Source: Candidatus Aenigmatarchaeota archaeon
Lineage (GTDB): Archaea; Aenigmatarchaeota; Aenigmatarchaeia; CG10238-14; SCSR01
NCBI GenBank assembly: GCA_016181005.1
Contig: JACPAE010000001.1
Location: 62,001 to 126,000, forward strand
Direction of reading: 5' to 3'
DNA: 64,000 nucleotides
Part shown: piece by piece, positions 1 through 64,000 of the stretch
How the letters are laid out: the number at the start of each line of letters is the position of its first letter
Numbering within the stretch: position 1 is the first letter of the stretch
Position numbers and translations under genes: made by a program
The notes under the pieces: generated by a model
Databases searched by the model: none
Seen by the model: only the letters and a program-made list of their open reading frames with translations
Told to the model about the DNA's origin: nothing

Positions 1-246
1 CCTGTTGGGTCAATTTTGGCAAAAGCAAAAGCATCAAAGGACGTTGGCGCGACGACATTCTTAGTGCCTAAAGGCCAAGGCACTCAGACGACGTACAAGC
101 CCGAGAAAACATGCGAGAAGATAGGCCCTGTGACATTCTGCCAGACGGAATACAAGGCTGAAAAGGTGGATATTTCCAAAGACGCTGAACTGGAGGTTAT
201 AGAAGTAGCCACTATTCAGGATGCCCTTCCCTACTTCATCAAATGA
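1..246 (+). CDS. C-terminal end of archaeal Lon-like (S16-type) serine protease
   Basis: The reading frame is open from the first base and stops at 244-246, so this is the 3' end of a gene that starts outside the window. The first residues read PVGSILAKAKASKDVGATTF, which resembles the end of the Lon-type proteolytic domain (PVGGI..K...A...GA). It is followed by a short tail ending in IDVVEVA-like and DALPYF segments. This fits the archaeal stand-alone Lon-like protease family (COG1750). The catalytic Ser-Lys dyad would lie upstream or at the window edge, so activity cannot be judged. A downstream in-frame TTG is not the real start. Confidence 0.7.
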   Translation, partial: PVGSILAKAKASKDVGATTFLVPKGQGTQTTYKPEKTCEKIGPVTFCQTEYKAEKVDISKDAELEVIEVATIQDALPYFIK

Positions 247-284
247 ACCAATAGTATAAAATATTTCGATTTCCAATCAAGTTT

Positions 285-866
285 ATGGAAGTGTTCTCGA
301 AGGAGGAGATCAGGGACATAGTAGCATCTGTCATTGCCCTCATCATCATTTTTGCATGGCAGCCTTTCCCTGGCTTCGGGTTCAGCCCCGAGTCCCTGCC
401 TTATTTTGTCGCCGTTGTAATCGTCGCGTTCTTGTTCCATGAGATGGCGCACAAATTCATGGCGCAAAAATTCGGACTAGCCGCCCATTACAGGATGTGG
501 CCTACGGGCATTTTGTTTGGTATGATATTCATGGTTGTCGGATTGAAGTTTGTCGCGCCGGGTGCGGTGGAAGTCCGGCCTTACAAATTCGGCAGGTGGG
601 GGTACAGGAGGATGAATGTGCAGAGCACTGAAATGGGAATAGTTGCGACCATGGGGCCTTTGACAAACATTGCATTTGCAATGATATTCTCCCTTTTCCA
701 GGGGACGTTGTTCTACTATCTCACGTTGATAAACGCCTGGCTTGCGCTTGTGAACCTCTTGCCTATACCTCCGCTTGACGGAAGCAAGATAGTCATCTGG
801 AAGCCATGGATCTGGGGAATGATGATAGCGACTGCATTAATACTTGTGGCCCTATTTGCATTTTAA
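285..866 (+). CDS. M50 family (site-2-protease-like) membrane zinc metalloprotease
   Basis: A 193-residue polytopic membrane protein. A zinc site HEMAH at residues 52-56 follows the first membrane helix, and PIPPLDG near residue 160 is the second conserved motif that supplies the third ligand. This layout is typical of compact archaeal M50 proteases without PDZ or CBS domains. They cut substrates within the membrane, often anti-sigma-like or signal-peptide remnants; the substrate here is unknown. It starts 38 bases after the Lon-like gene, and EndoQ begins 6 bases downstream, so the three may be cotranscribed. A second, PDZ-containing M50 protease is encoded at 47616-48773. Confidence 0.85.
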   Translation: MEVFSKEEIRDIVASVIALIIIFAWQPFPGFGFSPESLPYFVAVVIVAFLFHEMAHKFMAQKFGLAAHYRMWPTGILFGMIFMVVGLKFVAPGAVEVRPYKFGRWGYRRMNVQSTEMGIVATMGPLTNIAFAMIFSLFQGTLFYYLTLINAWLALVNLLPIPPLDGSKIVIWKPWIWGMMIATALILVALFAF

Positions 867-872
867 GATATC

Positions 873-2141
873 ATGAGATACATTGCAGACTTTCACTTGC
901 ATTCTAGGTATTCCAGAGCGACAAGCAGAGACTTGAATTTGGAAACCCTAAGCGTAGGCGCAAAGATAAAGGGTCTTAATGTCTTGTCAAGCGGTGATTT
1001 CACTCACCCTACTTGGCTTGAGGAGTTGAAAGAAAAATTAGAGCCTGCTGATGACACAGGAATTTTTGCCTTTAATGGAATAAATTTCGTGCTGACAGCT
1101 GAGGTTGCCACTGTATTTAGTTTTGAGGGAAAGACACGGCACATTCACCACAACATCCATGCAAGGTCTTTTGAAGTTGTTGACCAAATTAACGAGGCTC
1201 TGAAGAAGTTTGGTGATTTGAAATCCGACGGCAGGCCTATCCTGAATGTTTCTGCGCCTGAACTTGTTGAAGCTTTTATGCAAGTGGATAAGCACACGCT
1301 GATTTATCCTAACCATGCATGGACACCCTGGAGATCTGTGTTTGGTGCGATCGGCGGTTTTGACTCTTTGGAGGAATGCTACCAAGACCAAGCAAACCAT
1401 ATTTTTGCATTGGAGACTGGCTTAAGCAGCGACCCTCCGATGAACTGGCGTTTGTCAAAACTTGATAATATAACCTTGCTTTCAAACAGTGATGCACATT
1501 CTCCACATCCTTGGAGGCTGGGAAGAGAGGCTAATGTTTTCGAATTCAAAGAATTGACTTATGAGGAAATTTATGACGCGATAAAGAGAAGGGATAAGAA
1601 GAGGTTTTTATCAACCATTGAAGTCAGCCCCAGTTACGGAAAATATCATATAACAGGGCACAGAAACTGCAATGTAAGCATGCACCCGAGGGACGCAAAA
1701 AAACTGAACAACAAATGTCCGAGATGCGGAAAGAAGATGACTATTGGAGTTTTGCAGCGAGTTGAAGAACTGGCTGACAGGCCGGAAGGTTTCATTCTGG
1801 ACACAATTAAATTCAAGACATTATTGCCTTTATATGAGATAATATCTTTTGTCATGGGTGTCAACCAACTTTACTCAAGAAAAGTGATTGAAGAACAAAA
1901 TCGTTTGATAGGTAGGTTTGGAAATGAGATGGATGTGCTGATGAATGCTGGCAGAGAAGAGCTTGCGAAAGTTACCAGTGAGAAGATAGCGGATGCTATA
2001 ATCAAGGTTCGGGAAGGGAACGTGAAGTTTGAAGACGGATATGATGGTGTTTACGGCAAGCCTGTCTTTGACGACAGAATGCAAATCAGGAAGACGTATG
2101 TGGATCAGAAAAGCATAGCAGACTTTAGCCGAAAGGGTTGA
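873..2141 (+). CDS. endoQ: Endonuclease Q (PHP-domain DNA repair nuclease with zinc ribbon)
   Basis: The 422-residue protein has PHP metal-binding motifs: ADFHLHSRYSRA at the N-terminus, GDFTHP, HIHHN, and SNSDAHSPHPWRLGREANVF near residue 210. A zinc-binding segment CPRCGKKM lies near residue 285. Length and order match the archaeal EndoQ/COG1379 family. Known members cut DNA 5' of uracil, hypoxanthine, xanthine and abasic sites and so start repair of deaminated bases. The ATG lies 6 bases after the M50 gene. The 3' end overlaps the convergent VTT-like membrane gene by 17 bases. Confidence 0.9.
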   Translation: MRYIADFHLHSRYSRATSRDLNLETLSVGAKIKGLNVLSSGDFTHPTWLEELKEKLEPADDTGIFAFNGINFVLTAEVATVFSFEGKTRHIHHNIHARSFEVVDQINEALKKFGDLKSDGRPILNVSAPELVEAFMQVDKHTLIYPNHAWTPWRSVFGAIGGFDSLEECYQDQANHIFALETGLSSDPPMNWRLSKLDNITLLSNSDAHSPHPWRLGREANVFEFKELTYEEIYDAIKRRDKKRFLSTIEVSPSYGKYHITGHRNCNVSMHPRDAKKLNNKCPRCGKKMTIGVLQRVEELADRPEGFILDTIKFKTLLPLYEIISFVMGVNQLYSRKVIEEQNRLIGRFGNEMDVLMNAGREELAKVTSEKIADAIIKVREGNVKFEDGYDGVYGKPVFDDRMQIRKTYVDQKSIADFSRKG

Positions 2142-2751
2142 GGTTTAGCAGGACTTGGCTGAAGACGTCGCCGTATATTTGGAAAATTATTAGAACTGCC
2201 GAGAATCTGATAGTTGTAGCAAGCAGGGCCGCTATGGCAAAATTTTTATAGTTTGATTTGTAGGCGCCGAAAACAAACGGGAAGATATTTGGGAGTGGCA
2301 AAAGATGCGTTATGAATGTTATAGGTGCGCTGAAAAAATCCATCCTTTCGCTGTAACTAAAGGGCCTTCCTGTTAATTTCTCTATCAGCCGAGGGCCGAA
2401 CATATAGCCCAACATGTAACTAAGGCTTGACGTGACGAAGGTTGTCGCAGTTATAGTGAGGACTATAAGAATCGGGTTTATTCCGTTGTTAAAGACATAA
2501 ATGGCGTAAGGCTCGACTGGAAGGTTGGGTACGAAAGGTATGTTTGCAAAAGCCACGAAAGCTGCAAGGCCTTTGAGAGTCCCGGTTAGAACTTCTTCCT
2601 TGAAGAAAGAGTAAAGGGGAAGATTTGGCGCTACTTGATCCGCCAGAAAGTCCAGAATGTCCTGCTTAATTTGCTGTGGAGCTAACAGTTGTGCAAGAAT
2701 GATAGCTGCTATAATTAGCGAAATTATGAAAAGCATTTTTACCGGGTTCAC
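2125..2751 (-). CDS. VTT/DedA-like integral membrane protein
   Basis: A 208-residue hydrophobic protein with about five membrane segments. The central part (PFVPNLPVEPYAIYVFNNG ... SLSYMLGYMFGPRL) and the amphipathic stretch with FITHLLPLPNIFPFVFGA resemble the SNARE-associated/VTT (DedA, TVP38) fold, whose members act in lipid or ion transport. The family assignment is by pattern and the substrate is unknown. It is transcribed toward EndoQ, and the two 3' ends overlap by 17 bases. Its start lies 34 bases from the oppositely oriented tRNA-Val gene. Confidence 0.6.
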   Translation of the reverse strand: MNPVKMLFIISLIIAAIILAQLLAPQQIKQDILDFLADQVAPNLPLYSFFKEEVLTGTLKGLAAFVAFANIPFVPNLPVEPYAIYVFNNGINPILIVLTITATTFVTSSLSYMLGYMFGPRLIEKLTGRPFSYSERMDFFSAPITFITHLLPLPNIFPFVFGAYKSNYKNFAIAALLATTIRFSAVLIIFQIYGDVFSQVLLNLNPFG

Positions 2752-2785
2752 ATTAATAAATTTAGATTGAATGAATAAATCATAA

Positions 2786-2856
2786 GGGTTTGTAGTCTAG
2801 TGGCAGGACGGCGCGTTCACGTCGCGCAGACTGTGGTTCGATTCCGCACAGACCCA
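2786..2856 (+). tRNA. tRNA-Val (CAC), no intron
   Basis: The 71-nt cloverleaf is complete. Acceptor GGGTTTG pairs with CAGACCC, D stem GTCT with GGAC, anticodon stem GCGCG with CGCGC around loop TTCACGT (anticodon CAC). T arm TGTGG-TTCGATT-CCGCA has one G-U pair. The discriminator is A and no CCA is encoded. Position 37 is G. The convergent lipoprotein gene ends one base beyond the tRNA 3' end. Confidence 0.92.
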
Positions 2857-2857
2857 C

Positions 2858-3754
2858 TTAAGACAAGGCTTTGTTGACTGTTACCTGTGTGGTGCTCTCT
2901 ACGAAGTAGCCATAGTCTGCAGTCAATGTCACAGGCTTGTCCTTGAAATTTCCTATGTTTGACACATCCAAATCGCATGTTATTACAGTGCTCTTGCCGC
3001 CTGCAAGCCTGATCGTATCGGTAGAAGTGAATGTTCCGCCGGCTGCTGGCACACTGCGGCATGCTGTCACTCCTGTAATTGTCAGCGTGTGTATCTTGTC
3101 GAGATTCGCAGAAGCTACATTATTAACAAACACTCTCCCGCCTCCTATGTTCTGGATTTCAAACTGCACTCTTGCAAGAGTGCTGCCAGATGATATCACC
3201 GGAGTCTGCGCCCTAACAGTAACCAAGAGCGGACCAGATGTTGATTTTGAAGTTACTACTCCGCTCTGCGCATTTGGATTTATTCTCAAATAATCTGAGG
3301 TCACAAATCTCAGCAGGCTGTCTGAGACAGTCGTATAGCCGTAGGAAACCCTTGCGGAGGCGTCATAAACTATGTCGTTGTTCTTTGCTGGGGGAGTTCG
3401 CACTATCCATTCGTTGGAAGCTTCTTCGCCGACAAAACCGGTTGGCTGATCGGCTGGTTCCAAAGCCCACGGACCAATAACGCAATTGCCTGAAGGCTGG
3501 CATACCCATTCCGTAGACAGGCCGAACAACTCCGCGTTTACGTTGCTCGCCGTCTTCTCGCCAACATTTTGGATAGTCAGCAAAAATAAAATGTCTGTGG
3601 CCCCTTCGACATCCGACCTTTCAGGAGCAAAGCTTTTTATGATCACACCTGTTCCGGTAGGTGCTGTTGGCTGGGTTGCACATCCTGCAAGAAAAACTAT
3701 AGAAATAACCGAAAGCAACAACAACTCTTTCCTAAGGCTCATCCTATATCCCAC
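2858..3754 (-). CDS. Secreted lipoprotein-like protein with CARDB/Ig-like repeats
   Basis: The N-terminus has basic residues, a hydrophobic stretch and LAGC at a lipobox position (residues 22-25 of the 298-residue reading), so it is probably exported and lipid-anchored. An internal methionine (MSLRKELL) 4 residues in is an alternative start. The mature part has two beta-rich segments of the CARDB/APHP type (LFLLTIQNVGEKTASNV; VQFEIQNIGGGRVFVN). Similar phrasing occurs in the anchored proteins at 3792-4832 and 5635-6774, suggesting a set of related surface proteins. No enzymatic motif is visible. Confidence 0.6.
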   Translation of the reverse strand: MGYRMSLRKELLLLSVISIVFLAGCATQPTAPTGTGVIIKSFAPERSDVEGATDILFLLTIQNVGEKTASNVNAELFGLSTEWVCQPSGNCVIGPWALEPADQPTGFVGEEASNEWIVRTPPAKNNDIVYDASARVSYGYTTVSDSLLRFVTSDYLRINPNAQSGVVTSKSTSGPLLVTVRAQTPVISSGSTLARVQFEIQNIGGGRVFVNNVASANLDKIHTLTITGVTACRSVPAAGGTFTSTDTIRLAGGKSTVITCDLDVSNIGNFKDKPVTLTADYGYFVESTTQVTVNKALS

Positions 3755-3791
3755 TTAATATAATTTGCTTATAAACAATTTAAATATGTTC

Positions 3792-4832
3792 TCACTTGGG
3801 CGAAGGCTGGACTACAAACTCCTGCGTCATTATATACTCGTACTGGTAGGCGAATGCAGCCGATATCGTGGCCGTGTACTCGGGCAGTTTTTGGTTTGGT
3901 GTGAACGTGCAGAGGAGTGAATTGAACGGTATGACAACCGGCTTCTTGGACACAAGATTGTAGCCCTGGGTGTTTGGTACCTCGTATTTGGAGCCTCCTG
4001 GCAGCGTCAGCGAAAACGAGCTAGCGGCTGTCTTGCCAAAATCGCACAGCCCTGAAGTATCCAAGCCTGTCAGCTTTACTGTGACATTTCCGTCAGTCAA
4101 ATTGATGTCCTTCAGCTTTCCTTGAACAGCTCCTACTTGGTTGAACTTGAACTTGGTAATGAACGGGAATGCATTGTCCCCGCTTATGCCCCAGTACTGC
4201 TTGATGGTCTCATCGCCGACCGTGAGCGTCCTCTCGATTGCGGGCTCTATCTCGACCGCAACAGGCCCTATTGAGGGCGTGCTTTGCCTTAGCTGGGAGG
4301 ACGGCTGCTTCTTTGTCGTGCCGTCGATTACAGGGATGTTGAAATCCCTAGTGCCGAAATAAAGATACTTTACGCCGTAGCTTATTGTGTATGGCGTGGG
4401 TGACTTGATGTCTTTCGGAGCCACTAAAGTTATTGACACTTCCCTGCTGTCAAGCGAAGTAAGGGAATTGCTGCCTGAGTAAATGCACCTTGCACCTGCC
4501 TGCTCCCCCAAGCCACAGTTCAATTTCAATCTTGAACCTTCTGCATCTATGCTGAAGCCCGACAAGTCGAAAAAGTCTATCTCCAGATATGGAATGTCTT
4601 GGTCGCCGTTGTTGTGGACCTCGAACTGGATGGTAGTTTTCACTGGATCGGAATCTGTAGAAGTATATGGCGCCTTGGCTGAAACAAATATCTTCTCTAT
4701 CGTCACAACTTCATTCTTATATTTCAACGGCCCTTTGCTTGTATTTTTGAAATTCGGCGATATCAAAAGGAACAGCACTATTGCAGCCGCTATAGCAACA
4801 AGTATGATTAATGCCGCCTGTCCTTTGCGCAT
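3792..4832 (-). CDS. Class III signal-peptide (pilin-like) surface protein
   Basis: The protein starts MRKGQAALIILVAIAAAIV: a basic K-G processing site followed by Q-A and one hydrophobic helix, the signature of archaeal class III signal peptides cleaved by prepilin peptidase. The 346-residue ectodomain is beta-rich and holds two CARDB-like segments (IQFEVHNNGDQDIPYLEIDFFDL; a GGSKYEVPN region) with paired cysteines. It is probably a pilin-like or surface-anchored protein. It is divergent from the DUF63 gene with a 32-base gap. Confidence 0.6.
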   Translation of the reverse strand: MRKGQAALIILVAIAAAIVLFLLISPNFKNTSKGPLKYKNEVVTIEKIFVSAKAPYTSTDSDPVKTTIQFEVHNNGDQDIPYLEIDFFDLSGFSIDAEGSRLKLNCGLGEQAGARCIYSGSNSLTSLDSREVSITLVAPKDIKSPTPYTISYGVKYLYFGTRDFNIPVIDGTTKKQPSSQLRQSTPSIGPVAVEIEPAIERTLTVGDETIKQYWGISGDNAFPFITKFKFNQVGAVQGKLKDINLTDGNVTVKLTGLDTSGLCDFGKTAASSFSLTLPGGSKYEVPNTQGYNLVSKKPVVIPFNSLLCTFTPNQKLPEYTATISAAFAYQYEYIMTQEFVVQPSPK

Positions 4833-4864
4833 AAATAAATTTAGCCTGCAAAGCTATTATTGTT

Positions 4865-5638
4865 ATGAGCCTGATTGACCTGGTGAGGACCTACTATATA
4901 GACCCGATAATTCTCGGCGAGGGCTACAATCCAGTCAACACGCTGACGTATGCGTTGCTGGCAGTGCTTGCGGTTTACTTCACCTACAAGTATGTTGAAA
5001 GAATCAAGCTGAAGATCGATAGGAAGTTTGTAATCGGCGTTATGCCTTTGGTCTTTTTCGGAATCTTGGTAAGGCTGTTTGAGGAAGCCGGGGTTTACAG
5101 CTCATACTTCCTTGTAACGCCAATGATTTGGATAGAGATTTTTGCCCTTGCCTTTGTTTTATTCCTAGCATCAAGAGCGGTGGAGAAGAGATTCAAGACG
5201 CCGTACTACAAAACTCTCTTCGTTTCTGGGCTGGTGCTGTCGATGGCACCTCTGCTGATTCTGCTGCCAAGGATTGTCCAAGTTACTGGAATGGCAATAA
5301 CTTTGGGTTTGCTGCTGCCCATCGCTGCGGCTCTTTACCTGATTAGATGGAAGGTGGAAAACAAGTTTGTGACTCTGGCGCATGCATTTGACGCGACCGC
5401 GACATTTACGGCAATCCAGTTTTTCGGATTCAGGGAAATGCACGTGGTTCCTCGCCTGCTCATAAGCTATTTCTCTCCTATATCGTTTATTGTTGTGAAA
5501 CTGGCTGTAGTTGTTGCCGTGCTGATTCTTATCGACAAATATTCTGAAGACAAAAACTTTAACAATTTCTTGAAGTTCGCCATAGCTGTTATCGGGTTTG
5601 CGCCTGCTGTCAGGGACTTGTTCCTTTTAGGGCTTTAG
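4865..5638 (+). CDS. DUF63 family integral membrane protein
   Basis: A 257-residue protein with about seven or eight hydrophobic helices. The opening IDPIILGEGYNPVNTLTYA, the motif LVRLFEEAG after a helix, and FDATATFTAIQFFG match the archaeal DUF63 family, whose function is unknown. The ATG is immediately preceded by an AT-rich tract. Its 3' end overlaps by 4 bases the convergent gene ending at 5635. Confidence 0.8.
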   Translation: MSLIDLVRTYYIDPIILGEGYNPVNTLTYALLAVLAVYFTYKYVERIKLKIDRKFVIGVMPLVFFGILVRLFEEAGVYSSYFLVTPMIWIEIFALAFVLFLASRAVEKRFKTPYYKTLFVSGLVLSMAPLLILLPRIVQVTGMAITLGLLLPIAAALYLIRWKVENKFVTLAHAFDATATFTAIQFFGFREMHVVPRLLISYFSPISFIVVKLAVVVAVLILIDKYSEDKNFNNFLKFAIAVIGFAPAVRDLFLLGL

Positions 5639-6774
5639 CGGTAGTAGTAGACTAGAAGTGTTGTGTCTTTGAGGTTTATCGACGACATTCTCTCGAACAT
5701 GAACGAAATTGTGTTCTGGTCGCTGAGAAAGAGTTTGTTGCCGAGTATGTCCCTGTCGATGGTCTGGTTGATCAAAGCCAGCGGCGGCCTGTCCATGTAT
5801 ACGGTCTGGCCGTTGATTTTAATTGACAAATCCTCCACAGGTGTTGAATAACCACCGACCCTAGTCTGCAGCTGGAAATGGTGGAAGTTGTCGATTTCGC
5901 TCCTGCCTAGTCCAAAAGTCTTTTGCTGCTCGAGTATGTCAATAAAGTTTATGCCGAAATCAAGGCTTTCTATCTTGTAGACTGCCCTTGACCAGAACTG
6001 CCAGAAAGGCGGGCCTTCCGTTCTTACGCCTATCACGTTTGTCGTGTTCAGCATGTCCCTTGTTATAGGTATTGTTACTTCCCCCACACCTACCTTCTGA
6101 TTGAAGACCTGGGCTCCGTTAAATTCCACCACCAGGTTGCCGTTCTGGTTTGACTCAACTATGACAATTTTCAAGTATGCGTCGGTTGTAATTGCTGCCC
6201 TCTCATCCGGCAGAGTTGCCGAGAAGGCTTCCTTGGTTTCGACGAAAAGGCCTTTGTTGACCTCAAGGCTCCCCCTGCTCAGCAGTGTGTCAGAGCTTCT
6301 GTTGTAACGGACATCGAAATCTCCGAGAGGAATTGGACGATAGTCTAGCCTCTGCACAGGGGAGCTAACAACGTTTATTGTGAGCGACATTGCAGAGCTG
6401 CCGCCGGCAGTCTCGACCTTGATGCTTCCAGTATAGGCTCGAATGCTTGCCGAGCTTGGCACGTCTATCCTTGCCCGGACAGTTGTAGAGTTGTCGACGT
6501 TAAAATTGTTGCTGTCGAAGCTTATCCAGTCCTTAATTTCGCCTGATGGCGTCAGTGTGACATTGGCCATGGGCCGTCCTTCTGCGCTGCGGATAGTAGC
6601 GGTGAAGGTATAAGAAACTCCTCTTGCCAGCGAAGTCTGGAGAGTGTTTGGCTCTATGAGCGGCTTGGAGATGGTTGTATTGAAGACGATGGTGATTATA
6701 AGAATAAAACCTACCGAACCCAGAATTATCCAGGCGAATTCGTCCATCACCATTCGCTGGCCTTTCTTCAACAT
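5635..6774 (-). CDS. Membrane-anchored secreted protein with beta-sandwich ectodomain
   Basis: The 379-residue protein has one hydrophobic helix at residues 14-31 (FAWIILGSVGFILIITIVFN) after a basic, K-G-Q-containing start, again like a class III signal or pilin leader. The ectodomain begins with a region resembling CARDB/alpha-galactosidase NEW-like folds (LARGVSYTFTATIRSAEGRP), followed by a long domain without recognised motifs. It is probably displayed outside the cell. Function is not recognised. Confidence 0.5.
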   Translation of the reverse strand: MLKKGQRMVMDEFAWIILGSVGFILIITIVFNTTISKPLIEPNTLQTSLARGVSYTFTATIRSAEGRPMANVTLTPSGEIKDWISFDSNNFNVDNSTTVRARIDVPSSASIRAYTGSIKVETAGGSSAMSLTINVVSSPVQRLDYRPIPLGDFDVRYNRSSDTLLSRGSLEVNKGLFVETKEAFSATLPDERAAITTDAYLKIVIVESNQNGNLVVEFNGAQVFNQKVGVGEVTIPITRDMLNTTNVIGVRTEGPPFWQFWSRAVYKIESLDFGINFIDILEQQKTFGLGRSEIDNFHHFQLQTRVGGYSTPVEDLSIKINGQTVYMDRPPLALINQTIDRDILGNKLFLSDQNTISFMFERMSSINLKDTTLLVYYYR

Positions 6775-6808
6775 ACTTAATTTCTATTTAGGAAACAAAC
6801 AATAAAAA

Positions 6809-7003
6809 TCACACATTTTGCTTCTGTTTCTTCAGTTTTGTGATGTAGCCCGCTATCACGTTCTCAAGTTTTTTGGACGTTATAGTGGCGAACTGGCTGA
6901 GAGTTTCCTTGTTCTTTGCAAAATCTGTTGTGAACTTGTCGCTGTGCTTGTCAAACAACTCGTGGCTCACATTCTTTACATAGGAAGTTTTTATTCGTCC
7001 CAT
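6809..7003 (-). CDS. rps17e: Small-subunit ribosomal protein S17e
   Basis: The 64-residue protein starts MGRIKTSYVKNVSHELFDKH and continues with FTTDFAKNKETL, matching archaeal S17e across its length. S17e is a short helical protein of the archaeal and eukaryotic 30S/40S subunit. It follows the tRNA-splicing endonuclease gene by 9 bases on the same strand, so the two are probably cotranscribed. Confidence 0.95.
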   Translation of the reverse strand: MGRIKTSYVKNVSHELFDKHSDKFTTDFAKNKETLSQFATITSKKLENVIAGYITKLKKQKQNV

Positions 7004-7012
7004 TAAATCGTC

Positions 7013-7579
7013 CTAAGGTGTGATCCTCTGTATTGTATAAAAAGTAACTCCAGCCTCTTTGTCCACCACAGCCCAAACCATGGTTGCCCTTATGTTATGT
7101 GCAAGTCTTACTGCTCTAGACATTTCTGGTAATGAAAATGCAGACTCTTCTGCAACAGCATGCACAACGAATTTCGTATGTTCATGGGCAGCTTTGGGAC
7201 CTCTTTTCAACTTAACGCCCCTCTCATAGACACGGAAATGGCAACCGAACTTGTACCCAGTTTTTACCAAATATCCACGCTCCCGCAAGTCACGGTAAAC
7301 AATATATTGCGGATGGAATTCGTGCACCTTCTCGCTTCCTATTCTCATCAAATCCTTGAAATCGAGTTTCTTGTTTTTTCCAGCATCCTTTACAGTGACT
7401 TTCAGCTTGCCTTTTTCGACAAGATAAACAGCCTCCACCAAGTCCATTTCAAGCCTGGTAGATTCCTCTTCTGGCAGGGGCTTTCCGTAACCGGCTTCAT
7501 CATAAAGCTCGACACTATCCTTTCCCCATATAATTACGCGCTCTTCTAAGAGCTCTCCTTCCCAAACTTTCTCTGCCAT
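7013..7579 (-). CDS. endA: tRNA-splicing endonuclease EndA, catalytic Lys replaced by Ala
   Basis: The 188-residue single-unit EndA has the N-terminal domain (LVEAVYLVEKGKL) and the C-terminal nuclease domain (YIVYRDLRERGYLVKTG). It cuts bulge-helix-bulge introns out of precursor tRNA. Against the Methanocaldococcus enzyme (Tyr115, His125, Lys156), Tyr118 (FRVYERG) and His134 (EHTKFVV) are conserved, but the position of Lys156 (AHSVRKK) reads Ala165 (AHNIRATM). The alignment is gap-free here by eye. The gene lies between S17e and the four-intron tRNA-Phe gene. A one-domain enzyme would act as an alpha4 or alpha2beta2 tetramer, and a second subunit could exist outside the window. Confidence 0.9.
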   Translation of the reverse strand: MAEKVWEGELLEERVIIWGKDSVELYDEAGYGKPLPEEESTRLEMDLVEAVYLVEKGKLKVTVKDAGKNKKLDFKDLMRIGSEKVHEFHPQYIVYRDLRERGYLVKTGYKFGCHFRVYERGVKLKRGPKAAHEHTKFVVHAVAEESAFSLPEMSRAVRLAHNIRATMVWAVVDKEAGVTFYTIQRITP

Positions 7580-7624
7580 AGTAACAAGTATTGTAAATGC
7601 GCCTTTAAAAGATTAAAAAAATAG

Positions 7625-7767
7625 TGGGACAGGAGAGATGAATTCGGTATTTTGTACCTTTGAACTCTCGACACACCGCTCTTCAGGCGGTTTAGAGCCT
7701 TTATGGTTGCTCTCCTTAACCTCATCAGATCGGGCTGAGCTTACAGTAAATTAATTATTACTGTCCC
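7625..7767 (-). tRNA. tRNA-Phe (GAA) interrupted by four BHB introns
   Basis: The 143-nt gene yields a 74-nt tRNA after removal of introns 7741-7758 (between nt 9 and 10), 7716-7730 (18/19), 7692-7707 (26/27) and 7640-7659 (58/59). Mature parts: acceptor GGGACAG/CTGTCCC, TA, D stem GCTC/GAGC with loop AGCCCGGGA, anticodon stem ACCGC/GCGGT with loop CTGAAGA (GAA), variable GTGTC, T arm GAGAG-TTCAAAT-CTCTC, discriminator A. Each junction forms a bulge-helix-bulge with 4-bp central helix and 3-nt bulges: ACAG/CTGT with TAA and AAG; AGCC/GGTT with CGA and AAG; AGAG/CTCT with CAA and AAA; GTTC/GAAT with AAA and TCA. Every cut falls after the second bulge base. G18-G19, the G15-C48 pair and T54-T55-C56 are all restored. 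The usual 37/38 site has no intron. A copy of GGGACAG sits in the leader at 7773-7779. Confidence 0.9.
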
Positions 7768-7816
7768 AGTCTCTGTCCCTAGTTCAACGATAGTATTTCT
7801 ACTGTTTTAAATTTTA

Positions 7817-8497
7817 CTATCGTCCAAACCTATACTTCAACCCTTCTTTAACTATGTAATAGAGGACGTCAAGAACCACCCTAGTGCCCCGTCTTACGCC
7901 GCTTTTCCTGTGGTAGCTTACCTTGACCTCAACCTGTGACATCTTCAGACGATTCTTAAGTGCACCTATCAAAATCGAATTGTCGACAATGTAACCGCCT
8001 AGAATGCTGTCTTTTATCTTTTCCACAGCCTTCTTGTCAAACCCCATCAAGCCGCAGTTCGTGTCCTTGAGCTTTGTCCCGAAAAGAATGTTGAATGCTG
8101 TCCTCCACACAAAATTTCCCAATTGGTGCCTGAAAGGGACAAGGCTCCAGTCCCTGTACCCCATGACAAAGTCCGCGCCCGCTTCTTCCAACTCGCGCAA
8201 GATCTTCAAAGCCTCCTGCGGCGCATACTGGTTGTCTGCGTCTATCAGAATCAAGTAATCAAAACTCGGATAGTGCTTCAGTATATGCTCAAGTCCTGTC
8301 TTTAACGCCTCCCCCTTTCCCTTGTTCCTCTCGTGCCGTATGCAGATTGCGCCGCTATCAACTGCAACATCATAAGTATTGTCCTTAGAACCGTCGTCAA
8401 TTACAACAGGCTTTAATCCTATCTTTGAAACCTGCCTTACTATGCCTGCTATGTGCTTGCTTTCGTTGTAAGCGGGTATCAGTGCAAAATTTACCAT
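7817..8497 (-). CDS. Family 2 glycosyltransferase (dolichyl-phosphate mannose synthase-like)
   Basis: The 226-residue protein has the GT-A nucleotide-sugar motifs: LIPAYNES at the start, VVIDDGSKDNT, the metal-binding YLILIDADNQY near residue 87, and the NCGLMGF acceptor region. It most resembles dolichyl-phosphate mannose/glucose synthases without C-terminal membrane helices, which make polyprenyl-linked sugars for N-glycosylation. AglB and the sugar genes lie 45 kb away. The gene starts divergently from NMD3 with a 47-base shared upstream region. Donor and acceptor cannot be read from sequence. Confidence 0.85.
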   Translation of the reverse strand: MVNFALIPAYNESKHIAGIVRQVSKIGLKPVVIDDGSKDNTYDVAVDSGAICIRHERNKGKGEALKTGLEHILKHYPSFDYLILIDADNQYAPQEALKILRELEEAGADFVMGYRDWSLVPFRHQLGNFVWRTAFNILFGTKLKDTNCGLMGFDKKAVEKIKDSILGGYIVDNSILIGALKNRLKMSQVEVKVSYHRKSGVRRGTRVVLDVLYYIVKEGLKYRFGR

Positions 8498-8544
8498 ATC
8501 TGAAAATAGGAAGACAGATATTTATTTAAACTCAAGTTTGAGAC

Positions 8545-9216
8545 ATGCATAACATATTTTGCCCCAAGTGCGGCAGGACGGTGTCGAAGCTCTATAGCGG
8601 GCTCTGTGGGGATTGCTTCTTGGAAAAATTCAGCTTTGCAGACAAGCTTCCAGATAAGCTACTAATAACCGAATGCAGGGAGTGCGGCAGATTTTACCTT
8701 GGTGAAAAGGATTTCCATACATTGGAAGGTGCGATCGAGAAATTTTTCAAGGGGCTGAAATTCAAGGAATTGCATTCTGTGACATACCGCGTAAGCAAAG
8801 ACAATATCCATGCTACGCTGCACGCAAGAATAAGCGGGATGAAGAAGGAGGAGGAAAAAGAAATCAGCTTGAAGCACCCGCTCGTCGTCTGCAAAATCTG
8901 CAACATGAAGTTCTCCGGCTACTTCAACGCCACTCTTCAGGTGAGGGGAAATGTTAATATAGATAAAGTTTCAAAGGAGATTGAACGCAAGGTTGATGAG
9001 TTGAAGAAGGAGGACAAGATGGCATTTGTTTCTGGCTCCGCAAAGAAAAGGGGAGGCATTGATTATTATTTCGGCTCCAAGTCGGCGGCGGACAAGGTGG
9101 CGAGATTTCTGAAATCCAGATATAGAACAAAAACCAAGATTACAAGAACCCTGTATGGGATGAAGGAAGGGAAGAAGGTCTACAGGGATACTATACTGGT
9201 CTCATTTGGTGAGTGA
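8545..9216 (+). CDS. nmd3: NMD3 family protein (large ribosomal subunit maturation factor)
   Basis: The 223-residue protein starts with four zinc-binding pairs: CPKCG, CGDC, CRECG and CKIC, the arrangement of archaeal NMD3. The rest is a short beta and helix-rich domain (YYFGSKSAADKVARFL). Eukaryotic NMD3 exports and matures the 60S subunit; the archaeal protein is inferred to act in 50S maturation or quality control. Its TGA is directly followed by the ATG of aIF1A, so translation is probably coupled. Confidence 0.9.
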   Translation: MHNIFCPKCGRTVSKLYSGLCGDCFLEKFSFADKLPDKLLITECRECGRFYLGEKDFHTLEGAIEKFFKGLKFKELHSVTYRVSKDNIHATLHARISGMKKEEEKEISLKHPLVVCKICNMKFSGYFNATLQVRGNVNIDKVSKEIERKVDELKKEDKMAFVSGSAKKRGGIDYYFGSKSAADKVARFLKSRYRTKTKITRTLYGMKEGKKVYRDTILVSFGE

Positions 9217-9531
9217 ATGGCAAAAGTGGAACAACCAACAAGGGAAGAAATAGAAATATCCAGGACAAGAATGCCAAAGGCGCCGGAAGTGCTGGGAATT
9301 GTGGAGATGATGCTGGGCGGCGACAAGATGAGGGTAAGGTGCAACGACGGCAACACGAGGATATGCAGGATACCTGGAAGGCTGCGAAAGCGCGTCTGGA
9401 TAAGGGTGGGAGATCTTATTCTGGTGGGACCTTGGACAACGCAGAGCAGCGAGCGCGGCGATGTTGTCTTCAGGTACACGCCAACGCAGGCAAACTGGCT
9501 TAGAAGAAGGAACATTGTGAAGGACTTTTAG
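9217..9531 (+). CDS. eif1A: Translation initiation factor aIF1A
   Basis: The 104-residue S1-like OB-fold protein carries GIVEMMLGGDKMRVRCNDG and RIPGRLRKRVWIRVGDLIL, diagnostic of aIF1A. It binds the 30S A site and helps scanning-type or leaderless initiation with aIF1 and aIF2. It follows NMD3 with no spacer (stop TGA then ATG). Confidence 0.95.
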   Translation: MAKVEQPTREEIEISRTRMPKAPEVLGIVEMMLGGDKMRVRCNDGNTRICRIPGRLRKRVWIRVGDLILVGPWTTQSSERGDVVFRYTPTQANWLRRRNIVKDF

Positions 9532-9564
9532 AAAATCTTTTTAACGCAGGAAATCAAAATTCAT

Positions 9565-9762
9565 TTGATGATAAGAGACTTGTTGATATCATTCCTGGAC
9601 GGATTTCTGGCTTACCTGGCCTACTTTGTGCTCAGCGGGAACTTGTTCGGTATAAATGTTGTCTCACTGATTCCTTTGCCTATGGTGGCTTCCAGTGCGA
9701 TAGTGCTCGGCGTTCTCGTGCTGGTAATAGACTATGTGGTCAGAAACGTAATAAGAATGTAG
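9565..9762 (+). CDS. Small two-helix membrane protein, unknown function
   Basis: A 65-residue reading frame with two hydrophobic helices (LLISFLDGFLAYLAYFVL and MVASSAIVLGVLVLVIDYVV). It sits in a plus-strand run between aIF1A and the Dim2-like gene, with a TTTTTAACG-containing upstream tract that could act as a promoter. Two in-frame ATGs open the frame at 9568 and before. No family is recognised. Length, hydrophobic pattern and tight spacing support a real gene. Confidence 0.55.
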   Translation: MMIRDLLISFLDGFLAYLAYFVLSGNLFGINVVSLIPLPMVASSAIVLGVLVLVIDYVVRNVIRM

Positions 9763-9778
9763 GCCGATACAGATATGC

Positions 9779-10273
9779 ATGATAGCGCACGTTGTCATAC
9801 CAGAGGATAGAATAAAGAAGCTGAGGCATGAAAAAGGCTGGGATGTGGAGCTTGGCAGGTTCTTCGACGTTTCAGTTGCAATAGCCGAGGATGTCGTAAT
9901 CGAAGGCGAGGATGTCGTGCAGGTTCTGAATGTGAAGGAAATCTACAAGGCATTTGGGAGGGGGTTCGACTTTTCAGAATGCATGGACTTGGTGGATGAC
10001 GAATATTTATTGCTGGTTATAAACATTAAGGATTTTGCCGGGTCTGGCAAGAGGGAGACTGTGATGAAGGGGAGGATTATCGGCGAGATGGGCGGGATGA
10101 AGAAGCAGATAGAAAAGTCTGCGCAGGTAAAGGTGGCTGTCTATGGAAAGACTGTCAGCATCATCGGCAGGCCGGAAAACATACTAGTGGCGGAAGAGGC
10201 GATTAAAATGATTTTATTTGGGAGCAAACACAATAAGGTTTACAGATTTTTGGCGGAGCACAAAGTGGTTTGA
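9779..10273 (+). CDS. KH-domain rRNA-processing protein (Dim2/Pno1-like)
   Basis: The 164-residue protein has two KH domains. The second contains the RNA-binding GxxG loop in MKGRIIGEMGGMKKQIE (residues 98-114), followed by VAVYGKTVSIIGRPENILVAEEAI. It matches the archaeal Dim2/Pno1 family (COG1094), which helps mature the 3' end of 16S rRNA; archaeal Dim2 is also known to bind aIF2alpha. Its TGA overlaps the next ATG (TGATG) of topoisomerase VI B. Confidence 0.88.
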   Translation: MIAHVVIPEDRIKKLRHEKGWDVELGRFFDVSVAIAEDVVIEGEDVVQVLNVKEIYKAFGRGFDFSECMDLVDDEYLLLVINIKDFAGSGKRETVMKGRIIGEMGGMKKQIEKSAQVKVAVYGKTVSIIGRPENILVAEEAIKMILFGSKHNKVYRFLAEHKVV

Positions 10274-11850
10274 TGGCTGAAAAGATAAGGGGCGGAGAGG
10301 AGCTATCCGAGCAGTTAAAAGCTGTTAGCGTTGCAGAGTTCTTTGAGAAGAACAGGCACCTGCTGGGCTACGAGAATCCTACGAAAGCATTGATAACTAT
10401 AGTGAAGGAGTTTGTGGACAATTCTCTCGACGCGTGCGAGGAGGCGAGGATACTGCCGGACATAAAAATAACAGTGAAGGAGATTTCGCCGGAGAGGTTC
10501 AGAGTCAGAAATGAGGACAACGGACCAGGCATTGTCGAAGGCAAGCTGGCACTGGCATTTGGCAAGCTACTCTACGGCTCAAAGTTCCATCGGCTAAAGA
10601 TGTCTCGAGGCACTCAAGGATTGGGAGCCAGCGGCGGATTATTGTATTCCCAGCTGACGACAGGTAAACCTGCCAAGCTAAGTTCGAGCACAGGAAAAGA
10701 CATCCACGAAATTGAATTAATGATCGACGTGAAGAAAAACGAGCCGCACGTTATTTCGCAGAAGAAGGAGAAGAATGAGAAAAGGTGGCACGGGCTGAAG
10801 ATTGAGGTGGATGCGGAAGGGAGATATATAGAAGGCAAGCAGTCGATAGCAGAATACCTCAGGCAGACTGCAATGTCGAATCCTTATGCGGAGATTGTTT
10901 ACGAAGGTCCGAACGGGAAGGCAAAGTTTGACAGAGCCGTGAAGGAGCTGCCCCCGTTGTCGAAGGAAATCAAGCCCCATCCATACGGAGTCGAGCTAGG
11001 GCTGCTGAGAAGGATGATAATGGCCACGAATGCGAGGAACATGGTAGGCTTTTTGACAAAGGAGTTCTCAAGGGTGGGGAAGGGATCTGCGGAGCAGATT
11101 TGCAAGCTTGCGAAAATAGAAACTAAAAGGAAGCCGCAGGAGTTGAACCATGAGGAGACTGAAAGGCTGCACAAGTCTATGCAGATGGTCAAGCTGGTTG
11201 CTCCGCCAACGGATTGTTTGTCGCCGCTTGGAGAAAAATTGTTGGAAGAGGGATTGAAGAAGGAGACTAGAGCTGAGTTTGTTGTCGCGGTCACCAGGCC
11301 GCCAACAGTTTATCGCGGAAATCCTTTTCAGGTCGAATGTGCACTAGCATTTAGCGGTGAGTTGCCTAAGGAAGGAAGTGCGCAGCTGTTCAGGTTCGCG
11401 AACAAGGTTCCTCTTATTTATCACGTGAGCGACTGCGCCACCACAGAATCTGTTATTGATACTGACTGGAAAAGGTATGGTTTCTCACAGTCTTCCGGGC
11501 AGTTGCCGCAGGGCCAGCTTGCAATATTGGTCCACTTTGCATCCGTCTGGGTTCCTTATACATCCGAAGGGAAGCAGGCCATAGCAGGCTATCCGGAGAT
11601 CATCAAGGAATTGAAGCTTGCGTTGCAGGAAGCAGGCAGAAGGATTGCAACTTATGTCAGGCAAAAGCACAAGATGAGGGAGGGACTGCTGAGAAGGGAG
11701 TTGTTTGACAAGTACATACCTGAGCTTGCCGAGTCGCTGGAAAAGCTTACAGAAAAGAAAAAGCAATCTTTGATTGAGAAGTTGGAGAAGATTGTGAAGA
11801 AAGGTGGAAAGGTTGAAGGAGAAGATACAAAAGACGCAAAAGAATCTTAG
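10273..11850 (+). CDS. top6B: DNA topoisomerase VI subunit B
   Basis: The GHKL ATPase signatures are clear: N box EFVDNSLDACEEA, G1 box NEDNGPGI and G2 box RGTQGLGASGG, followed by the transducer with the switch lysine region and a helical C-terminal tail. Length is about 525 residues, normal for the family. Subunit B binds ATP and clamps the transported duplex for the type IIB enzyme that relaxes and decatenates DNA. The ATG at 10273 overlaps the preceding TGA by one base; a TTG just before it is less likely. Confidence 0.96.
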   Translation: MAEKIRGGEELSEQLKAVSVAEFFEKNRHLLGYENPTKALITIVKEFVDNSLDACEEARILPDIKITVKEISPERFRVRNEDNGPGIVEGKLALAFGKLLYGSKFHRLKMSRGTQGLGASGGLLYSQLTTGKPAKLSSSTGKDIHEIELMIDVKKNEPHVISQKKEKNEKRWHGLKIEVDAEGRYIEGKQSIAEYLRQTAMSNPYAEIVYEGPNGKAKFDRAVKELPPLSKEIKPHPYGVELGLLRRMIMATNARNMVGFLTKEFSRVGKGSAEQICKLAKIETKRKPQELNHEETERLHKSMQMVKLVAPPTDCLSPLGEKLLEEGLKKETRAEFVVAVTRPPTVYRGNPFQVECALAFSGELPKEGSAQLFRFANKVPLIYHVSDCATTESVIDTDWKRYGFSQSSGQLPQGQLAILVHFASVWVPYTSEGKQAIAGYPEIIKELKLALQEAGRRIATYVRQKHKMREGLLRRELFDKYIPELAESLEKLTEKKKQSLIEKLEKIVKKGGKVEGEDTKDAKES

Positions 11851-12901
11851 AAACCTGGGAAGTAAGGTAGTCGGGGATATAGAGAAGGGTGAGAATCCTT
11901 CGCTGGATGTACCTATAAGGACATTGTCAAACGTAAAGTACGATCCGCGCCAAAGAATGATAAAGATGGGTTCTGGGGTTGCTACAAGATACTTTTTCAA
12001 CGTAGGGCATGTCAGAAAATTCGTGCAGACGATTGAAGCGGCGGCCGTGGCAAAGGAGCTGCTAGACATGAACAAGCATCTGAGCTTGAGGGAGGCCTTT
12101 TACAGGATGAAGAGGACTTTGCCCGGCTCAAACATCAATCTTGTTGACGAGCAGGTCGAGTCCAACCAAGCGATAGAGGATCTGGAACTTATTACGGGTT
12201 CCTCGCGCGAACAGCTGAATATCAACGCGAACAAGCTTGGATCGATTGCCGGAAAGGTTGTCATACAGGACAAGGGGGACACGATTGACTGGAGCAAACT
12301 CGGCTCGGGGGGATGGAGCATACCCAGCAATGTCGAGGACATTGTCTTCAAGAAAGTCGACGCCAAGTTCATCATTTATCTGGAAAAGGCTGCAGAATGG
12401 GAAAGATTGCATGAGGATCGTGTATGGGAAAAGCTGAACTGCATCATCATTTCAAGCCAGGGGCAAGCTACTAGAGGCATCAGAAGGCTTTTGCAGAGGC
12501 TGCACTTGGAATACAAATTGCCGGTTTACATCCTAGTGGACGGCGATCCTTGGGGCGCATACATTTACTCTGTCATCAAGTACGGCTCTATCAGCCTTGC
12601 GCACATTTCCCAGGAGCTGGCCATACCTGGAGCTAGGATGCTCGGGTTGACTGCAGAGGACGTTGTAAAGTATGACCTGAAGAGGCACTTGATCAAGTTT
12701 GAGGACGTTGACTTGAAGAGGCTGGACCAGGTGAAGAACTATGATTGGTTTAAGGACAACAAGGAATGGCAGAAGCAGTTCAAGCTTTGGAAGGAGCTTA
12801 ACGGGAAAGTTGAGCTGGCAGCATTGTCGTCAAGAGGGATAACATTTATTTCTGACAAGTACATACCCGACAAGATTAAAAACAAGGAATTTCTAGATTA
12901 G
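11804..12901 (+). CDS. top6A: DNA topoisomerase VI subunit A (Spo11-like)
   Basis: The 365-residue protein carries the 5Y-CAP domain with Tyr100 in REAFYRM as the probable strand-cutting tyrosine, and the Toprim domain (YLEKAAEWERL; ILVDGDPWGAYIYSVIKYGS). The usual double tyrosine of the motif is Phe-Tyr here, keeping the second Tyr. It starts with GTG at 11804, 47 bases inside the end of top6B, consistent with coupled expression of the A2B2 enzyme. The archaeal Top6A family normally has this length. Confidence 0.95.
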   Translation: MERLKEKIQKTQKNLRNLGSKVVGDIEKGENPSLDVPIRTLSNVKYDPRQRMIKMGSGVATRYFFNVGHVRKFVQTIEAAAVAKELLDMNKHLSLREAFYRMKRTLPGSNINLVDEQVESNQAIEDLELITGSSREQLNINANKLGSIAGKVVIQDKGDTIDWSKLGSGGWSIPSNVEDIVFKKVDAKFIIYLEKAAEWERLHEDRVWEKLNCIIISSQGQATRGIRRLLQRLHLEYKLPVYILVDGDPWGAYIYSVIKYGSISLAHISQELAIPGARMLGLTAEDVVKYDLKRHLIKFEDVDLKRLDQVKNYDWFKDNKEWQKQFKLWKELNGKVELAALSSRGITFISDKYIPDKIKNKEFLD

Positions 12902-12931
12902 ATTTAAATCTTGAGTGGAAATTAGTTGTAT

Positions 12932-13016
12932 GCCACGGTAGCTCAATTGGCAGAGCACCCGCCTTGTATTACATCAGGCAAGCGGAAGGTTGCGAGTTCA
13001 ATTCTCGCCCGTGGCT
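12932..13016 (+). tRNA. tRNA-Thr (TGT) with 12-nt canonical intron
   Basis: Acceptor GCCACGG/CCGTGGC, D stem GCTC/GAGC, anticodon stem CCCGC/GCGGA (27-43 is C-A), T arm GCGAG-TTCAATT-CTCGC, discriminator T as in archaeal tRNA-Thr. The 12-nt intron 12969-12980 lies at 37/38 and gives loop CTTGTAA (anticodon TGT). Its bulge-helix-bulge has central helix CTTG/CAGG, bulges TAT and CAA, and only a 5-nt intron loop TACAT. The mature tRNA is 73 nt. Confidence 0.92.
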
Positions 13017-13021
13017 CTTTT

Positions 13022-13654
13022 ATGAAAAAATTTAATCGTTTGTCGAAATCCCTGTTTGTACTGTCTTCAATGAAATTCATTTTCATAGTATCGCTGATTT
13101 TGTCCATAGTCTTATGGAGCATACCGGTTCTTTCATTCAATACAGCCATCTGGTCATTTTTCCAGGAAAAGAACGGGGTTGATTTCACTCAGGATGCTGG
13201 ATTCTACAACAGCATTATACTTGAATTTCTGGAGTACGGGACAAAAGTCCCATTCCTAAACGAGCAGGAGTTCAGCCATATGCAGGACGTAAGAAGAGTT
13301 ATTGTAGTCACAAATGTCATCTTTTTTGTTTCCTTTCTGGCGTTACTATCAAGCTTGAATCATCTCACAAAGACTAACAGGAGATTCATGATAAAAACCA
13401 TTAGAATAACTTCAATAGCGGTTTTCATTTTGTCATCGATGATTTTCCTACTTTTGCTAGCCAACTTTGATTATGTCTTTGATGCATTCCACAAAATTCT
13501 TTTCGAAAGGAATTTCATATTCCCAGCCAGCAGCATCCTGAAAATCCTTTACCCAGACGAGTTTTTCCTAGGGCTTGGCACGATTTACCTTTTGTCAATA
13601 ATTGTTGTAAGCCTTGCCGCCGCCATAATTTCGCACAGATTAAAGCTTAAGTAA
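13022..13654 (+). CDS. DUF1461/TIGR01906-like integral membrane protein
   Basis: A 210-residue protein with about five membrane helices. The soluble segment FLNEQEFSHMQDVRRVI matches the conserved E..HM.DV.. motif of the DUF1461 (TIGR01906) membrane family, of unknown function. The ATG at 13022 is used because upstream in-frame codons lie inside the tRNA-Thr gene, which ends 5 bases before. It could be read from a transcript shared with tRNA-Thr. Confidence 0.7.
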   Translation: MKKFNRLSKSLFVLSSMKFIFIVSLILSIVLWSIPVLSFNTAIWSFFQEKNGVDFTQDAGFYNSIILEFLEYGTKVPFLNEQEFSHMQDVRRVIVVTNVIFFVSFLALLSSLNHLTKTNRRFMIKTIRITSIAVFILSSMIFLLLLANFDYVFDAFHKILFERNFIFPASSILKILYPDEFFLGLGTIYLLSIIVVSLAAAIISHRLKLK

Positions 13655-13678
13655 TTTCAAACTTTATCTTAACAAGAC

Positions 13679-13788
13679 GAGGTCGTCGTCTAACCTGGTT
13701 CAGGATCGGTGCCTCCAGTTTTCATGGAGATCTGATACAAGATGATGGAAGAAAGCACTAGATTAGGGTTCAAATCCCTACGACCTCA
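13679..13788 (+). tRNA. tRNA-Trp (CCA) with 35-nt intron
   Basis: Acceptor GAGGTCG/CGACCTC, D stem GTCT/GGAT, anticodon stem GGTGC/GCACT, T arm TAGGG-TTCAAAT-CCCTA, discriminator A. The intron 13719-13753 lies at 37/38 and leaves loop CTCCAGA (anticodon CCA). The central helix would be CTCC/GAAG with one mismatch at C34; bulges are AGT and AAA. The intron contains CTGA (13732-13735), then a 6-nt loop, then ATGATGG (13742-13748), like a D'/C' box pair. The mature tRNA is 75 nt. Confidence 0.9.
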
Positions 13789-13789
13789 T

Positions 13790-14044
13790 TCAACTGATTC
13801 CGCAAAAGAACGCCAAGCCATAAATTAAGGCGTTTATGTAAATCATCGAATAGCCTGCTGCCGGATAGATGCTATAAGGCTTGACAAAAATCTTGACGAT
13901 TAGGAATATTATGAAAGATACTGCCAGGAAAGATATTAGGGTTACAATCATGACGTCTACTGGCAAGAATATGCCGAAGATTAGATTGAAGAACTTCACA
14001 TAAAGCAGCGCTATTGATGAGACTATCGGTATGCAGAAAGACAT
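13790..14044 (-). CDS. Small integral membrane protein, unknown function
   Basis: An 84-residue protein with three hydrophobic helices (SSIALLYVKFFNLIFGIFL; VMIVTLISFLAVSFIIFLIV; IYINALIYGLAFFCG). The start overlaps the stop of the upstream methyltransferase gene by one base, so it is probably translated from the same message. No family is recognised. It ends one base from the tRNA-Trp 3' end. Confidence 0.55.
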   Translation of the reverse strand: MSFCIPIVSSIALLYVKFFNLIFGIFLPVDVMIVTLISFLAVSFIIFLIVKIFVKPYSIYPAAGYSMIYINALIYGLAFFCGIS

Positions 14045-14634
14045 TATGACCAGCCATATTTCCCTCTAAGCGGGACGAATATAACGGATAATATGTTTTT
14101 TGATATTAAATCTCCAGACTTTGTTTTCCTGATTTTGATCAGATGTTGCTCGCCTTCAGGGGCGCCTATTACGGCGAGTATGACGCCGTTGGATTTGAGC
14201 TGGCTTATCAATGGCTTTGGTATATCTGGAGATGCTGCACTTATTGCAATCTTGTCATATGGCGCGTATTTTGGATATCCCATAGAGCCGTCCCCATGGA
14301 CATACGTGACATTCTTGTAGCCTGCTTTTTTCAGGCATGCCTTCCCGAACTTGTAAGTCTCCATGTTTATTTCCATGCCGACAACCTTCCCTTCTTTTCC
14401 GACCATTTCCTTGGCATAAGCCAGCATTATTCCTGAGCCTGCCCCCACTTCCAGGAATTTCTCGCCTGGCTTCAAATCCAGTTCTGAAAGGACTATCCTA
14501 TGCATATGTGATGCGCTTATCGTCTGCCCTCCAGGGATGGCTATAGGCTGATCCATGCTTGCAGATTTTATGAATTCTGTTGGTACGAATAACTCCCTTC
14601 TGACTTTGGACATCGCCTTTGCTACAGTATCCAT
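14044..14634 (-). CDS. pcm: Protein-L-isoaspartate O-methyltransferase
   Basis: The 196-residue protein has the PIMT substrate region (DQPIAIPGGQTISASHMHRI), the SAM-binding motif EVGAGSGIMLAYAKEMVG and the acidic EINMETY strand end. PIMT methylates abnormal isoaspartyl residues in aged proteins so that they can revert to aspartate. It is on the same strand as Alba (40-base gap) and overlaps the small membrane gene downstream by one base. Confidence 0.92.
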   Translation of the reverse strand: MDTVAKAMSKVRRELFVPTEFIKSASMDQPIAIPGGQTISASHMHRIVLSELDLKPGEKFLEVGAGSGIMLAYAKEMVGKEGKVVGMEINMETYKFGKACLKKAGYKNVTYVHGDGSMGYPKYAPYDKIAISAASPDIPKPLISQLKSNGVILAVIGAPEGEQHLIKIRKTKSGDLISKNILSVIFVPLRGKYGWS

Positions 14635-14674
14635 GAAGATAATTTAGCGAAGAAATAGAAAAAGAGGAAAGGTG

Positions 14675-14956
14675 TCACTTTCCTATTGAAATGCTTATTG
14701 TCGAAATGTTGACCTTCTGCCCGTTTTCAAGCGCCTTTTCCTCTGTGCCAATCTCTATGTTTGAAATTCTTGCGTCCTTTGCGAATTTCCTTCGGACAAT
14801 CTCTGCGACGTCAACTGCTTTCGAGATTGAACGTCCTCGAGCCTTGATGAAGATCTGGTTTTGCCCGTTGGACATTTGTGTCATCACGCCCAGAACATAG
14901 GCCATTGAAGGCTTCTGCCCGACGTAGACGACGTTTTCTGATGCTTTTTCAGCCAT
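14675..14956 (-). CDS. albA: Alba DNA/RNA-binding chromatin protein
   Basis: The 93-residue protein (MAEKASENVVYVGQKPSMAY ... IKARGRSISKAVDVAEIV) is typical Alba, including the lysine in the GQKP loop that contacts DNA and is acetylated in some archaea (here Lys16 or 17). The start is ATG 14956, placed 5 bases after a GGAGGTG ribosome-binding site at 14962-14968; the upstream GTG would overlap that site. Alba and the histone at 53008 are both encoded. Confidence 0.95.
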   Translation of the reverse strand: MAEKASENVVYVGQKPSMAYVLGVMTQMSNGQNQIFIKARGRSISKAVDVAEIVRRKFAKDARISNIEIGTEEKALENGQKVNISTISISIGK

Positions 14957-14961
14957 TTGCA

Positions 14962-14968
14962 CACCTCC
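14962..14968 (-). promoter_or_regulatory. Strong Shine-Dalgarno site of alba
   Basis: GGAGGTG on the minus strand, 5 bases before the alba ATG. It decides the start codon. Many other genes here have a TATA-like tract about 25-35 bases upstream and little or no leader, so a full site is unusual. Confidence 0.6.
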
Positions 14969-15046
14969 GTTGATGTAATTGATAATGTGGTGATAGGTTT
15001 TTAAGTAGCTGAAAGGTATTTAAATTTAACATTTAGTTTAAACTGT

Positions 15047-16123
15047 ATGGTAACAACTAGACAACTCTCAGTTAATCAGGAGTATTTGCTAGAGCGGTTT
15101 AATGTTTTTGCAGCTACAGACTCTCCCACTTATATTGTAGCGAGAAATTCGCTTACTGGTGAATTTAGTGCCCATCCCTACGGTATTTATTTCCCAAACT
15201 CTGACATTGGTGATTTGCCTCTTGTGGGTTGGTTTTTCAAAGCATTGCATATTCGCTTTCCTATTTTTAATCCGGTAAAATTTAGTGGCTTTAAATTTCG
15301 TACAGGTAATATTGTGTATACTTTTCAAGTGGGGGATCCTGAACCAGAATCGCCTGATGAACTGACATACGCCGATGGTTCTACTGGATTTGCTGTAATA
15401 AGCTTAGGGTATAGGTTCTACCTTGATAATCAAGAACACCGTGCAACAAAACGCTTGATAGGGGAACCTGCAGGTAATAGAATGACGAACCTTGTCAAGT
15501 TTTACAGAGAAGCAGAGCATAGAAGACCAGATGGGGTGATTGAGAAAGATTCAGAAGCTGTTGGACTTTTAAGGGGTAGGGTAGAAGAAGTTGTTCGTGG
15601 TATTACTTCTAGGATGAATTACTTGGACGCACAACAACAACTTGGGCCTACACTTCGAGTATATTTAAAATTAGTCAATAAAGGTGCTTATACAAGACCG
15701 CACTCGATAACAAAAAACCCAGATGATACAACTGTGGATATACCATTCGATATGATATCTGAAGATGAGTATGGGAAAGTTGTTGATAAAAGTGGCTATG
15801 AATTTCGCGCTGGTGCAAGTGATGAGCTCTATTTAGAAGCTATAGAAAACGAAACCACTGCAATCCCATATTTAACTCGCACATCACAGCAATCAGTAAA
15901 TAGACAATTTGCATTACGGCAAGAAGGTGCAGGCTTAAGGGAGCTTGCTGAGGGACAAAGAGCACTTGTGCAAGTACGCATGGAAACGTATAAGGCAGCT
16001 GGTCTTACTCCAGCAGACATACGTGAGATAGAAAGATTCAATGCATTACGTGGGCAGGGTGGGGATGAACGTGGGCAGGGTGGAGGTGGAAATGTGTTTT
16101 TCGGTGAAGTAAGAGAAAGATAG
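15047..16123 (+). CDS. Hypothetical protein, possibly SPFH/Band-7-like
   Basis: I do not recognise this 358-residue protein with confidence. The middle (VISLGYRFYLDNQ, then an alpha-beta region RVEEVVRGITSRMNYLDAQQQLGPTL) and the C-terminal run of helices with repeated Arg/Glu/Ala (RQFALRQEGAGLRELAEGQR, then GLTPADIREIERF) loosely resemble an SPFH/stomatin domain with its trailing coiled coil. No clear membrane anchor is seen. Two GRGQGG-like repeats (RGQGGDERGQGGGG) close the chain. Base use is more AT-rich than the neighbouring alba gene. It sits 58 bases upstream of the large membrane protein and may share its operon. Confidence 0.45.
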   Translation: MVTTRQLSVNQEYLLERFNVFAATDSPTYIVARNSLTGEFSAHPYGIYFPNSDIGDLPLVGWFFKALHIRFPIFNPVKFSGFKFRTGNIVYTFQVGDPEPESPDELTYADGSTGFAVISLGYRFYLDNQEHRATKRLIGEPAGNRMTNLVKFYREAEHRRPDGVIEKDSEAVGLLRGRVEEVVRGITSRMNYLDAQQQLGPTLRVYLKLVNKGAYTRPHSITKNPDDTTVDIPFDMISEDEYGKVVDKSGYEFRAGASDELYLEAIENETTAIPYLTRTSQQSVNRQFALRQEGAGLRELAEGQRALVQVRMETYKAAGLTPADIREIERFNALRGQGGDERGQGGGGNVFFGEVRER

Positions 16124-16181
16124 CACTAACCTATATTCTTAAAGCTAATTACCAAGAAACGACAAATTTAATTTAGGTTTA

Positions 16182-19100
16182 ATGCCACGATGTAGAATTT
16201 GCGACGTTGAGTACACTGATCCAAGGATTCATAGGGAACTTGCTCATCCAGATAGAGATGTAAAAGACATTACTGGGTCGACTTACGAAGTTATTGCAAG
16301 GGTGCCTCCTGGCTTGTTAGGCGGGGGGGATAGAAGAGGGGATAGGGAAGAAAGAGAACCTCCATCAGGCATCATTAAAGGAAAAGTAACTGACAGTAAA
16401 ACAGGTCAACCATTATCGGAAGTCGCTTACATACAAGCAGATTCACCCTATGTATCAAGGCCATTTAATGTCCCAACAGATCAAGATTCTTCATACCAAA
16501 TAACAGTCCCTACACGTGGAGGTGGCATAGAATATTCCGTAATAGCAACTGCCGATTTTTATAAAAAACCGCGTCCTAGAGTAGTTAGAGTAGCCCCAGG
16601 TCAGACTGTTAATAATGTTGACTTTTCATTAGAGCCTGATGAAGAAGCGTTGAAAAAACATGGGGAAGAAACTAAAGCGAAAAAGGAGGAGGAAAGAAAA
16701 CAGAGGGGTGAGAAGGCTAGTATTTGGCAACGTGGATGGTGGAGTAGGGAAAGATTGCTGATAGGAGGCGGTGCTTTTATTATTACCGCATTGACATATG
16801 CTATCTTTTACCGGCCTATAATTTTGGAGGGTCTAGGGTTCGACGATCCATCCGCACCTCCGTGGTGGATTTTAACTGTTTTTGTTCCTATCGCATTTTT
16901 CTTTGCAGTATACAATTTGATTCCAAGGGATATCAAAGATATAAGACCAATAGTTATCGGTGCTATTGCCGCTGGTGTTACATTTTTATTGCTTCAAATC
17001 GGTCCGTTGAGCACGATTAGGAGTCCTACTATACAATTTGGGATACCGTTGATTGTTTTCTTTGTGGTGGCATACGTAGCCCAAAACAATTTACAACAAC
17101 CTGGAGGTGTGGGACGCACGATATTATGGCTTACTGGTATTTTCGCAGTAATTGGTGTTGGTTTTTACGTTCTAAATTTGTTCACGACAGGCGCATTCCT
17201 AAACATTGAAACCTACCTTCAGCCATTAAATGTTCTCACAGTTGTCGGGGTGCCGCAAGAGACTGTAGACGGCATGAAGCAGGGCATAAGGGACGTACTC
17301 AAGTTCCTAAACGTACAAGCTATCAAGCCGTTGAAGCCTGAGGTTAAGAAGAGCGGTGGCTTTGAAGCTATCCAGCTGAATTTCGGGAGCAAGTTCAACG
17401 ACTACCGGCTGCCGACATTATTCGCAAGGATGGAATATTTATTGCCTGTGACTATTATAAACCCGAATAAAATCGAGACTGGTGTCGAACCTGTAAAAGG
17501 ATTCTACATAGACGAGGTGTATATAATTAACGGTTCTACCGACAAGGTAATCTGTGGTGTGGCTCCCCTTCCATTGAAAGTTGAGACTGCGAAGCAAGAG
17601 TCGCCAATATTCTCTGGCAGAGTTGATGTCGGTGATATACTCCCGCAGGAAGAAAAATCCCTCACTATACTATTTACAGGCCGTTCGCCAAAAATCACTG
17701 ACGAAGGAAAATATGTGAACTGCAGCTATACTGCATCATTTGGGAAGACCTACTCATTTACCCCGCTGGCACCTGTTAGAGTCAAGGAAAGTCCTAGCGG
17801 AGAGAACAGCGTAATCAAGGCGTGTGAAAAGGCGCAAAACAAGAGGGAATGTTACACTAGCCAGTGCAAAAGTTACTGCCAAGGGGTCATGCAGACGAGT
17901 AATGGAAGATACGGTGTTCACAACAAATTGGACGAACCGGCCACGAGGTATATAGAAAATACAAATGAATGCGAATGCAAGATAAAGAGGCTTGACAATG
18001 TAATGGACGACTTGTGCTTCATGTCAGGCAACAAGGCAAAACTGGAACTGAAGGCCCATTATAACTTTTTTGTCGAAGGCAAAGGTGAATTAGTGGTTGC
18101 GCAACAGGAGGCGGACCAGAAGCTGGTGCCAAAGCCGCGAGTGACGAGCAGTCTCGGTCCATTGACTGTTACGGCCTACTTTGTCCCCGACATTTACGTT
18201 GTGGAAAGGAATGCCGGTGTTGTTACATTGTTTGTGGACATAGCAAACGACGGCGAAGGGTCGGCGACGATAAACGATTATGAAATAAAGGACTTTGACA
18301 CGAGAACATGCGTACCTACAACTCCTCTGTCAGCAGATGCGAAGGCAAGCACCACTATAGTTTGCGATGCAACTGCCTTTGCAAAAGGCGCCAAGCTGCA
18401 GGGAAGGTTCACGACACTTCCCTTGATAGTCGATGTCAATTACAGTTATTCGCAGAAATATACCAAAGACTTGAATGTTGAGAAGAAGTCGATTTCTGAT
18501 ATTGTGACCGAAGGCAGTGACGAGTATATAGACTTGGACAGACAGTTCAGTCCTTTGCCGTATTACTGCGAACGAGGTTTGAATATTTATGGGAGTGGAG
18601 GACAGGCAATTAGTGTGGCTCCAGTTACACAGCCGACAGCTCCTAGCAGCTGTGATGGATGCACTCTACCAATCAAAGACACCAGCATCTTGCCGTCTGA
18701 AAGCGCAAGAATAAGTTATTGTAATTCAAGGCCGCAGAGTTCTGCGTGTGATACAGCTACGTGGAATAGAGTTGTGAAAAGGGCTCAAGAACTAGGGTTA
18801 AATCCAGCGTTAATTGTATCTTTATGGGGTGAGGAATCTGGTTTCTCTGATGCACTGGTACAATACAGTGCAGCGCTTGGGTGCGATCCCTACCACACAG
18901 TAGGATACGATAAAGAAATTGACGACCAACTTAACTGCGTAAGCGACTTGGTTAATAAAGGCAGTTACTTGAATTGTGGTGGGACAGAATTCTGCAGCTT
19001 TGCCAAGTGGTATTCTGCAGGACCTGCGTGCACGCTTACAAACAATCCTAACTTCTATGGAAATCTGGCGAAAATTTACAATGACTTCGTGCAGGCTGGT

Positions 19101-19379
19101 AAAGGAGCATTAACTTGTCAAGTGACGACAACGCCCACTACCGTAGCAAAAGGTAGCCTGGATTTCTGTGCACAAAAAATAAAGGATGGTCTAGGTGAGT
19201 GCGTTGTTGGACAGGGTGGATGTGTGAACAATAATGAATGTAGTCCTAATGAGTTCGGGCCGACTGGAGGTGGACTAGAATGTAGAAATGTTGGTGTGAG
19301 AGTTAATGTTTGTTGTTATAAAGATGAAAGTAATGATAGGTGCAAGTCGTTGTTTGAAGAATGGCTTAAGAGTACTTAA
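16182..19379 (+). CDS. Large membrane protein with regulatory-like beta domain and C-terminal lysozyme-like domain
   Basis: The 1065-residue protein opens with a zinc-finger-like CRICDVEYTDPRIHRELAH (C-x2-C...H...H). A carboxypeptidase-regulatory-like domain follows (GIIKGKVTDSKTGQPLSEV, residues 63-150), then a charged linker and about five membrane helices (190-350). A long outer region has paired cysteines and beta domains. Near residue 880 comes WGEESGFSDALVQYSAALG, which fits the catalytic Glu and helix pattern of transglycosylase/lysozyme folds, with FAKWYSAGP after it. A cysteine-rich tail ends the chain. The last 4 bases overlap the convergent lipoprotein gene. Codon choice is AT-richer in the first kilobase and after 18.6 kb than in the middle. 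Confidence 0.6.
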   Translation: MPRCRICDVEYTDPRIHRELAHPDRDVKDITGSTYEVIARVPPGLLGGGDRRGDREEREPPSGIIKGKVTDSKTGQPLSEVAYIQADSPYVSRPFNVPTDQDSSYQITVPTRGGGIEYSVIATADFYKKPRPRVVRVAPGQTVNNVDFSLEPDEEALKKHGEETKAKKEEERKQRGEKASIWQRGWWSRERLLIGGGAFIITALTYAIFYRPIILEGLGFDDPSAPPWWILTVFVPIAFFFAVYNLIPRDIKDIRPIVIGAIAAGVTFLLLQIGPLSTIRSPTIQFGIPLIVFFVVAYVAQNNLQQPGGVGRTILWLTGIFAVIGVGFYVLNLFTTGAFLNIETYLQPLNVLTVVGVPQETVDGMKQGIRDVLKFLNVQAIKPLKPEVKKSGGFEAIQLNFGSKFNDYRLPTLFARMEYLLPVTIINPNKIETGVEPVKGFYIDEVYIINGSTDKVICGVAPLPLKVETAKQESPIFSGRVDVGDILPQEEKSLTILFTGRSPKITDEGKYVNCSYTASFGKTYSFTPLAPVRVKESPSGENSVIKACEKAQNKRECYTSQCKSYCQGVMQTSNGRYGVHNKLDEPATRYIENTNECECKIKRLDNVMDDLCFMSGNKAKLELKAHYNFFVEGKGELVVAQQEADQKLVPKPRVTSSLGPLTVTAYFVPDIYVVERNAGVVTLFVDIANDGEGSATINDYEIKDFDTRTCVPTTPLSADAKASTTIVCDATAFAKGAKLQGRFTTLPLIVDVNYSYSQKYTKDLNVEKKSISDIVTEGSDEYIDLDRQFSPLPYYCERGLNIYGSGGQAISVAPVTQPTAPSSCDGCTLPIKDTSILPSESARISYCNSRPQSSACDTATWNRVVKRAQELGLNPALIVSLWGEESGFSDALVQYSAALGCDPYHTVGYDKEIDDQLNCVSDLVNKGSYLNCGGTEFCSFAKWYSAGPACTLTNNPNFYGNLAKIYNDFVQAGKGALTCQVTTTPTTVAKGSLDFCAQKIKDGLGECVVGQGGCVNNNECSPNEFGPTGGGLECRNVGVRVNVCCYKDESNDRCKSLFEEWLKST

Positions 19380-20314
19380 TATCCGCCTGTTTTCGGCAAA
19401 GCATTTGGAACTGCAGGTGTTGCTTCCTGCGTAGGAGTCGGAGAAACTGTTGCTGACGGACTAGGAGTTTGCGTCTGAGTCGGGCTTGGAGTCTGTGTAG
19501 CCGTAGGTGACGGAGGTGGTGGAGGAGTAGGTGTTGCTGGAGGTGCAGTAGGCGTAGGCGTTGGAGTAGTTCTTGATGGTCTATCATATCTTGATGGAAC
19601 TTTACTGTCTCTACCTGTAATCCAGTCTAGCCAGTCTGAATCGACTGACAGATGCAATAAGCCGTCTATATCTCTATAAGCTTTCACAGGATGATCGACA
19701 GGTGCTTTGCCTCTCACACTTGTATAGTGCCTTGTGACATTCTCTGCCCCTTGCCTTATTCTAAAAGCAGGTGTCCTTTGTAAGTTCTCCCATATCTGAT
19801 CTAGCTGTCCTGGCGTTTGATAAGGAACCTCGACTATGTATTCCAATACACCATTTAATCCTGGGACAAAAGCGTGTGCTTTAAATTTAGCTATGCCTTG
19901 ATTTATTGCATAACTATGAAATTCGCGCTGCTCATCTTCTGAATAAATTGCAGCTATCAAATCAATATTATAAGGTATTTCTACACGATCGTTCGCTGTT
20001 TGAGCTATTTCCAAGCTATTTATGTCGCCTTGTGTGAACCTGACGCTATCCCCCCTCCTAATCCTATATGCCCACCTTGTGGCTGAATCTGAGTCATCTG
20101 TTCTAAAGGAATAGTTTTCTTCCTGACCATTGCGTTGTATACGCAGATTATAGGTTGTTCCTAATCCGTCCCTTGTTTCAACAAAATCGCTTATAGCTTC
20201 TCCTTCTCTCCTTCCTGTATCGGCTGGTTGAGCCTGTCCACATGCTGTAGCTCCCAAAGCATACAAACCTGCTAATGTAGCGAGCACGACATTTGCTCTT
20301 TTGTAATTGACCAT
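19376..20314 (-). CDS. Secreted lipoprotein-like protein with Pro/Thr-rich tail ending LPKTGGY
   Basis: The 312-residue protein has a basic start, a hydrophobic stretch and ATAC (Cys25), a possible lipobox. The central domain (residues 45-235) is not recognised. From about residue 240 the chain is almost only Thr, Pro, Ser, Ala and Gln, like a wall-spanning or glycosylated stalk. It ends in ALPKTGGY: an LPxTG-like pentapeptide, but without the hydrophobic helix and basic tail that sortase substrates need. The 3' end overlaps the convergent 1065-residue gene. Confidence 0.6.
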   Translation of the reverse strand: MVNYKRANVVLATLAGLYALGATACGQAQPADTGRREGEAISDFVETRDGLGTTYNLRIQRNGQEENYSFRTDDSDSATRWAYRIRRGDSVRFTQGDINSLEIAQTANDRVEIPYNIDLIAAIYSEDEQREFHSYAINQGIAKFKAHAFVPGLNGVLEYIVEVPYQTPGQLDQIWENLQRTPAFRIRQGAENVTRHYTSVRGKAPVDHPVKAYRDIDGLLHLSVDSDWLDWITGRDSKVPSRYDRPSRTTPTPTPTAPPATPTPPPPPSPTATQTPSPTQTQTPSPSATVSPTPTQEATPAVPNALPKTGGY

Positions 20315-20319
20315 TTTTG

Positions 20320-20330
20320 GTTCACCGAAC
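20320..20330. promoter_or_regulatory. Short palindrome upstream of the Pro/Thr-rich lipoprotein gene
   Basis: GTTCACCGAAC is an inverted repeat of 4 bp with a 3-base spacer. It lies 6-16 bases before the ATG at 20314 and downstream of a TATA-like TTAAATAG at about 20352-20359, where transcription would begin. It could be an operator, but a chance match of this length is possible. Confidence 0.3.
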
Positions 20331-20403
20331 AGTAATAATACTACACCGATAACTATTTAAGCTTTTCGCTACTGGTTAGTGAAGACTAGATTATTCAAGA
20401 TAG

Positions 20404-22113
20404 CTAAACTGGAAAAGTCAATTGTATACCATTAATTAAATTAATGTAACCGTCCCAATCAAGATAGGCTCCTGGATCTGTATGGCAGTCGGAACCACCA
20501 CCGCCGGATACAGGACATCCTGGAACTTCGTTATGGCCTATTATATGAGACCTGTCTATTGGGATATTGTATTTTGTTGCTAGCCATTTAGTCAATGTGG
20601 CGGACGCTTGCAACATTTCCGGTGTCCAAGTACTCGGATCTCCAGAGCGGCCTTCGTGTTCTATACCAATACTGTGCACATTGTAATCATAATATCCGGC
20701 ATGGAATGCTATGTCCTTATCTGAAACGACTTGCGCTATTTTTCCAGTTTTGCTTATTACATAATGTGCGCTTACTTGCCTAGTGCTCCCCCTAAGTGCG
20801 TTTATGCAAGCCTGATAACCCCCTTCACATGTGTGTACAACTATGTATTTTATGTCAGTCCCGTCTGCTTCTCTATTTGCAATATTGTAATTAAATCCAG
20901 AAGTACCACCGCCAACAAATACTATATCAAGGTCTAATGGTGTACCAGGAACAATTACAGGTTGTGGAACTGTGGGAGGTGTGCCTTCAGGAACTCCATG
21001 TAAAGGAACTTCAAAAACAGGTGTGCTTGAAGGGAACCCGAGTAATTTGTCGCCACTTAGAACATAGAAATTCATTTCCAAATTCCTTAAATTAGTTGTT
21101 TTCTGCACAGTGTCGTATACCGGATATAGATTTTGTTTATCTTTTATATTCACCAAAGCGCCTACGCTCGAGGAATAATCGTATGTGCAAGTTTTAGTGT
21201 ATAATGGAATGCAACCCCCCATTGGACTGCAACCACATCCGTTTGAATCTACATCTAATTGACATTGACCTTCATTATCAACATAAGAGTTTACACCTAT
21301 CTTTAAAATAACATCTATATTTGTTGAATCAAGTTGTGAATCCAAATTACCGATATTTTGTTTGATTAAATTTTCATATTGATTTAAAGCATTTGGACAT
21401 TTTTGTTCAAGATTACTTTTTTTATCCAGAGGTGTTGGTGGTGAAAAACATTTAGATTCGACTATACTCTTACATTCAGAAGGCATTTGTTGTTCTGAAA
21501 ATTCTATTGCATCATTTATGGAATCTCTTGCTACAAAATTTTCATTAGCTTTATCAACTAACACTTTTACATTTAATTTCACAACTTCGTTAACATCTGG
21601 TATGTCTGATATCTCAATATTTTTACTAGTGAATTTAATCTTTGATTCTGATACTGGTTTAATGCTTACACTAGCAAGTTTATCGACTTTAACCTCTATT
21701 TGAGGTATTTCTATATTAATTTTTTCGGTTTCTTTTCTTAAAGAAGATAAATATTCATTGAATCTCCCTTGCAGTATTTGGGTTAAATCGTTTTCTAGTT
21801 TTCCGGGTGGACAAGTTTTTTCGAAAGTTCTCCAAAAAGGAAGATTGGCGAATCTTATTGGTTCACATATTTCTCCAGTAGAATATCCACCATATTTTAA
21901 AGTTTCGTAAGTACCTTGGTATGCTGAATAAATTAAAGCTTGGTTTATTGCTCTTTTCACAAACTCCATCTGATTTATTCCTTCGACGATAATCCGTTCG
22001 TTAAAGTCCCTCACAACAGTTTGGGATTCGTATGATAACGTAAGTGAGTATATGCCTATCAGTGTGAGAATGCCTGCAGCAGCTACCAATGCCACGTTTG
22101 CTACCGACTTCAT
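20404..22113 (-). CDS. Pilin-like protein fused to N-acetylmuramoyl-L-alanine amidase (amidase_2) domain
   Basis: The start is ATG 22113, which overlaps the stop of the preceding gene (ATGA). The N-terminus MKSVANVALVAAAGILTLIG and following residues form one hydrophobic helix, then a beta-rich pilin-type body with several Cys. After a proline-rich linker comes an amidase_2/PGRP domain (about 417-560): VVHTCEGG with His427, GHNEVPG with His527 and HTDPG with Asp546 as zinc ligands, plus ISKTGKIAQVVSDKDIAFHA. Such enzymes cut the bond between muramic acid and the stem peptide of bacterial peptidoglycan. The protein is 569 residues. Whether the leader is cut is unclear, because the KG motif is missing here. 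Confidence 0.8.
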   Translation of the reverse strand: MKSVANVALVAAAGILTLIGIYSLTLSYESQTVVRDFNERIIVEGINQMEFVKRAINQALIYSAYQGTYETLKYGGYSTGEICEPIRFANLPFWRTFEKTCPPGKLENDLTQILQGRFNEYLSSLRKETEKINIEIPQIEVKVDKLASVSIKPVSESKIKFTSKNIEISDIPDVNEVVKLNVKVLVDKANENFVARDSINDAIEFSEQQMPSECKSIVESKCFSPPTPLDKKSNLEQKCPNALNQYENLIKQNIGNLDSQLDSTNIDVILKIGVNSYVDNEGQCQLDVDSNGCGCSPMGGCIPLYTKTCTYDYSSSVGALVNIKDKQNLYPVYDTVQKTTNLRNLEMNFYVLSGDKLLGFPSSTPVFEVPLHGVPEGTPPTVPQPVIVPGTPLDLDIVFVGGGTSGFNYNIANREADGTDIKYIVVHTCEGGYQACINALRGSTRQVSAHYVISKTGKIAQVVSDKDIAFHAGYYDYNVHSIGIEHEGRSGDPSTWTPEMLQASATLTKWLATKYNIPIDRSHIIGHNEVPGCPVSGGGGSDCHTDPGAYLDWDGYINLINGIQLTFPV

Positions 22114-23699
22114 GTTACACCAATCCCTATGATTTTTACCAGTGAGTCTTTGTTGTAAGGCAGGACGAAGACTGTGTTGAAGACCACATTTGTCGGCTTG
22201 GGCTCTGATAAAATTCCGCCTGGAGGTATAGTAGCATATCCTGTTAAAATTGATGTTCCTGTCGTCGATTGCCCATTTTGTGTTATTCCACAAACCTCAT
22301 TGCTTTTCTCTTTTAATGCATTGCAAAAAGTCGACTCGTCTTGATAGAATGAAAAATCATCACACCATCCTTCGTGCAACTTAGGTGAGAATTGCCAGAC
22401 AAGAAAACCATCGGCACCTTTGCTGAAGAAACTATCTATATCACTTTTATAAGCTTCGCTCTTTCTAATTTGGTTCACATTGGCGCATGGTTGACAGTTA
22501 GAGCATATAAACTCATTGGGTGTAAAGCCGTCAGACTTGTGATAAGTGACTATACCCACTTCACCAAGAAAATATGGTTTATTAAGTTGGTTGGCAATTT
22601 TTAACTCTTGTAATTGATAATATTTACTTTCGTCCGATAATGGTCTATAAGCATCAGGATAATAGTGCGATGTTACAAGGTCTACTGTTGATATCGAATG
22701 TAATCTCCGATAGCTGCCGTCATCTATTGTTGCACCAGGTGTTAGACTGCCTACAACCCCTATCGAAATTAAGTGGTTTGGATCGGCAGATTTTATAGCT
22801 TTGCTCATATCCTTTACAAAATTGTAAAATGCATCATAACATCCTTGATTTTGATTCTTATCACAGGTGGGTTCATTTGCTAGTTCCCATGCAAATATTA
22901 CATCATTGTTTTTGTGGTTGGGTGCTGATACAAAATCTATTACGCCTTGTCTCCAATTAGAATCTATTGCACCTTCTAAATAATTTATTTTATAACCTTC
23001 GTCAAACCAATAAGTAGGATTTTCTACTTTAAACCTGTTATTAACAAAGTCGTCTAAAACTATTAAAAATTTTACATTGTATTTTTTCCCGAGATTTAAC
23101 AATGCATCCATATTTGGACCATTAAATACACGTATTATAGTCGTGCCACAGCTTCCTGAAAGGTATTTAACAAAATTTTCCATGTCTTGTGCTGTATACT
23201 CATCACTAAATTCACTTGCCATCCAATGTGCATTCACACCAATAAACTTGAATTCTCCGTCATTGAGAGTCAATTTTGTACCTGCAACTTTTACAAATCC
23301 TGAACCTCTGCATAAAGAAAGAGTTGGTGTAGGTGGTGCTTCTTCCTCTGGTGGTGGTGCTTCTTCCTCTGGTGGCTCTGCTGGTAGTTCTCTAGGTTCT
23401 ATTCCTATAGAAATATAATAGTTATCAGTTCCAACTAATTTTTCAAACTGACTTTTAATAGCCCCGTTTGTTGGCTTGTTCAAAATATAATTTGTTCCTA
23501 TAGTTTCGTATGTTGTCTTGTCAGCAGATTCTGAAGACAATAAAGCAAGCAAAGCATGCTGAGTCTTTTCGGATTCATAAGTGTAAACCAGCTCCCTATC
23601 AGCCGTCATCTTCACAACTGTAGGTGGCACAATCAAACCCGCCATTATTGTCATAGTGCCTATAAGTCCGATGAGCGGTAATTCTGCTAAAGATTTCAT
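22110..23699 (-). CDS. Pilin-like protein with inserted GH5-type glycoside hydrolase domain
   Basis: The 529-residue protein starts MKSLAELPLIGLIGTMTIMA (hydrophobic anchor) and a pilin-like body to residue 100. After a linker rich in PEEE and PPP (105-125) there is a GH5 (beta)8 domain, residues 130-470: FIGVNAHWM, FAWELANEP with acid/base Glu276, and KPYFLGEVGIV with nucleophile Glu380. The GH5 fold includes endo-glucanases and beta-mannanases, so the exact substrate is open. A short segment (GYATIPPGGIL ... VVFNTVFVLPYNKD) after it appears to return to the pilin body. It overlaps the gene before (23696) and after (22113) by 4 bases. Confidence 0.8.
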   Translation of the reverse strand: MKSLAELPLIGLIGTMTIMAGLIVPPTVVKMTADRELVYTYESEKTQHALLALLSSESADKTTYETIGTNYILNKPTNGAIKSQFEKLVGTDNYYISIGIEPRELPAEPPEEEAPPPEEEAPPTPTLSLCRGSGFVKVAGTKLTLNDGEFKFIGVNAHWMASEFSDEYTAQDMENFVKYLSGSCGTTIIRVFNGPNMDALLNLGKKYNVKFLIVLDDFVNNRFKVENPTYWFDEGYKINYLEGAIDSNWRQGVIDFVSAPNHKNNDVIFAWELANEPTCDKNQNQGCYDAFYNFVKDMSKAIKSADPNHLISIGVVGSLTPGATIDDGSYRRLHSISTVDLVTSHYYPDAYRPLSDESKYYQLQELKIANQLNKPYFLGEVGIVTYHKSDGFTPNEFICSNCQPCANVNQIRKSEAYKSDIDSFFSKGADGFLVWQFSPKLHEGWCDDFSFYQDESTFCNALKEKSNEVCGITQNGQSTTGTSILTGYATIPPGGILSEPKPTNVVFNTVFVLPYNKDSLVKIIGIGVT

Positions 23700-24355
23700 T
23701 CTACCACCACGACTCTTAGCATCCCCATGTTTGTTTCATCATCTGAATATCGTATGTTAACTGGAAAGGCACCGTCTAGAATTGTTGCTGCCTCGTATCC
23801 GCATTCTTCAAAAGCCAACGTTTGCAATCCTTTGTCAAAGATTTTTGGTATGTCATTTTGGTTAAAGTTCATCAAGCATGAGGTAATGTTGCCAAGCAAC
23901 TGTATTTGCTGGTCAGGAGTTAGGTAATCCAATGGGGGGTATAAGACTGAAAACCAGCCGTTTCCATTTTTAATGTCAGAAACCGCGATGAAAGCGAATG
24001 ACTCTGGAGGTGAGCTAGCATATTTGCATATTCCTCCTCCTGTAGCAACATCTACTTTACAAACTGCCAAGTTGTCTACCTTCAGTTCAGCTAATTTAAA
24101 AAGATTAGAATCTAATTTAGCGCTGTCAAATTTCCCACGATAAGTTACATCACCATCAGCATATGCTAATGCAGGATTTGACATTAATGAATTTCCTAAA
24201 ATTATTGCCTTATTTTCAAATTCTTTCTCTTCAATAACAGGCGTGACTTTAACAACATCAGAAGGAAGAACTATAGCAAGAGTTACAGCTATGAGACCGG
24301 TAAATAAAAGCGCGAAAAGAGGTTCGATGTACGATGCCATTCCTTTTCTTTTCAT
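23696..24355 (-). CDS. Pilin-like protein with class III signal peptide
   Basis: The start is ATG 24355 (MKRKGMASYIEPLFALLFTG), giving 219 residues. The KRKG-M motif followed by one hydrophobic helix is a class III prepilin leader. The ectodomain has paired cysteines and no enzyme motif. It begins 5 bases after the upstream lysozyme-like gene and overlaps the GH5 gene by 4 bases. It is probably a structural or minor pilin. Confidence 0.65.
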   Translation of the reverse strand: MKRKGMASYIEPLFALLFTGLIAVTLAIVLPSDVVKVTPVIEEKEFENKAIILGNSLMSNPALAYADGDVTYRGKFDSAKLDSNLFKLAELKVDNLAVCKVDVATGGGICKYASSPPESFAFIAVSDIKNGNGWFSVLYPPLDYLTPDQQIQLLGNITSCLMNFNQNDIPKIFDKGLQTLAFEECGYEAATILDGAFPVNIRYSDDETNMGMLRVVVVE

Positions 24356-24360
24356 AACCA

Positions 24361-25191
24361 TCAACAAGGTCCAAGTCCACAATTGTTTGCATTGGTTTTC
24401 CAGGGACACCAATTTGTGCCGCCACTTGAAATTTCATATGCCTTTTGCATGTTTACTTCAGCATTTCCATATCCGTAATCCTGTTTGCACCGTTCAAGAG
24501 CATTTTGATCGACTATCTGGCATCTTGGATTGCTATAATCATGATTCCATGTAATGCCAGCTGGACAGCGGTCTAACAGATTTGTTTGGAACAGACCGAC
24601 GCTATAGTCTGCACTTGTTCCTCTTAAGCATGCGTCATTCAAAGCTCGTGTATTCCCCCCGCTTTCTTTCTGACATATCTGCGATGCTGCCTCCGCCGCT
24701 GAACCGAATACTGCTCGTAATTTCTCTGGAGAGCATTCGCCAGAACCCAATTCACACGTTCCAGACTTCGGAATTCCTATACTTGGTGCTGTATCTGATT
24801 TTGATAGATGAAGAGTCGCCTTGCCTGATTCTTTACTTATAACCAAGAACTTGATGTCCTCCTCTGAAAATTCTTTATCTATCCGAAGAAAGGCTTTGGA
24901 TTCGGAGCACGCATTCTCAGCACACACTTCAACATAGCCGCTTGTTTTAACTGTGACTTTGTAATCTTTTCCTTCAGGGAACTCGTGGCTTAATGTTATG
25001 CTGCCGGGTGAATTGTATGCAATGCTTAGGAGACCTGCAACCGTTTTTGCCTGGTTGTTGACAGACTCTTTGTCAAGAACTGTCCTTATGTCGTTAGACA
25101 TTGCCGGCAGTTGTGTAGCAAGCAATAAAACCGAGATGGCAATAAAGCCGACGTTGACTAGTGCATCGACAACTACGACACCCTTTTTCAT
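24361..25191 (-). CDS. Pilin-like protein with C-terminal lysozyme-like transglycosylase (SLT) domain
   Basis: The 276-residue protein begins MKKGVVVVDALVNVGFIAIS (class III leader), then a compact pilin body. The C-terminal 120 residues contain ICQKESGGN with catalytic Glu176 and SVGLFQTN (197-204), followed by the conserved aromatic AYEI..GG..WCPW. This is the SLT/lysozyme fold that cleaves the glycan strands of peptidoglycan. Eight or more cysteines in this domain suggest disulfides outside the cell. The TGA is 5 bases before the next ATG. Confidence 0.82.
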   Translation of the reverse strand: MKKGVVVVDALVNVGFIAISVLLLATQLPAMSNDIRTVLDKESVNNQAKTVAGLLSIAYNSPGSITLSHEFPEGKDYKVTVKTSGYVEVCAENACSESKAFLRIDKEFSEEDIKFLVISKESGKATLHLSKSDTAPSIGIPKSGTCELGSGECSPEKLRAVFGSAAEAASQICQKESGGNTRALNDACLRGTSADYSVGLFQTNLLDRCPAGITWNHDYSNPRCQIVDQNALERCKQDYGYGNAEVNMQKAYEISSGGTNWCPWKTNANNCGLGPC

Positions 25192-25217
25192 AACTCTATT
25201 TTGTTTTTAGGATTAAA

Positions 25218-25511
25218 TTATGGGCACGAACGGGCCTGAATGCATTTGGAATCGTCTGAGGCGCGCTTCAGGACTTCTGTGCAGCACTGGTCTCTTGTAG
25301 GTACCCCTTCACACTCCTGATCCCATTTTGGGCACTGCCCTCTTACTATCCAGTTGCTGCAGTATGCTAGCCTCTTGGAATAGCAGCCGGCCTCCTTGCT
25401 GCCGAAATTGCTCACATCTATCCACTGGGCGAAAATCGCTATGATGAAGAAGAATGTTATTGCAATGACTCCCACGATGAAGACTGCCTGAACTGCGACT
25501 GCTTTGGACAT
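25218..25511 (-). CDS. Small cysteine-rich pilin-like protein
   Basis: The start is ATG 25511 (MSKAVAVQAVFIVGVIAITF), 97 residues, one N-terminal hydrophobic helix then a short ectodomain. Its pattern EAGCYSKRLAYCSNW...C...C...CC is shared with the proteins at 25619 and 30441 (C-x4-6-(Y/F)-C...W...C). It is probably a minor pilin with disulfides. A perfect 7-bp inverted repeat lies just upstream. Confidence 0.6.
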   Translation of the reverse strand: MSKAVAVQAVFIVGVIAITFFFIIAIFAQWIDVSNFGSKEAGCYSKRLAYCSNWIVRGQCPKWDQECEGVPTRDQCCTEVLKRASDDSKCIQARSCP

Positions 25512-25524
25512 ATTAAACACTTGT

Positions 25525-25543
25525 CTTTCAAACAGCTTGAAAG
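25525..25543. promoter_or_regulatory. Perfect 7-bp inverted repeat in the pilin operon
   Basis: CTTTCAA, 5-base spacer ACAGC, TTGAAAG. It is in the intergenic part 14-32 bases before the ATG at 25511. It could be an RNA hairpin that sets transcript levels between operon genes, or an operator. No T-run follows on the minus strand, so a factor-free terminator is not obvious. Confidence 0.4.
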
Positions 25544-25618
25544 TAACTACATTATAAGAACCTGCAGGTGATGCAGAACTGTCCGCAGAGAAGCTCACTC
25601 TCCACTTGTATTCTTTCT

Positions 25619-25996
25619 CTATGCACACCTAGTAGAAACACAAGAACCACTTGCACATTCGCTGTTGGCGGCACACGAAGCTCCGGCTGCCTTAAGGCCT
25701 GTACTTACCCCTAAATCTGCACATTCGTCGGCTGATAATGCCTGATATTTACGGTCTGGGAAAGCGGTTTTGCATTCTGCTGTTTCTATCCAGCCGTTTA
25801 AATCTGGAGTCGAGCCGGCTGGTGTCGCTCTAGCTTGTTGGTCGCAATATCTGATTACTTGGTTATTGCATTGCAACTCTGCGGAAGAAATGCCTATCCG
25901 ACCGCCTGAAACAAACAACCAATAGCCAATAAGGCCAATAACAGCTATGCCAAGAAGAATGGCGATAATATAAGGAACTGCAATACCTTTCCGCAT
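25619..25996 (-). CDS. Small cysteine-rich pilin-like protein
   Basis: The start is ATG 25996 (MRKGIAVPYIIAILLGIAVI), 125 residues. The RKG-I leader and the GYWLFVSGG motif after the helix parallel GYWFFYAGG of the protein at 30441. The ectodomain carries the same LQCNNQVIRYC...W...C pattern as the two related genes, plus a C-terminal pair C-A-A...CASGSC. It is a paralogous family of minor pilins by inference. Confidence 0.65.
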   Translation of the reverse strand: MRKGIAVPYIIAILLGIAVIGLIGYWLFVSGGRIGISSAELQCNNQVIRYCDQQARATPAGSTPDLNGWIETAECKTAFPDRKYQALSADECADLGVSTGLKAAGASCAANSECASGSCVSTRCA

Positions 25997-26073
25997 CAAG
26001 TTCACTAGATTATTATTTGGGAGACCTTATTTAAGTATTTTGTTTGGACTGTATTTAAGTATTATTGAACTTT

Positions 26074-27915
26074 CTATCTTATAACTACATTCTTTTGTCC
26101 ACTATCTCCTTTATTTCCAGCCTTATCAATTGCGTATCCTAAGATAGTACATGATGCTTGACCAGAAGGTGATTTTTTACAATTACCATTTGGGCCAACT
26201 GTAATTGGTATTTGCGTATTACAATTTCTTTCTCTATTTTCTATCGATATGCCTATATCATCTTCAGGATTAGAGGGCTCACCATATCCAGTAGCTTCGT
26301 ATGTAACACTATAATAACATTTGCTCACTCCACTTTTATCCGCTCCAGCTCCTTGATCTTCGTCGGAGAACGAAGCAGTAAAGTCTAGAGTCGCTTCAGA
26401 CGGTGCATTGATAGTTGTTATTGGTTTAAGAGGATCATTTTCTTGTATTGTTATTTCTGTAGAAGCAGAACATGCAGACTGATCACCTTTGAAATCAACT
26501 GAGTAAGTTCCAAAATTAAATAACCATGTTCTACATATCCACTCCCAACCAAAACTCTTTCCATCGGTTGTTGGATTATTGCAACATGTGGGTTCTCCGC
26601 AATTAGAGAATGCTTCAGATTCTAGAACAACATTGGTGCACATTGCATCAGAGGTCGCTCTTATTGATAGGGCTTGACCACGAATTGGTCTGTTAGTTTC
26701 AACGTATATATTTGAAGATGGTGGCTGATAATTCACAGATGCGACATTTGTCTTTACTATTACAACATTCTTGTCTCCAAGTGCTGCTGCCTTGAACTTG
26801 TACTCGGAAGGTTCGGAGCACTTTATGGACCATGTAGCTTCGCACTTGTCGCCATTAGAGCATGGGTACTCAACAATCCTGCCGCCTTGCTTTATGCCTG
26901 AATATTGGCTTGCAAACTCGCATTTCCCAGTTTTGTCGCCTTCGTCGTCAAGGTTGAGCTGTATAGATTTAATGCCTTTCTTCGTCTTGTCCTCTGCGTT
27001 GATTGCTATAGCAACTTCTCTGTTGACCACTTGTGTAGTAGGATTTATCGACAATTTTGCCGTAGGTTTTGAAGATATGGATGAATCTTTCCAAATGTAA
27101 TATTCCCCAGACTGTTCGTTTTCGCACTTGGCTTCTACTATTACACTATCCCCGCTAAATGTAGACCTCTTGTCCTTTTTTGCTTCATCATTGTTGCACG
27201 TATGCCATTTGCCGTCACCGCCGCATATAAGGCCGTATTTCACTTCATATGAATTGTCCTTGACTAAATCGCACATTGCACGATTTTCTCCGCAAGTGTC
27301 TTTAAAGTCCTCCACTAACTGTGAAAACCTCTGTTTTTCTACAAAACGGTCGTCTACATCATCTTTATCACATACTTTCGGTTGCAAAATAGTTCCCTCT
27401 CTCCAAATTGTGAATTTCCCTGATTTCTGTTCTGTTGTGGCGTCGCAGCCTGACGCGGCAATTTTGCCTTCTATACATTTACCTAAATAATCCCCACATC
27501 CGCTCTGTATCTCTGTTCCAGGGTTGACATAGTATATGTAGCCAACATAGACGTCAAAAAGTGCCTTTTCTTCTTTTGTCGTGAAAATGATGCAACTGTT
27601 CTTATCATTAAAATTTACTGTATCTATTTGAAACCGGGATTTTATGTCAATTCGATCTTGTTGAATATGAACATTCTGATTTGTCAAATGAAACTCGGAC
27701 ACGCCGAACTTGCTTTCCTTGTCAAGGTATTTAATCAATTTTATATGTACTGCTTTGCCCTCCCTTGGAACCCCGACCCGATTCAACAATTCTTCAAGAA
27801 ATCCAAAAAGGTCAATATTAAATGCTTTCAGCAGAAAAGATACAGCAACCACTAATACCGCTATCATTAGGAAAATCTGCATTATTGCCTCTACTGCCAT
27901 TCCTTTCTGCGACAT
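26074..27915 (-). CDS. Pilin-like protein with multi-domain Ig-like ectodomain
   Basis: The 613-residue protein starts MSQKGMAVEAIMQIFLMIAV (class III leader) and then DLFGFLEELLNRVGV. The ectodomain has about four beta-sandwich segments, including PTAKLSINPTTQVVNREVAI and DPLKPITTINAPSEATLDFT, with a regular series of cysteines. No catalytic motif is seen. Its length and position after the platform genes fit a tip adhesin or a major scaffold that holds the effector pilins, by inference. Base use turns AT-rich in the 3' half. Confidence 0.6.
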   Translation of the reverse strand: MSQKGMAVEAIMQIFLMIAVLVVAVSFLLKAFNIDLFGFLEELLNRVGVPREGKAVHIKLIKYLDKESKFGVSEFHLTNQNVHIQQDRIDIKSRFQIDTVNFNDKNSCIIFTTKEEKALFDVYVGYIYYVNPGTEIQSGCGDYLGKCIEGKIAASGCDATTEQKSGKFTIWREGTILQPKVCDKDDVDDRFVEKQRFSQLVEDFKDTCGENRAMCDLVKDNSYEVKYGLICGGDGKWHTCNNDEAKKDKRSTFSGDSVIVEAKCENEQSGEYYIWKDSSISSKPTAKLSINPTTQVVNREVAIAINAEDKTKKGIKSIQLNLDDEGDKTGKCEFASQYSGIKQGGRIVEYPCSNGDKCEATWSIKCSEPSEYKFKAAALGDKNVVIVKTNVASVNYQPPSSNIYVETNRPIRGQALSIRATSDAMCTNVVLESEAFSNCGEPTCCNNPTTDGKSFGWEWICRTWLFNFGTYSVDFKGDQSACSASTEITIQENDPLKPITTINAPSEATLDFTASFSDEDQGAGADKSGVSKCYYSVTYEATGYGEPSNPEDDIGISIENRERNCNTQIPITVGPNGNCKKSPSGQASCTILGYAIDKAGNKGDSGQKNVVIR

Positions 27916-27945
27916 AATAAAAATAATTAGTTTGTGATAAATAAG

Positions 27946-28305
27946 TCACTGGCAAGCTTCATTGACTTTGTATCCCCCAAAACCGCCAGCTAGTGCACCT
28001 AAACCAGCACCTAATGCACATCCAACGGGAAGTCCAACGCCTCCAGCCAGAAATCCTATTCCACAACCAATACCGCCAAAAAGTACTCCGCCAGCACCTG
28101 CACCTATGGCGACTCTTCCTGCCTCATCACCAGGTACTCTCGGAACTATGTTCTCGCAAGCAAATCTATTCATTGCCGCGCCGAGAAGACCAATCGAAAC
28201 CCCTGTAATCTTCTCAAGAATGCTCCAGATCAAAACCAAAGCAATCGCCGCAGTAATCAAAGTGATTATCATCGTCAAAACTTTTCCAAAAACTCCCTTT
28301 TTCAT
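27946..28305 (-). CDS. Pilin-leader protein with glycine-zipper hydrophobic domain
   Basis: The 119-residue protein starts MKKGVFGKVLTMIITLITAA (class III leader). After a short soluble part (residues 44-70) there is a long Gly-rich stretch with repeated G-x3-G spacing (GVLFGGIGCGIGF, then GGVGLPVGCALGAGLGALAG). Such glycine zippers pack helices in membranes and occur in membrane-inserting peptides and outer-membrane lipoproteins. The preceding gene's stop is directly followed by this ATG. Confidence 0.55.
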   Translation of the reverse strand: MKKGVFGKVLTMIITLITAAIALVLIWSILEKITGVSIGLLGAAMNRFACENIVPRVPGDEAGRVAIGAGAGGVLFGGIGCGIGFLAGGVGLPVGCALGAGLGALAGGFGGYKVNEACQ

Positions 28306-28416
28306 TCAACCGCCCTTGAACCTCTGGTAAATGCTGTATCCTGCCAAAAGCACCATCAACCCAATCATGAGCATGACAATGAACCAGATTATATAGTCCG
28401 TGACCCCTTTTCTCAT
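28306..28416 (-). CDS. 36-residue mini-pilin-like protein
   Basis: A very short frame: ATG 28416, stop 28306-28308, 36 residues. It starts M-R-K-G-V-T-D-Y and then holds a single hydrophobic helix (WFIVMLMIGLMVLLAGYSIY) with a basic end RFKGG. The class III leader and the perfect spacing (TGA-ATG with the next gene, 32 bases after the TadC gene) make it a likely real gene. It would be a leader and stalk helix with almost no ectodomain. Confidence 0.6.
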   Translation of the reverse strand: MRKGVTDYIIWFIVMLMIGLMVLLAGYSIYQRFKGG

Positions 28417-28448
28417 CAACCTTATTTGGGATTCCGAATATTAACGAT

Positions 28449-30410
28449 TTACTGGAGAGTAAGACGCTCTATTGATATCACCGAAGTGAACACGAAGTAA
28501 GTGACAAGCAGGGATATGAAATAAACTATAGCGCTGTAGAGCAGTATCTTTGCGACATTCAACCTCTTCAGCAAACTCTCATCACCGTTGGTTATCGTGC
28601 TTGACGACACGGCTATCAGCGTGGCAATCTCTACAAGGTAGACTCCTACAATCAGCTGGAATGCGTGGACAGGAAGTATCGAGCCGATGTTGAAGATGGA
28701 CTGGAAAATTCCCGAGCCTATGTCGCTGGCAGGACCCAGCGCCGAGCCTAGGCTCCCATAAATGTTCTTTATCGATTCCCCTAAACTGACAAGCAGCCTT
28801 GTCATTATTGCTGCCAGTGTCACGACAACTCCGGCGCTCAGTGGCGCAAGGACAATGGCCTGCGTGTTCATCGTCGACGTCACGTCCTCCATCATGTTCT
28901 TCAAATCCTCATTCACCTCCCGCATGTCCTTCAGGTACTTGGAGATTATCACCATGGACTTGGACGCGCTCTGCATCCCCTTCTGCGACGTCTCGACAAC
29001 AACATTCATTATCGCCTCTATGAGCGTTGAAGGGTAGTATCTTATCGCGCCGTACTGCTTGTCGAACACCGCGCCCTCGAAAGTCATGCCGAACGTCTTT
29101 ATGTTGTAGAGTATCTTGTCGAAAAAGTCAGATATCTTCATGTTCTTCGTCTGCTCCTTGGACCTCTTGAGTGCAGTCTCTAGAGGAATCCCCCTCATCA
29201 TCAGGCTGCCGAGCTGGAACAATGCCTCTGCGAACTCGCCCTCTATATCTGCGATCTCCTGCCTTATCTTCAGCTTCCTTCTCACGGAAAGATAGGAATA
29301 GCTTATGATGCCGGCGAATATCCCAAGAGTCACAAGCATCGAGTAAACCATCAGCTCAAAGCTGAAAATCTCCTTGGCGCCGATTAACTTCGAGATTCCG
29401 AAGCCGATAAGCGGCAGCGACACCAAAACAGGAATTATGTACGGCTTTTCGTAGAACTTGTCCACCGCGAACTGCGGGTGCTTCCTCAAGTCGGGCTGGT
29501 GGAAGCTGTACGGCCTCCTCTCAAGATAGCTCGACATCAGGAAAAACACTATCAGCGGCAGGAAAACGTCGTAGCCGATCACAAGCAGCACCGGCTTTAC
29601 AATCTCCGGGAGGAATATGCTTACCACAGGAAAGAACACCAGGCCTATTATCGGCAGGAGTATCCCCAATGCATTCAGAATCGTCACAGGCTCCTTCATC
29701 TCCCTTGCATATCCTTTCATCCTCTCCTTTGTGCCTTCCAGTATCACAGAAACAGCCTCGTCCAAAAACCTTTCGCGCTTTAGCTGCGATTCAGCGCTGG
29801 AGTTCTTTATCAGATACAGCGCTGTGGCGAACTCCTTGTTCTCCCTCTCCCATTTCTTGATGAAGACTTCAAGCGCGTCCTCTATCCTGTCGTACTTTCT
29901 GGTGTAGACGCTCCACAAAAGCTCGCGCAGGTCCTTGGCCAGCGCCCCCTTGAGGTTCCTTGACGCAAACTTTACCGAATTCTCCAAGTTGGCCGACAGA
30001 TGCATGGAGATGCTCATGTAGATTGCTGCAAGAACCATTTCTGAAGACGCATTTATCCTAAAGCTGGTGGCATAACGGATCGGGTACGATGCTAGGAAGT
30101 AGAATGTCATCGACGCTATTGTCAGGGAGAGAATTGTTGTCGAAAGTGAAAACGAGTCCAGCGATATAAGCAATGTCAATGACGCTGCAAAAATCATCAG
30201 TGTTGCAACAATTGAAAGAGTGATTGCCCCCTTCGGCGTAATCTTCAGGTGGGAGAATTCTATTGCCTCGCTGTATTTTGACTCCAGACCTTTGGGCAGG
30301 AATACAGGCAGGAACTCTGATATTTCGCAAAGCCTTTCGTAAATGGAAAGCTTCCTTGCCAACTGCTCCTCCTGCAGGAACTTTTCATAGTCTCTTGAAA
30401 TTGCCGGCAC
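28449..30410 (-). CDS. tadC: TadC/GspF-type membrane platform protein of pilus assembly
   Basis: The 653-residue protein has two repeated T2SSF/TadC modules, each with a soluble helical domain followed by membrane helices (ASEMVLAAIYMSISMHLSANL; IEGEFAEALFQLGSLMMRGI, then SAGVVVTLAAIMTRLLVSL). It belongs to the archaeal FlaJ/TadC class of inner-membrane platforms, on which the ATPase pushes pilins out. It starts with GTG 31 bases downstream of the small pilin gene. The protein is close to twice the length of a single TadC, as in archaeal homologues. Confidence 0.85.
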   Translation of the reverse strand: MPAISRDYEKFLQEEQLARKLSIYERLCEISEFLPVFLPKGLESKYSEAIEFSHLKITPKGAITLSIVATLMIFAASLTLLISLDSFSLSTTILSLTIASMTFYFLASYPIRYATSFRINASSEMVLAAIYMSISMHLSANLENSVKFASRNLKGALAKDLRELLWSVYTRKYDRIEDALEVFIKKWERENKEFATALYLIKNSSAESQLKRERFLDEAVSVILEGTKERMKGYAREMKEPVTILNALGILLPIIGLVFFPVVSIFLPEIVKPVLLVIGYDVFLPLIVFFLMSSYLERRPYSFHQPDLRKHPQFAVDKFYEKPYIIPVLVSLPLIGFGISKLIGAKEIFSFELMVYSMLVTLGIFAGIISYSYLSVRRKLKIRQEIADIEGEFAEALFQLGSLMMRGIPLETALKRSKEQTKNMKISDFFDKILYNIKTFGMTFEGAVFDKQYGAIRYYPSTLIEAIMNVVVETSQKGMQSASKSMVIISKYLKDMREVNEDLKNMMEDVTSTMNTQAIVLAPLSAGVVVTLAAIMTRLLVSLGESIKNIYGSLGSALGPASDIGSGIFQSIFNIGSILPVHAFQLIVGVYLVEIATLIAVSSSTITNGDESLLKRLNVAKILLYSAIVYFISLLVTYFVFTSVISIERLTLQ

Positions 30411-30440
30411 AATTAAAGATTGTCTTTATTCAGGCATAAG

Positions 30441-30746
30441 TTAAGGCGTCGTCGGCTTGCTGCAGCCTGAAAAGCTAGTGCCTTGGATCGGCTCCCAGCC
30501 AGGAATTATTGAACTGCAGAATTTATAGCACTCGTCGTTCTCGAATTGCTTGCCGCATTTTGTCTTTATCTTGTCCCAATTCTCCTGCGTCTGGAAAGTG
30601 CAGAACCGAATCTTGACTGCGATGCACTCGGCCTCGTTCGTGCCCTGGCGCCCTTGTCCGCCTGCATAAAAGAACCAATAGCCGAGCAGCGCTATTACTG
30701 CAACTCCCAAAACAATTGCTACGATGTAATTAACCGCGCCTTTCAT
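30441..30746 (-). CDS. Small cysteine-rich pilin-like protein
   Basis: The start is ATG 30746 (MKGAVNYIVAIVLGVAVIAL), 101 residues. It has the KG leader, the LLGYWFFYAGG motif and the ectodomain pattern ECIAVKIRFC...W...C...C, so it is a paralogue of the proteins at 25218 and 25619. It sits between the ATPase (17-base gap) and the platform gene, a usual place for a major or minor pilin. Confidence 0.65.
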   Translation of the reverse strand: MKGAVNYIVAIVLGVAVIALLGYWFFYAGGQGRQGTNEAECIAVKIRFCTFQTQENWDKIKTKCGKQFENDECYKFCSSIIPGWEPIQGTSFSGCSKPTTP

Positions 30747-30763
30747 AATATCACTTCTGCCAT

Positions 30764-32629
30764 CTATTTGATTCTTCCCTTGAACCAGTTCAGCCACTTG
30801 TCGTAAATCATCTTGGAATCCATAGCTCCTATTTCCTCCCTTACCTGCTCTGAAATCAAATGGAACATGGAGTTGGACTCGACAGCATACTCGGCCTCAA
30901 GGATGTTTGGGTTGGTTTGGCCGGCCAGTTCAACCATCGTTTCTTTAATCTTCGCCCTCAGCAGGATGTTGTCCCATACTGCATCCCATCGGCCTCTCCA
31001 CTCCCTCACTCTTTTCGCAATCTCGTTCAAGACTTCAGACTCGCCGTCTATCAAAGTGTCTGTCGGCTTTAGCGTGTCCTCCTTTGCCGAATACTCCATC
31101 AAATTAACAAACCCTCCTTCGTCCATGGGATCGTTCTTCCAGTTTTTCCTTATCTCGGTCAATTCAGTGACCCTTCTGAACCTGTGAAGGCCGTCGGGGG
31201 ATTTCAGCTGGTTGCACACTGTGATTAAATCCAGCGCCTTGAAGCTTGTCGGCGGCACGCCTAAATCATGGACAACCCTGTCATAAACGCCGTAAGCTGA
31301 TTCCCCGTGAATTGTGCCGGCGACGACATTCGCCAATGCCCCAATTCTCATGGCCTCGAACAATGCAAGGCTTTCCACGCTCCTAACCTCGCCGATTATA
31401 AGAACAGAATCTCCCAATCTCAACGCAGTCCTCAACGCCTCGTCTGCAGGCAACTCAGTTTCCACTTTTGTAATTACAGAGCGGGATTTCATTCTTTCAA
31501 TGTTGTAGCCGAGCCTTCTCATGTCAGCGACTGCGATTTCTAAAGTGTCTTCCGAGGAGACTACTCTGAATTTCGGCAGGATGTCGAGCATTAGTGCATT
31601 AAGCAGGGAAGTTTTTCCCGAGCCTCGACCGCCTGCGACAAGCAGCGCCCTTCCGCCGTCGATGACAAAGCTCATCACTCCTGAATACAACGGGTCTATC
31701 ATTTTGTGCTTGATGAAGAGCGGAATAGTCCAAGGCCTTTCCCTGTGCCTTCGGAAAGCGAATGCCAGGCCTTCCGGCGACAGCGTCCTTGTAATTGCAG
31801 CAACCCTTGCCTTTCCTCCAGGAACAACCAGCTCTGTGTCAAGCACCGGGTTTGATTCGTCCAGAGGCCTGCCGGAGAAAAGCCTGAATCTTGTCGCCCA
31901 TGCGTCTGCGTCCTCCATCGTCGGCATTAAGTTTGTCTCGCACTCCTCATAATCAGAATGCAAAATGAATATCGGCACGGTGCCTATCGGCGAGTTTACA
32001 AACACGTCCTGGATTTTCTCGTCCGATAGCAGAAGCTCAAGAACTCCATAGCCTGCAGTGTATCGCGAAAGTATGTTCGCCAGCTCGTCTATCTCTGCCG
32101 AAGAAAGGTTGACGTTCATGCTCTGCGCGATGTCGCGCACCAAGTCCCTCCCAAGATTCTTGAAGAGCTCGCGCGATTTTTCCGGCTCTACAGTTTCTGC
32201 TTCCGTTGGTCTGTGGGACGCGAGATACCTTCGCGCAGAATCCAGGATCGAATATTTTTCGTCGCTGAGGACAAACTCCTTCGGCGTTATATGATAAAGA
32301 TAACGCACCTTGCCGAGCAGCTTGTAAATTTCCACCTCGGCCCCCTTTATGCTGTACTTTTCAAGCAGCCTTGCGCCCTTCGGTATCGACAGCATGAACC
32401 TTGTGAGCATAAAGTTCGGCTTGACTGTCGGCGAGAATAATTCGCGGTAGATGTCCCTGCTTCCAAGCTGGTAGTTTTGCAGTACCGGCATGGATTTTTT
32501 AATCAGAGCTGTCCCCTCAAGCATGTTCTTTATCGGCACTAGAGCATTGTTCAAATAATGGACGAACGCCATTCTCTGCTCCAGCGGAGCCGTGTTCTCA
32601 AGAACCTTGTTCGCGTTCACCATCTTCAC
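30764..32629 (-). CDS. tadA: PilT/TadA/VirB11-type secretion ATPase
   Basis: The 621-residue protein has Walker A AGGRGSGKTSL (333-342), Walker B-like VLIIGEVRS (409-417), the Asp box ELPADEALRTALR and the His box GTIHGESAYGVYDRVVHDLG, all typical of type II/IV secretion ATPases. It drives pilin assembly or retraction. The N-terminal half has the family's extra helical domain. A GTG at 32629 is used; an ATG at 32623 is equally possible. It overlaps the upstream small gene by 32 bases. Confidence 0.9.
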   Translation of the reverse strand: MKMVNANKVLENTAPLEQRMAFVHYLNNALVPIKNMLEGTALIKKSMPVLQNYQLGSRDIYRELFSPTVKPNFMLTRFMLSIPKGARLLEKYSIKGAEVEIYKLLGKVRYLYHITPKEFVLSDEKYSILDSARRYLASHRPTEAETVEPEKSRELFKNLGRDLVRDIAQSMNVNLSSAEIDELANILSRYTAGYGVLELLLSDEKIQDVFVNSPIGTVPIFILHSDYEECETNLMPTMEDADAWATRFRLFSGRPLDESNPVLDTELVVPGGKARVAAITRTLSPEGLAFAFRRHRERPWTIPLFIKHKMIDPLYSGVMSFVIDGGRALLVAGGRGSGKTSLLNALMLDILPKFRVVSSEDTLEIAVADMRRLGYNIERMKSRSVITKVETELPADEALRTALRLGDSVLIIGEVRSVESLALFEAMRIGALANVVAGTIHGESAYGVYDRVVHDLGVPPTSFKALDLITVCNQLKSPDGLHRFRRVTELTEIRKNWKNDPMDEGGFVNLMEYSAKEDTLKPTDTLIDGESEVLNEIAKRVREWRGRWDAVWDNILLRAKIKETMVELAGQTNPNILEAEYAVESNSMFHLISEQVREEIGAMDSKMIYDKWLNWFKGRIK

Positions 32630-32978
32630 GATTCTCTTTCCTCAAAACTTCCAGAACTAGAAATTGCAAGTCACCAAGCCTTTTTGGAACTAATTTTTCG
32701 AACTGGGGCGGCGCCATGTTCTTCATGCTTAGAATCTTGTCGACGTTGACAATCCTGTTGTAGACATCCGCGATTTCCCTCAGCATCCTTGTCTGCTCCT
32801 CGTCGTACTCGTTCTCGCGCGCCTCAACCAATGCAACCCTAATGGCATCGGGCACCTGCAGGAGCTTGTCAATAACAATCGCCATCGTGGCTTCCGAGTC
32901 CTCCACGCTCGGCGCTATCGCCCAGTTGATGCAGTTGATCCTTATCACATTATTGACGACTTCGTACTCTACAGCCAT
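32598..32978 (-). CDS. Small helical protein upstream of the pilus ATPase
   Basis: The 126-residue protein (MAVEYEVVNNVIRINCINWA ... ENEYDEEQTRMLREIADVYN) has no membrane segment and is rich in charged helices. It overlaps the ATPase gene by 32 bases, which implies coupled translation. It could be a stand-alone N-terminal helper of the ATPase. No family is recognised. The gene is first in the operon, facing the divergent plus-strand set. Confidence 0.5.
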   Translation of the reverse strand: MAVEYEVVNNVIRINCINWAIAPSVEDSEATMAIVIDKLLQVPDAIRVALVEARENEYDEEQTRMLREIADVYNRIVNVDKILSMKNMAPPQFEKLVPKRLGDLQFLVLEVLRKENREDGEREQGS

Positions 32979-33022
32979 TATACCCTATTATTTTATCTGT
33001 TTTCTATAACAAATCTTTTATA
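32979..33022. promoter_or_regulatory. Divergent promoter region of the pilus operon and the coiled-coil operon
   Basis: The 44-base gap between the two divergent starts is nearly all A/T, with CTATTATTTTAT and CTTTTATAATGG. There is room for two TATA boxes and little else, so both transcripts probably have short or no leaders and are coordinately expressed. Confidence 0.4.
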
Positions 33023-33451
33023 ATGGCCATCCCAGACCCCACTAGAATACTGCAGTTCGAACAGCACGGCGACATCACAAGGCTTGCCGAAGAGCTTGTA
33101 AAAAGACTAAATGAAAATACGAGAAGGATAAGGATTGTGGAGCAGAGGATGGACAGGATGGACAATTCTATCAATGCTTTGGAGGACAACACGCTGAACC
33201 AGCTTAACGACTTGAAGATGTTTTTGGAGAAGATAACCGACAGGCTTGTGTCGCTTTCGGAGAAGCTTGTGGGGATAGAGAGCGAGATTTTGCGGCTGAG
33301 CAAGGAGCTGTCGAAGACTGCGACTAAAAGGGAGTTTAAGGAAATAGAGACCTACATGGAGCTCATCAACCCTGTGACCGCAAAGTACGTGACGAAGGAC
33401 GAGATGGAAAGGTACATAAGTTTGAAAATACCCAAGGCGAAGAAGGCTTAG
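33023..33451 (+). CDS. Coiled-coil protein, FlaC/D/E-like in its C-terminus
   Basis: The 142-residue protein is mostly heptad-type helix from residue 20 to 105 (RRIRIVEQRMDRMDNSINAL). Near the end, ELINPVTAKYVTKDEMERYI recalls the small domain at the end of archaellum FlaD/FlaE proteins. It could be a cytosolic ring component. Its divergence from the pilus ATPase operon supports that idea, but it is an inference. Confidence 0.5.
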   Translation: MAIPDPTRILQFEQHGDITRLAEELVKRLNENTRRIRIVEQRMDRMDNSINALEDNTLNQLNDLKMFLEKITDRLVSLSEKLVGIESEILRLSKELSKTATKREFKEIETYMELINPVTAKYVTKDEMERYISLKIPKAKKA

Positions 33452-33488
33452 CTTTATGTTCAGGTAAAATTAAACTAATTACAGTGAA

Positions 33489-34124
33489 ATGATGGCTTTG
33501 CCTTTTCTTAAATCGAAACCCAAAGTTGCCCCGGTTGATAGGGTAAAGGAATTGAGCGGGAAGGGGTTTTCAGATTCCGAGATTGTCGACATTTTAAGGA
33601 AGGATGGATATCAGGCATCGGAGGTCGACGCCGCTTTGACGCAGTCCATGAGGTACGAGGCCACCAGGTCGCAGACGACGGAAAGGAGCGAACTTGAGCT
33701 GCCAACCTTGGAGGACATCACGCCGGAGACAAAGCCCCAGATGCCGCAGATACCGGAGACTTCGCTGCCACAGCAGTACTACCAGGAGCAGGCGCAGCAG
33801 TTCCCGACAGAGGAGTATGTCGATTATATAGTCCAGGCTAGGATGGGGGAGCTTAACGAGAAGATTGTGGAAGTTTCTGTCAAAATCCAGGGTTTTGAAA
33901 AGAGGCTCACCGAACTAGGCGACAGGATAAATGAAATCCTTAGCTTGAGGAATGCGGAGCAGACGCAGATTTTGAGCAGGATAGACACATTCAAGGACAG
34001 CGCTGGCGGCGTGGAGACGAGGATTGGAGCGCTGGAGAAGGCTTTCAGGCAGACATTGCCGGCGTTGATAGAATCTGTAAGGGCGTTAAGCGATTTGGTC
34101 CAGAGGATGAAATCGGAAGCTTAA
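33489..34124 (+). CDS. Coiled-coil protein with UBA-like N-terminal helix pair
   Basis: The 211-residue protein begins MALPFLKSKPK and an UBA/CUE-like three-helix motif (GKGFSDSEIVDILRKDGYQA). A Pro/Gln-rich linker (residues 75-110) follows, then a long coiled coil (LNEKIVEVSVKIQGFEKRL). Two ATGs open the frame; the second at 33492 is just as likely. It is probably a scaffold protein interacting with the membrane proteins downstream. Confidence 0.5.
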   Translation: MMALPFLKSKPKVAPVDRVKELSGKGFSDSEIVDILRKDGYQASEVDAALTQSMRYEATRSQTTERSELELPTLEDITPETKPQMPQIPETSLPQQYYQEQAQQFPTEEYVDYIVQARMGELNEKIVEVSVKIQGFEKRLTELGDRINEILSLRNAEQTQILSRIDTFKDSAGGVETRIGALEKAFRQTLPALIESVRALSDLVQRMKSEA

Positions 34125-34150
34125 GACATTCAAACACCAATTAAGATAAA

Positions 34151-34657
34151 ATGGCAGTTCCTATAGAGACTTTCATAAGCGAGAACTTTAAGATTTACCT
34201 GGTAACTCTCATAATACCGTTCCTGATTTTCTTCACGCTCTTCCTCTGGGCGCTTAAGCAGACGAGGCTGTTCGGCGGGAACAATTTCACATATGTCTTT
34301 CTTGCGGCGTCGTTCACCATTCTGATTTACGCGCTTCAGCCCAACACTTTCGCCTTCCTTGCAAGTTATCTGGCGCAGATAAGCATAGCGAGCAGCATGA
34401 TAGTTTTCGTGGGATTGATTGCGCTTATATTCTGGGCTATTATTGTGAGGGGTGTCGGCATGGCTGAGAAGCTCAAGAGCGACGAGAAGAAGCTGGAAGA
34501 CTTGAGGAGGCTGGAGTCCAGGCTAATGGAAAAGTTCAGCAGGGAGAGGAATGTTAAAAAGAGGTATGAGTTTAACTCAAAGCTAAACGAGATCGAGAGG
34601 GAGATGCAGATGTTGAACATAAGGATGAAGAAAAGGGCTAGGACTATTTACAGCTAG
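34151..34657 (+). CDS. Membrane protein with cytoplasmic coiled-coil tail
   Basis: The 168-residue protein has three membrane helices (YLVTLIIPFLIFFTLFLWAL and others) and a charged helical C-terminal tail (LKSDEKKLEDLRRLESRLM). Function is unknown. It lies between the coiled-coil genes and the three membrane paralogues, all on the plus strand with 25-40-base spacing. Confidence 0.55.
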   Translation: MAVPIETFISENFKIYLVTLIIPFLIFFTLFLWALKQTRLFGGNNFTYVFLAASFTILIYALQPNTFAFLASYLAQISIASSMIVFVGLIALIFWAIIVRGVGMAEKLKSDEKKLEDLRRLESRLMEKFSRERNVKKRYEFNSKLNEIEREMQMLNIRMKKRARTIYS

Positions 34658-34697
34658 TTGCTTTAAATTTTTAGTAAACTAACTTATTTTAGAGAGA

Positions 34698-35240
34698 ATG
34701 GCAACCGATGTATTCCGCATAGCTGTCGAGCAGCTGCTGGCGCTGGGCTTTTACGAGTTCGTGTTGCCGTTCATCCTGTTCTCCACTGTCCTTTATGCGA
34801 TGCTAAGGAAGACGCAGATACTCGGGGATTCGATAGTGATACATGCAATCGTCTCTATGGGTGTCGGCCTGTTCATATTCGCGCTGCCGGTGATAATCGG
34901 AGTGGGAATCGTGCCTGCGCTGACCAGATTTTTCGCCCAGATGTCAATATTGATGATCGTGCTTGTGTTTTCGTTTCTTGTGGCAAGCTTCTTCTACCCG
35001 AATATCGTGGAGAGGCTGCCGGAAATAGTCAAGACCAGCGGGCCGCTTCAGTTCATAATTTACATGATAATCGGCGTTGCCGGATTCCTGGGACTTTTCA
35101 GCGTATCATCTGACTATCTGAACTATCTGATAAGAATCTCCGGCGTCAACTTTGAGCTTGTGGCAATGTCGGGAGTTGTGTTAGTTTCCTTGGTTGTGTT
35201 CCTGCTTGTGGCTATGGCAATGTCAAAGGAGGTTTCATAA
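34698..35240 (+). CDS. Four-helix membrane protein, paralogue 1 of 3
   Basis: The 180-residue protein has four or five hydrophobic helices. Its start (QLLALGFYEFVLPFILFSTV, then RKTQILGDS) aligns with the protein at 35240 (LNELGFFKFLLPFILTAAII, then RRSQIFGDP). The two are clear tandem paralogues. The last base of its TAA is the first of the next ATG. No known family is recognised; related proteins are common in small archaeal genomes. Confidence 0.6.
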   Translation: MATDVFRIAVEQLLALGFYEFVLPFILFSTVLYAMLRKTQILGDSIVIHAIVSMGVGLFIFALPVIIGVGIVPALTRFFAQMSILMIVLVFSFLVASFFYPNIVERLPEIVKTSGPLQFIIYMIIGVAGFLGLFSVSSDYLNYLIRISGVNFELVAMSGVVLVSLVVFLLVAMAMSKEVS

Positions 35241-35779
35241 TGCCGACGTTTTTCGAGACAGCGGTATTGAAATTGAACGAGCTTGGATTCTTCAAGTTCC
35301 TGCTGCCGTTCATCCTGACCGCGGCAATCATTTACGGGGGGCTGAGAAGGTCGCAGATTTTCGGCGATCCGGACAGGAACGTTGCTGTGAACGCCGTCAT
35401 ATCGTTTGTCGTCAGCCTGTTTGTCTGGGCGACTCCCATAATCCTCGGTGTCGACATACAGACAAGGCTTACGGCGTTCTTCGTTCAGGGATTTGTCGTG
35501 TCGCTGGTTGTTCTTTTCGGGTTGCTGATAGCCGGCATGTTCTTCCCGCCTGACCTGGCGAAGAGCTTGGGTGAGAAGATAAAGTCAGGATACTTCTGGG
35601 GTGCAATCATCATACTCAGCTTCCTTGTGATAGGAGTAGTCGCGGTGTCCAGTGGGTTGGCGACTGTGATGTTTCCGGAAGGAGTCGGTGCAGGAATTCC
35701 GTCTGACCTATTTATATCTGCGGGAATAATTTTATTATTGGTTGTGAGTGTTGCTTTCATTGTTCAAACGGCAAAGTGA
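35240..35779 (+). CDS. Four-helix membrane protein, paralogue 2 of 3
   Basis: The 179-residue protein has four hydrophobic helices and matches the preceding gene in the first 60 residues. The start overlaps the previous TAA by one base. The motif (L/M)(R/K)xxQIxGD marks the family and recurs as MRSKIFGE in the third member at 35876. Confidence 0.6.
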   Translation: MPTFFETAVLKLNELGFFKFLLPFILTAAIIYGGLRRSQIFGDPDRNVAVNAVISFVVSLFVWATPIILGVDIQTRLTAFFVQGFVVSLVVLFGLLIAGMFFPPDLAKSLGEKIKSGYFWGAIIILSFLVIGVVAVSSGLATVMFPEGVGAGIPSDLFISAGIILLLVVSVAFIVQTAK

Positions 35780-35783
35780 ACCT

Positions 35784-35876
35784 ATGAACAGAAGAATTTC
35801 AAGCGTTGTGATTGGCGTTGTCAGCCTTTTGATGTTCTCCACTCTTGTTTTTGCGCAGACAGGCTTTGACGACTGA
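35784..35876 (+). CDS. 30-residue secretion-signal-like peptide overlapping the next gene
   Basis: ATG 35784 to TGA 35874-35876, 30 residues: a pair of arginines after Met-Asn, a hydrophobic stretch (VVIGVVSLLMFSTLVFA) and A-Q-T at a signal-peptidase-like site, then TGFDD and stop. The stop overlaps the next ATG (TGATG). It could be a short secreted peptide, or the true N-terminus of the third paralogue carried into its frame by a shift. Confidence 0.4.
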   Translation: MNRRISSVVIGVVSLLMFSTLVFAQTGFDD

Positions 35877-36346
35877 TGAGGTCGAAGATTTTCGGCGAAA
35901 AGGGCGGCATTCCAATCGTCATTGCGCTTGCAGCGGCGGCGTACATAACTGTTTACACGCCAGTAGGCATTTCGTTCAGCCAGTTCCTTGCGAATTTCGT
36001 AGGCAACACGATGGTGGTTATTCTTACCTTGCTGGCAGTTTTAATGATGGCTGCAATGCTTAAGACCGGAGGTATAGACTTCGCTGGCATGTTCGCGGGA
36101 AATACTTTATGGGTGGCTTTGATTTTCCTACTTTTGATAGTGTTCGGTGTTTTCATCGCAAGCGGCGGGGCTTCTATATTCCCTGGTTTGAATTTGCTCC
36201 CTACCGAGACATTCAGGACAATAGGTGGAGCTGACACGACCACAGTGGCGCTGATTCTTCTGGTATTTGGAACCGGCTTAATTATCCTTCTGGTCACCAG
36301 AGGAAATGGTGGTGGGGCTGGTGCTGGCGGACCTCCTCGTCCGTAA
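35876..36346 (+). CDS. Membrane protein, paralogue 3 of 3 (N-terminally short)
   Basis: The 156-residue protein starts MRSKIFGEKGGIPIVIALAA, which aligns with the internal RRSQIFGD of paralogue 2, so the first helix of the family is missing. Three or four membrane helices follow, then a Gly/Ala/Pro tail (GNGGGAGAGGPPRP). The 30-codon frame at 35784 directly upstream could supply a first helix if frames were joined. Otherwise this gene has lost its N-terminal helix. Confidence 0.55.
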   Translation: MRSKIFGEKGGIPIVIALAAAAYITVYTPVGISFSQFLANFVGNTMVVILTLLAVLMMAAMLKTGGIDFAGMFAGNTLWVALIFLLLIVFGVFIASGGASIFPGLNLLPTETFRTIGGADTTTVALILLVFGTGLIILLVTRGNGGGAGAGGPPRP

Positions 36347-36386
36347 TCCACTGGCTTTATATACCAGTTCTGCATAATAGTTACTT

Positions 36387-37022
36387 ATGAGTGGCAATTT
36401 TAGGATGCTCACATCCAGCCTGTACGGTGGACCTACAATTCTTGTAGAGGATGGCGCGGATGCCACAAGGGTAAACGAGATCAGAAACACTATCGTAAAG
36501 CATGAGAACGGTCTTGCAAATTTCATGAGCAGATATATACCAGGCGCAAGGAACCTTGTAAATAAGGGGGTTTACTACATACAAAGACTTGGTAGAAGGC
36601 TTGGCGGGCAATACAATCCAGCCACAGATAATTTGCAGATTAATGTCGACCAGAAGAGGGACTTTATGGACGAGTCTACTGCGCACGAGAAGATACACTT
36701 TTATCAGAAGGTTGGCGGTGCATTGGAAACTTACTGGAGCACTCTTGTGAAAAATCTGGGCTATGTTGGAGCGATGCTTTACAGGCCTATAATTGAGGGA
36801 GGAGCATCCTACATGACGCAGAAATACAGAAATAGAGAAAGCCTAGATGCATATGAACATTATAGAGCTGGCGCTAGAGCTGTTGCAGAGAAACATGGCG
36901 AGGGCGTTTTGGTCAACCCGCCTAGAAATGAGAACAAGGTAATGCAAATAGCTAACACTTTCTTCAATGCAATGATGAGCTACATGAGAGGAAATCCCAG
37001 AAGGGCTTATGCTCTAGCCTAA
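36387..37022 (+). CDS. Putative zinc metallopeptidase with HEKIH motif
   Basis: The 211-residue soluble protein carries STAHEKIHFYQ at about residues 96-106, a HExxH zinc motif, followed 40 residues later by IIEGGASYMT, where a third Glu ligand could be (gluzincin-like). It shows no signal peptide. No family can be named. It begins after TTTATATA about 30 bases upstream, a likely archaeal promoter, and its 3' end overlaps the convergent diphthine synthase gene by 9 bases. Confidence 0.5.
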   Translation: MSGNFRMLTSSLYGGPTILVEDGADATRVNEIRNTIVKHENGLANFMSRYIPGARNLVNKGVYYIQRLGRRLGGQYNPATDNLQINVDQKRDFMDESTAHEKIHFYQKVGGALETYWSTLVKNLGYVGAMLYRPIIEGGASYMTQKYRNRESLDAYEHYRAGARAVAEKHGEGVLVNPPRNENKVMQIANTFFNAMMSYMRGNPRRAYALA

Positions 37023-37751
37023 TGACTCCAAGAACTCGTTTTCCGAAAAGTGCAGTTTCCCGGGAATTATTATCACTGAAGGCGTGTCTTGTGACTTGAC
37101 TTCTTCTGCAATTGTATATTCTATATGAGGCTTGTCGCTTCCGGCTTTGCCGAAAACAACAGCCTTGTCTTTTGCCGTAACGACTTTCCCTTTCAACAAA
37201 ATTTCCACAGCTTCCTTAGGCGTCATGTATTTATCATTCTCAGCCAAGACATCTAACAAACATAAAGTATGCAATCCGCGCTTCTTGTTTTCTTCGATAG
37301 TTTCAAAGATTGATTTTGATAATTTCCCTTTGGCTCTCTCAGGAAACGAGATTGTAACCGTCGGGCCGAATTTGTAAACATGAAGTCCTGTTTCCCCGAT
37401 TGCAGAAAAGATGGAAGCATTGTGGATTATCTTTGTCTCTACTCCTGCTTTTCTTGCCTCAAGGATTAAAGCGGAATGAGTCGTCGCTATCAGAGGATCT
37501 CCCTGCACAAATATCGAGATTGATTTTGCTTTCGATTCTTGGATTATCTTATTGGAATCGTCTTCCAAGTCTTTCCTTTCAAGCTGGATAATTTTTTTAC
37601 CGACTAGATTTTCCAGATTGGACAAGTTGCCGTGCCACTTTCCCGTATAGTTTTCTATGTAAACTTTGTCGGAATTTTTTGCTTCTTCTACAGCTCTGAG
37701 TGACAAATCATTTTCGTCGAAAAGACCTAGGCCTATTAACGTGAGTGCCAT
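37014..37751 (-). CDS. dphB: Diphthine synthase
   Basis: The 245-residue protein is a tetrapyrrole-methylase-type enzyme: LTLIGLGLFDENDLSL at the start, FVQGDPLIATTHSALI at residues 80-95 and IHNASIFSAIGETGLHVYKF. It adds methyl groups to the aminocarboxypropyl-histidine intermediate of diphthamide on elongation factor 2. Length and motif order are normal for archaeal DphB. Confidence 0.95.
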   Translation of the reverse strand: MALTLIGLGLFDENDLSLRAVEEAKNSDKVYIENYTGKWHGNLSNLENLVGKKIIQLERKDLEDDSNKIIQESKAKSISIFVQGDPLIATTHSALILEARKAGVETKIIHNASIFSAIGETGLHVYKFGPTVTISFPERAKGKLSKSIFETIEENKKRGLHTLCLLDVLAENDKYMTPKEAVEILLKGKVVTAKDKAVVFGKAGSDKPHIEYTIAEEVKSQDTPSVIIIPGKLHFSENEFLESLG

Positions 37752-37779
37752 AATAAGACTTGGACGATAAAGCTAAAAG

Positions 37780-38580
37780 TTAAACTATCCCGAATAATCT
37801 ACCAGCTACTGCGCTGGTGACACCAAGTGCAATTCCAGCTTCATGCGTAAGAACTACAAAATACACACCGCCCACTCTACCCCAAGGATTCCCATAGCGA
37901 GTTCTGAAGTGAGTTGCACCGTCGTTATAAACTCTCTGAACGGCCGTTGCATAACGATTCCCTAAGGCTCTCGCCCCTCTGCCAACTGCAGAGGCTCCGG
38001 ATCTCATGCCTCTCCCAATTCCATTGGCTGCCCTACCGTACAAACCGGCACTACCTGCGCCTATAAGCAATGAAGGTACCAAACCGATTGCTGCTCCTTC
38101 AATAGCGCCGTCTCCTAATCTCTGAACATAATTTGGCAGATTCTGATAACTGTCTACGACACCGCCCACCAAAGGCCAATTATTCAAGGCACCTAGAAGT
38201 GACTGGTATCTATCAGGCTCGAAATAATGGCCTATTCCATTCAAGACAGCACCCAAGTAGGCAGACCTAGGAGTCATCCCTAGAAATGCATTTGCGTATC
38301 TTTCGCCGGCTGGTGTACCAGGAACGCTTGCGTTTTCTCGGAAATTATTAACCGCACCTTCAATGACAAGCGGTGCTGCAAAAAGTCCCATTGTCTCTAT
38401 GCTGCTAGGTACCCCGTATCTTACAAAAGCGTCTTCTATATTTGTAGGGTTTAATTCTCCTAGAGTAGGAGCAGCATGCCTAACCGTATCTGCAATACCT
38501 GAAATCGTTGCTCCAATAATCAGTTTTAATGGACTTGCTGAAATATGCCCTATTGATTGTCGCGGTTGTACTATTGCCAT
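37780..38580 (-). CDS. Hypothetical membrane-associated protein
   Basis: The 266-residue protein is not recognised. It contains several short hydrophobic and Gly/Ala-rich segments (IGLVPSLLIGAGSAGLYGRA; EAGIALGVTSAVAGRLF) and is separated by 4 bases from the upstream gene of the same strand, which has similar composition. The two may form a pair of membrane or surface proteins. Confidence 0.45.
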   Translation of the reverse strand: MAIVQPRQSIGHISASPLKLIIGATISGIADTVRHAAPTLGELNPTNIEDAFVRYGVPSSIETMGLFAAPLVIEGAVNNFRENASVPGTPAGERYANAFLGMTPRSAYLGAVLNGIGHYFEPDRYQSLLGALNNWPLVGGVVDSYQNLPNYVQRLGDGAIEGAAIGLVPSLLIGAGSAGLYGRAANGIGRGMRSGASAVGRGARALGNRYATAVQRVYNDGATHFRTRYGNPWGRVGGVYFVVLTHEAGIALGVTSAVAGRLFGIV

Positions 38581-38584
38581 AAAA

Positions 38585-38935
38585 TCACTTAGCTGCAGCC
38601 GAAGGCTTCATCCCGCTTCTTATTCCTGCATATGCCCTATCTGCGCCATAGCCGATGCTTCTTGTCACTCCCCATGCCACTGCGCCTGTGAAAAGTGCCG
38701 GAGCCAATAAGCCTGCTGTAAGAAAAGTGCCTATTCCTGCCAATGCTCCGAAAATATTGCTCCATCCTTTGTAGGGCTTTTCTATTACCTGATGCCTTAA
38801 TTGATTCTTTACTCCGTTGTACACGCTTCTGGCCCTGTCTGTCATGCTGTACAAACTTTCGCTGCCTGTTTCCATGCCAGCGTCCTGGTAAGGCCCCAAG
38901 CTTCCTGCGCTTTCGTAACCATAATTTGCTCTCAT
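38585..38935 (-). CDS. Small Gly/Ala-rich membrane-associated protein
   Basis: The start is ATG 38935 (MRANYGYESAGSLGPYQDAG), 116 residues. One hydrophobic hairpin-like segment (IFGALAGIGTFLTAGLLAPALFTGAV) is followed by a basic C-terminus. No family is recognised. It is 4 bases upstream of the companion gene at 37780-38580. Confidence 0.45.
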   Translation of the reverse strand: MRANYGYESAGSLGPYQDAGMETGSESLYSMTDRARSVYNGVKNQLRHQVIEKPYKGWSNIFGALAGIGTFLTAGLLAPALFTGAVAWGVTRSIGYGADRAYAGIRSGMKPSAAAK

Positions 38936-39032
38936 GTTCACTACTTGAAAGTGACAGTATATAAAGATTTCTATCCTCCACTATACACTTCAGAAACCAG
39001 CTTTCTTAACCTTCGACCGGCTAATTCTATGA

Positions 39033-39377
39033 ATGGAAGAAGTGGCACTCCAGTATCTCGTATGGTTCGGATTTGCAATTGTCGGAGCTGTCGTAACATT
39101 CTACGTCTTCGGCGCCGAGCTGCCTATATACCTGCTTATATCAGTCATCGGGCTTTTCCTTTACACCACTGCCAGCAACCCGCTGGTAAAGTTCTCTGGA
39201 GGATGGGTCGGAAGGCTTGCGGTAATACTGTTCCTCGTCAGCCTTGTTTACTATATGGTCACGAGCAACTTTTTCCCAGAGAACATATTCGAGTTCAAGT
39301 TTTTCATGGCAGGGACTAGCTTTGTGGGCGAGCAGTCGAAGAACCTGGGCGAACTTGTTTTAAACTTTATCAGGTAA
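39033..39377 (+). CDS. Small polytopic membrane protein
   Basis: A 114-residue protein with three or four hydrophobic helices (YLVWFGFAIVGAVVTFYVFG; LPIYLLISVIGLFLYTTA). The Trm5 gene starts 9 bases after its stop, so they are probably cotranscribed. No family is recognised. Confidence 0.55.
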   Translation: MEEVALQYLVWFGFAIVGAVVTFYVFGAELPIYLLISVIGLFLYTTASNPLVKFSGGWVGRLAVILFLVSLVYYMVTSNFFPENIFEFKFFMAGTSFVGEQSKNLGELVLNFIR

Positions 39378-39386
39378 AGTAGTTGC

Positions 39387-40250
39387 ATGAGGCCGCTTGC
39401 CAAGTTTCTTGAGAACCAGCTGACGAAGGACGAGCTGGAGATGGTTCCGAAGAGCTATGATGTCATGGGTTCGGAGGGGAAGGGTGTCGCCATTATAGAG
39501 ATTCCCAAGAAGCTGGAAGACAAGAAGCATTTGATTGCAGAGGCTGTCATGGACGTGAACAAGAATGTCAAGTCTGTTTTGAATAAAGTTTCTGGCCGCA
39601 AGGGGACTTTTAGATTGGATGAACTGGAGTTGGTTGCCGGAGATGAGGATACCGAAGTTTTGCACAAGGAATATGGATATATGCTCAAGCTTGACCCGCA
39701 GAAGGTATTCTTTTCGCCGAGGGAGGCTACCGACAGGGACAGGATTGCATCTTTAGTGAAACCTGGTGAGACTGTATTGGTGTTATTCTCTGGAGTCGCG
39801 CCTTATCCGATAGCTATTGCAAAGAAGTCTGATGCTAAAGTTTATGGTGTGGATATCAATCCGGCTGCGCATGAATACGCCAAGGAGAATATCCGAATCA
39901 ACAAGCTGGCGCACAGGATTGTCGTTATTAATGATGACGTGAGGAATGCTGGCAGGATTTTTGATTTCAAGTTTGACAGAATCGTGATGCCAATTGCTGT
40001 CGGAGGGGAGGATTATCTGGATGAGGCGTTTTCAATGGTGAAGGATGGTGGCGTTATTCACTTTTATTCGTTTGGTGATGAAAAGGATTTGTTTTCGAAG
40101 GCGGAAGGTTTTGTCAAGGAAGCTGCAAATAGAAACAACATAAAGTTTGTTGTGGAACAGAAGAATAAGGTATTGCCGTTTGGCATTAGAAGCCATAAGA
40201 TTTGCTTGGACATTAAAGCAGGGGTACCCAAGCCTGGTCTAAGGGACTAG
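39387..40250 (+). CDS. trm5: tRNA (guanine37-N1)-methyltransferase Trm5
   Basis: The 287-residue protein has the Trm5 D2 domain (GVAIIEIPKKLEDKK) and a class I methyltransferase domain: ETVLVLFSGVAPYPIAIAK, VYGVDINPAAHEYAKENI (SAM-binding acidic end), and FDRIVMPIAVGGEDYLDEAF, the counterpart of the catalytic NPP-like region. It methylates N1 of G37 next to the anticodon to prevent frameshifts. Its last 11 codons (after KAGV) are inside the tRNA-Leu gene, and the TAG lies in the anticodon stem. All four tRNAs with G37 in this window (Leu, Phe, Trp, Val) are possible substrates. Confidence 0.88.
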   Translation: MRPLAKFLENQLTKDELEMVPKSYDVMGSEGKGVAIIEIPKKLEDKKHLIAEAVMDVNKNVKSVLNKVSGRKGTFRLDELELVAGDEDTEVLHKEYGYMLKLDPQKVFFSPREATDRDRIASLVKPGETVLVLFSGVAPYPIAIAKKSDAKVYGVDINPAAHEYAKENIRINKLAHRIVVINDDVRNAGRIFDFKFDRIVMPIAVGGEDYLDEAFSMVKDGGVIHFYSFGDEKDLFSKAEGFVKEAANRNNIKFVVEQKNKVLPFGIRSHKICLDIKAGVPKPGLRD

Positions 40251-40303
40251 CTTCAGGAGCTGGCGGCTTAGTGCCTTCGAGAGTTCGAATCTCTCCCCCT
40301 GCA
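40218..40303 (+). tRNA. tRNA-Leu (CAG), no intron
   Basis: The 86-nt class II tRNA has acceptor GCAGGGG/CCCCTGC, D stem CCC/GGG, anticodon stem CTAGC/GCTGG with loop TTCAGGA (CAG; G37), a long variable arm with GGC/GCC, and T arm GAGAG-TTCGAAT-CTCTC. The discriminator is A and no CCA is encoded. The first 33 nt overlap the end of the Trm5 gene on the same strand. The AT-rich defence island begins just downstream. Confidence 0.95.
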
Positions 40304-40514
40304 CTTTGGATTTAGAGGAATTCTAGAAGATACTATTGTCTAAAGGTTTAGGACTAATTCCATTTGAAATAAGTATGATTATCTATTAAGTATAAATTTA
40401 ATTATAGATGGAAAAACTTTATACTTCTAGATAAAATCTCCTAAATGTTAATTCTGATGTGTTGCTCTTTAGGAACAACTTTAAGCATATAACTTCGTGT
40501 GATGATATGTTCTT

Positions 40515-40997
40515 TCATTTTATGCCTATATCACCAAAAAATTCCAATAAGTTCAAACACCTGATTCCAAAATTTTGAGCTATTACAGGAATTCTATTTG
40601 CTTTTGTTTTGCTTTCATTTGTAACAATTATGGCGTTCATACAAATACTCAATGAAATTATCCATGGATCGGCCCATGCAGTAAGACCGTTGGTTTGAGT
40701 ATTCCAATAGTCTAGATTGTATTTCGTTTTTACTTTCTGCAAATTACTTACTTGTGCATTATCGACATTTATGAATATTTTTCTATTCTGTTGACACCAT
40801 ACAATCAATTTGTTGTTACCATTTTGAATTTCTCTTTGGACCTCAATCGGTGCAATAATTTTATCACTAGCTACAAATTTTTCAATTTGTTTCCAAATAG
40901 GTAAAAAAATTACTTTATTCTTTGGGTACCATCTATCAAGATCAATCAGGGAGCTGGAATCAATACAATATGGAGGAATTAATCTCTTCTGCAACAA
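40515..40997 (-). CDS. DUF4411 PIN-like toxin
   Basis: The 160-residue protein starts with PIN-type acidic motif YCIDSSSLIDLDRWYP and includes APIEVQREI and ADPWIISLS, matching DUF4411. These PIN-fold proteins pair with XRE/ImmA regulators in toxin-antitoxin loci, with RNA cleavage as the expected activity. The start is TTG 40997, 4 bases after the stop of the partner gene. The start is somewhat uncertain. Confidence 0.8.
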   Translation of the reverse strand: MLQKRLIPPYCIDSSSLIDLDRWYPKNKVIFLPIWKQIEKFVASDKIIAPIEVQREIQNGNNKLIVWCQQNRKIFINVDNAQVSNLQKVKTKYNLDYWNTQTNGLTAWADPWIISLSICMNAIIVTNESKTKANRIPVIAQNFGIRCLNLLEFFGDIGIK

Positions 40998-41001
40998 GTC
41001 A

Positions 41002-42090
41002 TCACCCTATAAGTTTTTCTGCATATTTTGTTTTGACATTCAGGATTCCTGTAGCTTCAGAAAATGCTATGTCACCTTTCTTATAGGCTCCACTAACTTC
41101 TTTAATCGCTAGATTACCGACACGGTTAAAGAAAACCTTTTCCCATTTTCTACGAGCAAATTCATTTTTTTCCATTTTTTCTTTATAAAAAGTTTCTTTG
41201 AACATGTTGTAAATTCTACCGTCGATTTTTCGAATAAAAAGAAGTCTAAGCATCACGACTTGCTTGCTAACACCGTAGTGCTGAGAAATGTCTGAAATAT
41301 TACTCCAATTAATTTTTTCTAGTCCTTTTACCGCTATTTCTAAATTATTTCTAGGAACAAGAAATTCGGCAGAAAATGAATCACAATAATTCTCAATTGA
41401 TTGCTTATTTTCTTGTTCGATTTCAATAGAACAAATTGCGGATGTTCTTTTAAGCAAATGACAGACTTCATGAAAAAGCGAGAATAACTTTACAGTAGAT
41501 TTATCACTTTCATTTAGAACAATTATTGACATTTTTGAAAATATGCTAAATGCTCTAATATCATCTGCTCTAAAAGGATACTCTATGATTAGTATAGAAA
41601 GTTTTTCTTCTAAAATTTTCTTGTAATAAGGAAGTATCTCATCATATTTGCGAAACTCATGATTATCTATTTTCAAAAGTTTCTTGAATGATTCTACCAA
41701 TTGCGTGGCAGTTAAATCTTCTGGAAAAATAGGAATCTGGCTTTGTTTTTCACTCAATTCTGCAATTTTACTAGCTAAATATTGTGCTCTTCTTTCGGCC
41801 AAGAATATTTCTGGAGTAAGTTTTTTTTCACGGTTTATTCTATAATCTGGTATAGTCTCCAGTTTCGATATTCTCTCTGTAAAAAAGGCTATTAAAGGAC
41901 GTTGATAAATATCAGATAGTCTCCTAATTTCTGTCATGGTTAAAAAATCTCGTCCAGATTCTATATTTTCAAGTTTTTCTTGGGAACGACCAAGCTTTTT
42001 TGCGATATCTTTTAGTGTATATCCAGAACTTTCGCGAAGATAGAGTAAACTAGCAATCGGGACTTTTATTGTCTTATTTTTCTTCGTCAT
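41002..42090 (-). CDS. XRE regulator fused to ImmA/IrrE metallopeptidase (COG2856)
   Basis: The 362-residue protein starts with a helix-turn-helix XRE domain (YTLKDIAKKLGRSQEKLENI) and has a C-terminal zinc peptidase domain with LFHEVCHLLKR (HExxH, near residue 208). Such proteins repress or disarm the partner toxin. It is followed at 4 bases by the DUF4411 gene. Its upstream end faces the ribbon-helix-helix gene. Confidence 0.85.
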   Translation of the reverse strand: MTKKNKTIKVPIASLLYLRESSGYTLKDIAKKLGRSQEKLENIESGRDFLTMTEIRRLSDIYQRPLIAFFTERISKLETIPDYRINREKKLTPEIFLAERRAQYLASKIAELSEKQSQIPIFPEDLTATQLVESFKKLLKIDNHEFRKYDEILPYYKKILEEKLSILIIEYPFRADDIRAFSIFSKMSIIVLNESDKSTVKLFSLFHEVCHLLKRTSAICSIEIEQENKQSIENYCDSFSAEFLVPRNNLEIAVKGLEKINWSNISDISQHYGVSKQVVMLRLLFIRKIDGRIYNMFKETFYKEKMEKNEFARRKWEKVFFNRVGNLAIKEVSGAYKKGDIAFSEATGILNVKTKYAEKLIG

Positions 42091-42142
42091 CTAAAACACA
42101 TTATAATTCTGCCATAATTGAAATAAGTTCAATTAATTTATA

Positions 42143-42283
42143 TTATTTTTCTTTTATTTTCTTCTTAATCAATTCTTCCAATAAGCTGGATGCTGAAGTT
42201 TCTTCTTCTATAGCTTTGATTTTGAATTTTTTCCATACCTCTCGATCTATAAGTATAGTCGTCCTAGAAAGATTCTTATCCAT
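42143..42283 (-). CDS. Ribbon-helix-helix DNA-binding protein (46 residues)
   Basis: ATG 42283 to TAA 42143-42145. The strand RTTILIDREVWKKFKIKA with LLEELIKKKI is the beta-ribbon and two-helix layout of RHH/CopG proteins. It could be an antitoxin or a regulator of the restriction-modification genes. Its start codon overlaps the first of two 15-bp repeats in the divergent promoter before the methyltransferase. Confidence 0.75.
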   Translation of the reverse strand: MDKNLSRTTILIDREVWKKFKIKAIEEETSASSLLEELIKKKIKEK

Positions 42284-42297
42284 GTAATAATTGTGCA
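42283..42297. repeat. 15-bp repeat copy 1 (candidate RHH operator)
   Basis: TGTAATAATTGTGCA. It overlaps the end of the ATG of the ribbon-helix-helix gene. Copy 2 at 42327 matches in 14 of 15 bases, in the same orientation with 44-base spacing. The pair is a candidate operator for the RHH protein and would repress both directions. Confidence 0.6.
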
Positions 42298-42326
42298 AAA
42301 GTAATACTTATATACTTGAGTAATAA

Positions 42327-42341
42327 TGTAATAATTATGCA
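42327..42341. repeat. 15-bp repeat copy 2 (candidate RHH operator)
   Basis: TGTAATAATTATGCA, one mismatch from copy 1. A TATA-like GATATTTAAATAG follows at about 42350 and the methyltransferase ATG is at 42392. The site sits directly upstream of that promoter. Confidence 0.6.
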
Positions 42342-42391
42342 TCTGGAAAGATATTTAAATAGAGTCTGCGAAATAAAGAAAGAGGTTTTCC

Positions 42392-43462
42392 ATGTCTAAA
42401 TCACTGACTGTGTTGGATTTCTTTTGCGGTGCGGGTGGTTTTTCTGAAGGGTTCAAACAGTTAGGTTTTGATGTCGTTTATGGTGCAGATAATTGGAATC
42501 CTGCTATCCAAACATTCAAAGCCAACAATTCCGATGCAGAAGTAGTCAAAGTTGATGTTCTAGAACTCAGTGCAACAGATGTACCTAAAGCTGATGTAAT
42601 TATTGGAGGACCACCTTGTACAGAGTTCTCAGGATCGAATAGAGGAGGAAGTGGAAATGTAAAAGAAGGTATGGAACTTGTAAAAAGATTTTTGTATTAT
42701 GTGCACGAGTTGAAACCTAGATGGTGGATTATGGAGAATGTACCTAGACTGTTGCAGACCCTGCCACCAAAATTTAGATTGAAAGATTTGGGTATTGATA
42801 AAGAAGGTATTTTCGAAATACCTAAAATGCAGGTATTCAATGCTGCGGATTTCGGCGCACCGCAAAAAAGAACAAGATTGTTATCAGGTAAATACCCGAA
42901 CCCTCTACAGACGCATTCTGAAAATCCTGTAGTTACATTGAACGGACAGAAACTATCGCATTGGTTCACAATGAGAAAAGTAATAGAATCATTTCCTAAC
43001 CCGTTGAACGAACCACGAAAGGGAAAGCACGTCAAAGATCCAAATTATAACTTCAATGTTACTGAGATGAAATTAGAGGATCATTTCGGCGACCATTCCA
43101 TTATGAAAGATGAAGAGGCCGAAAGAAACAAGAGACAGAAAACGGAACATCCGTATTATGGGAAGATGAAATTTCCCGACGACTTGGACAGACCATCGAG
43201 AACTGTGATGGCGACTCAGTTCAATGCATCACGAGAGACCATGGTCATCGCGATGAGTAATAACGGTCGCAAGATTATTTATAGGAAACCCACGATAAGA
43301 GAATGTGCATCATTGCAATGCTATCCTATAAACTACAAATTCATCGGCACAAACCCCACCACAAAGTACAAGCTGGTGGGAAATTCCGTTCCCGTGAAGT
43401 TGTCTATGGCTGTCGCGAAAGCCATACTGAGAGAAGCTGGAATGAGAACTCGGAAAAACTAA
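42392..43462 (+). CDS. DNA (cytosine-5)-methyltransferase
   Basis: The 356-residue protein has motif I LDFFCGAGGFSEGF (8-21), motif IV GGPPCTEFSG with catalytic Cys76, motif VI WWIMENV, motif VIII-like and the C-terminal motif X (KLVGNSVPVKLS). It methylates C5 of cytosine in a specific but unreadable target. Its AT-rich promoter carries the RHH repeats. The 3' end overlaps the opposing partner gene by 4 bases. Confidence 0.92.
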   Translation: MSKSLTVLDFFCGAGGFSEGFKQLGFDVVYGADNWNPAIQTFKANNSDAEVVKVDVLELSATDVPKADVIIGGPPCTEFSGSNRGGSGNVKEGMELVKRFLYYVHELKPRWWIMENVPRLLQTLPPKFRLKDLGIDKEGIFEIPKMQVFNAADFGAPQKRTRLLSGKYPNPLQTHSENPVVTLNGQKLSHWFTMRKVIESFPNPLNEPRKGKHVKDPNYNFNVTEMKLEDHFGDHSIMKDEEAERNKRQKTEHPYYGKMKFPDDLDRPSRTVMATQFNASRETMVIAMSNNGRKIIYRKPTIRECASLQCYPINYKFIGTNPTTKYKLVGNSVPVKLSMAVAKAILREAGMRTRKN

Positions 43463-44247
43463 GCTCTTAGTGACATCCTTGCCTGTTTTTCAGAGGCGTT
43501 TGTGTATCGTCTAAGCAGATAATATACGACGGACATGTATACGCTCGCACGCCTTGATTGATTCAAATTCAGACTGTGAAAACTGTAGAACCATGCATCG
43601 CCTCTATTGGCCTCTTCGCATGCAAAAGCCAAGACAAGGGAAGCAACCATAATCCTCAACGGGACATCTTTCAAGCTCCTTATCTCGCCGTTCTTCATGT
43701 AAGTGTCGCCATCCAACCTGATGTTACCATATCCGTCCTTCGGGAAATGTTTCTCGACGAGCTGTTTGGTGAGTTCTACTATGTCGTCTGAAGAAATTAT
43801 TCCTTTGCTCCTATAGACGCCATCAATGTTACTCTGCAATGTCGTCGCGTCTGGAATTTTCATAGCTATGCTCTCTAGGACGTCGTCTATGAAACCGTCC
43901 ATGATTTTGGACCTGGTGGGGAAGTCTTCTCTCATCCATTTGACAAGAGTCTCGGTTATTTTGAAATGTGGCAGAGCATCAGTCGAACATTGCTCACGAC
44001 TTAACCCTGGTGGTATTATCCTCCCTATCCAATCACACACGTGAGATATTTTGATGGTACTATGAATTGGACAGAGGCCGAACATGGACCTTGTAGTACG
44101 CTCACATTCCGGATGTCTGCATTTTATGACGATGCCTGAGTGGTTCACTGGTGTCGGGTTCTCCTTCGGCAAACCACCCCCATTGGAAAATTCGACGATG
44201 TATCCTCCTTCTTCAAGGACTATACTGTCGTACATCTTTAGTGACAT
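43459..44247 (-). CDS. Unknown protein next to C5 methyltransferase and Vsr; possible restriction partner
   Basis: I do not recognise this 262-residue protein. It has a possible zinc knuckle (Cys43, Cys48, Cys59, His62: CRHPEC...GLCPIH) and a charged helical C-terminus. It overlaps the vsr gene by 35 bases on the same strand and meets the methyltransferase gene tail to tail. Its place suggests a restriction endonuclease, but no PD-(D/E)xK, HNH or GIY-YIG motif is apparent. Confidence 0.45.
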   Translation of the reverse strand: MSLKMYDSIVLEEGGYIVEFSNGGGLPKENPTPVNHSGIVIKCRHPECERTTRSMFGLCPIHSTIKISHVCDWIGRIIPPGLSREQCSTDALPHFKITETLVKWMREDFPTRSKIMDGFIDDVLESIAMKIPDATTLQSNIDGVYRSKGIISSDDIVELTKQLVEKHFPKDGYGNIRLDGDTYMKNGEIRSLKDVPLRIMVASLVLAFACEEANRGDAWFYSFHSLNLNQSRRASVYMSVVYYLLRRYTNASEKQARMSLRA

Positions 44248-44662
44248 ATCTCTTAATCCTACCTAAAACCTTATCTGGATTACTCCTTATATCATGCTCC
44301 CAAAATTCAAATACTTTCCATCCTAGATTATCAAGTTCTTTTTTATTGATTTTATCTCGTTCGATGTTACGTTCGAACTTCCTTTTCCAGAATTCTGTAT
44401 TTGTTTTAGGTATAGGCAGATTGCATTTTTTACACTTATGCCAAAAACAACCATTAACAAATACGGCAATCTTTTTCTTAGGGAAAATAAAATCCGGATT
44501 TCCTGGCAATGTGTTTCTTTCAATCTTTTTCTTCAATAACATGGATAGAATTTTTTCAGGTTTTGTACCACGGGGTTTATTGGATTTCATTGACTTGGAG
44601 ACAGTTTTTGAGTTTGATTTAGGTGATTTTCCTACAGGTTGAGTTGTATACGCACGTTTCAT
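44213..44662 (-). CDS. vsr: Very short patch repair endonuclease Vsr
   Basis: The 149-residue protein shows TLPGNPDFIF with catalytic Asp57 and the zinc and active-site region FVNGCFWHKCKKC (His75), followed by TEFWKRKFERNIERD. Vsr nicks next to T-G mismatches made by deamination of 5-methylcytosine, so it protects the adjacent methyltransferase's sites. The basic N-terminus (30 residues rich in Lys/Ser) is longer than usual. Confidence 0.92.
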   Translation of the reverse strand: MKRAYTTQPVGKSPKSNSKTVSKSMKSNKPRGTKPEKILSMLLKKKIERNTLPGNPDFIFPKKKIAVFVNGCFWHKCKKCNLPIPKTNTEFWKRKFERNIERDKINKKELDNLGWKVFEFWEHDIRSNPDKVLGRIKRYVTKDVRQYSP

Positions 44663-44879
44663 GAAGAATATGTTGTAACCGAAAAGCTTATTTATTTCAA
44701 ATACAACTGTTATTCAATACAATACAGCCGACGCATGTTCGGTTTGTCCTGTAAAGGGGCACTTGAATGGAGTAGTATTGAAATCTATTCCTGATAATTT
44801 ACTGGATATGTGACGTTTGTTGAGTATGGTTTGCGTATAGCGAACCTTTAAAAGGTCGTAAAGACCGGAGGAAAATAAA
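44663..44879. other. AT-rich intergenic segment before the DGQHR gene
   Basis: No gene seen. It has TATA-like AATAAATAAGC for vsr, ACCTTTAAAAGGT (near-palindromic) about 30 bases before the DGQHR gene, and a GGAGG ribosome-binding site before the ATG at 44880. The stretch CCGACGCATGTTCGG is an imperfect inverted repeat. Confidence 0.35.
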
Positions 44880-45914
44880 ATGCAAAATTTGAAAACGAAA
44901 GAATCTTCAGGTTGGGTTCGATTCAAGGCTTTAGAAGCCAAACAACCTGGTGGTACCCTTTACACTATAGTCATGAAAGGGAAAGATTTGGTTTCCAAAT
45001 CTCGAGTTCTTACTAGAGACAAAGACGATGAAGGTGTGCAGAGAATCTTGAGTAAGGCGAGATGCAGAAGGATAGCTAGATTTTATGCTATGGATGACAC
45101 ACTCTTGCCTGGAAATATCGTAAGCACAATAGATAATAACGATGTCCGCATAGAAGATGGACATGTTCAAATAAGTAAAGACTTCATAAACGAAGTAATA
45201 GATGGTCAGCATAGATTGTGGGGATTTGATCCTGAGTATAATGAACAAGGGACGGATTTCGATGTGATACTCACATTCTTAATCGGTGCTGACGTGCAAA
45301 CTAAAGCAAAACTCTTCTACAAAATCAATAAAGAACAAAAGAAAATAAATCCAAGTCTAGCATATGATTTGCTAATCGTAATGGGTAGCGATGAACTGAA
45401 AGCAGAGATTGCTAAAGTTGTACAGGATTTGAACGAAGACAAAGAATCTGCATTCTACGGAACAATAAAAATCAGAGAAACCAGCGAAGGTACGATTTCG
45501 ATGGCTACAATGGCCCATAAAATCGAACAGTTTCTTAAGGGACCCATGGGAAAACGTTTCCTCGATAGAGAAGAACTAAACAAACAAGTTCTCTATGACG
45601 TATTAAGAAACTATTTCACAGCAGTGAAAAACTTGTTACCAGACGCATGGTCCGATTCGAATTGCATACTAGTCAAATCATTGGGTTGTGGCGCTCTGAT
45701 AGAACTACTTCCAGATGTGATATCTGAACACACGTCTAGAAATGGCCGTACAGTACCGACAGTAAAACAGTTTGTAGAGATAATGAAACCCGTATCATCA
45801 TTCGACTTCTATGATCAAGAAGTAACTAACTTGGGTGGTGAAAAGGGTCAGAGATATCTAGCTAATCTATTAGTGGAAGAAATTGGAATCGGGGGATTCG
45901 AGGTGGGAAAATAA
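44880..45914 (+). CDS. DGQHR-domain protein (DndB-like)
   Basis: The 344-residue protein has EVIDGQHRLWGF with DGQHR at 108-112, a TFLIGADVQTKAKLFYKINK region and a helical C-terminus. The domain family is shared with DndB, the regulator of DNA phosphorothioation, and with other DGQHR proteins of defence islands. No DndA/C/D/E genes are visible in the window. A clear GGAGG site precedes the ATG. Possibly a partner of the McrB-N-like protein 26 bases downstream. Confidence 0.7.
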   Translation: MQNLKTKESSGWVRFKALEAKQPGGTLYTIVMKGKDLVSKSRVLTRDKDDEGVQRILSKARCRRIARFYAMDDTLLPGNIVSTIDNNDVRIEDGHVQISKDFINEVIDGQHRLWGFDPEYNEQGTDFDVILTFLIGADVQTKAKLFYKINKEQKKINPSLAYDLLIVMGSDELKAEIAKVVQDLNEDKESAFYGTIKIRETSEGTISMATMAHKIEQFLKGPMGKRFLDREELNKQVLYDVLRNYFTAVKNLLPDAWSDSNCILVKSLGCGALIELLPDVISEHTSRNGRTVPTVKQFVEIMKPVSSFDFYDQEVTNLGGEKGQRYLANLLVEEIGIGGFEVGK

Positions 45915-45940
45915 CCCACCCTTAATTTTAAGTGATGTGA

Positions 45941-46813
45941 ATGGACGAAGAAACGTTAAGAAAACTCCAAAGTGAATATACAAACTCTAAAGGGTCAGAG
46001 AAACAAAGATTGTGGAGAGAAGAAAATCTACGAAAAGAATTTGTTGAAAATTTTCCCATAGAAGAAATACCTAAGATGAAACTTGAAGATTATGTTGTGG
46101 GATTACCTAAAGAAGATGGCACAAGAAATATTCATAGTTTTTGCAATTGGATTGAAAATGTTACGCAGGAATCTGGACAGATATGGATTGGTGGTTCTGG
46201 CGCATATGTTATTTTCTTTGAAGTTGAGCGTGATGGTGAGATGATAAACTCATTTATGATTAGAGAAGGTAACGAAAGCACCCCAATAAGAGAAGATGTA
46301 GCTGGAGAAGAATTTGAAAAAGTCAAAAGAATGTTGTATCGAATGTTGAAATTCGGAGAAGATGATAACATAGACGCAGTAAAATCAATTTATAACGAAT
46401 TTAAGATGCACAGTCATGTTAAAGCTAAGATTTTGCATTTGTATTTCCCTGAAATGTTTTTGAACGTTTTTTCAAGTTATTGGGTGAATAGTTATTTGAA
46501 TTCTTTGGATTTACAAATAGAATCCGATGCGTTCGATGGTAGAATGTCTTTGATGAAGTTTAAACAAAATGATTCTATAATGTCTAAATGGACTACACAA
46601 CAATTTGCAGATTTTCTATTGTACACGTTCCCACCTAACATTAAAGCTATTAAAGAGTTGGATAAAAAGAAAAAGGAATTAATCATCAGGATGAAAGAAC
46701 TAGAATCGATGTTTATCAATGGTGAAAAGGGTTTAGAAGATGACGCACTTGAATATAATAAAAATCTACAGAAGAAAATAGACGAAATAAATAAACAACT
46801 AGAAGAACTTTAA
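45941..46813 (+). CDS. Stand-alone McrB N-terminal-like protein with coiled-coil tail
   Basis: The 290-residue protein contains FPIEEIPKMKLEDYVVGL, SFCNWIE and GQIWIGGSGAYVIFF, the conserved DNA-recognition-type N-terminal domain found in front of McrB-like AAA ATPases. Here no ATPase follows; instead the C-terminal 75 residues form a coiled coil (KELDKKKKELIIRMKELESM). It may have lost the ATPase, or work with another protein. It is in the same operon as the DGQHR gene. Confidence 0.6.
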   Translation: MDEETLRKLQSEYTNSKGSEKQRLWREENLRKEFVENFPIEEIPKMKLEDYVVGLPKEDGTRNIHSFCNWIENVTQESGQIWIGGSGAYVIFFEVERDGEMINSFMIREGNESTPIREDVAGEEFEKVKRMLYRMLKFGEDDNIDAVKSIYNEFKMHSHVKAKILHLYFPEMFLNVFSSYWVNSYLNSLDLQIESDAFDGRMSLMKFKQNDSIMSKWTTQQFADFLLYTFPPNIKAIKELDKKKKELIIRMKELESMFINGEKGLEDDALEYNKNLQKKIDEINKQLEEL

Positions 46814-47041
46814 TTCAGAGATAACATACATTATCAATGAGCTAACGATACTTTCTTTACCCGCTCTAACACCATTTAAACCCAAAAAGCTGAATATTCT
46901 CGTTATAGAACGAAAAGGACAAGATACTTGATGATCCAGCCGTACATAAAGAACTGCTAAGGAATTTCTATTAATTGCCGGGTAGTCCTAGGCTTATTTC
47001 TTTAAAAATCCAACCAATATTCTATATAAGTGCTGGTAGGC
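46814..47041. other. Intergenic segment with imperfect repeat and possible gene remnant
   Basis: No intact gene. 46867-46907 resembles 47577-47616 (see the repeat entry). After it, a frame with DPAVHKELLRNFY then stop near 46910-46980 looks like the end of a decayed small gene. A tRNA-like GCCGGGTAGTCCTAG string near 46978 lacks any acceptor partner. Confidence 0.3.
46850..46907 (+). repeat. Imperfect direct repeat, copy 1
   Basis: TAACACCATTTAAA (46867-46880) is identical to 47577-47590. Similarity extends over about 55 bases: ACTTTC upstream and GAATATT and GTTAT downstream in both. Copy 2 is the promoter and start region of the M50 gene, so copy 1 is likely a duplicated promoter left when the two small genes in between arrived, by inference. 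Confidence 0.5.
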
Positions 47042-47263
47042 ATGGGAAAAAGAAAGCTTGGCCTCATACCCCCGATGTATGTAGAGCCAAACAGAAAAAT
47101 GAAAAACTTTATGAAAGTGGCCAAATATCCGAAAACCATTAGAGAGTACAAAGACCTTATGAAAAGTTTGAAAGCCAGTCCAAGAAACTTCAGTAAAAAG
47201 CTTCGAGAGTATACTTGGAAGGGTAAAACTGTGGCCGATATTGAGAAGGAACTAGCTGGATAA
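47042..47263 (+). CDS. Small basic protein, unknown function
   Basis: ATG 47042 (MGKRKLGLIPPMYVEPNRKM), 73 residues, rich in Lys and Arg. No family is recognised. It lies 18 bases upstream of the UPF0175-like gene, and the pair could be a toxin-antitoxin module. A GTG at 47030 is a possible alternative start. The two are flanked by the 55-base repeats. Confidence 0.45.
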   Translation: MGKRKLGLIPPMYVEPNRKMKNFMKVAKYPKTIREYKDLMKSLKASPRNFSKKLREYTWKGKTVADIEKELAG

Positions 47264-47281
47264 GTCCTAATAGGTGATGGT

Positions 47282-47542
47282 ATGAAATTGAAGATGAAAC
47301 TCCCAAAAGAATTGGAGGTAAGGGTGCTTACGGCTTTATACAAGTACTATACAAAGGACGTGACCTTTGAGAGGGCCGCAGAGGACGAAAACATACCAAT
47401 AGTATTATTTGTAAACTATGTCAACGATAATGACCTGCCCATAGTACACACAGATAAAGACATGAGCGTTGGAATACAAAGGGTGCTGGTCCTTATGAAG
47501 GAAAGGGGTATGAAGGTTGACAAGTTAAGACTTTCTGCCTAA
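47282..47542 (+). CDS. UPF0175-like small protein (possible antitoxin)
   Basis: The 86-residue protein reads MKLKMKLPKELEVRVLTAL and then a helix-turn-helix-like segment (TFERAAEDENIPIVLFVNYV), similar to UPF0175 antitoxins, and VHTDKDMSVGIQRVLVLMKE. The assignment is by pattern. It could repress the small gene before it. Confidence 0.45.
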   Translation: MKLKMKLPKELEVRVLTALYKYYTKDVTFERAAEDENIPIVLFVNYVNDNDLPIVHTDKDMSVGIQRVLVLMKERGMKVDKLRLSA

Positions 47543-47561
47543 GATATCCTAGATAATCACA

Positions 47562-47616
47562 CTTTCATTACTCCCATAACACCATTTAAAAACCACAAAT
47601 CAGAATATTGATGTTA
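47562..47616 (+). repeat. Imperfect direct repeat, copy 2 (M50 promoter)
   Basis: ACACCATTTAAAAACC lies about 25-35 bases before the ATG 47616 and contains the TATA box ATTTAAA, so this copy is the working promoter of the M50 gene. It matches copy 1 at 46850-46907. Confidence 0.5.
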
Positions 47617-48773
47617 TGGTATCCTTCGAGATCGTCTCGCTTGTCGCATTCGCCACGGTCATAGGATTGTGGCTGTTGTCTGACAGGAAAAACAAGGAGA
47701 TGACGTTCAAGTACGGCTTTATTATCAGGAGATGGACGAAGGGCTTGGAGCTTATCGACAAGGTGGTTTCCAGCCATCCAAGACTAATTACAATTGTCGG
47801 CAACATAGGGATCGGTATAGGTGTGTTGGCAGGACTGGGGGGTCTGGCCGTCCTGATATATCTCACAATTAACCTGCAGCAGGCGTTCCAGCTAGTTCTT
47901 CCAACAGCAGGCGGCTACCAGATACCTGGCCCTGTAATCTCGATACCTTTCTGGTACTGGCTGACAGCGATTTTCATCATCGTCGTCACGCATGAATCAA
48001 TGCACGCAGTCTTCGCCAGACTGGAGAACGTCAAGGTGAAGAATTACGGAATCTTAATGCTTCTTCTTCTGCCGATAGGCGCGTTTGTCGACCCCGACGA
48101 GAAAAGAATCAAGAAGCTAGGCACTATAAAGAAATTAAGAATATTTGCCGCCGGCAGCCTTGCCAACTTCATCACAGCAATAATCGGAGTCATTGTCCTG
48201 ATATCATCGGTGTTTCTCTTCACGTCCGCAACAAAGAACATGGGCGTCGCGATAGAGTCTGTGGAGCCCGGCTCGCCTGCGGACAAGGCAGGTTTGGAAG
48301 GGACTATAACGGAGATCAATGCCATCAAAATCAACAACAGCCTTGACTTCGCCAAAGCCTTGAACAGCACGAAGGCCGGGGATACCCTGGACATAACAAC
48401 AGACAGAGGCGTCTACAAGCTCGCGCTGGAGATCCATCCGAAAAATGAAAATAGGACCTACATGGGCGTAAGCATCAGGAACGCGTTCTCCTTCGACGTC
48501 TTCGGACTGCAGGGAATAGTTTCCAGTGTGTTTTACAGCGTCTTCTTCACCGTAATCTCCTTCCTCAACTGGCTGATAGTGATCAGCGCTGGAGTGGGAA
48601 CAGTTAACATGCTCCCGATGAAGCCGTTGGACGGCGGCCTGTTCTTCGAGGAGATATTCACAAAAGTGTTTGGCGACAACGGAAAGAAACTGATTCTTGT
48701 CTCAAGCTACCTGATACTGGGATTGCTATTGCTGAACCTCTTCGGCCTTCCGCTGCTAAAGTCTATTCTTTGA
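47616..48773 (+). CDS. M50 family membrane metalloprotease with PDZ domain (site-2 protease-like)
   Basis: The 385-residue protein has HESMH (126-130) as the zinc site in a membrane helix, a PDZ domain at about 210-285 (VAIESVEPGSPADKAGLEGT) and NMLPMKPLDGGLFF near 335 as the second motif. This layout is that of site-2 proteases that cut membrane-bound regulators after a first cut. Substrate is unknown. The 3' end overlaps the convergent S3Ae gene by 11 bases. Confidence 0.9.
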   Translation: MVSFEIVSLVAFATVIGLWLLSDRKNKEMTFKYGFIIRRWTKGLELIDKVVSSHPRLITIVGNIGIGIGVLAGLGGLAVLIYLTINLQQAFQLVLPTAGGYQIPGPVISIPFWYWLTAIFIIVVTHESMHAVFARLENVKVKNYGILMLLLLPIGAFVDPDEKRIKKLGTIKKLRIFAAGSLANFITAIIGVIVLISSVFLFTSATKNMGVAIESVEPGSPADKAGLEGTITEINAIKINNSLDFAKALNSTKAGDTLDITTDRGVYKLALEIHPKNENRTYMGVSIRNAFSFDVFGLQGIVSSVFYSVFFTVISFLNWLIVISAGVGTVNMLPMKPLDGGLFFEEIFTKVFGDNGKKLILVSSYLILGLLLLNLFGLPLLKSIL

Positions 48774-49323
48774 GAACTTCAGTCTTCCTGATCTCGAAAT
48801 TCCTTACGGGATAAATAATCCTGCCCTGCCGAATAATCCTGTTCTTGATCTCGTTGTTCATGACCTTGCTGATGAACTCCTCTAATGTGGAATTCTCAAC
48901 CTCTTCCTTGACGATGCTCACGACATATTTCCTTATCTTCGCCTCGACATTTGTCCTTACTTTCTTCGACATGACTGTCAGTCCCTTTACGCGTAGCTTG
49001 ACATTGTCCTGCGTCTTGAGGTCCTGCACAGAATCTATCCTCTTTATTCTCCTTAGAACCATCCTTGAGATGTAATCCTGCATGCATTCGAAACCGTCGA
49101 AAACTGTAGATGCCCTGGTCCCGTTTACAGCATCAATCTTGAACTTGAATTTGACATAGTACTTGTTCATGTCGTCCATAAGCTCTATGGCGTTAAGTAT
49201 CAACCTCTTGCCTACGAGCGATTGCGGCTCCGCTGTCCGCGCCTTTCCTATGTCCTTCTCTCCGAAAACCTTCGGCGCCACAATCGTGCACCACTGCTTC
49301 CCCTTTATCTTAACTGCCAACAA
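48763..49323 (-). CDS. rps3ae: Small-subunit ribosomal protein S3Ae
   Basis: The 186-residue protein (KIKGKQWCTIVAPKVFGEKD ... VGKRLILNAIELM) matches archaeal S3Ae. It contacts 16S rRNA on the 30S subunit's platform. S15 ends 1 base before its start, so both are one transcription unit with Bud32 a little upstream. Confidence 0.95.
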   Translation of the reverse strand: MLAVKIKGKQWCTIVAPKVFGEKDIGKARTAEPQSLVGKRLILNAIELMDDMNKYYVKFKFKIDAVNGTRASTVFDGFECMQDYISRMVLRRIKRIDSVQDLKTQDNVKLRVKGLTVMSKKVRTNVEAKIRKYVVSIVKEEVENSTLEEFISKVMNNEIKNRIIRQGRIIYPVRNFEIRKTEVLKE

Positions 49324-49324
49324 A

Positions 49325-49786
49325 TCAACCTTTCTGGATTATGAGCCTTGCCTTCTCTGGGTCGTACCTCCAGTCTGAAGGAAGCTTTTTTGTCCTGACA
49401 TAGTACTTGACCAGCCTTCTTATCTTAGACTCGAGGTTCTGCAGGCCTCTCTTAGAATGCTTGTCCTGCTTGTTTGAAGACATGTGCTTCCTCAAGTTAA
49501 CAGCTTTTCTTAATAAGAATAATAAATCTTCAGGTATCTCAGGATAATTCCCGCTCTCCTTCATTATCCCGCTCACAGGCTTTCCGGCGATAACCTGCAC
49601 GTCCGGTATTCCATGCGTGTCCCGGAGTATCGTGCCTATCATGGAAGACGAATATTTCTGCTTTGCAAGGCCTGCAACCATACCTTCGACATCCGCCTTG
49701 CTGTACTTGACCCATTTGGGGATAGACTTGTGCGGAGGCCTGTGGCTACCGCTCCTGCCTTTCTTGCCTGAGTAGATTCTTGCCAT
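49325..49786 (-). CDS. rps15: Small-subunit ribosomal protein S15
   Basis: The 153-residue protein starts MARIYSGKKGRSGSHRPPHK and contains the archaeal/eukaryotic extension and the S15 helices (LRKAVNLRKHMSSNKQDKHSKRGLQNLESKIRRLVKYY). It binds the central domain of 16S rRNA. Order S15-S3Ae is common in archaea. Confidence 0.96.
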   Translation of the reverse strand: MARIYSGKKGRSGSHRPPHKSIPKWVKYSKADVEGMVAGLAKQKYSSSMIGTILRDTHGIPDVQVIAGKPVSGIMKESGNYPEIPEDLLFLLRKAVNLRKHMSSNKQDKHSKRGLQNLESKIRRLVKYYVRTKKLPSDWRYDPEKARLIIQKG

Positions 49787-49846
49787 AATTTCACGGTAAA
49801 TGTTTTAGAAATCTATATTTATCTATCTTTATAAAGTACGCCAAGG

Positions 49847-50473
49847 TCATTCCCTGTTCGCATATCTTGCCCGCTTTTCAATCTCCGTCAACTGCTGCAG
49901 GACTGCGCCTGTGTTTTTGTACTCCGACTTGTAGCCGGCAAGTATTCCGCTCCAAATGGTGTTGAAATTCTGGAAGTGGGTTGACTTGACCGCCTCTTTC
50001 AGCAACTTCAAGTCCACCCCCTTGTCTTCAATCCTTTGCGTGAAATCGCCGAGGCTAAAGTCTATCATGTAAATCTTGCCGTTGCTGAGAATCATGTTCG
50101 ATGTCGTCAAGTCCCCGTGAACTATGTCACTTGCGTGCAGCTTTCCTATTATCCTGCCCAATTCCCTGCACAGTGGTTCCAAATCTTCCTTTGAAGCTGC
50201 GTTCAAATAGTCCCTTAATTTTTCGCCTTTGACAAACTCCATAACGATTTTGCAGCTCTTTTCATCAACTGAAAATATCTTCGGCGTGGATATTCCAAGC
50301 TTCCTTGCTTCTGTCAGCAGCTTCACTTCTTTCCTCGTCCTGAGCTTCCTCAGCTCCTCGTCCAGCTCCTTTACCCTGTATTTTTTCGGAGTCCTTTCCT
50401 TGACGAGAACGTCCTCGCCATCGAAGGAGTCGATGTACACAACAGCTTCAGCCCCGCGGTACAGAATTTCCAT
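49847..50473 (-). CDS. bud32: KEOPS complex kinase Bud32
   Basis: The 208-residue atypical small kinase has the VLVKERTPKKYRVKELD ATP-lysine region, HGDLTTSNMIL catalytic loop and IDFSLGDF (DFG-like DFS). It is the kinase/ATPase of KEOPS, which makes t6A in tRNAs decoding ANN codons. No Kae1 fusion or neighbour is present here, so it is encoded separately. Confidence 0.92.
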   Translation of the reverse strand: MEILYRGAEAVVYIDSFDGEDVLVKERTPKKYRVKELDEELRKLRTRKEVKLLTEARKLGISTPKIFSVDEKSCKIVMEFVKGEKLRDYLNAASKEDLEPLCRELGRIIGKLHASDIVHGDLTTSNMILSNGKIYMIDFSLGDFTQRIEDKGVDLKLLKEAVKSTHFQNFNTIWSGILAGYKSEYKNTGAVLQQLTEIEKRARYANRE

Positions 50474-50506
50474 AAATTAAAAGCTGTGGCAAACTATTTA
50501 ATACTG

Positions 50507-51025
50507 ATGAAGATAGACTGGAAAGTTTACGCGGCTGTGATGGGACTGGCGTTGATAGCGGCTATTGCACTATTCATAGCTAAAATTTTCTATCTTGTGG
50601 GCGCGATTCTAGCCACACTGCTTTTGGCGTTATTGCTGGGGGTCATGAAGCCGGTGAAATACTTGGGAATCGAATTGGTCACATTGTCCACAATACTTAT
50701 CGGGATAATGTTCGGGTCTTTAATCGGAGCTGTATACGGGGCTGTGGTTCTGATAGCCCATTTGATTCTTGGGAGATACTATATAGGCCCTTATTTACTG
50801 TGGCTGTTGCCAGAATATGCACTGATTGGAGTTGTATCCGGCGTCATGGGCAATGGCATTATAAGCTTGGTGGGTGTGTCGGTAATAGCGGGCATGAATT
50901 TTGTCAATCTATTTTTGACTTTCCTTGTGGACCGAGAACGCGTTGGCCCCTACGTGCCGTATGTCTTGGGGAATGTTGTAATAAATTCCTTGCTGCTGAT
51001 GCAGGTCATGCCGCTGCTTCTCTAA
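50507..51025 (+). CDS. Hypothetical polytopic membrane protein
   Basis: ATG 50507, 172 residues, with five or six membrane helices (VMGLALIAAIALFIAKIFYL; YVLGNVVINSLLLMQVMPLL). A CTATTTAATA tract 10-20 bases before suggests a promoter and a leaderless message. A GTG at 50486 is an alternative start. Family not recognised. It ends one base from the convergent radA gene. Confidence 0.55.
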   Translation: MKIDWKVYAAVMGLALIAAIALFIAKIFYLVGAILATLLLALLLGVMKPVKYLGIELVTLSTILIGIMFGSLIGAVYGAVVLIAHLILGRYYIGPYLLWLLPEYALIGVVSGVMGNGIISLVGVSVIAGMNFVNLFLTFLVDRERVGPYVPYVLGNVVINSLLLMQVMPLLL

Positions 51026-51988
51026 TCAGAGGTCTACAAGGCCGCCTTCAGCGATCTTGAACACTGCCTCTCCCTCGCTCAAGTTCGGGGCGTCAACCAT
51101 GCGTGCAATCCTTGTTCCTTCCTTCCCTCTTCTCAGATACATTCTGTATGTTGCAGCGTGGGCCAGGACATTTCCCCCGACGAAAGTTGTAGGATCTCCA
51201 AAGAGTATATCAGGTCTTGACATTACTTGATTTGTGATATAAACAGTTATGTTGTATGCGTCAGCCAAGCGCTGCAGCTGGTGCAGGTGCTTATTCAACT
51301 TCTGTTGCCTTCCTGCAAGTTCGCCCCTTCCGACAAAATCTGCACGGAAATGGGATGTTACCGAGTCGACAACAATTAATTTAATTTTTTTTTCTTCGAT
51401 TATTTCCGGGGCCTTGTCTATCAATAGTATTTGATGTGCTGTATTGAATGCGCGCGCGACATAAATCTTTTTCAGGACTCTCTCTGGTTCCAACTTCAAT
51501 GCTCTTGCTATCTGGACTATTCTCTCAGGCCGGAAGGTGTTCTCAGTGTCAATAAAGAGGCATGCCCCGTCTAATCCTCCTTTGTCTTTTGGCAACTGCA
51601 CCGCCACTGCCAATTGAAACCCCAACTGACTCTTGCCTGACCCGTACATGCCGTAAGCCTCTGTTATTGCCTGCGTCTCCACGCCTCCTCCAAGAAGCTC
51701 GTTCAAAGTCTTGCTTCCGGTAGTTATCTTCGCCACCGTCATCCTTTTCTCCAGAATCTTGTCAGCGGTCTCGTAGCCGATGTTGAGCATTTCCCTTACA
51801 GAGCTTATTATCTTTGCTGCCTGCCCTTCGCCTATCTCTGCTATGTTCGCTAGCTCGGTGGGCGACGTGACAGCAATAACCATCGGGTCCGTATAGCCAA
51901 TATTCTTCAGCTTTTCGGCAATCTTCACGCCCACTCCAGGCAAGTCCTCAAGTGAAAAATCCTTTTTTGCCAAATTATCCACCGACAA
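51026..51988 (-). CDS. radA: DNA recombinase RadA
   Basis: The 320-residue protein has an N-terminal helix-hairpin-helix domain ([20 protein letters not shown]), Walker [25 protein letters not shown] and Walker [11 protein letters not shown]. It forms filaments on single-stranded DNA for homologous recombination. It overlaps the RPA gene by 14 bases, linking both proteins in one transcript. Confidence 0.97.
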
Positions 51989-52979
51989 TAATTTCTATCT
52001 CGTTGACTAATCTTTTACTCTCTTCCAAAGCATTTATATCTTCAAAATCTGTGACGCTGAATTCCAGCCTGTCGAACATCTTGTTTCTCTTCACTCTTCC
52101 CCTGAAAAGCATCTCCCTGCCAAGCAGCTTTTCCTTCATCATGTCTAACCTTTGGTCAGTGCCGAGGTCGATTAAATCAGCCGGAGTAATCTCGCACAAT
52201 TTTTCCGCAACTTCCCTGAATAAGACGCATCTTATGTCGCCGGTGCCGTCGTCGACAATAAATGAGACTATTAATGCGTGGTTCGGGGGGACTTCGCCGT
52301 GCTCGTTGCACTTGCCTGCATCCAGCTTGCCTTCGCAGATGGAGCAAGTGCTGAACATGAAATTCCCCTTGAACAACTGGACTATGGTTCCCCTGATTTC
52401 AAAGGCTCCGCTTGATGCAAGACTTGCTATGCTGGCTCTTTCTGGCAAAGGATTGTAAAGTATGCTTTCCAGTTCCTCGATAGTGGGCAGATCTAGGTCA
52501 TGAACATGGTTTATCGAGCCGAATTTTCCCAGCGCAATCTCCTTCTCCCCATAAATATTTTCCTTCACCAAGCCATTGCCGATTTTCACCACATCTCCTA
52601 TAGTAACAAGCCCGTCCTCCACAATTCTCACCTGATCGTCCCAAAGCGGAATCCTGACGACACCGGTGCTGTCGCCGATGTGGATGTTCGACACCCTCCC
52701 CTTCCTTCCGTCTCTCTGGAACTCGTTGATCTTGGATATCTTGAATATCCTTCCTGATATGCTGACGTTTTTCATTCCCAGACTTATTTCCCTTATTTTC
52801 ATCCTGTATTCACCGGCAAGGTTTATGCCAAGCTCCTTCGCGATTAGACGCACTGCGCCTTCCTTCGTAATTAACGATTCCATCTCGTCGTATTTATTGT
52901 TGACCTTCCTAAGCAATTCGTCCCTGGCGACATCGGACTTGGCTGCCAGCTCCTTAAACAGATGGTCAAATTGGTCCAT
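51975..52979 (-). CDS. rpa: Replication protein A-like ssDNA-binding protein
   Basis: The start is ATG 52979 ([20 protein letters not shown]), 334 residues. It contains an OB fold ([20 protein letters not shown]), a CSICEGKL...CNEHG zinc site and further OB-like strands, typical of archaeal RPA41-type proteins. It binds single-stranded DNA in replication and recombination. The gene is cotranscribed with radA. Confidence 0.88.
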
Positions 52980-53007
52980 GTCTAATTCTTGTAAGTTGAA
53001 GAATAAA

Positions 53008-53217
53008 TTAAGGCTTCTTTCGGCTGAGCCTGATATCTTCCGCGATGAGAGTCTTCCTTCCTGCGTGCTTGGCAAGTTCGGACGCTTCCTTTGCCACTGT
53101 TATCAGCCTGTCCTCCATCACAGTCGCCAGTTCTTCCAGCGCCTCTTGAGAGACCCTCTTTGCTCCTACCTTTTTCAGGATTCTCTCGAACGGAAGTTTA
53201 GGCAGAATGTTTGCCAT
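53008..53217 (-). CDS. Archaeal histone
   Basis: The 69-residue protein ([20 protein letters not shown] ... [19 protein letters not shown]) is a standard single histone fold of the HMfB family, forming dimers and chains that wrap DNA. A TTTAATTTAA tract lies upstream. The Alba gene at 14675 is the second chromatin protein. Confidence 0.97.
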
Positions 53218-53247
53218 AATTAAAATTAAGGATTGTTAAATTAAAGC

Positions 53248-53490
53248 TTAAGCTTCCTTGAATTCCCTGGCAACCCACACGGCAATCAAGCCGATTGTGG
53301 AAAGAAAGCTTACAACAGCCCCCATCATCGCAAGGATCACGGTGAATCCTCTTGCACTAAATATAGTCAGACCTATGCCGATCGAAAGCATTGCGACTCC
53401 TGCTATGATAGCCAAGATGAAATAGTTCTCGTAGCTTTCCATCCTGTCCTTCCCTTTCAGCCTTTCAAGATACTTCTTCATAAATTTCAC
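53248..53490 (-). CDS. Small two-helix membrane protein
   Basis: An 80-residue protein with a basic N-terminus (KKYLERLKGKDR) and two membrane helices. Its ATG overlaps the stop of AglB (ATGA), so it is translated with AglB, and could be a small subunit or regulator. A second ATG nine bases in is possible. Family not recognised. Confidence 0.5.
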   Translation of the reverse strand: MKFMKKYLERLKGKDRMESYENYFILAIIAGVAMLSIGIGLTIFSARGFTVILAMMGAVVSFLSTIGLIAVWVAREFKEA

Positions 53491-55601
53491 TGCAGTTTCG
53501 CCTTAAATATCTTTACCTCGGAGTTCGAATACATGAGCTCGAAATTCTTCAAGTCCCTGCCTTGGAAGAAGAACATGTTAGTGTAAACAGAATCCCTTAT
53601 AGAAGCATCCATGAAAATCACTGACCTGAAACTTGGGTCGACCCAAACCATTGCGTCTAATGTGTTGTTGTCGGTTTTGCTTATCCTAATCTCCTGCCCG
53701 GCTTGGAAGTATACAATATCTCTTACTAGTGCATTCCTCACGCCGTATCTTGGAGCGTTCAAAACAGCCAATATCTGGGTGTCGTTCTGAAGAAGCGATA
53801 TGGTCACTTCACTATTTTGATAGACAGACCTGTCGAGCGCAGACAATGGAATTATCTGATAGTTCTTGCCGTCGCATTCCCACTGTTTCCCGCCTGTCGA
53901 TTTCCATAGGTTCATGTCAAATGTCCCGAAGCAGCTCATCCAGTAGTATTTCCCTATCAAATCATTCGTTGCCATTATGTAAACTTCGGAAACGTCTTTA
54001 CATGCGTCCTCAGGCATCTTGTTCCCGTTCGTCTGCCTAGCCAAATCACACTGATCGTCGGTAAGGTGCGTATATTTCTTTATAATTTCCAATGATTCAG
54101 TTTCGTTGTCTGTAGACATCATTCTCCCCATGTCGCGGATTCTTATGTTGTGGTCGTAAGGTATGCAATCGCCGTACCAGCAGTGCGCGCCGTCTGCATG
54201 AACCTTCAGTCCCGTGTAGCCTGCTATAATGTGGCCGGGATCCCACCAAGTAGCAACTAGCGCGTTATTATCGGCGTTGCTCTTCAGCCACTCGAGCGCG
54301 TTGTACCAGTTCTGGCTTATGACAAGGTCGCTGGAAGACTGGCCAATCTGCATCGCGGTTGATATAGAAACGAAAACCATCGCACCTATTACTGCAAACG
54401 TAGTTGCAAAGAGTAAAGCGTTCCTGCTTTTCAGATAATTGAAAAGATTGCCTATGACATAACCTCCGGAGAGTGCGGCTGCAGTGCTGAACAAAAGCTG
54501 GAACCTTGTTCCCTTAAGGATTAAGTAGAATGACATCACTGCCCACATGAAAAGGAAAACTTCCATGAAGTTTATCCTTTCCCTTCTGAAAATCTTGTAG
54601 ACGACGAGCAGAGGCAAACCTAGAAGAGTCATTATTGTCGGCAACATTCCAACCCTGTTTGCAACAGAAAGGAATCCCTCCTTGGTGAAAATGTTCACTG
54701 CCTGCAACTCTGCGACCGAGATGTTCACTATCAAAGGTTCGCCTCCTAGTCCTGTGAATGTAAGACCTCCTATGAAAGACTGTATCATCGTCCTCTGAAG
54801 GAGAATGAATCCGAGAACGTTGGTTATCAAAAGTATTATGAAAATAGGTGCGACAATCGATTTTATGTCGGGTAAAAGATTTTTCCAGTGTACCTTGAAC
54901 CTCTGCTGATGGATGATGTCCTCGATTATTCTGAAGATTATGAATGCGGGTATGAAAGCGGTGAATAGTATCAGCGGTAGCCATCCTGCGCTCCAGTTGA
55001 ACGCGAACAAAAGCACGGAAATAACGCTGAGGGTATAAAGGGGGATTGAGAGAAAGAGATTTTTAGAGAACTTGATTGTTGTGACTATGGCCAACAAGGA
55101 GAGAAACAGATAAAAGTTGACTACCACATCGGTGTCGACATAACCTCCCATTGAAACCACAATGAAGCTCGGCGAGACTACGGCGAAAAGTGCAGTCAAT
55201 AACCCGCCAATATTGTTGGAAAGCATTCTCCCCAGCAGGAAGGCGGGGATAGTCGTCAGCGCAACCATAATAATCGGCGATATCTTGGCTACATTCATCA
55301 GGTCTATGCTCATAAAACTGTTCAGTGCCTTGTAGAGGTACGCAATTGTAAACGGCCAGCCCTGATATATTGAATAAGGCCTGCCTGGCGGATAGTAGCT
55401 TAGAGTGTCCCAGCTTGGGATATTGTATCCGTTGTCTACAATCTCTTTTGCATGCCTGTAAAACCACCATGGGTCGTAGTCAAGCACAGTAGGGGATGAA
55501 AGAGTGGACGTCCTGATGTAAATGCTTAAAATTATTATGAAACCAAGAGCTGCCAGTGTGGCCAAACCACCAAAAATTGATTTGTTTAAATTAATCTTCA
55601 T
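53487..55601 (-). CDS. aglB: Oligosaccharyltransferase AglB (STT3 family)
   Basis: The start is ATG 55601 (MKINLNKSIFGGLATL), 704 residues. It has about 13 membrane helices in the first 450 residues, with DYDPWWFYRHAKEI as the acidic DxD-like motif, and a soluble C-terminal domain starting with ATWWDPGHIIAGYTG, the WWDYG-type motif (WWDPG here). It transfers a lipid-linked glycan to Asn of secreted proteins such as pilins and S-layer. It follows a GT4 gene by 20 bases. Confidence 0.93.
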   Translation of the reverse strand: MKINLNKSIFGGLATLAALGFIIILSIYIRTSTLSSPTVLDYDPWWFYRHAKEIVDNGYNIPSWDTLSYYPPGRPYSIYQGWPFTIAYLYKALNSFMSIDLMNVAKISPIIMVALTTIPAFLLGRMLSNNIGGLLTALFAVVSPSFIVVSMGGYVDTDVVVNFYLFLSLLAIVTTIKFSKNLFLSIPLYTLSVISVLLFAFNWSAGWLPLILFTAFIPAFIIFRIIEDIIHQQRFKVHWKNLLPDIKSIVAPIFIILLITNVLGFILLQRTMIQSFIGGLTFTGLGGEPLIVNISVAELQAVNIFTKEGFLSVANRVGMLPTIMTLLGLPLLVVYKIFRRERINFMEVFLFMWAVMSFYLILKGTRFQLLFSTAAALSGGYVIGNLFNYLKSRNALLFATTFAVIGAMVFVSISTAMQIGQSSSDLVISQNWYNALEWLKSNADNNALVATWWDPGHIIAGYTGLKVHADGAHCWYGDCIPYDHNIRIRDMGRMMSTDNETESLEIIKKYTHLTDDQCDLARQTNGNKMPEDACKDVSEVYIMATNDLIGKYYWMSCFGTFDMNLWKSTGGKQWECDGKNYQIIPLSALDRSVYQNSEVTISLLQNDTQILAVLNAPRYGVRNALVRDIVYFQAGQEIRISKTDNNTLDAMVWVDPSFRSVIFMDASIRDSVYTNMFFFQGRDLKNFELMYSNSEVKIFKAKLQ

Positions 55602-55620
55602 GCAATCGCTCGACTTTTTT

Positions 55621-56787
55621 TTAAATATCAACCTTATGGTTAATAACGTTTTCATACATATCCAAATGCATCTTGGCAGACTTTTCCCATGTCATGTTTT
55701 TATATTTTTCCGTTCCCATATGTCCCATTTTAATCCTTCTGTCATCATCTTCCAGCAGTGTGACGATTTTGTCAGCAATATCTTCTGGTGACGCTATTGA
55801 CAACAGACCTGTCTTTCCATCGTCTACTCTCTCAAGATGAGAGCCCATGCTAGTGGCCACTGTTGCAACGCTGAAATAGCTGGCGTCCGCGAGAAGAAAG
55901 CAGAATCCGTCACTGAGTGCAGGGCAAACAACTAGGTCGCATGTCCTGAAAAATCTTGACACATCCTCCTGCGGTATTCTTCCTATGTAAGCTACATTGT
56001 TTTCAAGCCCCATTTCATGAACAAAAGGTTTCAGCTCATCGTACCCAGAGCCTGCAACTAGAAGACGTGCGCTTGGAATCTTTTCCAGAACAATTTTCAT
56101 AGCCTTGAGCAGTGTGATGAGGTTCTTCGACTGCCCTGTCTTTTTGACGAGAAGCCTTCCTATGTATCCTATGACAAAATTGTCATTAAGTTTCAGCTCG
56201 TCCCTGTAATCGCCAGATTTGACATCGGGTTTGTCGTCGACTCCGTGTGGTATGACTGTTATCCTGCTTGGAGCAACGCCGTTTGCCTCCAATGTAGTCT
56301 TCGAATATTCGGAAGGACATGCAAACCAGTCGTATGGAGATTTAGACATCAATCTCTCGGCAAGCGGATAAATGTTCTTTTCTAGGGAATTCTGGCCTAT
56401 TTTATGCCAGAGCTCATTGAAAAATTCGTGGCAATAAAGGACTGAGGGCTTTTTGGCATATTTTGAAATCATCCAACCTGTCAACCCCGGCACCAGCGTG
56501 TTTATCTGCACTATGTCGACCTGCCTAGCCAGCTTTATGCCGGTTATAAGAGAGGTAAGAGCGAACGACTGCCTCCCTGGAAAAAGGTATTTAGAACTGT
56601 AGAATATCGGCACCCTGTGGATTTTTATGCCGTCCAGAAACTCTTCCGACATCGTGTTTGGAATTTTCGAAGTAATCCAATGTACTTCATGGCCAATTTT
56701 CACCAGAGCCTTGCCTATGTTGAGTGTATATGTCTCCCCCCCGCCGAAATAAGGCGGTGCCAAGTCAGATGAGATTAGTACTTTCAT
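55621..56787 (-). CDS. Family 4 glycosyltransferase
   Basis: The start is ATG 56787 (MKVLISSDLAPPYFGGGETY), 388 residues. GT-B fold with N-terminal GGGETY phosphate loop, and VIPHGVDDKPD, IGYIGRLLVKKTGQ and ALSDGFCFLLADASYF as the donor-binding E-x7-E-like region. It adds a sugar to a lipid-linked glycan, presumably for AglB, which follows 20 bases later. Sugar specificity is not readable. Confidence 0.88.
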   Translation of the reverse strand: MKVLISSDLAPPYFGGGETYTLNIGKALVKIGHEVHWITSKIPNTMSEEFLDGIKIHRVPIFYSSKYLFPGRQSFALTSLITGIKLARQVDIVQINTLVPGLTGWMISKYAKKPSVLYCHEFFNELWHKIGQNSLEKNIYPLAERLMSKSPYDWFACPSEYSKTTLEANGVAPSRITVIPHGVDDKPDVKSGDYRDELKLNDNFVIGYIGRLLVKKTGQSKNLITLLKAMKIVLEKIPSARLLVAGSGYDELKPFVHEMGLENNVAYIGRIPQEDVSRFFRTCDLVVCPALSDGFCFLLADASYFSVATVATSMGSHLERVDDGKTGLLSIASPEDIADKIVTLLEDDDRRIKMGHMGTEKYKNMTWEKSAKMHLDMYENVINHKVDI

Positions 56788-56865
56788 CAAATCAAGCACT
56801 CGATAAAGTTTACTCAAATGTTAAGTATTTTAACTTTTGGTTGAATTAGATATAAGGGATCGAAA

Positions 56866-57840
56866 TTGTACTATAATATTCACGATATCTTAGGTATAGA
56901 ATCGAACATAAAGATTTTGCCGGAATTCTTCGAGGGAAAGCCGAAAAATGTTGACATTGTCATAAGGCAGGGTGACTTTGAGTTTGACACATCAAAATAT
57001 GGCAAGCTTGGACTGAAATTTTTCGGCGGCAACGACAGGCTTTATCTGGAATATCCGTTCTACGGAAAGCCGATACAAAAGCTTCTAATAAAGGATCTTT
57101 TGGGAAAGAAGACTGAGTTTCTGTTCACCAAATTCACGCATAGCATGTTTGGCGTTGATGCGATTATAGACTTTATCATACAGGCCAAGTTGCTGGAAAA
57201 GGGATACACGTTTATCCATTCTGGCGGCCTTACAAAGGGCAACAAAGCATTCATAATAGCTGCATGGTCTGAGATGGGAAAATCGTCTACAATATTCGGT
57301 TTGGCTAGGCAGAATTTCGGCGTCCTTGGAGACGACACCGTTATATTGGGGAAGAATGGAAAAGTATACTCATTCCCAGAGAAAGCTGGAATTTATTTCC
57401 ACTCGAAAAATGTTCACAACGTGAGATTGTCGCCGTTCAACAAGATGAAACTTTTCTTCAAATACATGATATCAAAAATGCCACCTTTGTATTTGTACAT
57501 TGACCCGAATCTCAGGGTTGATTTGTCCAAACTCCTTCCAATAGAGAAGGGTGGCAAGTTGGAGAAAGTGTATTTCTTGGAATGGGGTGAAGGCAGAGGT
57601 AAGATAGACAAAGAATCGGCCATAAACAAGACGATTTCGTCCACAATACACTCGTTGTTCAGCAATTTCTTCGCAAAAGAAACATTTTTGGCATACTCGT
57701 ACCTAAACGGCTTGGATACGCAGTTTGTTGAAAAAGGTATGGAGGATGTCTTGAGTTCAGCGCTCAATAAATGTGAAATTTTGCGAAGCACGAAGAAGGA
57801 TTTTTACAAATACTTGCTTGAAGATTATGGCGACAAATAA
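56866..57840 (+). CDS. HPr-kinase-like protein in a sugar-modification locus
   Basis: The 324-residue protein has a Walker A-like AAWSEMGKSS (132-141) and GVLGDDTVIL with the Gly-Asp-Asp (155-157) seen in HPr kinase/phosphorylase-related proteins. No PTS proteins are encoded nearby, so it is not a classical HPr kinase. It may phosphorylate a glycan or protein in this cluster. The start TTG at 56866 is uncertain. The next gene overlaps it by 14 bases. Confidence 0.6.
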   Translation: MYYNIHDILGIESNIKILPEFFEGKPKNVDIVIRQGDFEFDTSKYGKLGLKFFGGNDRLYLEYPFYGKPIQKLLIKDLLGKKTEFLFTKFTHSMFGVDAIIDFIIQAKLLEKGYTFIHSGGLTKGNKAFIIAAWSEMGKSSTIFGLARQNFGVLGDDTVILGKNGKVYSFPEKAGIYFHSKNVHNVRLSPFNKMKLFFKYMISKMPPLYLYIDPNLRVDLSKLLPIEKGGKLEKVYFLEWGEGRGKIDKESAINKTISSTIHSLFSNFFAKETFLAYSYLNGLDTQFVEKGMEDVLSSALNKCEILRSTKKDFYKYLLEDYGDK

Positions 57841-58915
57841 AATTAGGGTTGGTTTAGTTGCAACGTTTCCGCCGGAGAAAGGTGGAGTCGCTATAATTTC
57901 GAAGAACCTTTATGGCAATCTTAAAAAAATTTGCCATGTTGTTACAATAGGTCTGAACGACTCGAAGGCAGATTACAAGATATCAGTTACTAGGAACTTC
58001 GATAAAGATTTGAACAGAATAATTGAAAAGGAGAGACTGGATATTCTTCATGTGCAGTACATAACAAGCGGTAGGTACTTGGGTGTCAGCGGGACTTCCA
58101 TAACTTCGCCGTTAAAGACTATCATGGCTAACTTTATGTTTCTAAAATTCCTCAAATTGAGAATACCTAAAGTCGTGACGTTGAGCGAGGTTCACACAAA
58201 CGTGAGGAACAACAAGGATCGCATATCAAAATTCTTCGAGAAAATAATTGCGGAAAAATCAGACGGGATAATAGTTTATGAGGAAAGCTTGGAAGAGTCC
58301 TTGAAAAGGAATTGGGGGATTGATGCAGAATACATCCCTCATGGGATAAGGGAGATAAAAACACCTAGAAAAAGCGGGAAAACTATCTTGTTCCAAGGTC
58401 TGATAAATCCGGAAAAGGGTCTGGAGTATCTCATAGATGCGATGAGATTTCTTCCAGATTTCTCATTGATAATAAAGGGTCAGATCGTGAATCAAAAGTA
58501 TGCTGAAACCCTAAAATCAAGGATAGAATCGAACAAGCTAGACAATGTCAGAATCGAATTCGGGTGGGTGGGAGACAAGGAAAAGGACAGGCTGTATAAA
58601 AGTGCAAGCATTGTAGTTGTGCCTTATGTCTGGGCCCCGTATCCCTCCGGGATTTTGCATGAGGCTATATCTTACAGAATACCGCTAGTAGTCACTGACA
58701 TACCTTCATTAAGCCACATAGTTAACAGGTTCCAATGCGGTGTTGTAGTTAAGACCAGGGATCCTGAGGATATAGCAAATGGTGTGAGAAGAGTTTTTAA
58801 TAACTATGAAAATTACTTGAAAGGATTAGACAGCTATAGAAAGGTTGCAAACTGGAAATCGGTGGCCGAAATGCACATAAAGTTTTACAATAGTCTTCTC
58901 GACGCATCTAACTGA
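57827..58915 (+). CDS. Family 4 glycosyltransferase
   Basis: The start is ATG 57827 (MATNKIRVGLVATFPPEKGG), 362 residues. GT-B fold with GGVAIISKNLYGNL, GLINPEKGLEYLIDAM and VPYVWAPYPSGILHEAISYR, the donor-binding glutamate region. It is in the operon with the HprK-like kinase (14-base overlap) and ends 8 bases into the opposing epimerase gene. Confidence 0.85.
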   Translation: MATNKIRVGLVATFPPEKGGVAIISKNLYGNLKKICHVVTIGLNDSKADYKISVTRNFDKDLNRIIEKERLDILHVQYITSGRYLGVSGTSITSPLKTIMANFMFLKFLKLRIPKVVTLSEVHTNVRNNKDRISKFFEKIIAEKSDGIIVYEESLEESLKRNWGIDAEYIPHGIREIKTPRKSGKTILFQGLINPEKGLEYLIDAMRFLPDFSLIIKGQIVNQKYAETLKSRIESNKLDNVRIEFGWVGDKEKDRLYKSASIVVVPYVWAPYPSGILHEAISYRIPLVVTDIPSLSHIVNRFQCGVVVKTRDPEDIANGVRRVFNNYENYLKGLDSYRKVANWKSVAEMHIKFYNSLLDASN

Positions 58916-59849
58916 ATCTATCCATGTTATTGGAATACCACTTATAAGTCAATTTAAGGCCTTCTTCGAAAGGTGTCTCTGGAGACCATTCCAAAAATTT
59001 CTTCGCCTTTTGATTATCGCAGTGTATGAGCATAGGGGATGATAGTTGCTTATTTAACGATGTGTATTCTGCGCCAGAGTGGACTGCTATCTGCATTCCT
59101 ATGTCGCCAACTTTTATCTTGCTTCCTGAGGTTATGTTTATCGGGCCTCCTATGAACTCGCTTTCTGCGGCCTTCAAAAATGCGAATACTGTGTCGGCTA
59201 TATAAGTGAAATCTCTGATAAATTCGCCGTTCCAAACTTCGATCTTCTTGCTTTTTATCGCCTGTATTATTATGGTCGGTATTATGTAGTCCGAAGCCTG
59301 TTTTGGACCGAACATGTTCGAAAGACGTAGATAAACAGTGGGTACATTTCTGATTTTACTATATTGTTCGCATAATTCTTCCCCGATTTTTTTGGTTAGG
59401 CAGTAAACATTTGTTGAGATATCTATAGGATGGTTCTCGTCTATTGGCAGATATTTTGGATTACCATATAGAAGGGTTGATGAAGAAAATACAAGCTTTT
59501 TCAAATTGCTATTTTTTTGTGCGAAATTAAGGACGTTCAAAGTTCCCATGACATTAATTCTGAATGCCAGCTCTGGATTGTCTTGGCACACGCGTGGCTG
59601 TCCTATTGCACCTAAATGAAAAATATGCTCATAGTCTGTTTTCAAGCTATCAAAATCTTCCTTTTTTGATATATCAATATCAACAATTCCTATATTGTCC
59701 TTGAACTCGTCGAGATTTATTGTAGAAGTCTTTCTTATTACATCAAGAGCTGTGACATCAGCCTTTAACGCAACCAATTTCTGGATTATGTGAGATCCGA
59801 TGAATCCAGCCCCACCAGTCACCAGAACTTTCTTTCCTTCCCAGTCCAT
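58908..59849 (-). CDS. NAD-dependent nucleotide-sugar epimerase/dehydratase
   Basis: The start is ATG 59849 (MDWEGKKVLVTGGAGFIGSH), 313 residues. It has the NAD-binding GGAGFIGS, the FSSSTLLYG catalytic Ser/Thr, and YCLTKKIGE (Tyr-x3-Lys) of the extended SDR family, close to UDP-glucose 4-epimerases or dTDP-sugar dehydratases. It makes a sugar donor for the glycosyltransferases around it. A GTG nine bases upstream is an alternative. Confidence 0.88.
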   Translation of the reverse strand: MDWEGKKVLVTGGAGFIGSHIIQKLVALKADVTALDVIRKTSTINLDEFKDNIGIVDIDISKKEDFDSLKTDYEHIFHLGAIGQPRVCQDNPELAFRINVMGTLNVLNFAQKNSNLKKLVFSSSTLLYGNPKYLPIDENHPIDISTNVYCLTKKIGEELCEQYSKIRNVPTVYLRLSNMFGPKQASDYIIPTIIIQAIKSKKIEVWNGEFIRDFTYIADTVFAFLKAAESEFIGGPINITSGSKIKVGDIGMQIAVHSGAEYTSLNKQLSSPMLIHCDNQKAKKFLEWSPETPFEEGLKLTYKWYSNNMDRFS

Positions 59850-59879
59850 TTTTGTCACATAATAATTCGCTAAAAATGG

Positions 59880-60269
59880 TTATATTGGTTGCTCCAAATC
59901 AATTTCCGTCCTGAAAGTGTCTTCCTCATACTTTCCACTGTCTCTTGTCTCTGTACTGAACGTGAGGAAAACAGTATCTTCCAATGCCTTGTGAGCATGT
60001 ATAATCATTTGGGGAACTATTTCCAAATCACCAGGAACTAGTATGTGGCTCTTCACAACTGCACCACCATCCAATTCTTTGGTGAATGACTGCATCTTCC
60101 CGCTAACAATATAGATATATTGCGCAGATTTTTTGTGATAATGTTTGCCTCTTACCGCCCCTGCTTTGGATGCTATTATACCGATATGACTCACTGGTTC
60201 CTCAAGTATGTCGCTTATTGTTCCCCTCTCGTCGATAAATGCAGGTTTTATCTTTACAATTCTGTACAT
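59880..60269 (-). CDS. Cupin sugar isomerase/epimerase (WxcM/FdtA-like)
   Basis: The 129-residue protein reads IDERGTISDILEEPVSHIGI and then GKHYHKKSAQYIYIVSGKMQ, the metal-binding cupin strand. It resembles dTDP-4-dehydrosugar isomerases (FdtA/QdtA/WxcM). It is on the same strand as the epimerase, 30 bases upstream, and probably works on the same nucleotide sugar. Confidence 0.75.
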   Translation of the reverse strand: MYRIVKIKPAFIDERGTISDILEEPVSHIGIIASKAGAVRGKHYHKKSAQYIYIVSGKMQSFTKELDGGAVVKSHILVPGDLEIVPQMIIHAHKALEDTVFLTFSTETRDSGKYEEDTFRTEIDLEQPI

Positions 60270-60329
60270 GAAGCATCTATTGTTAATAGAATCAATTAAC
60301 TTTATATCTTATAGGGAAAACTGTTTATA

Positions 60330-61100
60330 ATGGTTAAAGCGCTTTCAGAAGAACTTGTTGCAGTCATTACAGGAGGTGGCAAAGGGATAGGTAAATCCAT
60401 TGCTCAGGAGCTGGCGAAAACTGGGGCACATATCGTAATTTGTGCAAGAAATGAGGATGACTTGAAGAAAGTATGTGAAGATATTAGAAGGTCCAATGGA
60501 AAGTGTGATTATAATGTGGTTGATGTAACCAGCAAGCAAGATGTTGAGAAGTTTGTTGAAAGCGTGATTATGAAATATGGGAGGATAGATGTTTTGGTTA
60601 ATAATGCTGGATTTGCAAACGGTAAGAAATACATAGAATCTGTCACCGATGATGAGTATGAGAATTATTTCGAAACCAATGTTCACTCTGTATTTTATTT
60701 CCTAAGAAAGGTTATACCTGAGATGAAAAGTCAAAATAGTGGTTTGATAATAAATGTATCTTCACAATCTGGGCTACATGCAAGCCCAATAATGCCGATT
60801 TATTCAGCCAATAAATTTGCAATTGAAGCCTTTACCGAAGCAGTTGCGAAAGAGTTTGAAGAGTCTGGCTGCAATGCTAAGTGTATTGCTATATGCCCTT
60901 CTGGCGTGAATACGGAAATGCGAGTCAAGTTGTTCGGTTTGGAGGATGCTAAATTACAGCAGTCACCAGATGTAGTGGGAAAAGTTGTAAGTGATATTGT
61001 TTTAACGAAAATAGACGTACCTAATGGTGCCAATGTGCATATCAGAAACGGTTCTGTCGCTAAAATAGATGATGTCCTATATGACTGGAGATCTAAATGA
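60330..61100 (+). CDS. Short-chain dehydrogenase/reductase
   Basis: The 256-residue protein has TGGGKGIGKSIAQELA for NAD(P) binding, VNNAGFANG, and YSANKFAIEAF (Tyr-x3-Lys) with the Ser of INVSSQSG. It fits FabG-like reductases; here it may reduce a keto-sugar. A TATA-like TTTATAATGG is at the start, and the ATG is 60 bases from the divergent cupin gene. It overlaps the FkbM gene by 4 bases. Confidence 0.85.
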   Translation: MVKALSEELVAVITGGGKGIGKSIAQELAKTGAHIVICARNEDDLKKVCEDIRRSNGKCDYNVVDVTSKQDVEKFVESVIMKYGRIDVLVNNAGFANGKKYIESVTDDEYENYFETNVHSVFYFLRKVIPEMKSQNSGLIINVSSQSGLHASPIMPIYSANKFAIEAFTEAVAKEFEESGCNAKCIAICPSGVNTEMRVKLFGLEDAKLQQSPDVVGKVVSDIVLTKIDVPNGANVHIRNGSVAKIDDVLYDWRSK

Positions 61101-61912
61101 TTCTTAACAAATTATTTGTCTTTATTACGAGATTCAAAGACGGTTATACCTTCTTTGATAAGATAAAAATCTTTTTCCATAATGTTTTGTACATAATTCT
61201 GTATCCGATAAACACGATTTCATTTCTTCTTTCGAGAAGGCACCTTTTACATCCTCGAGTGTTCTTTTCAGGTTTCGTAATTAAAAACTCCGATGGTACA
61301 TTTTACTGCCGTGACAATGTTGATATGGATATAGTTTCAGAAAGGTTTGAGAGCGATTTAAGAAGATATTTCAAAGGCTTTAAAAGAGGGACATTTATAG
61401 ATGTAGGTTCCAACATCGGGAAATACACTGTAATGATAGGGAGAGGAGGCAAGGTAAAAGTAGTCTCGATAGAACCTGAGAAAGATAATTTTCGTGCGTT
61501 AAAGAAAAACTTGGATTTGAACAACTGTAGAAATGTATTGGCTGTCAACATGGCTGCATGGAAAGAAAGAGGTGAGATAAAGTTATTCGAACATGAGGGT
61601 CAAGGTGTCTTGGCTTCTGCCACAAAACCATCTGAGACTTATACCACCGTACGTGCAGATTCAATTGATAACATCATTAATGATAACAACATCAGTGATG
61701 TAGATTTTGTAAAAATAGATGTAGAAGGCGCAGAACCTGAAGTATTGAAAGGGATGAAAAACATCCTTAGTGCTGGTAACACCAAGATAATTTTTGAAGC
61801 TTGGGACGAAGAACATTTTAGAAAATGTATGAAGATATTGGACAAATATCGTTATGTTGCTAAAAGAATAGGCAAAATCTATTGGTTTGCGACCAAACCT
61901 AGGACTCGATAA
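61097..61912 (+). CDS. FkbM family methyltransferase
   Basis: The 271-residue protein has a 60-residue N-terminal part with a hydrophobic segment, then the SAM-binding FIDVGSNIGKYTVMIGRG, VVSIEPEKDNFRAL and DFVKIDVEGAEPEVLKGM typical of FkbM O-methyltransferases that decorate sugars. It starts inside the stop of the SDR gene (ATGA). It overlaps the opposing C-methyltransferase gene by 14 bases. Confidence 0.9.
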   Translation: MILNKLFVFITRFKDGYTFFDKIKIFFHNVLYIILYPINTISFLLSRRHLLHPRVFFSGFVIKNSDGTFYCRDNVDMDIVSERFESDLRRYFKGFKRGTFIDVGSNIGKYTVMIGRGGKVKVVSIEPEKDNFRALKKNLDLNNCRNVLAVNMAAWKERGEIKLFEHEGQGVLASATKPSETYTTVRADSIDNIINDNNISDVDFVKIDVEGAEPEVLKGMKNILSAGNTKIIFEAWDEEHFRKCMKILDKYRYVAKRIGKIYWFATKPRTR

Positions 61913-63113
61913 CACTAGGCTCTGGTATTGGTATTATAATCTTACCTTTGTATCCCTTGTTCCTTATTTTCGGTATTATGTCATCCTTTATATTCCATGG
62001 TAACATTACTGCATATTCCGGTTGATCTTTTACCATTTCTGATTCATCAAAAATTTTTATATGCATACCGGGAGAATACTTATTGGCTTTAGACATATTT
62101 GTTTCTACAAGATAGTCGAGTAAGTTAGAGTCGATTTTGCAAAAGTTCAGCAACGTTGTGCTTTTCGCAGGGGCTCCAATGCCGATTATTCGGTGTCCTT
62201 TTGATTTCAAGTCATGCAGTAGGTTCCTCAATTTTATCCTGGTTTCGTTCACACGTTTCCTAAAGTTTTCAAATGACTCTTTTGTATTTAAGCCCTTTTC
62301 CTGTTCAAGAATAGTTGCGACAGAATCCTTTATTGTATGTACACCTCTCTTACATGCAAAAACTAATATTGAACCTCCTTGGTTTTGAGTCCTTTCAGCA
62401 TGAAAGACATCCATGCCAAATCTCTTGAACAAATTAATCAAGGCTTCCAACGAATAGTACCTCAGATGCTCGTGGTATATTTCGTCGTATTGTAGTTTTT
62501 CAACCATGTCTAGAAGATAGTGCGACTCTGTGATGAACACTCCAGAATCTTCAAGGAGCATTTTCACGCCATTGATTAATGATGCCAGCTCTTTTACATG
62601 AGCAAACACGTTCAAGCCTGTTATGATTTTTGCCTTTCCATGATTTTTAAGAATATCTTTTGCCAAATTCTCATCGAAAAACTCATTTATGGTAGGTATT
62701 CCCTTTTCTATTGAAACCTTTGCTACACTGGATGGATCTACGCCCAGAATCTTGACATTGTGGGGTATGTAGTTTTCTAACAATGTCCCATCATTTGAGC
62801 CTACGTCTATAACAAAGTCGTTTTCTTTCAGGTTATATTCCTTTATCAGCCTGTCTACAAGCATATTGGCGTGCTTGACGAAAACCTTGTTTGATGACGA
62901 CATGTAAACATAATGATCTGTGAACAGTGCCTTTGGGTCGACTGTATTGCTCAATTGTACAAGCTTGCAGTCTTCACAGTATACGGCCTTCAAGGGATAG
63001 AAAATTTCCTCTTTGTTCAATCTTTCATCAGACAAGAAATCGTCGCTGGGTGGATGATGTCCTAAATCCAAAACAGTGTAAAGCCTATTGCCAGAACATA
63101 CTTGGCATTTCAT
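61899..63113 (-). CDS. Deoxysugar C-methyltransferase
   Basis: The 404-residue protein begins with a zinc-binding set (CQVCSG and YCEDCKLVQ), followed by SAM motif VIDVGSNDGTLL and the HLRYYSLEALINLFKRFGM region typical of NovU/TylC3-type methyltransferases, which methylate carbon 3 or 5 of NDP-4-keto sugars. It supports a branched sugar in the surface glycan. A divergent promoter region (63114-63207) separates it from the GT39-like gene. Confidence 0.9.
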   Translation of the reverse strand: MKCQVCSGNRLYTVLDLGHHPPSDDFLSDERLNKEEIFYPLKAVYCEDCKLVQLSNTVDPKALFTDHYVYMSSSNKVFVKHANMLVDRLIKEYNLKENDFVIDVGSNDGTLLENYIPHNVKILGVDPSSVAKVSIEKGIPTINEFFDENLAKDILKNHGKAKIITGLNVFAHVKELASLINGVKMLLEDSGVFITESHYLLDMVEKLQYDEIYHEHLRYYSLEALINLFKRFGMDVFHAERTQNQGGSILVFACKRGVHTIKDSVATILEQEKGLNTKESFENFRKRVNETRIKLRNLLHDLKSKGHRIIGIGAPAKSTTLLNFCKIDSNLLDYLVETNMSKANKYSPGMHIKIFDESEMVKDQPEYAVMLPWNIKDDIIPKIRNKGYKGKIIIPIPEPSVIES

Positions 63114-63207
63114 AGTATAATCTATACTGGAAAAGGCTTTAAATCTCTTGATGCCGTTAAAATATTAAACCTTGTTCTAGAAAGGTAATATTCAGGGAAA
63201 GGTAAAA

Positions 63208-64000
63208 ATGAGGTTTGATCTGACGTCAAAGGACTTTATAGCAGTCCTATTGATCCTAATAGTCTTTGTGTTCGTCCTTGAAACTACGAGCATGATTAAA
63301 TCGAACGTAATTTTTGGCGACGAGGGCTTTCACGCCGGTCTGGCCAAGTGGATTTCAGAAAATAAGGAGTATCCTAAATGGAACCCTCTAGGATATACAA
63401 ACGTTTTCAAGACTGGATATTCAAGACCGCCTCTATTCAACATTTTGGAGGCAGGATTTCTTTTTGTACTTGGAAATCATGAAATAGTTCTTAAGATATT
63501 ATCTCCGATTATAGCTGCACTTATAGGCATCTCATTCTATATTCTAATCAAAAACTTGTACAATAAGGAAATAGGTTTTATTGCCACTCTGATTTTCATA
63601 GGATTTCCTTCATTTGTAACTTATAGCCTGTTGGTGTTTGATGAAATTCTCTTTGTGTTTTACATGGTGCTGTTTATGCTGACGCTTTCTATGGGTGTGA
63701 AGACTGGCAACAACAAGTATTGGCTACTGTCCGGCATCTTTGGTGGATTGGGTATGCTAACTAAGAATGCAGGTATAATGGTCCCATTATTTCTATCGCT
63801 TGCTTTCCTGTATCTGGTGATAAAAGAAAAGGATTTGAAACTTTATGTAAAGAAGTTTTTGTTTCTTTTAATCATAATTGCTTTGGTTTTCGGACCTTTC
63901 GTATTAAGGAACTTGGAACTTTATAACACTATTGCATGCTACGAAATACCGTTCGCCCCAATAGACCAAAGCGGATGTGATCTCAAAACCTTTGAGGAAG
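63208..64000 (+). CDS. GT39-like polytopic glycosyltransferase (partial, runs off the window)
   Basis: ATG 63208 after GGTAAAA; the frame is open to the last base (264 codons and more). It has an acidic GDEGFHAGLAKWISENKE, the Asp-Glu pair of PMT/ArnT-like GT-C enzymes, and six or more hydrophobic helices (VLLILIVFVFVLETTS; FFLLIIIALVFGPFV-like). Such enzymes use polyprenyl-phosphate sugars outside the cell. The C-terminal part is missing, so length cannot be compared. Confidence 0.75.
   Translation, partial: MRFDLTSKDFIAVLLILIVFVFVLETTSMIKSNVIFGDEGFHAGLAKWISENKEYPKWNPLGYTNVFKTGYSRPPLFNILEAGFLFVLGNHEIVLKILSPIIAALIGISFYILIKNLYNKEIGFIATLIFIGFPSFVTYSLLVFDEILFVFYMVLFMLTLSMGVKTGNNKYWLLSGIFGGLGMLTKNAGIMVPLFLSLAFLYLVIKEKDLKLYVKKFLFLLIIIALVFGPFVLRNLELYNTIACYEIPFAPIDQSGCDLKTFEE

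Follow-up and report, generated by a model that had tools for sequence, protein, structure and literature searches.

The minus strand of the window (the whole 64-kb stretch of DNA analysed here) holds, at 7767-7625, a tRNA-Phe(GAA) gene made of five exons and four bulge-helix-bulge (BHB) introns. We consider it very likely that this is a working tRNA-Phe gene of the host and that its introns are excised by the splicing endonuclease EndA encoded at the adjacent locus; splicing itself is inferred, as no RNA data are at hand.

What is shown directly is the set of four motifs and the tRNA to which they lead. Joined in order, the five exons of Table 1 give a 74-nt cloverleaf with anticodon GAA, in which every stem (acceptor, D, anticodon and T) is paired along its full length and the D loop carries one extra nucleotide, 17a. 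The product keeps U8, A14, G18G19, U33, T54T55C56 and A58 and thus passes as a canonical tRNA. All four junctions share one geometry, namely a 4-bp central helix with 3-nt bulges and a predicted cut after the second bulge base, and two of the four central helices contain a single G-U pair. Introns 2 and 3 have inner helices of just 2 bp. The motifs also overlap, nt 11-15 belonging to both motif 1 and motif 2 and nt 20-22 to both motif 2 and motif 3, and the four BHBs therefore cannot all be complete simultaneously. An initial annotation, made from the sequence alone, had proposed a tRNA-Phe(GAA) gene with four BHB introns of 18, 15, 16 and 20 nt, none of them at 37/38, with joins at 7759/7740, 7731/7715, 7708/7691 and 7660/7639. 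These coordinates and lengths held exactly, as did the claims of a standard 74-nt tRNA after intron removal and of G18-G19 and T54-T55-C56 in the restored molecule. The claim of one geometry at all four junctions also held, refined by the short inner helices and the overlapping motifs, and the four-intron gene held as a reading.

Table 1. Features of the tRNA-Phe(GAA) locus and its neighbours, in window positions; nt and intron sites follow standard tRNA numbering.
Feature	Position	Strand	Detail
Glycosyltransferase family 2, AglJ-like (below AglJ model cut-off)	7817..8497	-	upstream neighbour of tRNA-Phe
Leader GGGACAG, proposed surrogate acceptor 5' strand	7773..7779	-	pairs 7/7 with CTGTCCC (7632-7626)
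Exon 1 GGGACAGTA	7759..7767	-	nt 1-9
Intron 1, 18 nt, site 9/10	7741..7758	-	BHB ACAG:CTGT, inner helix TAA:TTA
Exon 2 GCTCAGCCCG	7731..7740	-	nt 10-18
Intron 2, 15 nt, site 18/19	7716..7730	-	BHB AGCC:GGTT, one G-U
Exon 3 GGAGAGCA	7708..7715	-	nt 19-26
Intron 3, 16 nt, site 26/27	7692..7707	-	BHB AGAG:CTCT, inner helix CC:GG
Exon 4 ACCGCCTGAAGAGCGGTGTGTCGAGAGTTCAA	7660..7691	-	nt 27-58; anticodon arm (GAA), variable loop, 5' strand of the T stem and TTCAA
Intron 4, 20 nt, site 58/59	7640..7659	-	BHB GTTC:GAAT (one G-U), inner helix GGTA:TACC
Exon 5 ATCTCTCCTGTCCCA	7625..7639	-	nt 59-73
endA, tRNA-splicing endonuclease, 188 aa	7013..7579	-	TIGR00324, PF01974 and PF02778 above cut-off

Searches of the window with ARAGORN and with Rfam RF00005 both missed the tRNA-Phe gene, which reflects a limit of those models and is therefore no evidence against it. 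A custom finder, which lists every possible strict BHB intron and rates the resulting spliced sequence as a tRNA, recovers exactly the same four introns. When both strands of the window were scanned with it, the locus ranked first with a score of 87.0, followed by two intronless tRNAs (81 and 79), with 66 for the next best place; the best score in three shuffled windows was 66.5. Two other interrupted tRNA genes lie on the plus strand of the window: a tRNA-Thr(TGT) with a 12-nt intron at 12932-13016, missed by ARAGORN and listed by the window Rfam scan, and a tRNA-Trp(CCA) with a 35-nt intron at 13679-13788, missed by both.

The host (G000) is a Candidatus Aenigmatarchaeota (DPANN) genome of 740 kb, a metagenome assembly in 5 contigs and 92% complete. 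A mature tRNA-Phe(GAA) from a second intact locus, together with an absence of spliced reads, had been named in the initial annotation as a refuting observation; no second tRNA-Phe was detected in this 92%-complete genome, in an inventory built from Rfam candidates. Many other tRNA genes of G000 carry BHB introns as well. Roughly 30 of some 42 tRNA candidates look interrupted, several of them by two introns; these counts are approximate, since relaxed motifs were worked out with a simple script and in part by visual inspection. For tRNA-Asp(GTC) (L080, G000:C5:219598-220287, minus) there is a three-intron solution, with introns in the D loop, the anticodon stem and the variable region.

The endA gene lies on the strand of the tRNA-Phe gene, 45 nt downstream of it, and is the single PF01974 match, hence the only copy detected, in the 92%-complete genome. 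Its product is 83-88% identical to those of its closest named relatives, which are Candidatus Aenigmatarchaeota genomes. Judged by gene count the enzyme is alpha4-like, being encoded by one short gene with N- and C-terminal domains (PF02778 and PF01974) and no detected second subunit; the oligomeric state is inferred. It carries a conserved insertion, GVKLKRGPKxxHEHTK, where the EndA of M. jannaschii is shorter. In nearly all sampled Aenigmatarchaeota EndAs (endA 7013-7579, L061-L100), which are single-gene, alpha4-like enzymes, the catalytic region is preceded by a lysine-rich insertion that fits GVKxxxGPKxxHEHTK. Lysine-bearing loops of other EndAs have been linked to a broad substrate range (PMC6379350), and by analogy the host loop may possibly have a similar effect.

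In the family, the tRNA-Phe that adjoins endA or lies within about 1.5 kb of it has introns that vary from 0 to 3 in the relatives and shift in position. They are found at 9/10 and 18/19 in G001; at 18/19 and 26/27 in G013, the latter in a relaxed form; at 9/10 and 26/27 in G015; at 9/10, 26/27 and 39/40 in G014; at 9/10, 30/31 and 53/54 in G010; at 26/27 only in G008; at 30/31 only in G009; and at 19/20 in G003 and G007, with none in G005. The 13-nt intron of G003 was read by hand, the relaxed finder being one step off, and G002 has one intron in the D stem and one in the variable loop, their positions not being base-exact. The initial annotation had suggested a comparison with related genomes, and all four joins agree with the orthologues that lack the respective introns. 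The 9/10 intron is absent from G003, G007, G008 and G013; the 18/19 intron from G008, G010, G014 and G015, in which the sequence runs across the join without a break (GCTCAGTCCGGGAGAGC in G010 and G014, for instance); the 26/27 intron from G001, G003, G007 and G010; and the 58/59 intron, present only in G000, from all ten resolved family orthologues. All four joins are thus uninterrupted in several relatives, which satisfies the junction-intact test for archaeal BHB introns.

Where introns are present, their helices covary. The 9/10 intron also occurs in G001, G010, G014 and G015, with compensatory changes in the inner helix (TAA:TTA, TAACA:TGTTA, CAACT:AGTTG and CACTT:AGGTG across the orthologues). 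The central helix at 18/19 covaries with the exon, reading AGCC:GGTT in the window, AGTC:GACT in G001 and AACC:GGTT in G013, and the inner helix at 26/27 reads CC:GG in the window, CCTT:AAGG in G008, CCAC:GTGG in G014 and CCGAT:ATCGG in G015. An EndA tree groups G000 with G001, G002 and G003 in one clade, with support too low for a firm history. A single syntenic locus carrying from 0 to 4 introns documents directly how tRNA introns are gained and lost.

The 9/10 BHB occupies nt 4-7 of the tRNA with its central helix and nt 1-3 with its outer helix, and the 3' acceptor strand would therefore be left without a partner. The leader, 12 nt upstream of nt 1, repeats the acceptor 5' strand letter for letter as GGGACAG. 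We looked for such leaders in the tRNA genes of ten family genomes, taking every gene that had been resolved and using strict BHB motifs only. A leader 7-mer that pairs with the 3' acceptor strand is present in all 11 genes whose first intron follows nt 8 or 9, vs 1 of 51 others (Fisher p = 1.1e-9; shuffled leaders 0.75%). With G-U counted, the pairing is 7/7 in ten of these genes and 6/7 in one; at least 6 pairs are Watson-Crick in 10/11, and the 7-mers start within a narrow range, 8-17 nt upstream of nt 1. Two cases were added later, both 7/7: a tRNA-Met interrupted after nt 4 and a tRNA-Lys(CTT) interrupted after nt 8. The later loci were chosen for a weak or middle-only Rfam match, and 0/7 other genes among them has a leader strand. 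Pooled, the strand is found in 13/13 genes whose intron follows nt 4, 8 or 9 (12/13 with at least 6 Watson-Crick pairs), vs 1/58 others, and the isoacceptors concerned are Phe, Asn, Lys, Arg, Ile and Met. The independent events number fewer than 13, since the five cases in Phe are orthologues of one another, as are the three in Asn; in tRNA-Phe, the strand is retained across four genera.

In the tRNA-Asn of G000 (leader GCCCCGA, exon GCCCCGG, 3' strand TCGGGGC) and in the tRNA-Arg of G013 (leader GCCCCTG, exon GCCCTTG, 3' strand CAGGGGC), the leader makes a Watson-Crick pair where the exon makes G-U, which favours selection for pairing over mere duplication. The leader of G014 tRNA-Ile differs from the exon yet keeps 7/7 pairing by means of a G-U, and G015 tRNA-Phe has two tandem upstream copies. 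The G002 tRNA-Met(CAT) (L222, G002:C6:150408-150903, minus) is interrupted within the acceptor stem, by an intron that follows nt 4, and has an intact whole-strand leader copy, AGCGGGA. We also considered whether the leader copy could be the true exon 1, followed by a longer intron. This was rejected on two grounds: G000 and G001 would have AG or AT at nt 8-9, where the tRNA-Phe orthologues without a 9/10 intron conserve UA, and no strict BHB could be fitted.

The leader pairing and its statistical association are shown, and the role of the leader is inferred. In the mechanism we propose, the leader of the primary transcript would pair with the 3' acceptor strand to form a surrogate acceptor stem, releasing the true 5' strand (nt 1-7) for the 9/10 BHB, in which nt 4-7 would pair with intron CTGT, and nt 1-3 together with leader nt -2 and -1 with nt 11-15. 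EndA would then excise the introns in an order limited by the shared nucleotides: introns 1, 3 and 4 are compatible and expected to be available first, and intron 2 conflicts with 1 and 3. The archaeal ligase RtcB would seal the exons. After splicing, the true 5' strand would displace the leader copy, allowing RNase P to cut at nt 1. We lean, with reservations, towards the view that a dedicated leader element sets the order of events, splicing and then 5' maturation, in those tRNA genes of the family whose intron consumes the acceptor 5' strand. The EndA cuts, the ligation and their order all remain inferences without RNA data.

Thermodynamic folding at 25 C supplies probabilities for these structures. 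The surrogate stem reaches 0.94-1.0 in nine of the 11 leader genes; in G014 tRNA-Phe, where it has a mismatch, the value is 0.29, and in G015 tRNA-Phe only the nearer leader copy was scored, the minimum-energy structure using the farther one. For the window gene with its leader, the surrogate stem has a probability of 0.94 and central helices 1, 3 and 4 have 0.99, 0.97 and 0.88; with the leader removed these helices drop to 0.41, 0.29 and 0.53, and the true acceptor stem stands at 0.76. Two predictions of the model mark the weak points of the mechanism. For the 18/19 central helix the probability stays near 0 whichever intermediate is folded, and G001 and G013 show the same, so that removal of intron 2 may need folding imposed by a protein or another register. 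Moreover, the surrogate stem is still favoured in the fully spliced precursor with leader (0.99), and strand exchange would thus need RNase P or modification as a driver.

Could the locus merely be a decaying pseudogene, with a normal tRNA-Phe in the missing part of the genome? The 92% completeness leaves room for such a gene. However, every stem pairs perfectly, each of the four BHBs is strict, the endA-side locus holds tRNA-Phe in most relatives, where it is often interrupted too, and no second tRNA-Phe was found in G000; we regard this explanation as very unlikely. Hardly more credible is a true tRNA-Phe gene with one deviant junction, 18/19 being the likeliest, where the cut falls in another register or does not rely on a strict BHB. 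The G-U pair in central helix 2 and its near-zero probability in the model speak for it, but the 18/19 pairing is kept by compensatory changes in G001 and G013, and the orthologues without this intron are continuous across the join, as in G010 and G014.

A third alternative concerns the leader, which could be a roleless scar left when an acceptor-proximal intron was gained by local duplication. That leader and exon strand are identical in most cases, and that G015 has two tandem copies, is in keeping with a scar. Against it stand the two genes in which the leader outpairs the exon on the 3' strand (G000 Asn and G013 Arg), the G014 tRNA-Ile leader that retains its full pairing through G-U, the narrow spacing (-8 to -17) and the persistence in Phe orthologues of four genera. 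We thus judge the scar unlikely, though less so than the other two alternatives.

The survey of 217 archaeal genomes with tRNAscan-SE 2.0 reports up to three introns per tRNA (PMC8450103), and reviews give the same archaeal maximum (PMC4033280, PMC6379350, PMC3218864), which makes the word "exceptional", used in the initial annotation, a fair one. The literature we searched, which covered few subscription papers, contained nothing relevant on four introns in one tRNA or on pairing between leader and acceptor strand. A four-intron tRNA in DPANN archaea lies one intron above the published maximum in these sources, with the proviso that splicing is inferred, and we found no description of the leader element. 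The leader strand, the neighbouring endA and the clade-wide richness in tRNA introns go beyond the initial annotation.

The closest likeness is to the Thermoproteales (Pyrobaculum, Thermofilum), whose tRNAs likewise carry several tiny BHB introns at noncanonical sites, cut by EndA (PMC8450103, PMC3218864, PMC4033280). In the same sources, however, their maximum is three per tRNA, compared with four in the window tRNA-Phe, and they are hyperthermophilic Thermoproteota with an (alpha-beta)2 EndA, whereas the window host belongs to the Aenigmatarchaeota and has one EndA gene and the leader surrogate strand. Three hBHBh' introns in the D, anticodon and T arms are known from Cyanidioschyzon merolae tRNA-Ile(UAU) and from nucleomorph tRNAs (PMC9602550, PMC4090602); unlike the present gene these are eukaryotic, with three introns of which one is at 37/38, and the relevant passages mention no leader strand. 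ARMAN-2 (Micrarchaeota) is, like the host, a small DPANN archaeon, and its epsilon2 EndA has a lysine-bearing specific loop linked to the cleavage of noncanonical introns (PMC6379350, PMC4033280); the window host instead has one single-unit EndA of 188 aa, alpha4-like by gene count, with the insertion described above. Heavy disruption of tRNA genes is thereby extended to a reduced DPANN lineage known from groundwater metagenomes, and its occurrence with a single EndA gene bears on the co-evolution of EndA type and intron spread. The leader strand, if real, would be a new cis-element of tRNA maturation and would address how the acceptor stem itself can be recruited into an intron's splice motif; annotation would gain from it as well, given that the two standard searches tried miss the tRNA-Phe gene.

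Two further observations concern tRNA genes in relatives. At class level, G056 (a single contig of 874769 bases) and G036 give few strong RF00005 matches and many long or partial ones, with fewer than ten above cut-off in G056; the strict finder resolved 0 of the long or partial loci fetched from these two genomes, and their tRNA genes are perhaps still more disrupted. The 8/9 introns of two G013 genes are alike, agtaatacgaggaa in tRNA-Arg(TCT) and agtttatagcgaggaa in tRNA-Asn (L093 / L130). The GAGG within the tRNA-Arg(TCT) intron fits the Asn exon better, which suggests that the intron was transposed between tRNAs.

What the first reader, a model, noticed from the sequence alone, without database searches (positions are those of the whole stretch)
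20404..32978. Pilus-like machine whose pilin-like subunits carry cell-wall hydrolase domains
One minus-strand operon contains a TadA/PilT-type ATPase, a TadC-type platform and about ten class III-leader proteins. Three of the latter carry a GH5-type glycosidase, an amidase_2 domain and an SLT/lysozyme domain. The first two attack bacterial peptidoglycan or polysaccharides when so named, and no murein synthesis genes are in the window. A pilus that presents wall-lytic enzymes to a partner or prey cell, as in a contact-dependent feeding or killing organelle of a small symbiotic archaeon, would explain the set.
Basis: partly seen in the sequence, partly recalled or inferred. Interest (0 to 1): 0.93.

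Follow-up and report, generated by a model that had tools for sequence, protein, structure and literature searches.

The report
Archaeal pilus carrying cell-wall-cutting enzymes
A tiny, probably host-dependent archaeon of the phylum Aenigmatarchaeota has a pilus operon in which three pilus subunits carry enzyme parts, two of a kind that cut bacterial cell walls; across its class the same subunits carry different wall-cutting or binding parts or none, which looks like an interchangeable tool tip and points to bacteria as the target.

Summary
The window is an Aenigmatarchaeota (DPANN) chromosome. Genes 32978->20404 (minus strand) encode a TadA/ArlI-type ATPase, a TadC-type platform and nine proteins with class III (prepilin) leaders; three carry SLT_3, GH5 and Amidase_2 domains. 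The GH5 resembles endo-beta-1,4-mannanases, so it is not a murein enzyme. Comparison of 156 genomes of the class shows four conserved minor-pilin families with exchangeable cargo. In the GH5 slot the cargo sits in a loop before an invariant last strand ('LPYN'): nothing in G002, CARDB in G001, GH5 in the window and G003, M23 in 17 ORFs elsewhere. The amidase slot carries Amidase_2, SLT+Amidase_2, SLT+C39, M23, a C-type lectin, or nothing. Of 122 SLT/M23/Amidase ORFs located class-wide, 36 (32 genomes) belong to these pilin families, mostly with catalytic motifs intact. No Mur ligase was found in the window's genome. Best reading: a Tad-like archaeal pilus whose minor-pilin tip displays interchangeable murein hydrolases or lectins towards a partner cell, probably bacterial. 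Closest analogue: the Myxococcus Kil pilus with 'adaptable tips'. Tip position, enzyme activity, filament formation and killing or feeding are inferred, not shown.

The parts
32598..32978 (-). N-terminal part of the assembly ATPase (126 aa ORF); one ORF of about 746 aa with the next gene in relatives
30764..32629 (-). TadA/ArlI-type pilus assembly ATPase (621 aa)
   Evidence: T2SSE E=3e-15; profile hits 2oap, CpaF, FlaI; in 142 of 156 genomes of the class, 39 of 39 high-quality ones
30441..30746 (-). short class III pilin (101 aa), MKG/AVNYIVAIVLG
   Evidence: homologous to the 125-aa pilin in relatives
28449..30410 (-). TadC-type platform protein (653 aa)
   Evidence: T2SSF E=8e-7; next to the ATPase in most relatives
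27946..28305 (-). class III small glycine-rich protein (119 aa)
26074..27915 (-). large class III protein (613 aa)
25619..25996 (-). short class III pilin (125 aa)
25218..25511 (-). short class III pilin (97 aa; likely start 25511, not 25628)
24361..25191 (-). minor pilin 1 ('SLTp', 276 aa) with C-terminal lysozyme-like SLT_3 domain (domain at 24394-24678)
   Evidence: SLT_3 E=1.7e-9; orthologues without the domain are 125-126 aa in G001/G002, with Ig-like + lysozyme-like region 412 aa in G003
23696..24355 (-). minor pilin 2 ('pil238', 219 aa), no cargo
22110..23699 (-). minor pilin 3 ('GH5p', 529 aa): pilin domain with a GH5 mannanase-like domain in the loop before the last strand (FVLPYNKDSLV)
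20404..22113 (-). minor pilin 4 ('AMIp', 569 aa) with C-terminal Amidase_2 domain (domain at 20470-20862)
   Evidence: Amidase_2 E=9e-29; AmpD match; orthologues with other or no cargo
16182..19379 (+). convergent neighbour: large membrane/extracellular protein (1065 aa) with C-terminal lysozyme-like domain
   Evidence: adjacent in relatives; domain also in G003 (SLT_3 E=1.9e-5), absent in G001/G002; M23 at this position in G020/G025/G027, SLT in G023, C39 in G031
33023..36346 (+). divergent neighbours: two coiled-coil proteins (one weakly FlaC-like) and four small membrane proteins, next to the ATPase in many relatives; possible accessory genes

Best explanation
The operon builds a Tad/archaellum-type pilus. 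The ATPase and TadC-like platform extrude a filament of short class III pilins. Four minor pilins, encoded together at the end of the operon, form a priming or tip complex. These minor pilins have fixed pilin domains and exchangeable cargo at two kinds of site: a loop before the last strand (GH5 slot) and the C-terminus (amidase and SLT slots). In this species the cargo is a mannanase-like glycosidase, an N-acetylmuramoyl-L-alanine amidase and a lysozyme-like domain. On contact the tip would strip surface glycan and locally cut the murein of a bacterial partner, for entry, feeding, DNA or nutrient capture, or killing. Shown: gene content, leader pattern, homology of the slots, cargo exchange, intact active-site motifs, prepilin peptidase in the genome, no Mur ligase found. 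Inferred: filament, tip position, activity, bacterial target, biological outcome.
For: Class III leaders on 9 of 9 candidates vs 2 of 54 controls. ATPase in 142/156 genomes of the class. Same-genus orthologues with no cargo, CARDB, GH5, or an M23-like (by eye) region + GH5 at one insertion point, the last strand being conserved in all. Class-wide: 36 of 122 SLT/M23/Amidase ORFs belong to the minor-pilin families, in 32 genomes; GH5 slot M23 x17; amidase slot M23 x6, SLT x5, SLT+Amidase_2 x4, M23+SLT x1, Amidase_2 x1; far above a rough chance baseline. In families f15/f32 the module with SLT+M23 lies apart from this ATPase but keeps its pilin neighbours. Catalytic motifs HxGID..HLHFE, ES..GLMQ, VVHT..IGIEHE..IIGH..DPG present in most. 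Alternative cargo: C-type lectin, endostatin/DUF1554-like domain, C39 peptidase. Prepilin peptidase at G000:C1:93770. No Mur ligase hit in this genome.
Against: No experiment. Only 32 of 156 genomes have a detected direct fusion, and two species of the same genus have none, so the enzymes are optional. GH5 is not a murein enzyme. The AlphaFold model of the amidase pilin is poor (pLDDT 46) and its fold search found nothing; the GH5 model is moderate (pLDDT 58). A filament-tip position is argued by analogy only. A few M23/SLT domains in pilins are truncated at contig ends or lack motif residues. 66 of 122 hydrolase ORFs are neither members nor neighbours of the module.
Confidence: 0.66

Rival explanations
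1. The minor pilins act as a membrane-held pseudopilus (type II secretion-like). The hydrolases work as cell-surface enzymes for scavenging murein and mannan debris, without a contact organelle.
For: DPANN genomes are small and nutrient-poor; GH5 mannanase is a scavenging-type enzyme; similar domains also occur outside the pilin module.
Against: The ATPase and platform with several short major-like pilins fit an assembled filament; cargo alternates with lectins and CARDB in the same slots, which suits adhesion better than digestion.
Confidence: 0.15
2. The enzymes act on an archaeal surface (S-layer glycoprotein, pseudomurein, own envelope), easing passage of the pilus or attachment to an archaeal host.
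For: Hosts of cultivated DPANN are archaea (PMC11291902); a GH5 could cut host glycans.
Against: SLT/lysozyme, M23 and Amidase_2 with intact catalytic motifs are classical murein families; three such chemistries recur in one module. Pseudomurein is cut by other enzyme families (own knowledge).
Confidence: 0.11
3. The domains are inactive or mainly serve as wall-binding adhesins: the pilus only anchors the cell to bacteria.
For: Lectin and CARDB domains occupy the same slots; a few SLT/M23 copies lack motif residues.
Against: Catalytic residues are present in most copies, including all three in the window.
Confidence: 0.08

Closest known systems
Kil Tad pilus of Myxococcus xanthus with interchangeable minor-pilin 'Tips' (PMC12075869, PMC8460266)
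   Same: Tad-type machine; minor pilins with fixed pilin parts and variable exposed domains; contact with other cells; predation context
   Different: Bacterial; the paper does not mention peptidoglycan or hydrolases (0 occurrences), whereas here the variable domains are recognisable enzymes; Kil works with a needleless T3SS, which was not looked for here; archaeal owner
Modular minor pilins PilB/PilC of Streptococcus sanguinis T4P (PMC8179133, PMC9934059)
   Same: Minor pilins with an added module (VWA, lectin) at the filament end; lectin cargo also occurs in the amidase slot here
   Different: Adhesion modules, not murein hydrolases
Archaeal peptidoglycan hydrolases that kill bacteria (PMC12352652)
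   Same: Archaea using murein hydrolases against bacteria
   Different: No pilus or pilin is mentioned
Woesearchaeota 'vampiristic' murein transglycosylases (PMC9723730)
   Same: DPANN with murein-degrading enzymes, predation proposed
   Different: No pilus connection in the text
DPANN pilin-rich 'dark matter' islands with TadC (PMC6393860)
   Same: The same general kind of island: TadC-type gene and many leader-bearing unknown proteins
   Different: No hydrolase or cargo exchange described

Membership tests
Archaeal type IV filament system (class III leaders, assembly ATPase, platform) | Assembly ATPase of the secretion superfamily | tested here: met
   T2SSE E=3e-15; profile hits 2oap, CpaF, FlaI
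Archaeal type IV filament system (class III leaders, assembly ATPase, platform) | TadC/ArlJ-type platform protein | tested here: met
   T2SSF E=8e-7, above the curated cut-off
Archaeal type IV filament system (class III leaders, assembly ATPase, platform) | Subunits with class III leader cut before the hydrophobic helix | tested here: met
   9 of 9 by pattern; cleavage itself not tested
Archaeal type IV filament system (class III leaders, assembly ATPase, platform) | A24 prepilin peptidase in the genome | tested here: met
   G000:C1:93770-94111
Tad pilus / Kil system | TadA equivalog score | tested here: not met
   TIGR03819 121.7 bits against a cut-off of 373; FlaI 122.9 against 550: related to both, a member of neither named equivalog
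Tad pilus / Kil system | Heterotrimeric KilLMN/TadEFG tip complex | tested here: inconclusive
   Conserved minor-pilin families found, but the model is too poor to compare folds
Tad pilus / Kil system | Contact-dependent killing | not testable with these tools
   needs live cells
Peptidoglycan hydrolases | Fold family and catalytic residues | tested here: met
   Amidase_2 and SLT_3 over curated cut-offs; motifs present
Peptidoglycan hydrolases | Activity on murein | not testable with these tools
   needs purified protein
GH5 as a murein-directed enzyme | Similarity to murein-cutting glycosidases | tested here: not met
   Nearest solved relatives are endo-beta-1,4-mannanases

The most novel reading that the evidence does not exclude
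A class of DPANN archaea uses a pilus with exchangeable enzymatic tips to breach the murein wall of bacterial hosts or prey: an archaeal contact-dependent wall-breaching organelle, and evidence for DPANN that live on bacteria.
Probability: 0.45. Interest if true: 0.93.

Novelty: new variant of a known kind. Interest (0 to 1): 0.82.

Why it matters
It would give uncultured Aenigmatarchaeota a concrete molecular handle on their partners and suggest bacterial hosts or prey, while cultivated DPANN described in the literature depend on archaea. It extends the 'adaptable tip' idea from bacterial Tad pili to archaea and to recognisable enzymes, and makes testable predictions: which species carry amidase, lysozyme, M23 or lectin tips should follow the wall type of the partner.

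Tried and rejected
A genus-wide essential role of the hydrolases was rejected, because two species of the genus lack them. GH5 as a murein enzyme was rejected. Structure of the amidase pilin: low confidence, Foldseek search uninformative. A single origin of the M23 cargo: the domain tree does not unite the slots (starred branches force at least 2 label changes for the GH5 slot and 4 for the amidase slot), but it has few columns and is weak. Phage origin of the amidase: only remote endolysin matches, about 30-40% identity, so undecided. A MAG chimera was rejected: the fusions sit in conserved operons of many independent genomes. 'No murein genes' was tested only by Mur_ligase_M; single hits occur in 24 of 156 genomes, as they also do in M. 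jannaschii and H. volcanii, so they were not taken as evidence of murein synthesis.

Full report
What was checked. The window is G000:C5:62001-126000 of a 740 kb genome in five contigs. ATPase relatives in named records are overwhelmingly Candidatus Aenigmatarchaeota, including a same-genus groundwater genome, JACPJU010000001. The region 32978->20404 (minus strand) holds twelve co-directional ORFs with gaps of at most 143 bp; GH5/AMI and pil238/GH5 overlap by 4 bp.

The machine. The ATPase belongs to the TadA/ArlI/GspE superfamily. It scores about equally against the FlaI and TadA NCBIfam equivalogs, far under both curated cut-offs. It is found in 142 of 156 genomes of the class and in all 39 high-quality ones, usually followed by the TadC-like gene. 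In the window the ATPase is split into ORFs of 126 and 621 aa, while relatives have one ORF of about 746 aa. An A24 prepilin peptidase is encoded elsewhere in the genome. Nine operon proteins carry a short leader ending in K/R plus G/A/S just before a hydrophobic helix (9 of 9, against 2 of 54 other ORFs).

The enzymes. Minor pilin 4 carries Amidase_2 (E=9e-29), minor pilin 1 SLT_3 (E=2e-9), minor pilin 3 a GH5 (E=2e-7). The amidase aligns with AmpD. The GH5 aligns with endo-beta-1,4-mannanases by sequence, and the model fold agrees. The catalytic motifs can be read in the sequences: VVHT/IGIEHE/IIGH/DPG in the amidase, QKES/GLFQ in the lysozyme-like domain, and ANEP/GEVG in the GH5.

Cargo exchange within the genus. 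The orthologue of the GH5 pilin is 163 aa with nothing inserted in G002, 249 aa with a CARDB domain in G001 (Pfam E=5e-10) and 720 aa with GH5 plus an M23-like stretch in G003; the M23-like stretch was read by eye and is not called by Pfam. In all, the protein ends in the same strand (LPYN...), and the alignment with family- and order-level relatives shows LPY invariant. The cargo therefore sits in a loop of a split pilin domain. The SLT pilin is 125-126 aa without cargo in G001/G002, and 412 aa in G003 with an Ig-like and a lysozyme-like part (SLT only E=0.03). The amidase is appended after the pilin domain and is absent in G001-G003. The convergent neighbour (16182-19379, +) has a lysozyme-like end in the window and G003, not in G001/G002.

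Cargo exchange across the class. Searches of 156 genomes found Amidase_2 in 10, M23 in 56, SLT in 46 and SLT_3 in 4 genomes. I fetched most of these places and built profiles of the four minor-pilin families with the enzyme domains masked. Of 122 hydrolase ORFs located, 36 (32 genomes) are themselves members of a minor-pilin family, and 56 are members or lie within 4.5 kb of one. Nine further hits were not located. Slot contents: GH5 slot M23 x17; amidase slot M23 x6, SLT x5, SLT+Amidase_2 x4, M23+SLT x1, Amidase_2 x1; SLT slot SLT x1, SLT_3 x1. Against a rough baseline of 4 module genes among 180 exported proteins the excess is overwhelming (P about 5e-30); that baseline is an assumption. In families f15 and f32 the module lies away from this ATPase but keeps its neighbours. 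G031 carries SLT+C39; G056 a C-type lectin, G050 an endostatin/DUF1554-like domain. G031 also has a C39 domain in the convergent neighbour, as in its amidase-slot pilin.

What it most likely does. The pattern is that of a filament with a fixed minor-pilin scaffold and an exchangeable exposed domain. The nearest functional precedent is the Kil Tad pilus of Myxococcus, whose KilLMN tips expose variable domains and affect which prey is killed (PMC12075869); modular pilins with lectin or VWA modules are known from Streptococcus sanguinis (PMC8179133, PMC9934059). New here are the archaeal setting and that the exposed domains are recognisable wall hydrolases of three chemistries. Since no Mur ligase was found in this genome, and the enzymes are secreted-side cargo, self-remodelling of a murein wall is unlikely. 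The target is most simply a bacterial wall. Whether the outcome is killing, feeding, attachment or DNA capture cannot be said.

Limits. No structure of useful quality was obtained for the amidase pilin. The tip position is inferred from gene order and analogy. The fusions were found in 32 of 156 genomes, many of them incomplete, so true frequency is uncertain. The searches used named Pfam families, so other cargo is missed. Earlier work reports type IV pili in Aenigmarchaeota only from thermal sites (PMC8407114); the ATPase and module seen here are far wider, presumably because of different annotation criteria.

Verdict. The sequence claim is solid. The functional claim is plausible, specific and testable, but unproven. 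I rate it a new variant of a known kind.

Noticed in passing
32598-32978 / 30764-32629 (-): The ATPase is split into two overlapping ORFs in the window, while relatives have one ORF of about 746 aa; the junction differs from G001 by a missing stretch and a frame change. Could be an assembly error or a real split.
   Followed up: partly
G036, G046, G047, G011, G061, G123 and others: The ATPase gene is interrupted by long in-frame inserts near residues 341, 364 or 416 of the query (open frames of about 1250-2000 aa), which look like inteins.
   Followed up: no
L034:9331-10301, L035:9385-10337: A nucleotidyltransferase (MNT) plus HEPN-like pair is inserted between pilin genes of the operon in G001 and G002.
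   Followed up: no
33023-36346 (+): Divergent cluster of coiled-coil proteins and four paralogous-looking small membrane proteins, next to the ATPase in many relatives; function unknown, possible pilus accessory genes.
   Followed up: partly
40515-46813: A lower-GC island with a DNA cytosine methyltransferase, a Vsr-like endonuclease, a DGQHR-type protein and an HTH/ImmA-like gene (read by eye): probable restriction or defence island next to tRNA-Leu.
   Followed up: no
L054, L071, L170: In G025, G027 and G023 a second TadC-like gene follows the convergent hydrolase gene, suggesting a second filament locus next door.
   Followed up: no
G000:C4:77372-77641 (L163): A separate 221-aa SLT-domain gene lies elsewhere in the window's own genome, away from the operon.
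   Followed up: no
class-wide, e.g. L181, L183, L193: A family of short (about 150 aa) stand-alone M23 proteins, mostly one branch of the M23 tree, occurs in many Aenigmatarchaeota outside the pilin module.
   Followed up: partly
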